A DNA stretch of 35,486 nt from Oscillospiraceae bacterium (GTDB lineage: Bacteria; Bacillota; Clostridia; Oscillospirales; Oscillospiraceae). The notes beneath the pieces were generated by a model. That model was not told the DNA's origin, searched no databases, and worked only from the letters and a program-made list of their open reading frames with translations. Location: positions 1 through 35,486 of the forward strand of contig CACYLY010000048.1 in the NCBI GenBank assembly GCA_902775355.1, written 5' to 3'. The translations under genes were made by a program, and so were the position numbers. This document shows positions 1 to 35,486 of this stretch, piece by piece (the stretch's first letter is position 1; every line of letters begins with the position of its first letter).

Positions 1-189
1 GTCCCGGAGGTCTGGGGCAGCATCTATGATATCCGTGATCTCCTGAAGGCAACAATCAGCTTGCGGGATGGCAAGCCACTCACGGAGATGAAGCTGGGCT
101 TCAAAGAAAAGATTGCTGTCAGCAAAGCGCTTGACTTCATCAAAGGAACCGACGTGGAAAAACTGTTGAGGGAATACCAAGTGATCTGA
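1..189 (+). CDS. C-terminal fragment of an unidentified protein
   Basis: An open frame runs from the first base of the window to a TGA at 187-189, giving 62 residues without a start, so the gene begins outside the window. The piece is charged and soluble, ending in a lysine-rich helix-like tail (EKIAVSKALDFIKG, then EKLLREYQVI). I do not recognise the family. A terminator hairpin follows 24 bases downstream, which supports this being a true gene end. Base composition is less GC-rich than the genes after 750, so it may belong to a different, possibly acquired, segment. Confidence 0.6.
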   Translation, partial: VPEVWGSIYDIRDLLKATISLRDGKPLTEMKLGFKEKIAVSKALDFIKGTDVEKLLREYQVI

Positions 190-212
190 AATTTCTCATC
201 TTTAACATAACT

Positions 213-240
213 GAGGGCTGTCAGAATGGCAGTCCTCTTT
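213..240 (+). terminator. Rho-independent terminator after the first gene
   Basis: GAGGGCTG and CAGTCCTC form a stem with one G-T pair around a short loop, followed by TTT. It lies just after the stop at 189 in the same direction. Confidence 0.65.
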
Positions 241-657
241 TCATGGAGCAGTGTTCGTTTTTTCTGTCTGTATGCACAATCGTGTACCCGTTTGAACCCA
301 ACGATATATACCTTGCTAAAGAGAATAATACATCATAAGCAGGAGAGAACTGGTGCTTGAAAAATGGCCTTTAATTGAGTATAATTCGTATGGCATTGTA
401 GTTGTTAATGTCTCAGTCAAACACCACGTGACAACACAGTGACAACAAAAATCTTGATAGTCAAAGATTTATAGGTAATGCAAATAATCCTGATAATCTG
501 TGCTAAATGACCTATACAAAATCGTTTAGCTCACGGTTTCAAGGAGCGAGTGGGAATAATTCCGAAAACGCCGCAAGGCGCATGACTGCCGGATATTTTC
601 AGCTTGCGACGGCCTCGTGACAAGGTTTTGACAACACGTTAAGTAATACTCGTAAAG
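241..657. other. AT-richer non-coding stretch with a possible gene remnant
   Basis: No convincing gene is present. The phrase TGACAACA occurs at about 429 and 441 and again at about 630. An ATG at 508 opens a 37-codon frame to 620 (MTYTKSFSSRFQGASGNNSE at its start) without a good ribosome site. Part of it (511-555) resembles a stretch at 16093-16137, so it may be a decayed remnant of a repeated or mobile sequence rather than a working gene. Confidence 0.4.
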
Positions 658-702
658 AAAAGAGCTAACGGATCATTGTTGGATCAGTTAGCTCTTTTTT
701 GC
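658..702. terminator. Bidirectional terminator
   Basis: AGAGCTAAC (661-669) pairs perfectly with GTTAGCTCT (687-695), with an inner GATC/GATC pair. A T-run follows on the plus strand and an A-run precedes it, so it can end transcription from both sides. It lies 50 bases past the stop of the minus-strand ABC transporter operon and probably terminates that operon. Confidence 0.85.
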
Positions 703-751
703 TTATATGAACCCTTGATTTCAGCGGCGTTCAAACTGTCTGAATGACCGA

Positions 752-2494
752 TCAGATGCTCCAGAGCGCGCTGGCGGATTGGAGCTGCGCCATGCGATGG
801 AAGATGCTCGACTCGTCGGCGAGCAGCTCTTCGGGCTTTCCTTCCTCGGCCACCGAACCCTCGGAGAGCAGCACGATCTTGTCCGCGGCCTCCACGGTGC
901 GCATCCGGTGGGCGATGACCAGCACGGTCTTGCCCGCCAGCAGGCGGGACAGCGCGCCCTGCACCTTGGTCTCGTTCTCCACGTCCAGGGAAGCGGTGGC
1001 CTCGTCCAGCAGTACGATGGGCGCGTTTTTCAGCAGCGCCCGGGCGATGGAGATGCGCTGGCGCTCCCCGCCGGAGAGCTTCGCGCCGTTTTCGCCGATG
1101 GGCGTCAAGTAGCCCTGGGGCAGCTTTGAAACAAACTCGTCGCAGTTGGCCGCCTGCGCCGCCGCCAGGACCTCCTGGTCCGTGGCGCCGCGCTTGCCGA
1201 GGCGGATGTTCTCCATCACGGTGTCGTCAAAGAGCACCACGTCCTGAAACACCATGGAATAGTCCGTCAGCAGGGTCTCGGGATCAATCGAAGCAATATC
1301 CACGCCGCCGACCTGGATGCTGCCCCGGTCGATGTCCCAGAGCCGGGCGGCGAGCCTCGCGCAGGTGCTTTTGCCGGAGCCGGAGGGCCCGACCAGCGCC
1401 GTGACCTCGCCCTCCTTCGCCGTGAAGCTGACGCCGGAGAGCACCCGCTTTTCGTCATAGGCGAAGCCGACATTCTCAAACACGATATCGTGACCCTGGG
1501 GCGTGAAGCTCTCGCTGCCCTCCGCGGTTTCGGCGTCGTAGATCTCCATGAGCCGGCCTGCGGAGACCTGGGACATGAACATCTCGGCGATCAGCGCCAG
1601 GGCCTGGTCAAAGGGCGCGTAGACGCGGGTGATGACCAGCAGGAACATGAACAGCACGAGGAAGTCGATCTGCCCGGAGAGGATCAGCTTCGTCCCGGTC
1701 AGGATCGTGGTCGCCACGCCCAGGCGCATGATGACGCTGGCGGCGTTCACAAAGATGCCGGCGGCGAGCTCGCCCTGCAGCATGGTTTTTTCGTGGGCGT
1801 CGATCTTGTCGCCCAGCGCCTGGAGGAAGCGGCCCTCCTGATTGGTCGCCCGGATCTCCCGGATGTTTTCCAGGGTCTCCTGGATGCCGTCGGACACGGT
1901 GACGGCCGCGGCCTTGGTGATCTCGGAGCGGCGCTTCGTCAGCTTGCGGCTGCCGAACAGCAGCGCGAAGGCCACCGGGACGCCCCAGAGGCAGGCCAGG
2001 GCCAGCTTCCAGTTATAGGCGAAGAGCATGACGGCGATCAGCGCCGTGGAGATGTAGGAGCCGTAGAGATAGCCCAGGCAGTGGGACCAGACGTGCTCCA
2101 GCCGGTTCACGTCGCCCATGATGGTCTCGGTGAGATCGGCCAGGTCACGCTTGCCGAAGTAGCCCAGGGGGAGCTTGCGCAGCCGCTCGGCCAGGGAGAT
2201 GCGCATGTTCTTCACTTCGCCGTAGACCAGGCCGTAGGTCGCCTTGTACTGCTGCAGGTGGGTGACAAAGGAGAGCAGCAGAAAGGCCAGGACCATGAGC
2301 AGGATCGGAACTGCCTTCTGGAGCGGCGCTCCGTCGGTCAGCGTGGCCAGCAGCCCCTGCATCATGAAGTAGAGGATGCCCATGCCGCCCATCACGACCA
2401 GGTTCACGACGACGGTCCAGAAGGTGCCCGCTTTGGCGTTCTTGATCCCCTGATCGCTGAGCGCGTACTTGCGCTGAAATGCTTTTCCGAACAT
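752..2494 (-). CDS. ABC transporter half-transporter (membrane domain + ATPase), second of a pair
   Basis: A 580-residue exporter-fold ABC half-transporter. The first ~310 residues hold the membrane domain with about six hydrophobic segments; the ATPase follows with Walker A GPSGSGKST (about residue 366), Q-loop VFQD, signature LSGGERQR, Walker B IVLLDEA and switch IAHR, so all catalytic motifs are intact. ATG at 2494 was chosen because GGGGGTGG stands before it and because it lies one base after the stop of the upstream gene; an in-frame ATG at 2566 would overlap that gene by 71 bases. It must work as a heterodimer with the product of 2496-4298. Context (DtxR-type regulator, S component) and the partner's D-loop suggest the YbtPQ/IrtAB branch, whose members import metal-chelate complexes despite an exporter fold; export of a small molecule remains possible. 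Confidence 0.93.
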   Translation of the reverse strand: MFGKAFQRKYALSDQGIKNAKAGTFWTVVVNLVVMGGMGILYFMMQGLLATLTDGAPLQKAVPILLMVLAFLLLSFVTHLQQYKATYGLVYGEVKNMRISLAERLRKLPLGYFGKRDLADLTETIMGDVNRLEHVWSHCLGYLYGSYISTALIAVMLFAYNWKLALACLWGVPVAFALLFGSRKLTKRRSEITKAAAVTVSDGIQETLENIREIRATNQEGRFLQALGDKIDAHEKTMLQGELAAGIFVNAASVIMRLGVATTILTGTKLILSGQIDFLVLFMFLLVITRVYAPFDQALALIAEMFMSQVSAGRLMEIYDAETAEGSESFTPQGHDIVFENVGFAYDEKRVLSGVSFTAKEGEVTALVGPSGSGKSTCARLAARLWDIDRGSIQVGGVDIASIDPETLLTDYSMVFQDVVLFDDTVMENIRLGKRGATDQEVLAAAQAANCDEFVSKLPQGYLTPIGENGAKLSGGERQRISIARALLKNAPIVLLDEATASLDVENETKVQGALSRLLAGKTVLVIAHRMRTVEAADKIVLLSEGSVAEEGKPEELLADESSIFHRMAQLQSASALWSI

Positions 2495-2495
2495 C

Positions 2496-4298
<1,803 letters not shown>

Positions 4299-4314
4299 TG
4301 GGATCCCTTCTTTC

Positions 4315-4887
4315 TTAATAAAGCTTTGCGGCCTGCTTTTTCATGACGCCCTCGGCGAGCCGCATGCTGAGGATCGCCACGGGGATCGTGAGGACAAGCA
4401 TGATAACAAGCAACGGTATGTTCCGGATCACCGGCATCATCTTGTCCGCGTATCCCGCCGGCATTTCCTCGACAGCCGCGGCAAGGGAGCCCTCCGTATC
4501 CGTCCACCAGTGGGCGGAATAGGCGTAAAAGGAAAAGGCGAAGGGGATAAAGCTCAAGCGGACGCCTTTGCGCGTATCATAGCCGCTCCGCCGCCGGATG
4601 CATTCCGCAAGCAGGGCCAGAACGATGAGGCCGACGATGAAAGGAAGATTTCCTTCCCCCGCGATCAGACCGACGACCAGGACAAAGCCGTTGAGCAGCA
4701 GCGCCGCGCCGAAGCCCTGGATGTTCGCGGCCGCATAGAGATAGACAAAACCGAAGAGGATCGGCACAAAGGTGCCGGCATAGGCGTAGCAGGCCGGATG
4801 GATCAGGCCGCAGCTGGAGGCGAGGATGAACAGCGCGGCATAGATCAGCAGGGCCAGCAGGATTTGGAACACGGGGCGTTTTTTCAT
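4315..4887 (-). CDS. MptD/Trep_Strep-type ECF transporter S component
   Basis: A 190-residue very hydrophobic protein with five or six membrane segments, resembling the MptD / Trep_Strep family of putative substrate-binding (S) components of energy-coupling-factor importers. Length fits the family (about 180-200). Start ATG 4887 is preceded by AGAGGTG; a possible upstream in-frame ATG at 4905 has no ribosome site. S components normally need an EcfT membrane protein and EcfA ATPases; none is encoded nearby, so it must either share a complex encoded elsewhere or work with the two adjacent ABC half-transporters. The palindrome GTTAGACATCTTTAAC (4910-4925) lies directly upstream, matching the one at the regulator promoter, so this gene probably has its own metal-responsive control. 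Confidence 0.75.
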   Translation of the reverse strand: MKKRPVFQILLALLIYAALFILASSCGLIHPACYAYAGTFVPILFGFVYLYAAANIQGFGAALLLNGFVLVVGLIAGEGNLPFIVGLIVLALLAECIRRRSGYDTRKGVRLSFIPFAFSFYAYSAHWWTDTEGSLAAAVEEMPAGYADKMMPVIRNIPLLVIMLVLTIPVAILSMRLAEGVMKKQAAKLY

Positions 4888-4909
4888 GAGACACCTCTCT
4901 TCCATATTA

Positions 4910-4925
4910 GTTAGACATCTTTAAC
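4910..4925. promoter_or_regulatory. Putative DtxR/MntR-type operator, copy 2
   Basis: GTTAGACATCTTTAAC matches the operator core at 5502-5517 at 15 of 16 positions and lies 22 bases upstream of the S-component start. GTTA and TAAC form the arms. I infer that the nearby metal-dependent repressor binds here; no separate -10/-35 pair is obvious. Confidence 0.6.
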
Positions 4926-4965
4926 TTCCGGGACTTTTTTATCGCCCCTCAGCAGCTTGGGGCGA

Positions 4966-4971
4966 TCGATC
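4966..4971. other. Neighbourhood of a small stem-loop between peptide and S-component genes
   Basis: ATCGCCCC and GGGGCGAT (about 4939-4966) can form an 8-bp stem in the leader of the S-component gene. On the minus strand it is followed by A residues, not T, so it is not an intrinsic terminator; it may be an RNA processing or stability element. Confidence 0.25.
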
Positions 4972-4993
4972 AAAGCATATGGCAGGTTGAATG

Positions 4994-5095
4994 CTACCGC
5001 GCTGTACAAACCAGCACCAGCACCACGACCGCGGCCGGAAGCCACACGTTCAGCAGCCTTCGTTTGAGCATGTTCCATGCAGCTTTGTTGTTCAT
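4994..5095 (-). CDS. 33-residue single-span membrane peptide coupled to the DtxR-type regulator
   Basis: ATG at 5095 overlaps the TGA of the regulator gene (ATGA), and GGAGG lies at 5103-5107 inside that gene at a suitable distance. The peptide begins MNNKAAWNMLKRRLLNVW, continues with a hydrophobic stretch rich in Val, Leu and Ala (about residues 18-31) and ends CTAR. It reads as a short positively charged head followed by one membrane helix. The overlap and ribosome site argue for real translation. It could be a small accessory subunit of the transporter, a sensor partner for the regulator, or a leader peptide; no family is recognised. Other start choices in different frames give only unconvincing products. 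Confidence 0.55.
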   Translation of the reverse strand: MNNKAAWNMLKRRLLNVWLPAAVVVLVLVCTAR

Positions 5096-5466
5096 AGGGA
5101 AACCTCCTTGCCGATAAAATGAATGATTCTGTCAAGTGTTTCATCACTGACGATGTGCTCCATCCCGCAGGCGTCTTTCTCTGCGGTTTCCGGGCATACG
5201 CCCAAAGAGACCAGCAGCGTCTTCAGCGCGCGATGCCTCTCGCAAATCTGCTTCGCCGCGGCGCGACCGGTATCCGTCAGAGAGAGCCGCTTATCTTCGT
5301 CCATCGTCAGATAGCCGGCCTCACGCAGGCGCTTCATGGCCCGGCTGACGCTGGGCTTGGTCACGTGCAGCGTTTCCGCCACGTCCAGCGAACGCACAGA
5401 CCCGTTTTCCCTGTGCAGGATCAGGATCGTTTTCAAATAATCCTCCGTGGCCCTGGGCAGATGCAT
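5092..5466 (-). CDS. DtxR/MntR-family metal-dependent transcriptional regulator
   Basis: A 124-residue protein with an N-terminal winged helix-turn-helix (about residues 1-65; TKPSVSRAMKRL is the recognition helix) and a short helical dimerisation and metal domain. Candidate metal ligands by alignment from memory with MntR/DtxR are Asp9, His78, Cys100, Glu103 and His104; Cys100 is DtxR-like (iron type), while the equivalent of MntR Glu11 is Lys12. There is no C-terminal SH3/FeoA domain, making it a short form. ATG 5466 has GGAGG about ten bases upstream. It is first in the minus-strand operon, and the palindrome between its -10 and start points to autoregulation. Expected role: repress transport and linked genes when iron or manganese is plentiful. 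Confidence 0.9.
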   Translation of the reverse strand: MHLPRATEDYLKTILILHRENGSVRSLDVAETLHVTKPSVSRAMKRLREAGYLTMDEDKRLSLTDTGRAAAKQICERHRALKTLLVSLGVCPETAEKDACGMEHIVSDETLDRIIHFIGKEVSL

Positions 5467-5498
5467 GTGACAGCGGCCTCCGTTCTGCTTACCCGGGA

Positions 5499-5524
5499 AT
5501 GCGGTTAGATATCTTTAACCGCAT
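5499..5524. promoter_or_regulatory. Putative metal-regulator operator, copy 1
   Basis: ATGCGGTTA and TAACCGCAT are 9-bp perfect arms around the 8-base centre GATATCTT. The site begins at the -10 box of the regulator promoter and covers the transcription start, an ideal place for repression. Its core (5502-5517) recurs upstream of the S-component gene. Confidence 0.7.
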
Positions 5525-5550
5525 TATACAACATTTAACCTTTTTGTCAA
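5523..5550 (-). promoter_or_regulatory. Sigma-A promoter of the regulator/transporter operon
   Basis: Read on the minus strand, TTGACA (5545-5550) and TATAAT (5523-5528) are both perfect consensus hexamers 16 bases apart, pointing at the DtxR-type gene. The -10 overlaps the operator arm. Confidence 0.85.
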
Positions 5551-5657
5551 GCCCCGAGAGAATGGGGGATCGGAGTTGCCGCATAAAGCAGGGCAAGGCC
5601 CACCTTGCGTCAAGGGGGGGCCCCAGTTCGCAAACTGGGGCGGGGGGGGTACAGATT

Positions 5658-5725
5658 CCCGTAGCGCCGACCATTGGTCGGCGGACCGGCGCGGGACGAC
5701 GCCGGGCAATGCCCGGCGCTACGGG
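5658..5725. repeat. 68-bp two-hairpin element with terminal inverted repeats, copy A
   Basis: CCCGTAGCGCCG at the left end and CGGCGCTACGGG at the right end are perfect 12-bp inverted repeats. Inside lie two hairpin cores, GCCGACCATTGGTCGGC and GCCGGGCAATGCCCGGC. An identical 68-bp copy lies at 5868-5935 and a relative at 21900-21981. It looks like a REP- or MITE-like intergenic repeat. Confidence 0.85.
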
Positions 5726-5867
5726 CATCGCCGTGCATCGGCGGGCTGTCGAGGGCGCCAGCCCCTACAAAGGAGGACGCAGCGCCGGCACAAATCGGCG
5801 GGAGGGGCAAGCCCCTCCCCTACGATGTCATGGCTTCGCGGGCGAAGCGAGTCGAAGGATCTTTATC

Positions 5868-5935
5868 CCCGTAGCGCCGACCATTGGTCGGCGGACCGGC
5901 GCGGGACGACGCCGGGCAATGCCCGGCGCTACGGG
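5868..5935. repeat. 68-bp two-hairpin element with terminal inverted repeats, copy B
   Basis: Identical over all 68 bases to 5658-5725, in the same orientation, 210 bases downstream of it. Perfect identity in non-coding DNA suggests recent duplication or gene conversion. Confidence 0.85.
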
Positions 5936-6152
5936 CGTGGAGTGGGACGGGCGGGCGCGACCTGATGATGCCCCTACGGCGGAGGATGGTCGACCCGCGT
6001 AGGGCGCGATGCCCTCATCGCGCCGCAGATCATGCACGCGGGCGCGGAACGGCGGGCGACCAAAGGTCGCCCCTACGGGCGCGAGGCGTCGGCGCTTCCC
6101 GGCGGGCTGCGGCACGGCGTTCCAGTTTTTCCGAAAAAAACGCAAATCGGTA

Positions 6153-6181
6153 TTTTCAAACGGAAAGAGATGTGCTATACT
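6153..6181 (+). promoter_or_regulatory. Promoter of the fourteen-gene cluster
   Basis: TTTTCA (6153-6158) and TATACT (6176-6181) are 17 bases apart, a reasonable sigma-A promoter in an AT-rich window just before the MBL gene. Confidence 0.6.
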
Positions 6182-6186
6182 CCGTA

Positions 6187-6202
6187 GTTAGAAATTACTA
6201 AC
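6187..6202. promoter_or_regulatory. Putative metal-regulator operator, copy 3
   Basis: GTTAGAAATTACTAAC has arms GTTAG/CTAAC and lies five bases past the -10, the same geometry as at the regulator promoter. It agrees with the GTTAGAYATCTTTAAC sites at about 12 of 16 positions on the best strand. Binding by the same repressor is an inference. Confidence 0.45.
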
Positions 6203-6250
6203 AAATATTAGTCCCATCTATTGCTTGCTGCTTGAAAAGGAGAAACCGCC

Positions 6251-7120
6251 ATGTCAAAGAAGGATTCCGAAGATCAGAAAAAGTCCATGAGCGTGATGTT
6301 TCGCGGCCGGGCGATCTTCAAGCCCCTGAACACCGGCTGGATCGACGAGCACGTGGCCTGCGTGCGGGAATGGATCGCCAACATTTTCTTTTATACCAAA
6401 AACGGCAGGACCGTCATGATCGACGCCGGGTACAACTACGACCGTCTGCGGGAGAAGATGGGCTGGCTGGACATCGATCCCGCCTCCATCCAGCACATCC
6501 TCATCACCCATCAGGACACCGACCACGTGGGGGCGCTGGAGAGAGACAGCGAGGGGCTGTTTCGGAACGCAGCGATCTACCTCAGCGAGATCGAAAACCG
6601 CTATCTGACCGGCGAGGCGCGGCGCAGGGTCATCCACGGGCTCTACAAGCTGCCGCTGTTCAAGACCGACAATGAGCGCGTCCTTCTCAAAGACGGACAG
6701 ATCCTGGACATCGACGGGATCAAGATCGAGTGCATCCTCTGCCCCGGTCACACCTGGGGCCACATGGTCTATCTGATCGACGACGCGTATCTCTTTACCG
6801 GCGACACGATCTGGTTCAGGGCGGACGGCGGCTACAGCTTCCTGTCCACCCTGGCCGAGGACAACAAGCTGGCGGTCCGGTCCCTGGCCGCGCTGGAAAT
6901 GCTGCTGCGCGCCCGGAAGGGGCCTATCAAGATCATCACCGGCCACACCGGCTGGACGGACGATCTGGACGCCGCCTTCTGGCACCGGACGGAGCTGTGC
7001 CGTCCCTTTACAAAGAAGTATACGGACCCCGAGGCGCCCTACGACGGCTACGAGGAGGCGGACGACACCGAGGAAAAGGCCCGCAGGGTCCCCTTGGCGA
7101 AGAAGGTGTTTCGCCCATGA
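6251..7120 (+). CDS. MBL-fold metallo-hydrolase
   Basis: A 289-residue metallo-beta-lactamase-fold protein. Metal motif at residues 86-92 reads THQDTDH, so the usual second His of HxHxDH is Asp89; later ligands are His167 in PGHT, Asp185 in TGDT and His232 in GHTG. This keeps a plausible two-metal centre like the glyoxalase-II-like subgroup, where HQD variants are found. ATG 6251 follows AAGGAG. It heads the plus-strand cluster, and its stop overlaps the next start (ATGA). The substrate is unknown; hydrolysis of a thioester or other ester would fit the two alpha/beta hydrolases in the same operon. Confidence 0.88.
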   Translation: MSKKDSEDQKKSMSVMFRGRAIFKPLNTGWIDEHVACVREWIANIFFYTKNGRTVMIDAGYNYDRLREKMGWLDIDPASIQHILITHQDTDHVGALERDSEGLFRNAAIYLSEIENRYLTGEARRRVIHGLYKLPLFKTDNERVLLKDGQILDIDGIKIECILCPGHTWGHMVYLIDDAYLFTGDTIWFRADGGYSFLSTLAEDNKLAVRSLAALEMLLRARKGPIKIITGHTGWTDDLDAAFWHRTELCRPFTKKYTDPEAPYDGYEEADDTEEKARRVPLAKKVFRP

Positions 7121-7752
7121 AAGTCCCGGGGATGCCCGCGGGGATGTGGGCGCTTTTTTCCGGGAGCTTTCGGAGCAAGCTGACGGAGGTCCTGGGCTAC
7201 GACCGCTCCACGGCGGCGGAGATCACGAAAAAAGCCCGCGGCAAATACCGGGAGCTGATCAAAAAGCTCCCCGACTTTGAAAAGGGCGACCGTTTTCAGA
7301 TGAACATCGTCAGCTGCGCCATGCTTTCGGCTTTCGTGCTGAGCATGCCGAAACGCCCAAGCGTGGACGAGCTGACGGCATACTACGCCGCGGCCATGAT
7401 GACCGGGCCGATGCGGGCGTTCTGCCGCCGGATGGGAAGGCAGAAGTTCAGTGAAAAGGACGTGGCGGGCATGAAGCGCACCGCCGCCCTCAACGCGGCG
7501 GACCGCAACCCCTATTCCTGGAACATGGACTTTCTGCCCTACCCCGACGGCAGCGGCTATGAGGCCCGCTTCTCGAAGTGCGGCATCTGCACGCTGATGG
7601 GCGAGCTGGGGCTTCGGGATCTGGTGCCCGCCATGTGCCGCCTGGATTACAGCATGAGCGAGGCGGGCGGCGCGGACGAATTCGTGCGCGAGCACACCCT
7701 GGCCTCGGGCGGCCCCTACTGCGACTGCGGCTACAAGAAGAAAGGGAGATAA
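7117..7752 (+). CDS. L-2-amino-thiazoline-4-carboxylate hydrolase-family protein, copy 1
   Basis: A 211-residue protein resembling the ATC hydrolase family, named for opening of an aminothiazoline ring on the way to cysteine. Visible are the Cys-rich C-terminal half: KCGICTLMGELG, then AMCRLDYSM and the terminal CDCGYKKKGR. Most family members in Clostridia have no tested activity, so the name is only a family label. The start overlaps the MBL stop (ATGA), showing translational coupling. A second family member closes the cluster at 15163; duplicates at both ends of one operon suggest that this chemistry is central to the pathway. Confidence 0.75.
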   Translation: MKVPGMPAGMWALFSGSFRSKLTEVLGYDRSTAAEITKKARGKYRELIKKLPDFEKGDRFQMNIVSCAMLSAFVLSMPKRPSVDELTAYYAAAMMTGPMRAFCRRMGRQKFSEKDVAGMKRTAALNAADRNPYSWNMDFLPYPDGSGYEARFSKCGICTLMGELGLRDLVPAMCRLDYSMSEAGGADEFVREHTLASGGPYCDCGYKKKGR

Positions 7753-7756
7753 AACG

Positions 7757-8008
7757 ATGATCAAAACCACATTGAAGATCGACGGGATGATGTGCTCCAT
7801 GTGCGAGGCGCATATCTGCGAGGTGATCCGCAAGGCCGTCCCCGGCGCGAAGAAGGTCTCCGCCTCCCATACGAAAGGCGAGGCGTCCTTCCTGTCGGAA
7901 GAGCCGGCAGATGAGAGCGCGTTGAAAAACGCCGTCGCCGCCACGGGCTACAGCTGCCTGGCCGTGGACGCCGCGCCCTATGAGAAGAAAGGCTGGTTCC
8001 GGCGGTGA
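7757..8008 (+). CDS. Heavy-metal-associated (HMA) domain protein
   Basis: An 83-residue single HMA domain with the metal-binding loop GMMCSMCEAH (Cys13, Cys16), the ferredoxin-like beta-alpha-beta pattern and a C-terminal GYS element. Free-standing HMA proteins usually bind Cu(I) or another soft metal and pass it to a partner; here the extra Met next to each Cys would favour a soft metal. GGGAGATAAAACG precedes the ATG. It lies in the middle of an operon of methyltransferases rather than beside a P-type ATPase, which is unusual and hints at a metal-linked pathway. Confidence 0.88.
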   Translation: MIKTTLKIDGMMCSMCEAHICEVIRKAVPGAKKVSASHTKGEASFLSEEPADESALKNAVAATGYSCLAVDAAPYEKKGWFRR

Positions 8009-8841
8009 AGTATCACATCGAGAAAAACACCGTCCAGGAGACGCTGATCATCCCGCTTTTCGGGCGGCTGGTGTGCTCGGAGCGCTTCCCGCAGCTTTTC
8101 TCCGACCCCGAAGCCAAACGGATCTGCGATTCCCTGGACTACGACTTTGCCGAAAAGCGGAAGAAGATGGAGTCCCCGGCGGGGCTCTTCGGCGCGCTGG
8201 AGGTGGCCCAGCGGCAGTACGATCTTTGCTGCGAGGTCAAGGCGTATCTGAAGGAGCACCCGAAGGCCGCCGTGGTCAATCTGGGCTGCGGGCTGGACGA
8301 CAGCTTTTCCAAGGTGGACAATGGCCTCTGCCGGGGCTATAACCTGGATTTTGCGGACGTGATCAAGCTGCGCAACGAGCTGCTGCCCGCCGGGGAGCGG
8401 GAAACGAATCTCGCCTGCGACCTCAACGACTTGAAGTGGATGGACGCCATCGACGCGAAAAACGGCGCGGTGTTCTTCGCCGCGGGCGTGTTCTACTACT
8501 TCAAAACCGAGGACGTGAAGGCCCTCTTTGCCGCCATGGCCGAGCGCTTCCCCGGCGCGGTGCTGGCCTTCGATTCCTGCAACGAGCGGGGCGCGAAGCT
8601 GATGCGCAAAACCTGGCTCAAGGAGGCTGGGATCACGGAGGTGAGCGCCTTTTTCTCCCTGGAGGATGAAAAAGAGCTGGAAGCGTGGAGCGGGCGCTTT
8701 GCCTCGGTCACGGCGAAAAGCTACATGCGCGGCTATCGGGATATCTACCGGGACGTCGGCCTGTTTCACAAGCTGATGATCCGCTTCTGCGACAGTCTGG
8801 TGAACATGAAGATCGTGAAGATCGAATTCAAGGGGGCGTGA
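8005..8841 (+). CDS. Class I SAM methyltransferase, LCMT/TcmP-like
   Basis: A 278-residue methyltransferase resembling the leucine carboxyl methyltransferase / TcmP O-methyltransferase family. Motif I reads VVNLGCGLDD (about residues 90-99), followed by NLDFADV as the acidic ribose-binding loop and ACDLNDLKW. Members methylate carboxyl or hydroxyl groups of proteins, polyketides and other small molecules. The start is GTG at 8005, overlapping the HMA stop (GTGA). Three more methyltransferases follow in the operon, all different in sequence, so several positions of one product may be methylated. Confidence 0.85.
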   Translation: MKYHIEKNTVQETLIIPLFGRLVCSERFPQLFSDPEAKRICDSLDYDFAEKRKKMESPAGLFGALEVAQRQYDLCCEVKAYLKEHPKAAVVNLGCGLDDSFSKVDNGLCRGYNLDFADVIKLRNELLPAGERETNLACDLNDLKWMDAIDAKNGAVFFAAGVFYYFKTEDVKALFAAMAERFPGAVLAFDSCNERGAKLMRKTWLKEAGITEVSAFFSLEDEKELEAWSGRFASVTAKSYMRGYRDIYRDVGLFHKLMIRFCDSLVNMKIVKIEFKGA

Positions 8842-8843
8842 AC

Positions 8844-9524
8844 ATGACGCGGCATGAGGAGATCCGGCGATCCTACAAGGAGCTCGGCCGGATCGGGAAC
8901 CTCTACGACGGGATCATCACCCGCTCCACGCTGCTGGGCAAGCTCATGGACGGCCTGATCTGGGGGCTGGACAAGGAGCTCTCGGCCCGATGGATCGAGG
9001 ACGCCCTGGCCCCGATCCCGGCGGACTTTTCGGGCAGCCTGCTGGAGGTGCCGGTGGGCACGGGCGTGCTGACCATGCCCCTCTACGCCTCGCTGCCGGA
9101 GGCCGGGATCACCTGTCTCGACTACTCCGCGGACATGATGGAAAACGCGAAAAAACGCGCCGCGGCCATGGGGCTTTCCCACGTGGCCTTTGTGCAGGGC
9201 GATGTGGGGGCGCTGCCCTTTGCGGACGAGAGCTTTGATCTGGTCCTCTCGCTCAACGGCTTTCACGCCTTTCCCGACAAGGACGCGGCCTTCCGGGAGA
9301 CCTGCCGGGTCCTGAAACCGGGAGGCATATTCTGCGGCTGCTTCTACATCGCCGGGCGCTTTGCGCGCACCGACTGGTTTGTGCGGCACATGTACGTCCC
9401 CAAGGGCTTCTTCACCCCGCCCTTCGAGACGGAGGAAAGCCTGAAAGAGCGGCTGCGGGAGCTGTATTCTCAGGTGGAGGTCCATTCGGTCCGCGCGGAG
9501 GGAATATTCAAATGTGTGAAATGA
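8844..9524 (+). CDS. Class I SAM methyltransferase, UbiE-like
   Basis: A 226-residue methyltransferase. Motif I is altered to LLEVPVGTGVLT (normally ExGxGxG, here Pro replaces the first Gly), followed by LDYSADMM, QGDVGALPF and the post-motif VLKPGGIFCG. The fold is clear but the substrate is not. ATG 8844 is just after the previous stop, with GGGGGCG upstream; longer readings would run back into the preceding gene. The gene overlaps the start of the DUF6796-like membrane gene by 13 bases. Confidence 0.85.
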   Translation: MTRHEEIRRSYKELGRIGNLYDGIITRSTLLGKLMDGLIWGLDKELSARWIEDALAPIPADFSGSLLEVPVGTGVLTMPLYASLPEAGITCLDYSADMMENAKKRAAAMGLSHVAFVQGDVGALPFADESFDLVLSLNGFHAFPDKDAAFRETCRVLKPGGIFCGCFYIAGRFARTDWFVRHMYVPKGFFTPPFETEESLKERLRELYSQVEVHSVRAEGIFKCVK

Positions 9525-10213
9525 AAGCGAAAACCGAAAAAAGGGCCTTTCTCTTCGGCTTCGCCGCGCTGTTTCTGTGCGGGATCGGGGACTGGCTGAT
9601 CGGCTACGATCCCCCGGGGGGCGAGCCGCTGATCTACGGCATCAGCAACACGGCCATCACCGAAGTGCCGAGCTGGTATTATATCCTCTCCCTGGGCTTT
9701 GGCATCCTGTCCGGCTTCGGCTGCAGGGCCTTTGCCCCGGCGATGCTCGAGGTGCTGGACGAGCTCGGCGTCCCCAAAACGTCCAGGGCGTACCGGGCCT
9801 TTCGCTTCGGCCTGGCCTCCGCGCCGATGATGTTCGTCTCCTTCCACGCGGCCTGCTGCATCGTGCTGCTGCTGATGCAGGCGGCCCTCCGCGCGGGGCT
9901 GGACGTGCAGGCAGCCAACGATGTGTTCCTGCTCCCGGTGGCGGCGTCCCTTCTGCCCTTCCTCCTGTGGTGCTTTTTGTGCGACATTCCGGTGACGGTG
10001 GGCTATGTTGTCCTTGTGCTGAAGGGCCGGCTGAAGCTCCCGAAGGCGGCGGTGGTCTGCTGCCCCCTGGGCATGAGCCTGCTGGCAAAGGTCCTCGGCG
10101 CGGTGCTGCTGGCGGCAGACAGCAAAGTCGCCTTCCTCACCGCCTGCGGGGAGTCCTGGGGCTGGGCCTTCCTGTGTCTGGCCTTTTACGCGGCGTCAAA
10201 AAAGAGGAGGTAA
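9512..10213 (+). CDS. DUF6796-like membrane protein, copy 1
   Basis: A 233-residue protein with about six membrane helices. The N-terminal GIGDWLIGYDPPGGE followed by YGISNTAI is a likely family signature, and the second copy at 13013 has the matching GDYCMGIEPKDSYAISGMI. I believe both belong to DUF6796, with no known function. GGAGGG at 9497-9502 fits the ATG at 9512; an in-frame ATG at 9521 gives an ATGA overlap and is the alternative. Its place between methyltransferase and hydrolase genes suggests a membrane enzyme or carrier for the cluster's product. Confidence 0.75.
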   Translation: MCEMKAKTEKRAFLFGFAALFLCGIGDWLIGYDPPGGEPLIYGISNTAITEVPSWYYILSLGFGILSGFGCRAFAPAMLEVLDELGVPKTSRAYRAFRFGLASAPMMFVSFHAACCIVLLLMQAALRAGLDVQAANDVFLLPVAASLLPFLLWCFLCDIPVTVGYVVLVLKGRLKLPKAAVVCCPLGMSLLAKVLGAVLLAADSKVAFLTACGESWGWAFLCLAFYAASKKRR

Positions 10214-10217
10214 TCTC

Positions 10218-11000
10218 ATGCAATTCACGGAATTCGGAAAGCAGGACGGCAAAACCCTGCTGCTCCTGCCGGGCACGGCCTGCACCTGGCAGCTCAATTT
10301 CAAAAACGTGGTGGACGAGCTGGCGGAGAAATATCATCTCATCGCCGTCAATTACGACGGTTTCGAGGGCGACCCCGCGGTCGTTTTCACCGACGTGCCC
10401 ACGGTCACGGAGAAGATCGAGGATTACATCCTGGAAAAGCACGGCGGCCGGGTGGACGGGGCCTACGGCTCCTCCCTGGGCGGCAGCTTTGTCGGGCTGC
10501 TGATCCAGCGAAAGCGCGTCCACATCGACCACGGCTTCATCGGCTCCTCGGATCTGGACCAGGGCGGGAGGCTGACTGCCCGGCTGCTGACCATGATCGT
10601 CGGTCCCACGCTCTCCGGCGCCTGCACCAGCGAGAAAAAGCGCGCCAAGCTCAAGGCCAAGCTGCAAAAGAAAGGCGCCATCGGCGACGGGGACAAGTCC
10701 CTGGACTTCGCCAATGCTTTCATCGACAACATGAAAACCCTCAACCCGAAGACGATCAGCCGCCAGTTTTACTCCGACTATGTCACGCCCCTGGACGACG
10801 ACATCCACGTGGAGGGCACCACGGTGCACGTTATCTACGCGCTGCAGATGGGCGAAAAGTACGGCAGGCGCTACCGTCAGCACTTCCGGGACCCGGACAT
10901 CCACGAGTTCGACATGAAGCACGAGGTCTGGCTCTATGACGATACCTGGCGGAAGCCGGTGATGGACAGCATTGATACGTGCATGGAGGCGGAAGCATGA
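10218..11000 (+). CDS. Alpha/beta hydrolase
   Basis: A 260-residue alpha/beta-hydrolase-fold protein: the oxyanion region LLLLPGTACTWQLNF near the N-terminus, nucleophile elbow GSSLGGSF (about residues 89-96, serine in GxSxG) and a possible late catalytic His in DMKHEVW. A cap-like insertion lies between. The AGGAGG at about 10204-10209 fits the ATG at 10218. It is followed by a second, unrelated hydrolase in ATGA overlap. Ester, amide or thioester substrates are all possible. Confidence 0.82.
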   Translation: MQFTEFGKQDGKTLLLLPGTACTWQLNFKNVVDELAEKYHLIAVNYDGFEGDPAVVFTDVPTVTEKIEDYILEKHGGRVDGAYGSSLGGSFVGLLIQRKRVHIDHGFIGSSDLDQGGRLTARLLTMIVGPTLSGACTSEKKRAKLKAKLQKKGAIGDGDKSLDFANAFIDNMKTLNPKTISRQFYSDYVTPLDDDIHVEGTTVHVIYALQMGEKYGRRYRQHFRDPDIHEFDMKHEVWLYDDTWRKPVMDSIDTCMEAEA

Positions 11001-11911
11001 CGCTGAAATACGAACTCCTGAAACGGATCGTGAAGGCTGCGAATATCAAGAAGCGCTGGGCCGGCATGAGCACGGAGGAGCTGCTGGAGAACCGGCGGCG
11101 GGAGAACGCGAAAAACCGGATCCCCGAGCTGAAAGACGAGGCTTTTGTCATCAGCCGCATTGAGGTGATGGGCTGCCCGGTGCTGAAGCTGATCCATAAG
11201 GAAAAGACAGACCGGGCCAACCTCTTCCTGATCGGCGGCGGCATGATCAGCGCGCCGCGTCCCGGCTCCGTCAAAAAGGCGCTGCGCTTCGCCAGGGAGA
11301 CGGGGCTCGACCTCTTCGTCCCCTATTATCCCCTCTGCACGGACTACCCGCTGACCAGGGCCTACGAGATGATCCACGAGACCTACCGGGTCATGCTGCG
11401 GGACTACGCGGCGGAGCACATCTCCGTGCTCGGCACCTCGTCGGGCGGCAATCTGGCCCTGGGCATGGTGCCCTACATCCACGACGGCCACGGCGACACG
11501 CCCATGCCCGCGTACATCATGACCATCTCCCCCGGCACCTGCGTGGACACGGAGGAGGAATGGCAGAGGATGCTGGAGCTGGAGGAAAAGGACGTGGCGA
11601 TCCCGGCGGCGTACATGAAAACCGCCGTGGAGATCATGCGCCATGGGGACGACAGCGTCCCCGACTACATGCTCTGGCTGCAGCGGGGCGACTTCACGCA
11701 CTGCCCGAAGGTGAGCTTCATCTACGGCAGCGACGAGACGCTGTACGCCTGCGCGCCCTCCTTCGAGGCGGCCATGAAGAAGTACGGCGTGGACTACGAG
11801 ATGATCGTCGGGGAGGGGATGTTCCATTGCTATCCCGTCTTCCCGCTCTGCAAGGAAGCAAAAGAGGGCTGGGCGCTGATGATCCGGAAGATGAAGGAGA
11901 ACACGAAATGA
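10997..11911 (+). CDS. Alpha/beta hydrolase fold-3 (HSL/carboxylesterase-like)
   Basis: A 304-residue hydrolase of the hormone-sensitive-lipase-like type. The oxyanion motif HGGG is replaced by IGGGM, then comes the elbow GTSSGGNLA with the nucleophile, the acid near FIYGSDE and the final His in GMFHCY. Family members cleave short acyl esters; small-molecule deacetylation is typical. The ATG at 10997 overlaps the preceding TGA and has GGAGG twelve bases upstream; an in-frame ATG at 10979 is less likely. Confidence 0.85.
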   Translation: MTLKYELLKRIVKAANIKKRWAGMSTEELLENRRRENAKNRIPELKDEAFVISRIEVMGCPVLKLIHKEKTDRANLFLIGGGMISAPRPGSVKKALRFARETGLDLFVPYYPLCTDYPLTRAYEMIHETYRVMLRDYAAEHISVLGTSSGGNLALGMVPYIHDGHGDTPMPAYIMTISPGTCVDTEEEWQRMLELEEKDVAIPAAYMKTAVEIMRHGDDSVPDYMLWLQRGDFTHCPKVSFIYGSDETLYACAPSFEAAMKKYGVDYEMIVGEGMFHCYPVFPLCKEAKEGWALMIRKMKENTK

Positions 11912-12498
11912 AGCTCTGTCCCAGGGAATTCAAGGCCATGCAGTCGCTCTGGCGCAGGTGGTACATCCGCAAGATCGAGCTCGCAACCTTCAAAAAGTTC
12001 GGCCTGCGGATCGAGGGCCGGGACATCCTCGAGGTGGGCTGCGGCTCGGGCTACGCCGCCTCGCTCCTTACGGCGGAAGCCCCGCGCAGCTACACGGGGC
12101 TGGACATCATGCCGGAGCAGCTGGCGCTGGCCCGGGAGAGGAAGCTTCCGAAAGCCCGCTTCGTGGAGGGCAGCGCGGACGACCTCTCCGCCTTCCCAGA
12201 CGGAAGCTTCGACGCGGTGCTGGACTTCTGCATCCTGCACCACGTAGAGGGCTGGCGGGCTTTCTTCGACGAGTGCCGCCGGGTGCTGAAGGACGGGGGC
12301 TGCATCTATATCGCCGATCTCTCCCGGCGCTGCATCCACCTGGTGGACGCCGTTCTGGGCTGGGATCACGCCGAGGAGGCCCTGTTCAGCTTTGAGGAGC
12401 TGGAGCGGGAGGCGAACAGCCGCGGCTTTCGCACCGTGAAGAAGGCCATCGACCTGGGGCTGGAGGGCTATTTCCGCTTCGAAAAAGAACGTCAGTAA
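11908..12498 (+). CDS. Class I SAM methyltransferase
   Basis: A 196-residue methyltransferase with textbook motifs: ILEVGCGSGYAAS (motif I), GLDIMPEQ (acidic loop), EGSADDL, FDAVLDFCILHHV (motif IV) and VLKDGGCIYI. It is likely a small-molecule methyltransferase, with no visible feature to name its substrate. The start overlaps the preceding stop (ATGA). Confidence 0.88.
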   Translation: MKLCPREFKAMQSLWRRWYIRKIELATFKKFGLRIEGRDILEVGCGSGYAASLLTAEAPRSYTGLDIMPEQLALARERKLPKARFVEGSADDLSAFPDGSFDAVLDFCILHHVEGWRAFFDECRRVLKDGGCIYIADLSRRCIHLVDAVLGWDHAEEALFSFEELEREANSRGFRTVKKAIDLGLEGYFRFEKERQ

Positions 12499-12513
12499 GG
12501 GAGAATGTGAGCT

Positions 12514-13002
12514 ATGCCCGGCAAAATCGTTATAGAAGGCCTGCTGCTCGGGGCGCTGCTGGTCGGCTTCTGCGCCCTCGGCATTCGCAGGGGCGCGGTC
12601 AACATGGTCTTTCTGTACCATGTGGACGTGCAGGGGCGCTGCATCCAAAACGGCCTGATCACAAGAGAGCAGATCAGCCGGAACCGGCGTCTGTTCAAGG
12701 GCCTGGGCATTCCGGTCTACTTCGCCTTCGTCCTGGTCAGCGTCTACGCCGTCAACGGCGCGCGAGGCTTTTGGCCCGGCTTCTGGCAGAGCTTCGCCAT
12801 CCTCTCCATCGTGAATCTGATCGACCGGCTGGGGATCGACGCCTGGTGGGTCGGGCACACAAAGGCCTGGGTCATCCCCGGCACGGAGGACCTGCGGCCC
12901 TATATCGACCGGAAGGACAAGCTGGGCAAGTGGCTGATCGGCACGGTGGGATTTGCCATCCTCTCGGCGGCTCTGTCCGGGATCATGGCGCTGATATTGT
13001 GA
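12514..13002 (+). CDS. Integral membrane protein, paralogue pair member 1
   Basis: A 162-residue membrane protein with about four helices and a soluble loop containing TKAWVIPGTEDLRPY and DRKDKLGKW. The same arrangement (GFW...F, then D...V...K...P.T.D, then basic K/R-L before the last helix) is seen in the product of 13744, so the two look like distant paralogues. No family is recognised. GGGAGAATGTGAGCT precedes the ATG. Confidence 0.7.
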   Translation: MPGKIVIEGLLLGALLVGFCALGIRRGAVNMVFLYHVDVQGRCIQNGLITREQISRNRRLFKGLGIPVYFAFVLVSVYAVNGARGFWPGFWQSFAILSIVNLIDRLGIDAWWVGHTKAWVIPGTEDLRPYIDRKDKLGKWLIGTVGFAILSAALSGIMALIL

Positions 13003-13012
13003 GGTGTTTTTT

Positions 13013-13747
13013 ATGACAAAAGAGGAACTGCAAAAGGTGTACCGCCGGATGCTCTGGGTCATCCCCGGCATGCTGCTGGCCATGGTCGGCGACTACTGCA
13101 TGGGGATCGAGCCGAAGGACAGTTATGCCATTTCCGGGATGATCTCCTCGGGCTGGCTGACCATCGCCGACTGGCGGATCGCGGTGTCCAACATCGGCGG
13201 CCTGCTCGGCACCGTCTGCTACACCCTCGCCGCGCTGCCCTTCGCGGCCTTTCTGAAGACCCTGCTCCCCGGATGCGGGGACAAATGGGATCGGCGGCTG
13301 CTGAAGCTCTATATCGCCGGGCTGATCCTGGGTGTCATGTGCTTTCTGTACTTCCATCTGGAATGCGGCACGCTGATCCACAATTTCAATCTGCTCTACG
13401 ACGCCGCCGGAGGCGATACGGAGCTTGCGGTGAAAATGTGGGACCGCTCCTATCTGGTTCAGATCGTTCCCTATTGGTCGACCTTCTTCGCCTTCGAGCT
13501 TGCGATCCTGATCGGCTGGATCGCCCTGATCCTGCGGGGGACCTTCGCGCTGAAGAAAAGCTGGATCCTGGCCGCGCCGCTCGTCGTCGCCGGGATCGGC
13601 TACGTGCTGGAGCTGCTGATCCCCTGGCCCTTCAACGGCTTCGTCTCCGGCTTCGAGAGCTTCGGCTGGATCGTGATGTTCCTGGGCGGGAGAAAGCTCG
13701 TCCTGCGGGAAATGGAAAACCGGCGTACCGCGGAGGAAGAAGCATGA
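13013..13747 (+). CDS. DUF6796-like membrane protein, copy 2
   Basis: A 244-residue membrane protein with about seven hydrophobic segments. GDYCMGIEPKDSYAISGMI near residue 25 parallels GDWLIGYDPPGGEPLIYGIS in the copy at 9512, and both have a conserved histidine-containing helix in the middle (FHLECGTLIHN here, VSFHAACC there). ATG 13013 was preferred over the GTG at 13004 because GAGGTG stands 7 bases ahead. Function unknown; the duplication within one operon suggests two related subunits. Confidence 0.75.
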   Translation: MTKEELQKVYRRMLWVIPGMLLAMVGDYCMGIEPKDSYAISGMISSGWLTIADWRIAVSNIGGLLGTVCYTLAALPFAAFLKTLLPGCGDKWDRRLLKLYIAGLILGVMCFLYFHLECGTLIHNFNLLYDAAGGDTELAVKMWDRSYLVQIVPYWSTFFAFELAILIGWIALILRGTFALKKSWILAAPLVVAGIGYVLELLIPWPFNGFVSGFESFGWIVMFLGGRKLVLREMENRRTAEEEA

Positions 13748-14241
13748 TCGTCACGCTCGCCGTTCTGGCCTATGTCTGCGCGCTGTCCCTGTTCTATGTC
13801 ATCGTGATCCCGCCCCTGGCCCATACAAAGCTCTTTCTGCGCTTTTTGCCCCGGGACATGCGGGAGGCGGCGAAGGATCACCCCGATCCGCCCAGGAGGC
13901 GCCGCGTCCTCGGTTATCTGCTCACCGCGGTCTTTGCCCTCGCGTATGTGGGCGGGCTCGTCCTCATCGGCGCGGACGCCCTCCTGTCCGGCTGCGGATT
14001 CTGGCGGATCTTCGGGCGGTATCTGCTGTTTTTCTACGGATACAAGGTTTTCGATATCCTCGTCCAGGATCAATATATCGTGATCAAAAAGAAGTACTTT
14101 CTGCGCTTCTTCCCCGAGACGAAGGACTGCAAAAGCTGGGACGACCGCAGCTTCAACAAGAGCAATCAGTTGAAGCGCCTGATCGCCTTCCCCTTCGTCT
14201 GCGCCCTGATGGCGTGGCTAACCGTATGGATCGGAAAATAG
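13744..14241 (+). CDS. Integral membrane protein, paralogue pair member 2
   Basis: A 165-residue membrane protein with about four helices. The soluble stretch KVFDILVQDQYIVIKKKYF followed by RFFPETKDCKSWDDRSF corresponds to a like-placed loop in the product of 12514. The start overlaps the preceding stop (ATGA). No known family is recognised. The alternation of this type with DUF6796-like genes suggests an original two-gene unit that was duplicated. Confidence 0.7.
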   Translation: MIVTLAVLAYVCALSLFYVIVIPPLAHTKLFLRFLPRDMREAAKDHPDPPRRRRVLGYLLTAVFALAYVGGLVLIGADALLSGCGFWRIFGRYLLFFYGYKVFDILVQDQYIVIKKKYFLRFFPETKDCKSWDDRSFNKSNQLKRLIAFPFVCALMAWLTVWIGK

Positions 14242-14264
14242 AAATGATACAGGAGGCAAAGCTT

Positions 14265-15056
14265 ATGAAACCGGATTACAAAAACTGGATGCCCAAGGGC
14301 ATGGTGCTCGGGACGCTGGCGGGCGCGGTGGGCTGCTTCGGCCTGGCCGCCCTCTGCGGCTGCAGGGGGCTCATGAAAAACGAGACCGCGAAAGCCGTGA
14401 CGACGGGCGTTCTGCTGCTGGCAGGCGCGGCGGCGGGCGGCGCGGCGCTGTGGATGGCGCTTTTATACCGCGCCTTTTCCTACGATGGGAAGCGGCAGAT
14501 GTCCCGGCAGGTCATCGATGGGATCGCGGAGCATGTGACGCTCCCGGAGGGCGGCGTCGGGCTGGACGTGGGCTGCGGCAGCGGCGCGCTGACCATCGCC
14601 TGCGCCAAGCGCAATCCCCAGGCGCATTTTATCGGCCTGGACCGCTGGGGCAAGGAGTACGCCTCCTACAATAAGCCCCTGTGCGAGGCAAACGCCAAGG
14701 CAGAGGGCGTTTCCAACACGGAGTTCCGGCAGGGTGACGCGCTGAAGCTCGACTTTCCGGACGAGAGCTTTGACGCGGTCACCAGCAACTACGTCTATCA
14801 CAACATCCCCAGCCGCGACCGGCAGAAGATCCTCCTTGAGACGCTGCGGGTGCTGAAAAAGGGCGGGACCTTCGCGCTGCACGACATTTTCTCGAAGGCC
14901 AAATACGGCAACATGCAGGCCTTTGTCCGTCTGCTGCGCGGCATGGGCTATGAGAAGGTCGAACTGATCGACACCACGAGCGGCATGTTCATATCCCCGC
15001 GGGAGGCGAAGTGGATGGCCCTCTCCGGCTCCGCGCTGCTGGTGGGGAGAAAGTAA
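14265..15056 (+). CDS. Membrane-anchored class I SAM methyltransferase
   Basis: A 263-residue protein. Residues about 10-70 contain two hydrophobic helices with small, Gly/Ala-rich faces; the rest is a methyltransferase with GLDVGCGSGALTIA, GLDRWGKEYA, RQGDALKLDF, FDAVTSNYVYHNI and VLKKGGTFAL. The membrane anchor suggests a lipid-like or membrane-bound substrate. ATG 14265 is chosen for the AGGAGG at 14251-14256; an in-frame GTG/ATG-type extension back to 14214 overlaps the previous gene. The codons after its stop stay open for a further 29 residues (see findings). Confidence 0.85.
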   Translation: MKPDYKNWMPKGMVLGTLAGAVGCFGLAALCGCRGLMKNETAKAVTTGVLLLAGAAAGGAALWMALLYRAFSYDGKRQMSRQVIDGIAEHVTLPEGGVGLDVGCGSGALTIACAKRNPQAHFIGLDRWGKEYASYNKPLCEANAKAEGVSNTEFRQGDALKLDFPDESFDAVTSNYVYHNIPSRDRQKILLETLRVLKKGGTFALHDIFSKAKYGNMQAFVRLLRGMGYEKVELIDTTSGMFISPREAKWMALSGSALLVGRK

Positions 15057-15162
15057 GGCGCCTGCAACCGGAAAACGCCTTTGACCCACATCCTGCTCTT
15101 CCCGGTCGCCGCCGCGGCCCCGGCGTGGGTCTGCACCTTGTTCTGAAGAAGGAGATTTGATT

Positions 15163-15771
15163 ATGAACGACGCGGAAAAGATCATGCGGAAGAAGGCCAT
15201 CATCAAGACCGAGCTGGACAAGGCCCTGCCGAAAGCCCTGAGCGACGCCCTGTGGCGGGAGGCGACGGCAAGGCTCGACGGATTGCTGGCCCGGTACAGC
15301 GCGCTTCCCAAGGGCGTGCATATCCACACGGACAGCCGGATCCTTCCCTCCGCGGCGATCTATCTGACCGTGAAGGAGGCCGTCGGGCCGGAGCGGGCGT
15401 ACCGGATCATCGAGGACGCCGCCGTTCGGGGCTGCGCGAAGATCGAGAAGAAGCTGCAGCGGCTGATGAAGCTGCCGGGGATGCCCAGCCTGTTCCTCAA
15501 GGCCTGGGACCCGCTGACGAAGAAGCTCTTCGCGTCAGGAAACGGCTTTCAGAATGTATTCTATCCGAAGAAAAAGAGCGAGTACCGGATGGACGTTATC
15601 TCCTGTCCGTATTGCCGCACCTTTACGGAACTGGGCTGCCCCGAGCTCACGAAGATCTTCTGCGAAAACGACGAGCGGATCTACGGCCGTCTGCCGGGGC
15701 TGTGCTTCGAGCGGACGGGAACCCTCGGCAAAGGCGCCGAGCGCTGCGATTTTTGCCTCAGGAGGAGATAA
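15163..15771 (+). CDS. L-2-amino-thiazoline-4-carboxylate hydrolase-family protein, copy 2
   Basis: A 202-residue member of the same family as the protein at 7117. Shared features are the C-terminal cysteine cluster CPYCRTFTELGCPELTKIFC and the ending GAERCDFCLRRR, and the helical N-terminal half. AAGGAGAT precedes the ATG. It is the last gene of the cluster: a strong terminator follows at 15837. The 106-base gap before it is the largest in the operon. Which reaction it performs is unknown. Confidence 0.72.
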   Translation: MNDAEKIMRKKAIIKTELDKALPKALSDALWREATARLDGLLARYSALPKGVHIHTDSRILPSAAIYLTVKEAVGPERAYRIIEDAAVRGCAKIEKKLQRLMKLPGMPSLFLKAWDPLTKKLFASGNGFQNVFYPKKKSEYRMDVISCPYCRTFTELGCPELTKIFCENDERIYGRLPGLCFERTGTLGKGAERCDFCLRRR

Positions 15772-15836
15772 CAAGGCGGCGGAATGGCGGATACCGGCAC
15801 GATCCGATAAAAGTACCACAACAGCGCGTATTGCAA

Positions 15837-15872
15837 AGCCCGCCGTTTCTCCCCGAAGCGGCGGGCTGTTTT
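15837..15872 (+). terminator. Terminator of the fourteen-gene cluster
   Basis: AGCCCGCCG (15837-15845) and CGGCGGGCT (15859-15867) are perfect complements, followed by GTTTTCT. Confidence 0.85.
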
Positions 15873-15879
15873 CTCTTGC

Positions 15880-16142
15880 TTTGTATTTTGAAACCGTTGA
15901 AATTCGAGCGCTTTCATGCTATCGTAGCCGCATCAAAAAGCACAGATCAAACCGGCGAAACAATCCTGTTTAACATGGTATGGATTTCACATACAAAGAT
16001 ACTGGATTCGCGTGGCAGCATATTGGTAAAAAAACCTGATAGCTCATATCCGATGGAGACTACAGATAATCAAAACATTCCGCACCATATCGCCCATACA
16101 AAACTGTTTAAGGCAAGCTTTCAGGGATCGAGTGGGAGGAAA
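15880..16142. other. AT-richer non-coding stretch, possible remnant
   Basis: No convincing gene. 16093-16137 matches 511-555 at about 35 of 45 bases, and both can be read as a peptide ending FQG(A/S)SG, so both may be decayed copies of one sequence. The base composition is clearly lower in GC than the operon before it. Confidence 0.4.
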
Positions 16143-16171
16143 CTTGACAAGCTGAATAAAAACAGATATAA
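16143..16171 (+). promoter_or_regulatory. Perfect consensus sigma-A promoter
   Basis: TTGACA (about 16144-16149), 17 bases, then TATAAT: both hexamers are exact. It points to the DUF4143 gene 235 bases downstream, but a large hairpin follows at once. Confidence 0.75.
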
Positions 16172-16213
16172 TATCGACAAATCCGGGATTAAAACCCAGG
16201 TTTGTCGATATTT
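16170..16213. promoter_or_regulatory. Long inverted repeat overlapping the -10 box
   Basis: AATATCGACAAA and TTTGTCGATATT are perfect 12-bp arms, extended inward by a further GGG/CCC, around a short loop. Since the left arm abuts the -10 box it may be an operator; as RNA it would be a stable hairpin followed by TTTCTGTTT, i.e. terminator-like. Confidence 0.6.
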
Positions 16214-16236
16214 CTGTTTGGCGCTTTAGCGACAAT

Positions 16237-16395
16237 AAACCCCCGGTTCTACCGGGGAGAATAAAAGGCTTTAGCATAAGCATAACCCTCCATGAACAGT
16301 ATCGGTAAAGGTTTGGATGCCCCTTGAGGGGTTCTGCCTGTATCGTGCCCTTCTAGGGCTCATGCAAACCACCACTTCAGTGGTGGTTTTGATTT
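16237..16395 (+). repeat. Run of four short perfect hairpins, possible IS200/IS605-type remnant
   Basis: In order: CCCCGGTTCTACCGGGG (about 16240), CCCCTTGAGGGG (about 16320), GCCCTTCTAGGGC (about 16349) and AAACCACCACTTCAGTGGTGG (about 16366) which continues to a perfect 11-bp stem followed by TTTTGATTT. Closely spaced small hairpins of this style mark the ends of IS200/IS605-family elements; no transposase is present, so a remnant or non-autonomous element is my best guess. The last hairpin could also terminate or attenuate transcription just ahead of the next gene. Confidence 0.5.
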
Positions 16396-16405
16396 GGTGA
16401 TTTGT

Positions 16406-17665
16406 ATGAAGTATATCAAGCGCAGCATCGAGGATTTAGTCAAGTCCTCGGACAAGACCTTTAAATGCGTGCTGGTCACCGGGGCGCGGCAGACCGGAAA
16501 ATCGACCATGCTCAAGGCCCTGTTTCCGGGGAAAAAATATGTGCCCATTGACGATCCCTTTATCGAGGACCAGGCGAATGAGAATCCGAACATGTTCATG
16601 ATGCTCAATCCCCCTCCTGCGTTTTATGATGAGGTGCAGCGAGCGCCGGGCCTGTTTCGCTTTATCAAAATCAAATGCGACGAGAGCGATCAGCGGGGAC
16701 AGTTCTGTCTTTCCGGTTCACAGCCGCTGGAGCTGATGGAAAGCGCTTCCGAATCCCTCTCGGGCCGCGTCAGCATTATTGAGCTCGCAGGCTTGTCTTT
16801 GCGCGAGATTCAGGGGACGGCATTCAACGAACCCTTTGTGCCGACGATGGCCTATGTGCAGAAGCGCAGCGCATCCGCGAAAGCGCCCGAAAACCTTTGG
16901 GCGGTGATCCACCGGGGCAGCTACCCGGAGCTGCAAAACCCGGAGCTGGACTGGTCGGCTTTTTTCTCCAGCTATGTGAAAACCTATCTGGAGCGCGACG
17001 TGCGCAAGCTGTCTGCCGTCCAGGATCTGGATGATTTCCGACGCTTCATGGTCGCTGTCGCAGCCCGTACGGGGCAGATGCTCAATTATGCAAACATCGC
17101 CGATGAAATCAGCAAGGATGCGACAACCGTCAAAAAGTGGATGTCCATTCTCGAAGCCTCCGGGATCGTTTATCTGCTTGAGCCTTATACGCCCTCTGTG
17201 CTGAAAAAGGCAATCAAGACCCCGAAGGTCTATTTCCGCGACACAGGCCTTGCCGCGTATCTGACCCGCTGGCTCACGCCGGAAGCCCTTGCCTATGGAG
17301 CCATGAGCGGCGCCATGTTTGAGACCTTTGTGATCTCGGAGATCCTGAAATCCTATTCCAACCGAGGGATCGATTATCGTTATTGCGTTTCTTATTACCG
17401 TGGCCGCGATAAGAAAAAAGTCCGAAAGGACGGCCGGGAATACGAGACGGAGAGCGAAATTGATCTGATCATTGAAGAAAACGGCGTCCTTTATCCCGTC
17501 AAAATCAAGCAAAGCCCCGCTGTTACGGCAGATGAAGCCGGCGCGTTCACGGTCCTGGACAAGGTAATGGAGAAAAAACGCGGCATGGGGGCAATCATCT
17601 GTTCCTGCCCGCAGCCCAATTTGCTGCGGGAGAATCTGCTGCAGCTGCCGGCGTGGTATATTTGA
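16406..17665 (+). CDS. AAA ATPase with DUF4143 domain
   Basis: A 419-residue protein of the common AAA_14/DUF4143 type. Walker A is GARQTGKST near residue 27, Walker B AFYDEVQ, a sensor-like LSGSQ, then a winged helix (about 195-260) and a C-terminal PD-(D/E)xK-like nuclease region (SEIDLIIEENGVLYPVKIKQ). In relatives the last motif ends in E(V/I)K; here it is K-I-K, so the catalytic Glu is lost and nuclease activity is doubtful. Function of the family is unclear; genes of this kind are often scattered and horizontally mobile. The start is uncertain, since the ribosome site is weak. Confidence 0.85.
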   Translation: MKYIKRSIEDLVKSSDKTFKCVLVTGARQTGKSTMLKALFPGKKYVPIDDPFIEDQANENPNMFMMLNPPPAFYDEVQRAPGLFRFIKIKCDESDQRGQFCLSGSQPLELMESASESLSGRVSIIELAGLSLREIQGTAFNEPFVPTMAYVQKRSASAKAPENLWAVIHRGSYPELQNPELDWSAFFSSYVKTYLERDVRKLSAVQDLDDFRRFMVAVAARTGQMLNYANIADEISKDATTVKKWMSILEASGIVYLLEPYTPSVLKKAIKTPKVYFRDTGLAAYLTRWLTPEALAYGAMSGAMFETFVISEILKSYSNRGIDYRYCVSYYRGRDKKKVRKDGREYETESEIDLIIEENGVLYPVKIKQSPAVTADEAGAFTVLDKVMEKKRGMGAIICSCPQPNLLRENLLQLPAWYI

Positions 17666-17744
17666 TCGGCGCCTGCGGTTTGCGGGATCCTGCGGGAGCG
17701 GCGAAGGCTCTGGCTGGATCGATCCTGTGATCGGTGTATTTTCA

Positions 17745-17780
17745 AAACAGCAGGCGTTCTTCGGAGCGCCTGCTGTTTCT
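17745..17780 (+). terminator. Terminator after the DUF4143 gene
   Basis: AAACAGCAGGCG and CGCCTGCTGTTT form a 12-bp perfect stem with a 10-base loop, ending in TTTC. Confidence 0.75.
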
Positions 17781-17869
17781 GACAGCGGGATCTGCAAATT
17801 TTTTTCGAGACTGAGATATTTCCCCGCAAATCGCTACTCTTAGGGTGGGACGGAAAGGAAGTGACGCAT

Positions 17870-18427
17870 TTGGAAGACAGCGAGATCATCGCCCTGTTCT
17901 TTGAGCGCTCGGAACAGGCCATTGCGGAGCTGGAACGAAAATACGGCGCGGCAGTCAGGAAGACGGCGGCGAACATCCTGAGCAGCAGGCAGGACGTGGA
18001 GGAATGCGTAAACGACGCCTATCTGGGGGCCTGGAACACGATCCCGCCCCAGAGACCGGAGCATCTGATCAGCTATGTCTGCAGGATCGCCCGCAATATC
18101 GCGACAAGCAGATTTCGCGGCAACACGGCGAAAAAGCGAAACAGCCAGTACGACCTGGCCCTGGACGAGCTGGAGGAGTGCATCCCCTCCGCGGTCCGCG
18201 TGGAGACGGATTATGAGGCGAAGGAGCTTTCCCGGGCCATCAGCCGCTTTCTGGACACGATCGAGTATGAGGACCGCTTCTGCTTCGTCCGGCGCTATTG
18301 GTACGCGGACTCCGTTTCGGATATCGCCGCGATGACGCGCCTGGACCGCCACCGGATCTCCGTGCATCTTTTCCGGACCCGTGAAAAACTGGCTCACTAT
18401 TTGGAAAAGGAGGGTTTGCTGACATGA
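17870..18427 (+). CDS. Sigma-70 family (ECF-type) RNA polymerase sigma factor
   Basis: A 185-residue sigma factor: region 2 lies around residues 20-90 (VEECVNDAYLGAWNTIP is the conserved -10-binding helix) and region 4 near the C-terminus (SVSDIAAMTRLDRHRISVHL). The start TTG at 17870 gives the usual N-terminus MEDSEIIALFF and has AGGAAG eight bases ahead; the upstream GTG at 17861 has no room for a ribosome site. The adjacent gene overlaps by 4 bases and encodes a likely membrane anti-sigma. It should control a regulon in response to envelope or other stress, and the pair probably autoregulates. Confidence 0.88.
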   Translation: MEDSEIIALFFERSEQAIAELERKYGAAVRKTAANILSSRQDVEECVNDAYLGAWNTIPPQRPEHLISYVCRIARNIATSRFRGNTAKKRNSQYDLALDELEECIPSAVRVETDYEAKELSRAISRFLDTIEYEDRFCFVRRYWYADSVSDIAAMTRLDRHRISVHLFRTREKLAHYLEKEGLLT

Positions 18428-19287
18428 AAAGGGATCAACTGTCCGAGATCATCTGCGGCATCGACGACCGGCATATCGCCGAGGCCTATCGCTTCGATCC
18501 CGCGCGCTGCGGCGACTCCCCGGAAAGGATCGTCCCTATGAAAAAGAAACGCATCCTCGCCTTTGCCCTGGCCGCGGCCCTGCTCCTCTCCTTCAGCATC
18601 GTGGCTTACGCCTATACCGCGATCTCCACGCCCCGGGCGGCGGAGGAAGTCGCCCTGAAGCAGCTGGCGCAGTGGCGCAAGCTGGGCCTGCTCAACCCGG
18701 AGCTGACTTTTGACGGGGCGGCGGACGAGATCGTCGAGCTGGAGGAATGGAACGGCGGCGCCGCCTGGTACGGGCGGCTGTTCCCCCACAGCTTCGATGT
18801 GCGGTGGTTCTTCGGGCAGAGAAAATACGGCTGCAGCCTGAACATCGACACCCTGGAGGGCAGGATCACGTCCGCGCACTTCTTCGCGCTCCCGGACGCG
18901 GACGCCGTGCCGAGCCGTGAGATCGAGCTGACCGTAGGTCCCAACGAGGAAAAGGAGACCTACTATTACTACGAGAACTTTGACGACCTGCTCCCGGCGG
19001 GGCAAACGGTGGACGGCTTCTGCACCGCGCTGGCGCGGTACTGGGGCTATGCGGGCTACCGTCTGGCGGACAAGGGCGACCCGGTGTATACGGAGAGCTA
19101 CGCGGCGCATTTCGCCCAGGTGGACGGCGCCACGCCCATGGTCGACGTGCCCTGGGACGCAAACGGCAGATGCTTCCTGGCGGTCTATTTCGACGGCGAT
19201 CCGGAGCAGGCGCCGGTGTATCTCAATCTGATGCAGTACCCCGGCTATGTGGGGATCGACGTGGGCATCTCCCATCCAGTGGGCTGA
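18424..19287 (+). CDS. Membrane anti-sigma factor-like protein
   Basis: A 287-residue protein with a ~40-residue cytoplasmic N-terminus, one membrane helix (about 41-65, after KKKR) and a large outside domain rich in aromatic residues (YYYYENF, YWGYAGY). The start overlaps the sigma stop (ATGA). By position and topology it should hold the sigma factor inactive until a signal is sensed outside. No known protein domain is recognised in the outer part, so the signal is unknown. Confidence 0.7.
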   Translation: MKRDQLSEIICGIDDRHIAEAYRFDPARCGDSPERIVPMKKKRILAFALAAALLLSFSIVAYAYTAISTPRAAEEVALKQLAQWRKLGLLNPELTFDGAADEIVELEEWNGGAAWYGRLFPHSFDVRWFFGQRKYGCSLNIDTLEGRITSAHFFALPDADAVPSREIELTVGPNEEKETYYYYENFDDLLPAGQTVDGFCTALARYWGYAGYRLADKGDPVYTESYAAHFAQVDGATPMVDVPWDANGRCFLAVYFDGDPEQAPVYLNLMQYPGYVGIDVGISHPVG

Positions 19288-19322
19288 GGTCAAAAATGGC
19301 CTTTTGAACCATCCGAGGAAAA

Positions 19323-19352
19323 GGCGGCGGGGAGCGATCCCCGCCGCCCTGT
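19323..19352 (+). terminator. Terminator after the sigma/anti-sigma operon
   Basis: GGCGGCGGGGA and TCCCCGCCGCC form an 11-bp perfect stem with loop GCGA, 35 bases after the stop. The T-tract is weak. Confidence 0.6.
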
Positions 19353-19382
19353 CGTCTGTTTCGCGGAGTATTTTGACAAAAT

Positions 19383-19418
19383 TTGAGCCCCTCGCCGCAC
19401 ATGCGGCGAGGGGCTCAA
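19383..19418 (-). terminator. Terminator of the zinc-ribbon membrane gene
   Basis: TTGAGCCCCTCGCCGC and its exact complement GCGGCGAGGGGCTCAA surround a 4-base loop, a 16-bp stem; ATTTTGTC follows on the minus strand. Confidence 0.8.
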
Positions 19419-19427
19419 GCTGTGTTT

Positions 19428-19931
19428 TCAGGAGATCAGGCCCTTGCGCCTGGCCTCCCTGGGCGTCATGGGGAGCACCTCATGATCCCCGTGATAGCGC
19501 ACCTCTCTGCAATGGGTGCCCAGGGCCTCGCTGCCGTAGTCCCCGGTCAGCGCCCGGATGAACGCGACCAGTATGGCGATATCCACCGGAAGGCTGATGG
19601 CCGCGGCCACCAGAGCCAGGAAGTTCAGCAGCCCGTTCCCGTCCTGCCCGATCCATTTCATCAGCAGGATCGCCAAAACGAAGATGGCGGTGCAGATGAG
19701 CAGCTCCCGCCCGTGCCGCAGCAGGGCGGCCTTGCGGTATTTCTCCCGGCACGCGTCGCAGATGCTCTCCGTGTTCCGCTCCATGAGACTGTAGTCATGA
19801 GTGACCTTGGCGGCCTGTTTGCGCCGGGTCTTGGTTCTCGTAACGGTGTGGCGGGCGATGATGTATTCGTAGGGCTTCCCCTCGGCCTGACCGCATACGG
19901 CGCATACGCCGTTTTCAGAGCGCGGATCCAT
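19428..19931 (-). CDS. Zinc-ribbon membrane protein of unknown function
   Basis: A 167-residue protein. Two CxxC knuckles (CAVC at residues 10-13 and CDAC near 58) form a probable zinc ribbon in the N-terminal half, followed by two membrane helices (about 75-93 and 103-127) and a short basic cytoplasmic tail. GGGGGG lies before the ATG. It has its own promoter and a leader hairpin. No family is recognised. Confidence 0.75.
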   Translation of the reverse strand: MDPRSENGVCAVCGQAEGKPYEYIIARHTVTRTKTRRKQAAKVTHDYSLMERNTESICDACREKYRKAALLRHGRELLICTAIFVLAILLMKWIGQDGNGLLNFLALVAAAISLPVDIAILVAFIRALTGDYGSEALGTHCREVRYHGDHEVLPMTPREARRKGLIS

Positions 19932-19948
19932 ATCTTTTCCCCCCTGCG

Positions 19949-19978
19949 GCGCTGTCCGCAGATCGTTCCGGACAGCGC
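19949..19978 (-). other. Leader hairpin of the zinc-ribbon gene
   Basis: GCGCTGTCCG and CGGACAGCGC form a 10-bp perfect stem with a 10-base loop between promoter and ribosome site. It lacks a T-run, so RNA stabilisation or regulation is more likely than termination. Confidence 0.5.
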
Positions 19979-19994
19979 GGTACTTTAATTCAAT

Positions 19995-20022
19995 AGTATA
20001 CGAGCGCGGCGCGTCCTGTCAA
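19995..20022 (-). promoter_or_regulatory. Promoter of the zinc-ribbon gene
   Basis: On the minus strand, TTGACA (20017-20022) and TATACT (19995-20000) are 16 bases apart. Confidence 0.75.
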
Positions 20023-20110
20023 GCCCTTTCCTTTTCCTGAGGCCCCGGCGCAAAGACTGCGGCGCTCCGACCGGCCGCCTCGCCCGGGCAACGCTCGGCG
20101 CCGTGCGTTT

Positions 20111-20740
20111 TCAAAGGCCGAAGAGCTGCTCCGCCAGGGCCAGGGTTTCTTCCGCGCTCCTGTTCTCGTCCCGCAGGAGCACCGGGAAGCCGGCGCGGAG
20201 CAAGCGCTCGTACCGCTCCCGGGAGTTGATGCGCTCCAGGCCCCGGCGGTAGTTCTCCATGGCCCGCTCCGGGTCCGGCTCCTCCAGGATCAGCCGGTAG
20301 AGGAACTGCTTGTCCCGGTCCGGCCGGTCGAAGAAGCGGCGGACGGAGATCTCCGGGTCCGCCAGCATGACCAGCACATGGCCGGGGGCGGCCACGGCCT
20401 TCAGCGTCTCCGGGGAGATGTTGGTGTCCACGAAGACGAGCTTTCCCTGGGCGCAGAGCCCGGGCAGCATCCGCAGCTCCAGGATCTCGCATTCCTTGGA
20501 GACCCCGTCGAACCAGGCCTCGTAGTCCTCGGGGCTCCGGCGGATGAAGTCGTGCCTGTCCTTCAGGTCCCGGCTCCAGCACAGGCAGGGGAATTCCTCC
20601 CGGCTCAGCTCCGGCAGCAGGGCGTTGTGGTAGTTCTCCCCGCAGAGGACGCCGCCGTGCTTTTCCGCCAGCAGCCGGACCAGGGTGGACTTCCCGGCAT
20701 AGGCGCTGCCGGTGATGAAATAAGCGTTTTCAAAGCGCAT
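20111..20740 (-). CDS. P-loop nucleotide kinase-like protein
   Basis: A 209-residue protein with the P-loop GSAYAGKST at residues 11-19, a Walker B-like LVFVDTN, and the lid-like stretch FFDRPDRDKQF. It resembles small AAA/adenylate-kinase-like proteins that phosphorylate or bind a nucleotide or small substrate. The start ATG 20740 is preceded by GGAGG; the longer reading upstream lacks such a site. A small open frame (20730-20894) overlaps its start. It is the last gene of a minus-strand run from 24938 down. Confidence 0.7.
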   Translation of the reverse strand: MRFENAYFITGSAYAGKSTLVRLLAEKHGGVLCGENYHNALLPELSREEFPCLCWSRDLKDRHDFIRRSPEDYEAWFDGVSKECEILELRMLPGLCAQGKLVFVDTNISPETLKAVAAPGHVLVMLADPEISVRRFFDRPDRDKQFLYRLILEEPDPERAMENYRRGLERINSRERYERLLRAGFPVLLRDENRSAEETLALAEQLFGL

Positions 20741-20894
20741 GGGATCCCTCCTCAGTTTGCCGCAGCAGGCGCAGGATCTGCCTGCCGTCGCTGTCAAGGC
20801 CACGGCACACCGGCCGGCGGCCCAGGGCGCGGCCCTGCTCGTGCGGCAGCACGGACGGGGTGCACAGCAGCCGGAGCAGCAGAGCGGTTACCAT
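20730..20894 (-). CDS. Possible 54-residue peptide
   Basis: ATG at 20892-20894 opens a frame (starting MVTALLLRLLCTPSVLPHE) that stops at 20730-20732, overlapping the first codons of the kinase-like gene. A weak GAGGAAAAA lies upstream. The coding is plausible by position but not by sequence; it might be only a GC-rich chance frame. Confidence 0.25.
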   Translation of the reverse strand: MVTALLLRLLCTPSVLPHEQGRALGRRPVCRGLDSDGRQILRLLRQTEEGSHAL

Positions 20895-20913
20895 GGTTTT
20901 CCGGCGTTTTTCC

Positions 20914-21777
20914 TCATTTCACGTCGATCCAGATGCCGATATCCCCCATTTTGGAATCGGGGACGGCTTTGTAAAAGCGCTGGGCCTCCTCGTTGGAGGC
21001 GGTGAGGGCCACCAGGGTGTCCACCCCCAGCTCCTTCAGCCGCGCAAGCAGGGCCTCCAGCAGCTTCTGGCCCGCGCCCTGATGGCGGCGGCTTTTCAGC
21101 ACGCAGATCCAGTCCAGATAGGCCTTCACCGAGCCGTCGAAGTGGGAGGGGATCAGCACCGCGTCGATCCGGCCCACCACCCGGCCCTCCTGCCAGGCCA
21201 GGAAGGACAGGGAATTGGCAAAGCGGCCGTCGTGAAAGCTGGCGCTCACGTCCCGGACGTACTGCTCGTTGATTTCCCAGCCCCAGTCGCTTTCCTCGGC
21301 CCGCAGCTGCCGCTCGAAATCCAGCACCGCCGGGATCTCCCGTTCCGTGTAGGGCGTGACGCTGATCCGTCTGCGCACCACCTCCGCCTGCATCCGCTCG
21401 CACCAGGCGTCCCATTTCTCCCGGTATTCCTCCGCGGAGAGGATCCGCCCCGGCAGGTCCCGCGGGGAGAGGACGGACCGCTCCCGGCAGGCCTTCACAC
21501 AGGCGCGGTACATGTCCCAGTCCATGTCGTCCTCGTCCCAACAGAGGGGGACGGCCTCCAGCCCGGCGCGCAGGGCGGCCACGGCCCGGGTGTGCCCGTC
21601 GGTCATCACCGGCAGCCCGTCCAGCAGCTTCACCGGGATGGGCGCGAAGGCGGACAGATCCGCCGGGTCCAGCCAGGCCTCCACCTCCCGCAGCTTCTTC
21701 TCCGAGATATAGAACTGCGAGGGCTGCAGGTCCTTGAGTTTCAGGTCGTTCAGTTCCATGGCAGTCTCCGTTTTCAT
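20914..21777 (-). CDS. GNAT N-acetyltransferase with N-terminal ParB-like domain
   Basis: A 287-residue two-part protein. The N-terminal ~90 residues look like a ParB/Srx-type module (LKDLQPSQFYISEKKL, then DGLPVMTDGHTRAVAALRAG). The C-terminal ~150 residues are a GNAT acetyltransferase with the acetyl-CoA loop SRRHQGAGQKLLEAL (residues near 225-239). The start ATG 21777 has GGAGAT seven bases ahead; an in-frame ATG six codons later also has GGAGAC. A ParB-like domain can bind or hydrolyse nucleotides, so the fusion suggests a nucleotide-linked acetylation target, but nothing here names it. Confidence 0.82.
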   Translation of the reverse strand: MKTETAMELNDLKLKDLQPSQFYISEKKLREVEAWLDPADLSAFAPIPVKLLDGLPVMTDGHTRAVAALRAGLEAVPLCWDEDDMDWDMYRACVKACRERSVLSPRDLPGRILSAEEYREKWDAWCERMQAEVVRRRISVTPYTEREIPAVLDFERQLRAEESDWGWEINEQYVRDVSASFHDGRFANSLSFLAWQEGRVVGRIDAVLIPSHFDGSVKAYLDWICVLKSRRHQGAGQKLLEALLARLKELGVDTLVALTASNEEAQRFYKAVPDSKMGDIGIWIDVK

Positions 21778-21827
21778 GGTTTCGATCTCCGATTTACGTT
21801 CCGTCTGTATCAGGTCCGCCCGCCTCG

Positions 21828-22038
21828 CTTCCCCCTCCGGGGGAAGTCCCCGGTGCGAACACCGGGGGATAGGGGGCGGGCTATTCGATGTTGTCCAGCC
21901 CCGTAGCGCCGACCAGTGGTCGGCGTTCCTTCGTTTTGCGTTCCGTGCCCTTTTTCGCCGAGCGATGCTCGGCGCTACGGGGATTTCGCCGAGCGATGCT
22001 CGGCGCTACGAGGGTCTAAGGGCGGCGCACCCCGTTCG
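21828..22038. repeat. Inserted palindromic repeat block
   Basis: The 268-base gap holds CCCCCTCCGGGGG (about 21831), CCCCGGTGCGAACACCGGGG (about 21848), the 82-bp element 21900-21981, a second half-element ending CGGCGCTACG (to 22010) and CCCCGTTCGGGG (about 22031). No gene is present. Confidence 0.75.
21900..21981. repeat. 82-bp two-hairpin element, relative of the 68-bp repeats
   Basis: It has the same 12-bp ends CCCGTAGCGCCG and CGGCGCTACGGG as the copies at 5658 and 5868 and the inner hairpins GCCGACCAGTGGTCGGC and GCCGAGCGATGCTCGGC; only the linker differs. Confidence 0.8.
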
Positions 22039-22045
22039 GGGCGGG

Positions 22046-22507
22046 CTATTCGATGTTGTTCAGGCCCTGGTAGAGCTCGTCGAAGGATTTCATGCCCCGG
22101 CAGCGGCCGAAGGACAGCTCCCGGTTTTCCCCGAACTCCAGGAGAAAGCACTTGGCCAGCTCCTCCACCGTCTGCTCCAGGGCGCAGAAGAACTGCCGGT
22201 AGGCAAAATCCCGGGCCGGGCTGCCCTCCGGATAATGGCTCACGATCAGGGCTTCCGTCACCTGGTCCAGGGGATAGAGCTTGATGTGCATCAGCTCGTG
22301 GACCAGCACCTCTTCCAGGTTCTCCTGCTTGGGATTGCCCACGTTCAGCAGCAGGATCGCCTTGCGGTCGTCGCAGTCGATCTTGAAGTCTCCGGTCTTG
22401 GGCCAGGCGGGGTCCTCCACCAGCTCCAGCTTCACATCCCAGGCGGGCGTCAGGCGGAGCTTTTGGCAGTATTTTTCAAACAAACGCTGCAAGTCCTGTT
22501 TGTCCAT
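22046..22507 (-). CDS. Putative HExxH metallopeptidase-like protein
   Basis: A 153-residue protein with VHELMHIKLY, the HExxH zinc-binding pattern, at about residues 69-78, in a small SprT/ImmA-like fold setting. The N-terminal third has a short beta segment (ILLLNVGNP) just ahead of it. It probably binds zinc and may be a peptidase; no secretion signal is seen. RBS GGAGAAA lies before ATG 22507. Its 3' end (about 22 bases, encoding LNNIE-stop) is repeated at 21873-21900 beyond the palindromic insert. Confidence 0.75.
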   Translation of the reverse strand: MDKQDLQRLFEKYCQKLRLTPAWDVKLELVEDPAWPKTGDFKIDCDDRKAILLLNVGNPKQENLEEVLVHELMHIKLYPLDQVTEALIVSHYPEGSPARDFAYRQFFCALEQTVEELAKCFLLEFGENRELSFGRCRGMKSFDELYQGLNNIE

Positions 22508-22527
22508 GGCTTTTCTCCGATTCCGCT

Positions 22528-23202
22528 TTATTTTTCAATGAGCACCGCAAAGCCGTGCTTCGCGGGCAGAAGCCTCGCCCCATGGCCCCGGGTCAGCTTT
22601 TCGATTTCCGTCGGCGAATAGGGATGGAAGACCATGCCCTTCCACTTGCCGGCGGTGTAGATATAGTCCCCCTCCGGGCTCACCCGGTGGGGTTCCGCTT
22701 CGTATTCCTCGTCCGTCTCGTCCAGGCTCAGCAGCAGACAGCCGCCGGGCCGGAGGATCCGCAGCAGCTCGGCAAGGGCCTCCCGGGCCTCCCGGACGGG
22801 CAGGTGGTCCAGCACCTCCCGGGCCAGCACCGCGTCAAAAGCCCCGGCCGGAAAGCCCGAGGCCCGGACGTCCGCCCTCCGGAAATCCGCGGCGGGATAC
22901 CCGCGCTCCCGAAGCAGGGCTTTCGCCAGCTTTACAGCCTCCGCCGAGAGGTCGAAGCCGGAGACCTGAAAGCCGCCGGCCGCCAGCTTCAGGGCGCAGA
23001 GTCCGCAGCCGCAGCCCGCGTCGCAGACGGAAACCGCGCCCCGCTCCCGCAGACGAGCGAGAAGGGCGTCGTCTCCGGGATCGCCCGAAGCGGCGGCGCA
23101 GGCAGCGATCCGCGCCGGATCGACCTGCCTCCAGGACGCCTCCCAAAATGCGCGCTCCGTCATGCTCTCCATCCTTTCCAGCGGGACTTCTCCCGTGGTC
23201 AT
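22528..23202 (-). CDS. Class I SAM methyltransferase
   Basis: A 224-residue methyltransferase with motif I VCDAGCGCGLCALKLA, FDLSAEA, FRRADVRASG, FDAVLAREVLDHL and LRPGGCLLLS. ATG 23202 overlaps the stop of the radical SAM gene (ATGA), showing coupling; in-frame ATGs at 23172 and 23163 are alternatives. Neighbouring radical SAM and peptidase genes suggest a shared modification pathway, but no precursor peptide is visible. Confidence 0.83.
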   Translation of the reverse strand: MTTGEVPLERMESMTERAFWEASWRQVDPARIAACAAASGDPGDDALLARLRERGAVSVCDAGCGCGLCALKLAAGGFQVSGFDLSAEAVKLAKALLRERGYPAADFRRADVRASGFPAGAFDAVLAREVLDHLPVREAREALAELLRILRPGGCLLLSLDETDEEYEAEPHRVSPEGDYIYTAGKWKGMVFHPYSPTEIEKLTRGHGARLLPAKHGFAVLIEK

Positions 23203-24203
23203 TCTCTTCTGCTGCCGCTCTGCCGCTCGTCGGTGACGTCGTAAACGGAGACGCCGTGCTCCGCGGCGTACAGGCGGCGATAATGGGCAAACAGATCCCG
23301 CTGCCGGTAGAAGCGTCCGCCCTTCGGATCGCCGTAGCGCGCCGCCAGCTCCGGCAGCGTGGGGAAGGCGGCGTAGTAGGCCTCGTCCAGGGCCTCGGTC
23401 TCGGCAAGGATCTCCCCCGGCGCCATGGCCTCCCAGCGCTCGATGTTGTCCGGGCGCAGGGAGAGGAGCAGAGAGCGGCGCTTCTCGGGGACAAAGGCTC
23501 CCTCTTCCAGCCATTCCCGTTCCGGCCGGTAGAGCTGCCGGTTGAGGAGACGCCGGGTCTCCGGGGAGAGCGTTTCCCAATCCGCCTCCGAAAAGCGGAT
23601 AGGCTCCAGCGCGATCCCCCGGCCCTCCTGGTGGGGCACGAAAAGACGGATCTTGCCGCAGCCGGTCTCCCGGCGCAGCAGCTCGATCAGCGCGTCCGCC
23701 TGCGGCGCGCTCTCCGCGCTCAGGGGGATCCCGGCGCTGGTTTCCAGTCCGGTCTCCCGGGCGGCCCGCAGCATCCGCAGCAGCAGCTCGAAGTCGCCCC
23801 GCCGGCCGGCGAAGGCGTCATGGTATTCCCGCAGCCCGTATACGGTGAAATTCAGGTGCTTCACGCCCTCCTCCGCCAGCAGCCGGGTCAGGGACTCGCA
23901 TTCCTCCCGGCTGCGCATCCGCATCCCGTCGCACTGGAGAAACGTGGCCTGAGGGCTGCCGATCTCCCGCAGAAAGGCCAGCGCCTCCCGCGGGCGGGGA
24001 TGCTCCATGGCGTAGCCGAAGGCAAAGGAGAAGCGCAGCTCCGGCCGGTTTTCGTCCATCCAGCGCTTGAATCGGCGGGCAAAGTCCACGCTGCGCTCCC
24101 AGGGAAGGCCCAGGGGCTTTCCGTCCCAGTCCAGCAGGCAGTAGCGGCAGCGGCAAGCGCAGGGCACGCAGAGGGTCTGCAGCAGAACAGATTCCGTCTT
24201 CAT
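23199..24203 (-). CDS. Radical SAM protein
   Basis: A 334-residue protein with the CxxxCxxC cluster as CACRCRYC near residues 15-22 for a [4Fe-4S] centre. It is followed by a TIM-barrel-like half (GLETSAGIPLS, KIRLFVPHQEGRG) and a C-terminal region without extra obvious cysteine clusters. GGAGAC precedes ATG 24203. It sits 12 bases behind the peptidase E gene and overlaps the methyltransferase start. Such stand-alone proteins are often annotated as activating or modifying enzymes; its substrate is unknown. Confidence 0.85.
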   Translation of the reverse strand: MKTESVLLQTLCVPCACRCRYCLLDWDGKPLGLPWERSVDFARRFKRWMDENRPELRFSFAFGYAMEHPRPREALAFLREIGSPQATFLQCDGMRMRSREECESLTRLLAEEGVKHLNFTVYGLREYHDAFAGRRGDFELLLRMLRAARETGLETSAGIPLSAESAPQADALIELLRRETGCGKIRLFVPHQEGRGIALEPIRFSEADWETLSPETRRLLNRQLYRPEREWLEEGAFVPEKRRSLLLSLRPDNIERWEAMAPGEILAETEALDEAYYAAFPTLPELAARYGDPKGGRFYRQRDLFAHYRRLYAAEHGVSVYDVTDERQSGSRRE

Positions 24204-24215
24204 GTCCGTCTCCTT

Positions 24216-24938
24216 TCACAGCGTCAGGCTCCGGCCCTCCGCGCAAATCTGCGTAAGAGCGCCATCCGCCAGACGCCAGGCCAGGCCGCAGAGCTCCTCC
24301 CGGCCGTTTTCGATGTGCAGATAGCTCCCGTCGGGAAAGACGAGGAAGGCCCGTCCCATGCTGTCCGGGTAGGCCAGGTCCTCCATGACCCGCAGACCGT
24401 CCAGCATGTCGTCCTTGATTTCCTGATAATGGGGGAGGATGCTCTGCTTCGTCAGGCCCAGGCCCGGCAGGAAACGGCGGTAGTTCGGGTCTGTGGCCTC
24501 CCCCGGCAGCTCCGGCTGGGCATAAACCGTCTCCGCGCAGTTCATGGACCCGGCGCTGATGCCCACCAGCACCCCGTCGAAGTCCCGCAGCAGCTTCTTG
24601 AGTTTGATTTCGGTGAAGAAGCGGTTCTGGGTGGGCACGTGGCCGCCGGAGAGGATCAGGAGATCGGCCTGCCGGACCAGCTCCGCGGCCTGCTCCCGGT
24701 TCCGGCCGTCCAGGGTGCGGAAGCTCCCGAAACGGAAGCCCGCGTCCTCGAAGCTCGCCCGGATCGCGGCGGCGTAGAAGTCCATCTTTTCCGCATCCTC
24801 CGGGTCGGAGCAGATATCCAGCGCACGACAGGGCTCCGGGAGGCAGCGGCGCAGCTTTTCCACAAAGCCGTTGGCGGGATTCAGATTCATATGGTCCGAT
24901 CCGGGAGAATCGGTCCGGCTGGTCAGAAAGCAGATCAT
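24216..24938 (-). CDS. Peptidase E-like (S51) protein
   Basis: A 240-residue protein of the class I glutamine amidotransferase-like fold. The elbow GISAGSM (serine in GxSxG, near residue 125-131) and the downstream His in LPHY match S51 peptidases, which cleave Asp-X dipeptides or act as cyanophycinase relatives. An N-terminal Rossmann-like strand (MICFLTSRT) and LILSGGHV are visible. RBS AGGAGGC. First gene of the minus-strand run, with its own promoter. Confidence 0.82.
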   Translation of the reverse strand: MICFLTSRTDSPGSDHMNLNPANGFVEKLRRCLPEPCRALDICSDPEDAEKMDFYAAAIRASFEDAGFRFGSFRTLDGRNREQAAELVRQADLLILSGGHVPTQNRFFTEIKLKKLLRDFDGVLVGISAGSMNCAETVYAQPELPGEATDPNYRRFLPGLGLTKQSILPHYQEIKDDMLDGLRVMEDLAYPDSMGRAFLVFPDGSYLHIENGREELCGLAWRLADGALTQICAEGRSLTL

Positions 24939-24982
24939 GGGGAGCCTCCTTTTCTCGCAGCGGCGCGTTCTTTCTCGGGACC

Positions 24983-25011
24983 ATTGTACCGAAGAACGGG
25001 GCGTTTGGCAA
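24983..25011 (-). promoter_or_regulatory. Promoter of the peptidase E/radical SAM operon
   Basis: On the minus strand TTGCCA (25006-25011) and TACAAT (24983-24988) are 17 bases apart. Confidence 0.65.
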
Positions 25012-25057
25012 GCGGCAATCCGCGCCGCGGCGCGTCCCGATCCGACGGAAAAGGCGC

Positions 25058-25086
25058 AAAAAAACTCCCCCGGTTGCCCGGGGGAG
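25058..25086 (-). terminator. Terminator of the ncRNA gene
   Basis: CTCCCCCGG and CCGGGGGAG (25065-25086) form a 9-bp perfect stem, followed on the minus strand by seven T (25058-25064). Confidence 0.9.
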
Positions 25087-25286
25087 CCCTCCGCGTATGC
25101 CGTGCCGGCTCAGTAGTAACCTGCACACAAGAGCAGGTGGGTCGCCTAAGTTCTGTTTCACTGCTTCCAACGTCCGGCGATCGCCGGGAGGCCTGCAATC
25201 CGCAGATTCAAATCGGCATCCCTTATAAGAGATGTGGGTTTCATGAGCCGCAAGTCCAGAGAGACACACACGCACACCGCAGAGCG
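25065..25286 (-). ncRNA. ssrS: Likely 6S RNA
   Basis: The two ends of a ~196-nt transcript pair: CTCTGCGGTGTGC (minus-strand 25284-25272) with GCATACGCGGAG (25100-25089), with one bulged base. This long closing helix and the ~190-nt size fit 6S RNA, which sequesters sigma-A polymerase. Inside, the stretch GAAACAGAACTTAGGCGACC followed by the CACCTGC/GCAGGT hairpin resembles Firmicutes 6S RNAs from memory. A strong terminator (CTCCCCCGG/CCGGGGGAG and seven T) ends it. No protein frame of quality lies here. Confidence 0.75.
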
Positions 25287-25347
25287 TGTTGTTTCTGCAG
25301 TCAAAGTCTACGCGCCGGAGGCCGGGAAAAGACCTCCCCGCCGCGCT

Positions 25348-25650
25348 TTACTTGTCCTCTTTTTCTTCCTCTTCGTCCTCGTCGTCAAAGAGCAGGACCA
25401 TAAAGTGCTCGTACACGTCGTTGAGCTGAGCCTCGTCGTCGATGGACTCAAACAGCTCTTCGCCGTTCTCGTCCAGCACGGAGCGCAGGATGATAATGCC
25501 GTAATCCGGATCGTCCTCCTTCATGTCCGCGGGCAGGAAGGCCACATAGGTCTCCCCGTTATAGGTCATTTCGTCCAGGACCTCCAGCTCGAACTCCTTG
25601 CCGTCGTCATCCACGATGGTGATAAAATCGCCGCCATATTCTTCGCTCAT
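25348..25650 (-). CDS. DUF1292 family protein
   Basis: A 100-residue acidic protein typical of DUF1292: start region DFITIVDDDGKEFELEVL, then FLPADM and a C-terminus of almost only Asp and Glu. The family is widespread in Firmicutes with unknown function. The ATG has GAGGAGGAGA upstream and a promoter with 17-base spacing. Confidence 0.9.
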   Translation of the reverse strand: MSEEYGGDFITIVDDDGKEFELEVLDEMTYNGETYVAFLPADMKEDDPDYGIIILRSVLDENGEELFESIDDEAQLNDVYEHFMVLLFDDEDEEEEKEDK

Positions 25651-25680
25651 ATTCGTCTCCTCCTCTTCAGGGCTAAACCT

Positions 25681-25709
25681 ATTGTACCCTATACAGGCGG
25701 AGAAATCAA
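25681..25709 (-). promoter_or_regulatory. Promoter of the DUF1292 gene
   Basis: On the minus strand TTGATT (25704-25709) and TACAAT (25681-25686) are 17 bases apart. Confidence 0.7.
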
Positions 25710-25740
25710 CACCTTTTGCGAGCCCGGAGCTTCCGGCCTT

Positions 25741-26076
25741 TTACGAGCCCAGATCCTCCAGCAGCGCCAGCAGCTCCGACCGGCTGCGCACCGGCAGGCC
25801 CAGGCGGATCATGGCCCGGTCCGCCCGCCGCAGGCTCTCCAGCGCGATCTCCGTGGTGCGGGGCTCCTCCCGCCCGTTCTTGCCGGGATAGACGGCGACG
25901 AAGCCGCCTCCCTCCCGCAGCACATAGACCGCGCTGTCGGCGTAGCGGGCGAATTTGGCGTAGACCTCCTCCGGGAAGGCCTCGCCAGGCTGCCGCCGGA
26001 GGCTCCGCAGGGCCTCCGCCCCGGTGAAGGCCGCTGCCCCCATCAGGATCAGCAGCAGCGCGATTTTCCATTTCAT
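25741..26076 (-). CDS. Small exported or membrane-anchored protein
   Basis: A 111-residue protein with a signal-peptide-like N-terminus (KWKIALLLILMGAAAFTGA) and a mature part containing YVLREGGGFVAVYPGKNG. No family is recognised. GAGGAGC lies about 11 bases before the ATG. It has no neighbour in close coupling. Confidence 0.65.
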   Translation of the reverse strand: MKWKIALLLILMGAAAFTGAEALRSLRRQPGEAFPEEVYAKFARYADSAVYVLREGGGFVAVYPGKNGREEPRTTEIALESLRRADRAMIRLGLPVRSRSELLALLEDLGS

Positions 26077-26250
26077 GCGTGCATCAGAGCTCCTCTCGCC
26101 CGGCGCCCCGGAAAGCGTTCCCGCGCTATCGAGCGGCGTCGGCTTGGCTTCTTTTGGGATAGTGTTTCTCGGATCGGGGGAAAATATGTGCGGGCGCCGG
26201 GGCCGGCAAAATCTTAATTATTCTGAAAATTCACAAATTCTACACCTTGC

Positions 26251-26275
26251 ATTGACAAGCTGTGGTATAATGACC
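26251..26275 (+). promoter_or_regulatory. Extended -10 promoter of the PBP gene
   Basis: TGGTATAAT is an extended -10 element; the region before it has no good -35, as is usual for this class. Confidence 0.55.
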
Positions 26276-26289
26276 GTATTCTGGCAGAG

Positions 26290-26312
26290 TGCCGCAAAAC
26301 AGCCCTGCTGTT
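26290..26312 (+). other. Hairpin in the PBP leader
   Basis: GCAAAACAGC and GCTGTTTTGC form a perfect 10-bp stem with a 3-base loop in the ~140-nt leader. No T-run follows. The leader may have a regulatory role, which is not proven. Confidence 0.5.
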
Positions 26313-26421
26313 TTGCCACGCGGTCATGGCAAGGCCCGAGACGGCCGCGCCGTGATCCTGCCCGCAGAGGACCCGGTTCCTCTGTCTCATCATCTTTCCG
26401 GAAAGGAGGCGTTCGCTCTCC

Positions 26422-28623
26422 ATGACAAAGAATACCACGCCCCCCAAAAAGCGGGTCCATCCTGTCAAAATGATCTTCAAAGCCCTGGGCTTTACGGCTG
26501 ACGCCGCCACCTCCATCGTCAGCGCCGTGTTCAAGGTCGTTGGCACGGTGCTGCTGATCCTGATGGTTTCCGGCCTGCTGTTCACCTGCATCTTCGCCTA
26601 CTACATCAAAAACAGCCTGACGCCCAATATGGACATCTCCCTGGAGGACTTCCAGCTCAGCGAATCCAGCAAGCTCTGGTATCAGAACGAAAACGGCGAG
26701 TGGCAGGAGCTGGTGACCCTGGTGGGCAAGTACAAGCGCATCTGGGTCGATTACGAGGACATCCCGCCCTATATGGAAAAGGCCCTGGTGGCCATTGAGG
26801 ACAAGCGCTTTTACGACCACAACGGCGTGGACTGGTTCCGCACCTCCACGGCCTTCATCAAGATGTTCGCCCAGATGGAGACCGGCTACGGCGGCTCCAC
26901 CCTCACCCAGCAGCTGATCAAAAACCTCACCGGCAACGACGAGGTCACCGTCCAGCGGAAGCTGACGGAGATCTTCGGCGCCCTGGAGCTGGAGAAGAAA
27001 TACGACAAGAAGGAGATCGTGGAGTGGTATCTCAACGCGGTCTACTTCGGGGAGGGCTGCTACGGCGTGCAGGCCGCGGCCCAGACCTACTTCGGCAAGG
27101 ACGTGTCGGAGCTGAGCCTGGCGGAGTGCGCCGCCATCGTGGGCATCACCAACAAGCCCACCTACTACGACCCCTTCTACAACGAGCAGAACAACAAGGA
27201 ACGGCAGGAGACCATCCTGCGGGAGATGTACGAGCAGGAGTATATCGACTACGACACCTACAAGGCCGCCGTGGCCGAGGAGCTGGTCTTCGCCCACAGC
27301 CCCGGGGACAGCGCCCCCAAGGTGATCTACACCTACTATGAGGAAGTGGTCATCAACGACGTGATCCATGACCTGATGGACGCCAAGGGCATCGGCCGGG
27401 ACGCGGCGACCACCCTGCTCTATAACGGCGGCTACCAGATCTACTGCTGCATCGACCCCCGGATCCAGAGCATCGTGGACGAGACCTACACCGACCCCAG
27501 CAAGATCCCCCACCCGGGAAACAACACCGATCAGCAGTTCCAGAGCGCCATCGTTATTATGGACCCCTATGACGGACGGATTCTGGCGCTTTGCGGCGGC
27601 GTGGGCGAAAAAACCACCAACTTCCCGCTGAACCGCGCGGTGCCGGCGTATGTCAACGGCTACGATTACGGCGGCGCGGTCCGCCCCGCCGGCTCTTCCT
27701 TCAAGCCCATCGCCTCCTACGGGCCGGCGGTGGACCTGGGGCTGATCACCCCGGGCACCTTCGTCAACGATTCCGCCGCCATCCGCCTGCGGGGGACCAG
27801 CTGGTATCCCCACAACGACAACCACCAGAACTACGGCATCATCACCATCGAGCAGGGCCTGATGTGGTCTCTGAACACCGTGGCGGCCCAGATCGTGGAC
27901 ATCCTGCCCGGCGGGCCCCAGACCTCCTATGACTACCTGACCCAGAAGCTGGGCGTCACCAGCCTGGTGCAGGACGATATTTCCTACGCCCCCATGGCCC
28001 TGGGACAGCTGACCTACGGCATTTCCGTGCGGGAGATGTGCCAGGCCTACTGCGCCTTTGTCAACGACGGCGTGTTCACCTACAGCCGGACCTATTCCAT
28101 GGTGACCGACGCCCGGGGCAACGTGGTGCTGGACAACTCCCCCCGGACCATCCAGGCCTTCCAGCCCAACACGGCCTACGTGATGACCTATATGCTGAAG
28201 AAGAACGTGGAGGACGGCATCGCCAGCGAGGCCAGACTCTGGTCCATCCCGGCGGGCGGGAAGACCGGCACCACCACGGACCAGAAGGACCGCTGGTTCG
28301 CCGGCGTGACGCCCTATTACGTGGCGGTGGTCTGGACCGGCTACGACCAGCCGGAGAAGATCAGCATCAGCGGCAACCCCGCGGCCAGGATCTGGCGGAA
28401 CGTGATGGCCGACGTGCTGGAGGGCTACGCCTGGAAGGACTTCACCTGGCCCTATCTGGGTGAAAACACCGGCGTCTTCGGCATCAAGGCCAAGGACGAC
28501 GATCCGGAGAGCTCCATCATCATCGACGACGACGACGGCGGGATCACCGTGGATCCCGGCGGATGGGGCAGCGACTACGGAGACGACGGCGGCGGCGACG
28601 AAGCCGTGGTGGTCTTCGGCTGA
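26422..28623 (+). CDS. Class A penicillin-binding protein (PBP1A type)
   Basis: A 733-residue bifunctional peptidoglycan synthase. One membrane helix at about 35-60 follows a basic cytoplasmic head. The glycosyltransferase domain has EDKRFYDHNGVD (catalytic Glu near 122) and GGSTLTQQLIKN. The transpeptidase domain has the SxxK serine Ser425 (SSFK), SLN at 483-485 and KTGT at 614-617, so all active-site motifs are intact. The tail is acidic and Gly-rich (SSIIIDDDDGGIT), possibly disordered. AGGAGG lies 12 bases before the ATG. It probably works with the NlpC/P60 enzyme downstream in wall growth. Confidence 0.97.
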   Translation: MTKNTTPPKKRVHPVKMIFKALGFTADAATSIVSAVFKVVGTVLLILMVSGLLFTCIFAYYIKNSLTPNMDISLEDFQLSESSKLWYQNENGEWQELVTLVGKYKRIWVDYEDIPPYMEKALVAIEDKRFYDHNGVDWFRTSTAFIKMFAQMETGYGGSTLTQQLIKNLTGNDEVTVQRKLTEIFGALELEKKYDKKEIVEWYLNAVYFGEGCYGVQAAAQTYFGKDVSELSLAECAAIVGITNKPTYYDPFYNEQNNKERQETILREMYEQEYIDYDTYKAAVAEELVFAHSPGDSAPKVIYTYYEEVVINDVIHDLMDAKGIGRDAATTLLYNGGYQIYCCIDPRIQSIVDETYTDPSKIPHPGNNTDQQFQSAIVIMDPYDGRILALCGGVGEKTTNFPLNRAVPAYVNGYDYGGAVRPAGSSFKPIASYGPAVDLGLITPGTFVNDSAAIRLRGTSWYPHNDNHQNYGIITIEQGLMWSLNTVAAQIVDILPGGPQTSYDYLTQKLGVTSLVQDDISYAPMALGQLTYGISVREMCQAYCAFVNDGVFTYSRTYSMVTDARGNVVLDNSPRTIQAFQPNTAYVMTYMLKKNVEDGIASEARLWSIPAGGKTGTTTDQKDRWFAGVTPYYVAVVWTGYDQPEKISISGNPAARIWRNVMADVLEGYAWKDFTWPYLGENTGVFGIKAKDDDPESSIIIDDDDGGITVDPGGWGSDYGDDGGGDEAVVVFG

Positions 28624-28641
28624 TCCCCGCCAAGCTGATCG

Positions 28642-28672
28642 ACCCGCCGCTTCGGCTCTCGGAGCGGCGGGT
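28642..28672 (+). terminator. Stem-loop after the PBP gene
   Basis: ACCCGCCGCT and AGCGGCGGGT form a 10-bp perfect stem 18 bases after the stop, without a good T-run. The rest of the gap to 28830 has only short G/C-rich hairpin pieces. Confidence 0.5.
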
Positions 28673-28833
28673 GTGAGTTCCTTTCCCCCCGGCGGGGGAG
28701 AGAAGCTTTTTCTCCCGCGATGGGGGAGCGCCGGTTTTTATGGCAGAAATTGCTAAAATCACCCCGGATCCCTGAAAAACCCGGAAAAAAACAGGCTTCC
28801 GTCCCCCACTTCGACCCCTTTCCCGGCGTTTCA

Positions 28834-28863
28834 GTGTTGACAAAAGAAGTTCATTGTGTTACA
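28834..28863 (+). promoter_or_regulatory. Promoter of the 93-residue protein gene
   Basis: TTGACA, 17 bases, TACATT. The -35 is exact and the -10 close to consensus. Confidence 0.7.
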
Positions 28864-28892
28864 TTTTGATTACATAATTGGAGGTGCTATTC

Positions 28893-29174
28893 TTGGCAAA
28901 AGTACTGGAGTATAAGGGACACCCTCTCCAAAGGAAGGACAACATCATCTATTACGGCAGCTTTGCGGATAAGTACATCATCCAGCTGCAGATCCTGGAC
29001 ACCAAAAAGGTCAAGGATCTTGACGTGGCCACCAAGGTTTCCGTCTCTCTTCAGCTCACCGACCCGAGCATTCGGACCCGGGACAAGATCGTGAAGAAGA
29101 GCGAGAAGGACAGCCTTTACGACGCCATCGATGTTGCCGCGGTGTGGCTTGAACGCGCACTGGCCTCCCGCTGA
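28893..29174 (+). CDS. Small conserved-looking protein of unknown function
   Basis: A 93-residue soluble protein starting MAKVLEYKGHPLQRKDNIIY, mainly beta strands and one C-terminal helix (YDAIDVAAVWLERAL). The start is the TTG at 28893, seven bases after GGAGGTG; the longer reading from 28878 would put the ribosome site inside the gene. No family is recalled with confidence, but length and composition suggest a small nucleic-acid- or cell-wall-associated regulator. A terminator follows directly. Confidence 0.75.
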   Translation: MAKVLEYKGHPLQRKDNIIYYGSFADKYIIQLQILDTKKVKDLDVATKVSVSLQLTDPSIRTRDKIVKKSEKDSLYDAIDVAAVWLERALASR

Positions 29175-29175
29175 G

Positions 29176-29195
29176 AAAGTGACGTTCACTTTTTC
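29176..29195 (+). terminator. Terminator after the 93-residue protein gene
   Basis: AAAGTGA, CGT loop and TCACTTT, followed by TTC; a short but perfect stem two bases after the stop. A second hairpin (GGAAACGC/GCGTTTCC, 29197-29220) follows. Confidence 0.55.
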
Positions 29196-29298
29196 AGGAA
29201 ACGCCTGACCCAGCGTTTCCGGAGCTTCCGAACAGCCTCCTCGGAGAGAGAAGGGGCCTGCCCCGCTCTTTTCGGACAAAGAAAGAAGGAACTGTTTT

Positions 29299-31317
29299 AT
29301 GAGCAAGAAGATCTTGCGCACTCTCATCGCCGTGCTGCTGGTCTGCTCCTTTCTGACCTTCCCCACGGCCTTTGCGGAGAGCGCTGTCCTCACGGGCAAC
29401 AACGTCAACCTGCGCGCCGGTCCGGGAACCAACTTTGAGATCCTGGACTGCCTGCCCCAGGGCGAGACCGTTGTCATTCTGGACATGTCCAATCCGGACT
29501 GGTACCGGGTGGATCACGACGGCACCGTCGGCTACATGTCCTCCCGCTACCTGCGGATCAACGGCGGCGGCCAGACCCCCGCGAACCCGACGCCCGCCCC
29601 CACCCCCGCGCCGACGCCGGCGCCCACCGCGGCGCCGACCCCGGCCCCTACGCCCACACCGGATCCCGGCCCCGGGACCGTCGTGGTGGTGGAGGAGCCC
29701 CAGGGCACGCCCGGCTACATCAACGCCATGTACGTGCGTTTCCGCTCCGGCCCCTCTACCGGCTCCGCCATCCTGGGCGAGTACAACAAGGGCAAGGAGC
29801 TGACCATCACCGGCCGCTCCGGCGACTGGGTGGCCTGCGTCATTGACAACAAGGCCGGCTACGTCTTCGGCCAGTACGTGACCGAGGGCCAGTACAACGC
29901 GCCCTCGAACCCGACGCCGACCCAGACGCCGACCCAGACCCCGACCCCGACGCCCACCCCGACCCCCACGCCGGATGTTGTGATCGTCGTGACCCCGGAG
30001 CCCACGCCCGAGCCCACGCCGGTCCCGACCCCGGAACCCACGCCCACCCCGACCCCGGAGCCCACCACCACCCCCGTGGAGGGCAAGACCGGCTACGTCA
30101 ACGGCGACTATGTGCGCTTCCGCTCCGGCCCGGGCACCGGCTACGGGATCCTGGGCACCTATAACAAGGGCAAGGAGCTGACCATCACCGGCATCTCCGG
30201 CGAATGGACCGCCTGCGTCATCGACGGCGTCAGCGGCTACATGTTCAGCCAGTATGTGAAGGAGGGCACGCTCGCCCCCGCGCCGACGCCTACCCCGACG
30301 CCGACGCCCACGCCCACTCCCACGCCCACCCCGACCCCGGAGGCTACCCCCGTTCCGACCACAACGCCCGTCACGCCTCCCGCGGAGGGCAGGCAGGGCT
30401 ATGTCCACGGCGACGATGTGCGTTTCCGTTCCGGCCCGGGCACCAACTACAGCATCATCGACACTTATGACCGGGGCAAGGAGCTGACCATCACCGGCGT
30501 TGTGGGCGACTGGACCGCCTGCATCATCGACGGCGTCAGCGGCTACATGTTCAGTCAGTACGTGAAGGCGGCGGACAGCGGCTCTACCGATCCCGCCACC
30601 CCGACGCCGACGCCCACGGCCGCCCCCACGCCGACGCCGACGCCCGCGCCGACGCCCACGCCCACCCCCGCGCCCACCACCAACGAGCCGGGCTACATCA
30701 CGGGCAACAACGTCCGCTTCCGCGGCGCGCCCTCCATGAACGGGGAGATCTACGGCGAGCTGTTCTACGGCAACACCGTCACCATCACCGGCTATGTGGG
30801 CGACTGGACCGCCGTGATCTTCAGCGGCAGGAGCGGCTATGTTTACAGCCAGTACGTGGCCAAGGGGACCTACGGCAATACCACGCCGACCAATCCCACG
30901 AATCCCAGCGACCCGACGCCTCCCGCCCCCGGCGGCAGCGGCTCCGAGAAGGGGCAGGAGATCGCCAATTACGCGCGGCAGTTCGCGGGCTACCCCTACG
31001 TGTGGGGCGGCGTGAGCCCCGCCACCGGCTTTGACTGCTCGGGCTTCGTGTACTACGTATACGGCCAGTTCGGCTACAGCATGAACCGCGTCGCGGCCGA
31101 CCAGGCCAAGAACGGCGTCCATGTGGATCCCAGCCAGATCCAGCCCGGCGATGTGCTCTGCTTCTACTCCAGCGGCGACTACATCGGCCACACCGGCATC
31201 TACCTGGGCAACAACCTGTTCATCCACGCGGCCAACTCCCGCAGCGGCGTCATCATCTCGGAGCTCTCGGGCTATTATTCGGTCCGCGGCTATGAGGCCC
31301 GCCGCATCGTAAGCTGA
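29299..31317 (+). CDS. Secreted cell-wall hydrolase: five SH3b domains + NlpC/P60 endopeptidase
   Basis: A 672-residue secreted protein. Signal peptide residues 1-26 (ending PTAFA). Five SH3b domains follow, each with the VxxRxGPxT-like motif: about 27-90, 135-195, 255-315, 365-425 and 465-525, separated by linkers of 25-60 residues made of Pro-Thr repeats with some Ala, Glu. The NlpC/P60 domain (about 550-672) has the triad Cys580 (FDCSGF), His631 (GHTGIY) and His643 (FIHAAN), so it should cleave peptidoglycan stem peptides. The five SH3b units are close copies in their core (ELTITG, DWTAC, GYMFSQYV). No ribosome site other than AAAGAAGGAAC upstream of the ATG. Likely roles are cell separation or wall remodelling. 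Confidence 0.95.
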   Translation: MSKKILRTLIAVLLVCSFLTFPTAFAESAVLTGNNVNLRAGPGTNFEILDCLPQGETVVILDMSNPDWYRVDHDGTVGYMSSRYLRINGGGQTPANPTPAPTPAPTPAPTAAPTPAPTPTPDPGPGTVVVVEEPQGTPGYINAMYVRFRSGPSTGSAILGEYNKGKELTITGRSGDWVACVIDNKAGYVFGQYVTEGQYNAPSNPTPTQTPTQTPTPTPTPTPTPDVVIVVTPEPTPEPTPVPTPEPTPTPTPEPTTTPVEGKTGYVNGDYVRFRSGPGTGYGILGTYNKGKELTITGISGEWTACVIDGVSGYMFSQYVKEGTLAPAPTPTPTPTPTPTPTPTPTPEATPVPTTTPVTPPAEGRQGYVHGDDVRFRSGPGTNYSIIDTYDRGKELTITGVVGDWTACIIDGVSGYMFSQYVKAADSGSTDPATPTPTPTAAPTPTPTPAPTPTPTPAPTTNEPGYITGNNVRFRGAPSMNGEIYGELFYGNTVTITGYVGDWTAVIFSGRSGYVYSQYVAKGTYGNTTPTNPTNPSDPTPPAPGGSGSEKGQEIANYARQFAGYPYVWGGVSPATGFDCSGFVYYVYGQFGYSMNRVAADQAKNGVHVDPSQIQPGDVLCFYSSGDYIGHTGIYLGNNLFIHAANSRSGVIISELSGYYSVRGYEARRIVS

Positions 31318-31340
31318 GCGGAAGACAAGAACATACGATA

Positions 31341-31370
31341 AAAAGCACCCCCGCCGGGGGTGCTTTTTCG
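31341..31370 (+). terminator. Terminator after the NlpC/P60 gene
   Basis: AAAAGCACCCCC, loop GCC, GGGGGTGCTTTTT: a 12-bp stem with a T-run. Confidence 0.9.
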
Positions 31371-31373
31371 TGT

Positions 31374-31760
31374 TGGGTATCTGTCATCTTGAGCGGAGGC
31401 GAAGCCGGAGTTGAAAGATCTAAGTAAACGATGATTCAATCGGCGAGAGCAGATTGCGAGAGAATTTGGGTTCTGATGAAGGCAGTTTTTCGCAGGAATA
31501 CTTTGTGTATTGCAAGAAAGGAGGGAGCGAGCTTTCGGCACGCTTGCCAGAAGCGAGATGATCCGAAGCTTGTGCCGACGACCGCAAGATGCCGAGGGCG
31601 AGTTGATCAGCGTTTACCTAATTGAAAACACGAGCTTTTTTGCTCCTTCGACTCACTGACGCTCGCGAAGCCATGACAAGCTTTCAGGTTTTTCTGCAAA
31701 TTGCGGGGGACGCGCATCGGCTCCCTCCCGTAGCTGCCCCGGTGCGCACACCGGGGCTGA
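31374..31760. repeat. Intergenic repeat-rich stretch without genes
   Basis: A TGTCATCTTGAGCGGAGGCG unit (31382 on) and an opposite-strand relative around 31650-31676 (TGTCATGGCTTCGCGAGCG in reverse) resemble the widespread TGTCATCCTGAGCG-type bacterial repeats; a third relative is at 5827. GCCCCGGTG/CACCGGGGC (31736-31757) is a perfect hairpin. No credible gene is present. Confidence 0.6.
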
Positions 31761-31793
31761 GGGAGTGAGACCCCTTCCGCCGCGGCGCTTGAC

Positions 31794-31820
31794 CTGTTTC
31801 CCGACTTCGTCTATAATGGA
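31794..31820 (+). promoter_or_regulatory. Promoter of the small membrane-protein pair
   Basis: TTGACC, 17 bases, TATAAT, about 95 bases before the ATG at 31912. Confidence 0.75.
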
Positions 31821-31911
31821 TGAAACCGGCCGGGCAGGAAGCTCCCTGTAATCCGCCTGCGGACAGCCCGGACCCGCTCCGCTTTCTCTCTGCCCGGGAA
31901 GGAGAACGGCA

Positions 31912-32343
31912 ATGAAGAAGAATCGCATTCTCACACTGGCCCTGGCTGTGTTTCTCTGGGCGCTTATTCTGTTTTCCCTGAGAGCCTGCCTTTCTCTCGG
32001 AGATCGAAGGGAGGACCTGTCTCCCCACGATTTCAAGGGCAGCGAATGGCAAAGCCGGGAGCCCCGTCTCGATCTGAAGGTGCTGCCCGACGGAGAGATA
32101 AAGGGAACGCTGCTCCTTGACTCGGAGGAAGTGGCTGTCGCCTGCAGTTTTGAGCGGGGGACGGTCCGGATCGTCAAGGAGAGGGAAAACATCCGGGATG
32201 ACGACTGTCTTCTGGAAGGAAGCTGCGTCTGCACCGAGCAGGAGCTCGTCATCCGCGTGAAGAACGACTGCTGCTTCGGCGGACGTTACAAAAAGATCGT
32301 TTTGATGCGCCTCCCCGCTCCCGAAGACGCGGGGAGCCCTTGA
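31912..32343 (+). CDS. Small exported or membrane-anchored protein
   Basis: A 143-residue protein with a hydrophobic N-terminal helix (about residues 7-27, ending SLRACL) that may be an uncleaved anchor or signal, and an extracellular part with a beta-rich pattern (LKVLPDGEIKGTLLLDSEEV). Four Cys in the C-terminal half could form disulfides. AAGGAGAACGGC precedes the ATG. No family is recognised. It is followed within 23 bases by another membrane protein gene, so they form an operon. Confidence 0.65.
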   Translation: MKKNRILTLALAVFLWALILFSLRACLSLGDRREDLSPHDFKGSEWQSREPRLDLKVLPDGEIKGTLLLDSEEVAVACSFERGTVRIVKERENIRDDDCLLEGSCVCTEQELVIRVKNDCCFGGRYKKIVLMRLPAPEDAGSP

Positions 32344-32366
32344 CGCGGCGCCGCGGGAGAGGTCCG

Positions 32367-32927
32367 ATGGGTATCAAAGAAAACCTGAAACTTGTACACG
32401 GGACGGACGACCGGCGAAAAGACCGCCTTTGGCGCTGGGCCAACCGGGTCGGAGCCTGCTTTCTCGCAGCCGTATCCTGTGTTTTGGCGGCTGTCGCCCT
32501 GTGTGTGATTCTGGACGAGGAGCCCTTTTCTCCGCTGAAAGCGCTCCTGCTCCTCTGCGCGGCGACCGCTTTGATCGGCTTGGGCGTCGGTATTTCCGAT
32601 TTTGTGTGGAGAAACGGCCGCTACTGTCTGACCGAGAAAGGAATCACCCTTGCGTATCCGTTTCGAACCAGGGAGATCGCCTGGGCCGATGTGAAATCGA
32701 TCTGTCTCGCTCCGGTCGACATCGTCAGAAGCCCCTCGGCAAGAGACTACCTTCTGATCCGGCTGACCGACGCCCCTTCGCATCCGGAACAGTCCGGCCT
32801 CCGCTTGAATCTTTCCGCATGCCGCAGGCAGCGCAGGGCGTATCTCGCCATACGCAGCTCAGAGGCCCGGATCCGGGAGCTTTCCCGGTACTGGAGCAAG
32901 GAAATCGTCCGTACGGGCGGCAGATAA
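32367..32927 (+). CDS. Membrane protein with PH-like domain
   Basis: A 186-residue protein with two membrane helices (about 25-50 and 58-75) followed by a PH-like cytoplasmic half: RYCLTEKGITLAYPFRTREI and WADVKSICLAP resemble the beta hairpin of bacterial PH domains. GGGAGAGG precedes ATG 32367. Function unknown. Confidence 0.65.
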   Translation: MGIKENLKLVHGTDDRRKDRLWRWANRVGACFLAAVSCVLAAVALCVILDEEPFSPLKALLLLCAATALIGLGVGISDFVWRNGRYCLTEKGITLAYPFRTREIAWADVKSICLAPVDIVRSPSARDYLLIRLTDAPSHPEQSGLRLNLSACRRQRRAYLAIRSSEARIRELSRYWSKEIVRTGGR

Positions 32928-32964
32928 GCGCCCCCGCGGCATGACAGACGCAGAATAAATTATG

Positions 32965-32993
32965 ACCGGGAGACGCAAATCGCGTCTCCCGGT
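32965..32993. other. Perfect 12-bp hairpin
   Basis: ACCGGGAGACGC and GCGTCTCCCGGT around loop AAATC, 38 bases after the upstream gene. It may act as a terminator although no T-run follows. Confidence 0.5.
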
Positions 32994-32998
32994 GAGAC

Positions 32999-33147
32999 TG
33001 TCAAAAAACCTCGCTGCAGCGTCAGATGAAAGAGCAGCGGGGGAGCTCGAGGGGGCAAGGCCCCTTGCTCGCCTTGCCGCATTGCCATTCCCGGGCCTGC
33101 TTCGCGACGGCCCGCCAATGGCGCGGCTGGCAAGGACTTTTTTGACA
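32999..33147. repeat. Repeat unit with TGTCAAAAAA terminal inverted repeats, copy 1
   Basis: It begins TGTCAAAAAACCTCGCTGC and ends GGACTTTTTTGACA, giving a 10-bp perfect inverted end. It is followed by GGAATCCCCCGGAA, AC, TTCCGGGGGATTCC (33155-33184), a 14-bp perfect palindromic stem. Size 149 bp, no coding frame. A second unit with the same ends lies at 33191. Confidence 0.8.
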
Positions 33148-33190
33148 AGCTGAGGGAATCCCCCGGAAACTTCCGGGGGATTCCGGAGAC

Positions 33191-33387
33191 TGTCAAAAAA
33201 CCTCGCTACAGCGTCAGACGACAGAGCAGCGGGGGAGCTCGAGGGGGCAAGGCCCGCCTCGAATTGGATAGCCCGCCGCTCGAAAAGCCTTGTAAAACAA
33301 GGCTTTTCGAAAACGCATTTTGTGTACGGCCAAAATGCTCGGCGGGGAAGCGCAGTCAAAAAAGTCCCTTGGGGGACTTTTTTGACA
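33191..33387. repeat. Repeat unit with TGTCAAAAAA terminal inverted repeats, copy 2
   Basis: 197 bp. The first 67 bases match copy 1 with about four changes; the middle differs. Its right end contains GTCAAAAAAGTCCC paired with GGGACTTTTTTGAC (33355-33386), a long hairpin. It is followed by the same 30-bp palindrome (33394-33423) as copy 1. The pair looks like miniature inverted-repeat elements. Confidence 0.8.
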
Positions 33388-33490
33388 AGCTGGGGAATCC
33401 CCCGGAAACTTCCGGGGGATTCCGTTCATTTTTTCTTGTTTTTACTCGTTTTCCGGGCTGGATCGGCCGGAGAGAAGACAGCATTGGGAT

Positions 33491-33838
33491 CTATCGGGAA
33501 AACGTATGATATTCCCAGAGGACGGAGGCCCGCTTTTGCGAGGCCCGGCGGGCCCGGCGCTCGTCCAGCTTTTTCTCCCGGGGGAAAACGGCGTAAAACT
33601 GCGCCGGCCCCAGGTCCCGCAGGAGCACCACCCGTTCCCGCCGCCAGAGCAGCTTGGCCCGCAGCCAGATCAACAGGGCCACGTAGGCCAAAAACAGGAT
33701 GAACCACCAGAAGCCCAGCCGGGGCGAGGCGTCAAACAGGAGGATGGGCACCACGCCCGCGCCCAGATAGACCGCGCCCTTGCTCAGACCAAAGGATACA
33801 ACGGGCGGCAGATGGATCCGCCTGCCGAAGATGCGCAT
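33491..33838 (-). CDS. Small integral membrane protein
   Basis: A 115-residue protein with two hydrophobic segments (about 15-35 and 42-62, FWWFILFLAYVALLIWL) and a basic tail with an RRARRAS-like run. No family is recognised. GGAGGAG upstream of the ATG. Downstream repeats end its transcript region. Confidence 0.65.
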   Translation of the reverse strand: MRIFGRRIHLPPVVSFGLSKGAVYLGAGVVPILLFDASPRLGFWWFILFLAYVALLIWLRAKLLWRRERVVLLRDLGPAQFYAVFPREKKLDERRARRASQKRASVLWEYHTFSR

Positions 33839-33939
33839 GGGCTCCTCCTTTCTCCGGGAATGCTTGAAAAGGCAAAGGGTGAAGGGGGGCTTTCAGCGCG
33901 CCTGCGCTTTCCGCAGGACGATCCGGGGCGCCGAGGGCT

Positions 33940-34437
33940 TCAGCGCTGGGGGCCCCGCTCCAGGACCATGCGGATGCCCTGCACGGGCGTGCCCAGGCTC
34001 AGAGTCTTCTCCTCCCCGTCCCGCCGAAAGCCCACCTGCTCATAAAAGCGGATGGCCTTGTCGTTGCCCGCCAGCACCCAGACGAAGACGCGTTCGCAGC
34101 CTTTGAGCTCGTCCAGACACAGCCGCATCAGCCGCCAGCCGATCTTCTGCTTCTGGCAGGCCTCCAGCACATAGAGGGCGTAGACCTCCCCGTCGCCGGG
34201 CCGCTCCCGGTCCGGGCCGCAGCAGGCGAAGCCCACCACCTGCCCGTCCAGCTTGGCTACCCAGGTGTCGGCCCGCCAGCGGAAGGCCCGCTCCACGCAG
34301 TTTTCAAGAGTCAGGCGCTGCAGATAGCCCGGGTCCACCAGGCCGGCGTAGCTCTCCTGCCAGCTCTTCCAGTGGACATAGGCCTTGCCCCGGATCTCCT
34401 CCTCGGTCTCCATGGGCTTCAGGATCAGCTCGCTCAT
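33940..34437 (-). CDS. GNAT family N-acetyltransferase
   Basis: A 165-residue acetyltransferase. The acetyl-CoA-binding region is VYALYVLEACQKQKIGWRLM (about 92-111), with QxxxGxR replaced by QKQKIGW, and the C-terminal NDKAIRFYEQVGFRR is typical. ATG 34437 overlaps the TtcA-like stop (ATGA), so they are co-translated. Substrate unknown. Confidence 0.87.
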   Translation of the reverse strand: MSELILKPMETEEEIRGKAYVHWKSWQESYAGLVDPGYLQRLTLENCVERAFRWRADTWVAKLDGQVVGFACCGPDRERPGDGEVYALYVLEACQKQKIGWRLMRLCLDELKGCERVFVWVLAGNDKAIRFYEQVGFRRDGEEKTLSLGTPVQGIRMVLERGPQR

Positions 34438-35186
34438 TTGGAAAGCCTCCAATTCTCCGCCGGCTGCCAGCCCTCCAGGGGGAGGCGCTGCATGGCGCCG
34501 AAGATCTTGCTCTTCATGTCCGGGTACTGGGCGCACATGCCCGAGAGCAGCTTCTTGATCTCATAGCGCTTGCTGCCCTTGTCCTGGGGGCAGGGATTTT
34601 CCACGATGGGCAGCTCCAGGGCCGCGGCCACCTTGGCGATCTTCTGCTCCCCGGCGTAGATCAGGGGCCGGATCTGGGTGACGCCGCTGCGGTCCAGATA
34701 GGTCACGGGCCGGAAGCAGCTCAGCCGCCCCTCGAAGAGCAGGCTCATCATGAAGGTCTCCACCGCGTCGTCAAAGTGGTGGCCCAGGGCCAGCTTGGTG
34801 ACGCCGTGCTCTGTGATGGTGTTGTTCAGCGCGCCCCGGCGCATCTTGGCGCAGAGGGAGCAGGGGTTGGGCTCCCGCCGCACGTCAAAGACCACCTCTT
34901 TGATGTCCGTTTTCAGGCAGGTGTAGGGGATGGAAAGCTCCGCGCACATCTCCTTCACCGGGGTGAAATCCATGCCCTCGAAGCCAAGCTCGATGGTGAT
35001 GGCCTCCAGCTCAAAGGGCTTGGGATAATAGCTTTTCAGGTGGTTCAGGGCCAGGAGCAGCAGCATGCTGTCCTTCCCGCCGGAGACGCCCACGGCCACC
35101 TTGTCCCCGGCCCGGATCATATCGTAATCGTCCACCGCCCGGCGCACCGTGCCGGTGAACTCGTTGAGCAGCTTCTGTTTGTCCAT
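34434..35186 (-). CDS. TtcA-family tRNA 2-thiocytidine biosynthesis protein
   Basis: A 250-residue PP-loop ATPase: SGGKDSMLLL (about 35-44) binds ATP, and Cys residues in PCSLCAKMRR and the later ENPCPQD motif are the sulfur-transfer and iron-sulfur ligands. Family members thiolate cytosine 32 of tRNA. ATG 35186 is preceded by GGAGGC. The preceding longer reading reaches into the rplM promoter region and is unlikely. The GNAT gene is coupled downstream. Confidence 0.88.
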   Translation of the reverse strand: MDKQKLLNEFTGTVRRAVDDYDMIRAGDKVAVGVSGGKDSMLLLLALNHLKSYYPKPFELEAITIELGFEGMDFTPVKEMCAELSIPYTCLKTDIKEVVFDVRREPNPCSLCAKMRRGALNNTITEHGVTKLALGHHFDDAVETFMMSLLFEGRLSCFRPVTYLDRSGVTQIRPLIYAGEQKIAKVAAALELPIVENPCPQDKGSKRYEIKKLLSGMCAQYPDMKSKIFGAMQRLPLEGWQPAENWRLSK

Positions 35187-35304
35187 GGGGCCTCCGAACA
35201 ACAAAAAAGTTTGAAAAACCGAATTCAGGATTCGGGAGGATTTGAGAGGATTCAGGAGGATTTGCGAGCATTGAAAATCAAAATTGATTTTCTTCAAAAA
35301 AGTC

Positions 35305-35333
35305 GTTGACAGGGGAAAAAGCTTGTGCTATAA
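35305..35333 (+). promoter_or_regulatory. Promoter of the L13 gene
   Basis: TTGACA, 17 bases, TATAAA, about 80 bases before the start. The leader between promoter and gene has TTGG/CCAA pieces that could form a ribosomal-protein leader, but I cannot fold it reliably. Confidence 0.8.
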
Positions 35334-35414
35334 AAGGAGAGCGCGTTTGGGATAAGCATACCAAGCCGCGTCAAAAATGTCAAACTATTTGATTCTATAT
35401 TGGAGGCACAAAAC

Positions 35415-35486
35415 ATGTCTACGACCATGCTCACCAAGGAGAAGGTTGACCGTAAATGGTACATCCTTGACGCAGCCGGCAAGCCC
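35415..35486 (+). CDS. rplM: 50S ribosomal protein L13, N-terminal fragment
   Basis: The window ends 24 codons into the gene. The residues STTMLTKEKVDRKWYILDAA match the conserved start of ribosomal protein L13. The start is ATG 35415 with GGAGG 8 bases ahead. S9 (rpsI) would be expected next outside the window. Confidence 0.9.
   Translation, partial: MSTTMLTKEKVDRKWYILDAAGKP

Follow-up and report, generated by a model that had tools for sequence, protein, structure and literature searches.

Here we describe a 14-gene operon in a 35,486-nucleotide stretch of an Oscillospiraceae genome (hereafter the window) and propose that it responds to iron starvation under DtxR control and that its enzymes process an iron-carrying ligand. 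Taken as a whole, this explanation has a probability of about 0.4 in our judgement, while its iron-starvation part is very probably correct. To our knowledge, iron acquisition by strict anaerobes of the gut without recognised siderophore-synthesis or haem-degradation genes is poorly understood. The gene set, an apparently iron-regulated and widely shared group that includes an LCM-type methyltransferase, ATC/H-NOX-fold proteins and DUF6796, could assign roles to families that at present are labelled unknown or may carry the wrong name.

The operon structure is supported by the close packing of 14 plus-strand ORFs at 6251-15771, the majority of which overlap or lie a few bases apart (Table 1). 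Seven of the 13 junctions overlap by 4 to 28 bases, five have a gap of 1-15 bases and one has a gap of 106 bases, and the intrinsic terminator follows at 15837-15867; the predicted arrangement of 14 genes with stop/start overlaps and a single terminator is thus borne out. The start of the last gene is corrected here, ATG at 15163 being likelier than TTG at 15157. Pfam assignments above the curated cut-off were obtained for 11 of the 14 proteins, the three without a Pfam match being the hydrolase at 10218 and the small membrane proteins at 12514 and 13744.

Table 1. Features of the operon, its promoters and the divergent genes (positions in the window)
Feature	Position	Strand	Evidence
Half-size ABC transporter, YbtQ-like	752..2566	-	PF00664/PF00005; phmmer 6p6i_B 1.7e-82, 8vsi_B YbtQ 3e-82
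Half-size ABC transporter, YbtP-like, then IrtA	2496..4298	-	PF00664/PF00005; phmmer 6p6i_A 6.5e-90, IrtA 8.6e-87
MptD/Trep_Strep-like ECF S component	4315..4905	-	TIGR02185 E 4.6e-14, 53 bits
Box-like palindrome, one mismatch, ahead of MptD-ABC genes	4910..4925	.	
DtxR/MntR-family metalloregulator	5092..5466	-	PF01325, PF02742 above cut-off
Box-like palindrome, one mismatch, ahead of DtxR gene	5504..5519	.	just downstream of DtxR-gene promoter
DtxR-gene promoter TTGACA-16-TATAAT	5550-5523	-	
Promoter-like TTTTCA-17-TATACT, extended TG, of 14-gene operon	6153..6181	+	9/12 consensus positions
Perfect box GTTAGAAATTACTAAC	6187..6202	.	5 bases past operon -10 box
Metallo-beta-lactamase-fold hydrolase (MBL)	6251..7120	+	PF00753 56.1 bits
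ATC_hydrolase-family protein	7117..7752	+	PF14196 85.5 bits; modelled H-NOX/V4R/TRAPP-like fold, three invariant Cys
HMA metal-binding domain protein, CSMCEAH	7757..8008	+	PF00403 32.2 bits
LCM-family (carboxyl/O-) methyltransferase	8005..8841	+	PF04072 33.7 bits; profile match LCMT1 3iei E 3.6e-4
Class I SAM methyltransferase	8844..9524	+	PF13649 85.2 bits
DUF6796 membrane protein	9512..10213	+	PF20599 89.6 bits
Alpha/beta-hydrolase-like protein	10218..11000	+	relative L034:6199-7107 matches Abhydrolase_6
Hormone-sensitive-lipase-type (HSL-type) hydrolase	10997..11911	+	PF07859 65.6 bits
Class I SAM methyltransferase	11908..12498	+	PF08241 85.6 bits
Small membrane protein	12514..13002	+	three hydrophobic segments
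DUF6796 membrane protein	13004..13747	+	PF20599 95.6 bits; structure prediction a helical bundle; invariant His, Gly-Asp
Small membrane protein	13744..14241	+	three hydrophobic segments
Class I SAM methyltransferase	14214..15056	+	PF08241 73.7 bits; two N-terminal hydrophobic segments
Second ATC_hydrolase-family protein	15163..15771	+	PF14196 89.5 bits
Intrinsic terminator	15837..15867	+	13-pair stem, T tail

When iron is scarce, a DtxR-like repressor would leave the 6187 box, allowing transcription of the operon and, alongside it, of the divergent DtxR gene and the genes of the MptD/YbtPQ-like transporter. This transporter would import an iron-carrying, probably hydrophobic ligand, and in the cytoplasm the ligand or its metal may be held by the HMA protein and by the ATC proteins with their H-NOX/V4R-like fold. 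The ligand would then be altered by the methyltransferases (LCM carboxyl-type methylation) and hydrolases (ester or lactone hydrolysis), with DUF6796 and the other membrane proteins taking part, leading to iron release or ligand recycling. We infer the nature of the ligand and each of these enzymatic steps.

The boxes and their placement support control by iron. Each of the three promoters of the locus has a box-like palindrome, just past the -10 box at two of them, and the palindrome of the operon reads GTTAG-N6-CTAAC. Across the 2.86 Mb assembly (estimated 87.5% complete) there are two perfect boxes, one ahead of this operon and the other upstream of a gene encoding a FeoA-FeoB fusion. When the 80 relatives are counted together with the window, the core box has 144 copies, compared with 5.95 ± 2.2 in 20 shuffles; the labelled genes nearest to these copies are FeoA (15), DUF2325 (11), ATC (10), MBL (9), DtxR (8), HMA (7), LCM (7), DUF3793 (6) and ABC (6). 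Box counts are not enriched in the window (four matches with at most two mismatches versus 4.54 expected) or, for the one-mismatch box, genome-wide (5 versus 26 for a reversed control pattern), and the argument therefore rests on placement and on the relatives. The TTAG-N6-CTAA half-site spacing is contained in the IdeR box TTAGGTTAGSCTAACCTAA given in a published account (PMC10317159). The locus resembles the DtxR/IdeR iron regulon in this spacing, in its two-domain DtxR regulator and in boxes just past the -10 position, but has one half-site pair at 6187-6202 in place of the full 19-base box with four repeats. In addition, the nearest relatives with names are Oscillospiraceae MAGs rather than Actinobacteria.

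The regulator has Fe_dep_repress (50.0 bits, cut-off 26) and Fe_dep_repr_C (63.7 bits, cut-off 27) domains, and repression by this DtxR protein is presumed. Its best NCBIfam models are MntR (PRK11050, 105.7 bits, below the cut-off of 153), and manganese is therefore possible by sequence as the regulator metal, even though these scores stay below cut-offs. The metal link of the original prediction is nevertheless strongly supported, with iron the most likely metal, by the boxes at three promoters, the FeoA-FeoB box and the Feo, ZIP and DtxR genes among the neighbours in relatives.

A YbtPQ-like transporter had also been predicted next door, and this likeness holds against solved half-size transporters, among which the best chains for the ABC pair are 6p6i_A and 6p6i_B (YbtP/YbtQ); tandem full-length transporters rank higher, nearly all with two matched stretches. 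The pair resembles the siderophore importers YbtPQ and IrtAB in being two adjacent half-size ABC proteins of exporter fold, here with an iron-box-like site upstream, and import is the presumed direction. It differs from them in the adjoining MptD/Trep_Strep-like S component, which scores below the curated cut-off of TIGR02185 (53 versus 76.45 bits), and in the absence of a Condensation match from the assembly.

Conservation was followed with the LCM-type methyltransferase as the search key for the gene island, and the relatives are the 80 named loci closest to this query out of at least 578, so that all counts describe near relatives. The 14-gene set is more than a chance grouping. The most complete relatives keep 13 (L117), 12 (L106) and 11 (L127) of the 14 genes in order, with a threshold of 50% identity; in L117 a ZIP gene interrupts the set. 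Seven of the 80 relatives retain at least nine genes and 49 retain four or fewer; these counts are minima, because 15 stretches of the 80 fall short of 8 kb and just 36 have 8 kb on either side of LCM. Among these 36, ATC is found in 26, iron transport in 24, other methyltransferases in 20, hydrolases in 19, HMA in 17 and DtxR in nine. Loci with the ABC pair have on average 4.6 of nine accessory genes (n = 10), compared with 1.9 in those without it (n = 26; p 0.008, ignoring kinship). A single fixed 14-gene pathway is borne out only in part, given the seven relatives with at least nine genes and the 49 with four or fewer. The genes are not independently scattered, their variation being mosaic with ATC, HMA, ZIP and LCM recurrently adjoining, and the operon genes look like recombined modules of an iron-responsive island. 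On the LCM tree, family labels are clustered, with 14 changes (mean of shuffles 23.9; none of 200 shuffles reached so low a number); compared with the minimum possible of four, this suggests some transfer.

Many of the 80 loci end at contig ends, and the taxon names used are the submitters' titles. Several of the named loci appear to be the same records as loci of a second set (L106/G006, L107/G013, L120/G015, L132/G002, L144/G027 and L173/G415), and the two sets are therefore not independent. The genes of the relatives come from a greedy choice of ORFs that lost some, including the window's own MBL gene; the LCM of L158 was dropped from its family, and the family counts therefore cover 79 named loci.

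The strong turnover of gene content among relatives, together with the mixing of family titles in places on the LCM tree, could also mean that these are unrelated accessory genes whose only tie to iron uptake genes is a common promoter and location. We consider this quite unlikely, as the box stands ahead of several versions of the set that differ in gene order, ATC, HMA, ZIP and LCM repeatedly adjoin one another, and order is kept in the three relatives with 11 to 13 genes.

The LCM protein (8005-8841) is above the curated cut-off of PF04072 (33.7 versus 22.3 bits) and below that of the narrower TIGR00027 (29.1 versus 93.55 bits). Both ATC_hydrolase proteins of the window (85.5 and 89.5 bits) exceed the PF14196 cut-off of 28.1, and their three Cys are invariant across 46 rows of the alignment. 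The ATC protein models as an H-NOX/V4R/TRAPP-like fold, the nearest structures being H-NOX, TRAPP and DmpR/PoxR chains, and it is alike to V4R (PoxR, MopR) and H-NOX domains in the three-Cys cluster as well as in the model fold. Earlier work (PMC5847659) already describes PF14196 as similar to HNOB and V4R, with a common three-Cys cluster.

A further possibility is a ChuW/HutW-free, oxygen-independent route by which haem or another imported tetrapyrrole would yield its iron. The ABC pair would import the tetrapyrrole, the ATC H-NOX/V4R-like proteins would hold it, LCM would methyl-esterify its propionates, and the hydrolases and further methyltransferases would alter it until iron passes to the HMA protein. 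Esterification of a propionate is carried out by BchM. We regard this version as improbable, if less so than a mere sharing of promoters. HutW/ChuW radical-SAM haem degradation gave four matches in the assembly, all below the cut-off of 400 (best 192.7 bits). In Shp/NEAT haem operons from other genera of the order, Shp or NEAT is accompanied by a paralogue of LCM and by an ABC pair with 50-79% identity to the present one; the window locus is unlike them, its assembly having no match to Shp (PF11545), and tblastn with one Shp query found nothing beside the 80 nearest LCM relatives. Among the titles listed in literature searches, none describes the 14-gene set, and there was no paper for DUF6796, the haem importer SiaFGH or Trep_Strep with an ABC transporter; no characterised pathway with the same gene set turned up in the searches made. 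According to work on tolyporphin (PMC8401325), tolI, provisionally named ATC hydrolase, lies within a tetrapyrrole cluster; this cyanobacterial cluster has clustered hem genes, P450s and sugar genes, whereas the 14-gene set has none of them.

The several membrane proteins are also compatible with a ferrosome-type iron-storage compartment, its membrane shaped by these proteins, the methyltransferases and the lipase-like hydrolases. A DUF6110 family (which we take to be FezA) occurs in eight relatives and a P1B-type ATPase in five, reminiscent of FezA/FezB, and one DUF6110 gene is the labelled gene nearest to a box. Ferrosomes of C. difficile need both FezA and FezB, as stated in PMC12574912. 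The window locus has neither DUF6110 nor a P1B ATPase, the FezB-type enzyme being absent among the 14 operon genes and the four divergent genes, and only a minority of relatives is linked in this way; we consider such a compartment very unlikely.

A weightier, though still doubtful, alternative is metallophore synthesis without NRPS, PKS or IucA/IucC, in which central metabolites would be turned into a hydrophobic iron ligand, built or capped by LCM and the other methyltransferases, and its loaded form would be retrieved by the YbtPQ-like pair. The iron boxes, the four SAM enzymes (of which the methyltransferase at 14214 is probably membrane-anchored), the mosaic variation that biosynthetic clusters show, and the genes for ApbA-type reductases in 11 loci and BAAT-type acyl hydrolases in seven are all consistent with it. 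The NRPS Condensation domain (PF00668) and the IucA/IucC synthetase (PF04183) have no match in the assembly (estimated completeness 87.5%), and a home-made ligand would therefore need another route. Ligase, carrier protein and known synthase are absent from the 14 genes and from the labelled neighbour families present in at least five loci. By eye, no recurrent exporter family was seen among families in at least five loci or among LCM-operon neighbours, and compact relatives pair LCM with ATC, HMA or ZIP alone. The processing of an imported ligand remains our preferred reading, against which stand the four methyltransferases, which fit synthesis more easily than breakdown, and the many LCM relatives without a YbtPQ-type pair nearby.

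A further point against the processing reading comes from one relative (L177), in which an RND/MMPL-looking gene that could be an exporter was noticed by eye slightly downstream of LCM. A version of the gene set is also present in Erysipelotrichaceae bacterium NK3D112 (L141), a probable isolate.

The stretch between the promoter-like site and the strong terminator is occupied by 14 plus-strand ORFs (g01–g14 in gene order). Eleven of the encoded proteins score above the curated Pfam cut-off, namely an MBL protein, two ATC_hydrolase proteins (ATC), an HMA protein, the leucine-carboxyl-methyltransferase-type protein (LCM), three class I methyltransferases, two DUF6796 proteins and an Abhydrolase_3 protein; of the remaining proteins, two are small membrane proteins and one, without a Pfam match, is alpha/beta-hydrolase-like. 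ORFs, Pfam matches, promoter-like site and terminator bear out the 14-gene set of the original prediction. The best-supported reading is that the genes form an iron-starvation operon and act together with a siderophore-importer-like pair of ABC transporters. DUF6796 was modelled with high confidence as a helical bundle (pLDDT 92.8), for which structural matching gave no clear match, and a 20-row alignment contains five invariant residues, among them one His and a Gly-Asp pair. Contig C3 of the window's assembly carries a DUF6796-like stretch with one stop (approximately 53388–54218), near MBL-like and methyltransferase-like frames, which is possibly a decayed second set.

Features of the operon locus and its surroundings in the window
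Feature	Position	Strand	Remark
MptD/Trep_Strep-like membrane protein	4315–4905	-	53 bits, below the cut-off of 76.45
One-mismatch box	4910–4925		
DtxR/MntR-family regulator	5092–5466	-	opposite to operon
One-mismatch box	5504–5519		
69-base repeat, two copies	5658–5726, 5868–5936		GC-rich, inverted ends
Promoter-like site	6153–6181	+	simple consensus scan
Perfect box	6187–6202		GTTAGAAATTACTAAC
Operon, 14 genes	6251–15771	+	
Terminator, strong	15837–15867	+	simple consensus scan
Class I methyltransferase frame, further	22528–23580	-	overlaps long plus-strand frames without Pfam match

The perfect palindrome lies 5 bases past the operon -10 box. The DtxR gene has a full-consensus sigma-70 promoter, and a one-mismatch box lies 3 bases past its -10 box; another is ahead of the MptD gene. 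The box is not enriched in the window (four matches with at most two mismatches vs 4.54 expected), and the argument rests on placement, not on count there. In the 2,861,293-base assembly the perfect box occurs at two sites (reversed control, 0); the second precedes, by 29 bases, a gene for a FeoA-FeoB fusion in which both domains were confirmed. Allowing one mismatch gave five sites, three of them at the operon locus, against 26 in the reversed control, which means that relaxing the pattern reveals no over-representation in itself; the fifth site, on contig C8, is ahead of a surface-protein-like frame. The 69-base repeat, with both copies in the gap that separates DtxR gene and operon, has a similar trace at the peptide level on contig C13, and therefore may be a dispersed genome repeat.

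The pattern derived from the window was then counted in the window and 80 relatives (1,256,081 bases), where TTAG-N6-CTAA has 144 matches vs a shuffle mean of 5.95 (sd 2.2, maximum 9; 20 dinucleotide-preserving shuffles). A gene start of a labelled family lies near the box (-60 to +350 bases) in 125 cases, the nearest being FeoA (15), DUF2325 (11), ATC (10, plus 4 by similarity only), MBL (9), DtxR (8), HMA (7), LCM (7), DUF3793 (6), ABC (6), TetR (5) and others; 16 boxes have an unlabelled frame alone nearby and three have nothing. Among the 125, the core is flanked by G in 109 and by C in 109, giving GTTAG-N6-CTAAC. The published DtxR/IdeR box TTAGGTTAGSCTAACCTAA has four repeats (PMC10317159), and the spacing of TTAG-N6-CTAA corresponds to that from its outer repeat to the opposite inner repeat. 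This spacing and the boxes near labelled genes place the operon, as judged from sequence, in a predicted DtxR-type regulon together with feoAB. The metal is taken to be iron because feoAB shares the box; the regulator itself scores highest with MntR models, below cut-off.

Two half-size ABC transporters are also encoded on the minus strand beside the operon. Compared with solved structures (best 60 of 187 and best 60 of 208 matches), their top ranks are tandem eukaryotic transporters, nearly all with two matched stretches; the best half-size chains among the matches listed are YbtP (6.5e-90) and IrtA (8.6e-87) for one subunit and YbtQ (1.7e-82) for the other. Most likely, the operon enzymes would alter an imported iron ligand, where the ligand, the direction of transport and all reactions are putative. 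Less likely, they would build such a ligand. The number of methyltransferases favours synthesis; processing is favoured by the importer likeness of the ABC pair and by the fact that no exporter recurs among the neighbours, as seen by eye. We found no description of the 14-gene set in the literature, in partly loose searches with thin coverage of subscription journals; the component families and the type of regulation are already known, and the combination appears new.

A search of the order with an alignment of LCM orthologues gave matches in 54 of 394 genomes at 1e-15, and a scan of named genomes gave at least 578 relatives, the best 80 of which are 80–92% identical to the window protein. Many of the record titles refer to gut sites of sheep, goat, cattle, buffalo or roe deer, and the titles include Oscillospiraceae/Ruminococcaceae, Lachnospiraceae, Blautia, Solobacterium, Christensenella and one Sphaerochaetaceae; one title, Erysipelotrichaceae bacterium NK3D112, has no MAG or 'uncultured' label. 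Taxon labels cluster on the LCM tree, but their distribution takes 14 changes rather than the possible 4, which suggests some transfer of the gene between taxa, although MAG titles and bins can err.

Gene content around LCM is a mosaic. At ≥50% identity, these 80 of at least 578 relatives retain ATC g02 in 46, HMA in 45, the g05 methyltransferase in 39, MBL and the g13 methyltransferase in 26 each, the g07 hydrolase in 25, HSL in 14, each ABC subunit in 11, DtxR, g10 and ATC g14 in 10 each, the DUF6796 genes in 4 and 7, g09 in 5, MptD in 3 and g12 in 2. L117 preserves 13 of the 14 genes in order, L106 12 and L127 11, and 49 relatives retain at most four. Among the 36 relatives with 8 kb on either side, ATC occurs in 26 and iron transport genes (Feo, ZIP, the ABC pair or P1B) in 24; the raw frequencies are 20 for other methyltransferases, 19 for hydrolases, 17 for HMA, 10 for MBL and 9 for DtxR. 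Loci with the ABC pair have on average 4.6 of nine accessory genes (n = 10) vs 1.9 without it (n = 26; Mann-Whitney p 0.008, kinship among loci ignored). Compact loci (L140, L147, L151 and L153) have the arrangement DtxR / ATC-(HMA)-ZIP-LCM-methyltransferase / DtxR-FeoA-FeoA-FeoB with small variations. DUF6110 (L127:5475-5735) and P1B-type ATPase (L073:2074-4185) genes near LCM, of families present in 8 and 5 loci, may be ferrosome-type genes. In L031 (genome G013), an opposite-strand frame (4310-5683) that matches AMP-binding weakly (27.4 bits vs cut-off 29.9) sits between orthologues of the window genes at 12514 and 11908.

LCM paralogues (~30% identical) in other genera occur together with Shp, NEAT and ABC genes, and the adjacent ABC pairs are 75–79% identical to the window pair in L100 and L101 and ~50% in L099. 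Within the order, Shp was found in 11 of 295 genomes, and 4 of the 34 order-level LCM loci retrieved contain it (L099, L100, L101 and L105). An LCM gene is near three of the 11 Shp loci (G118, G060 and G230) and was not found in the other eight (L186–L193) within the stretches fetched, some of which end at contig edges; in L193 the Shp query itself has no match. No Shp was found in the window's assembly or, by tblastn with one query, beside the 80 nearest LCM relatives. Haem is therefore kept as a minority reading for the operon. Adjoining haem uptake genes, L100:3667-4506 combines an HTH of the MarR type with a NEAT-like domain, each below its Pfam cut-off; its family also occurs in L083, L087, L099 and L101, and it is a possible haem-sensing regulator of new architecture.
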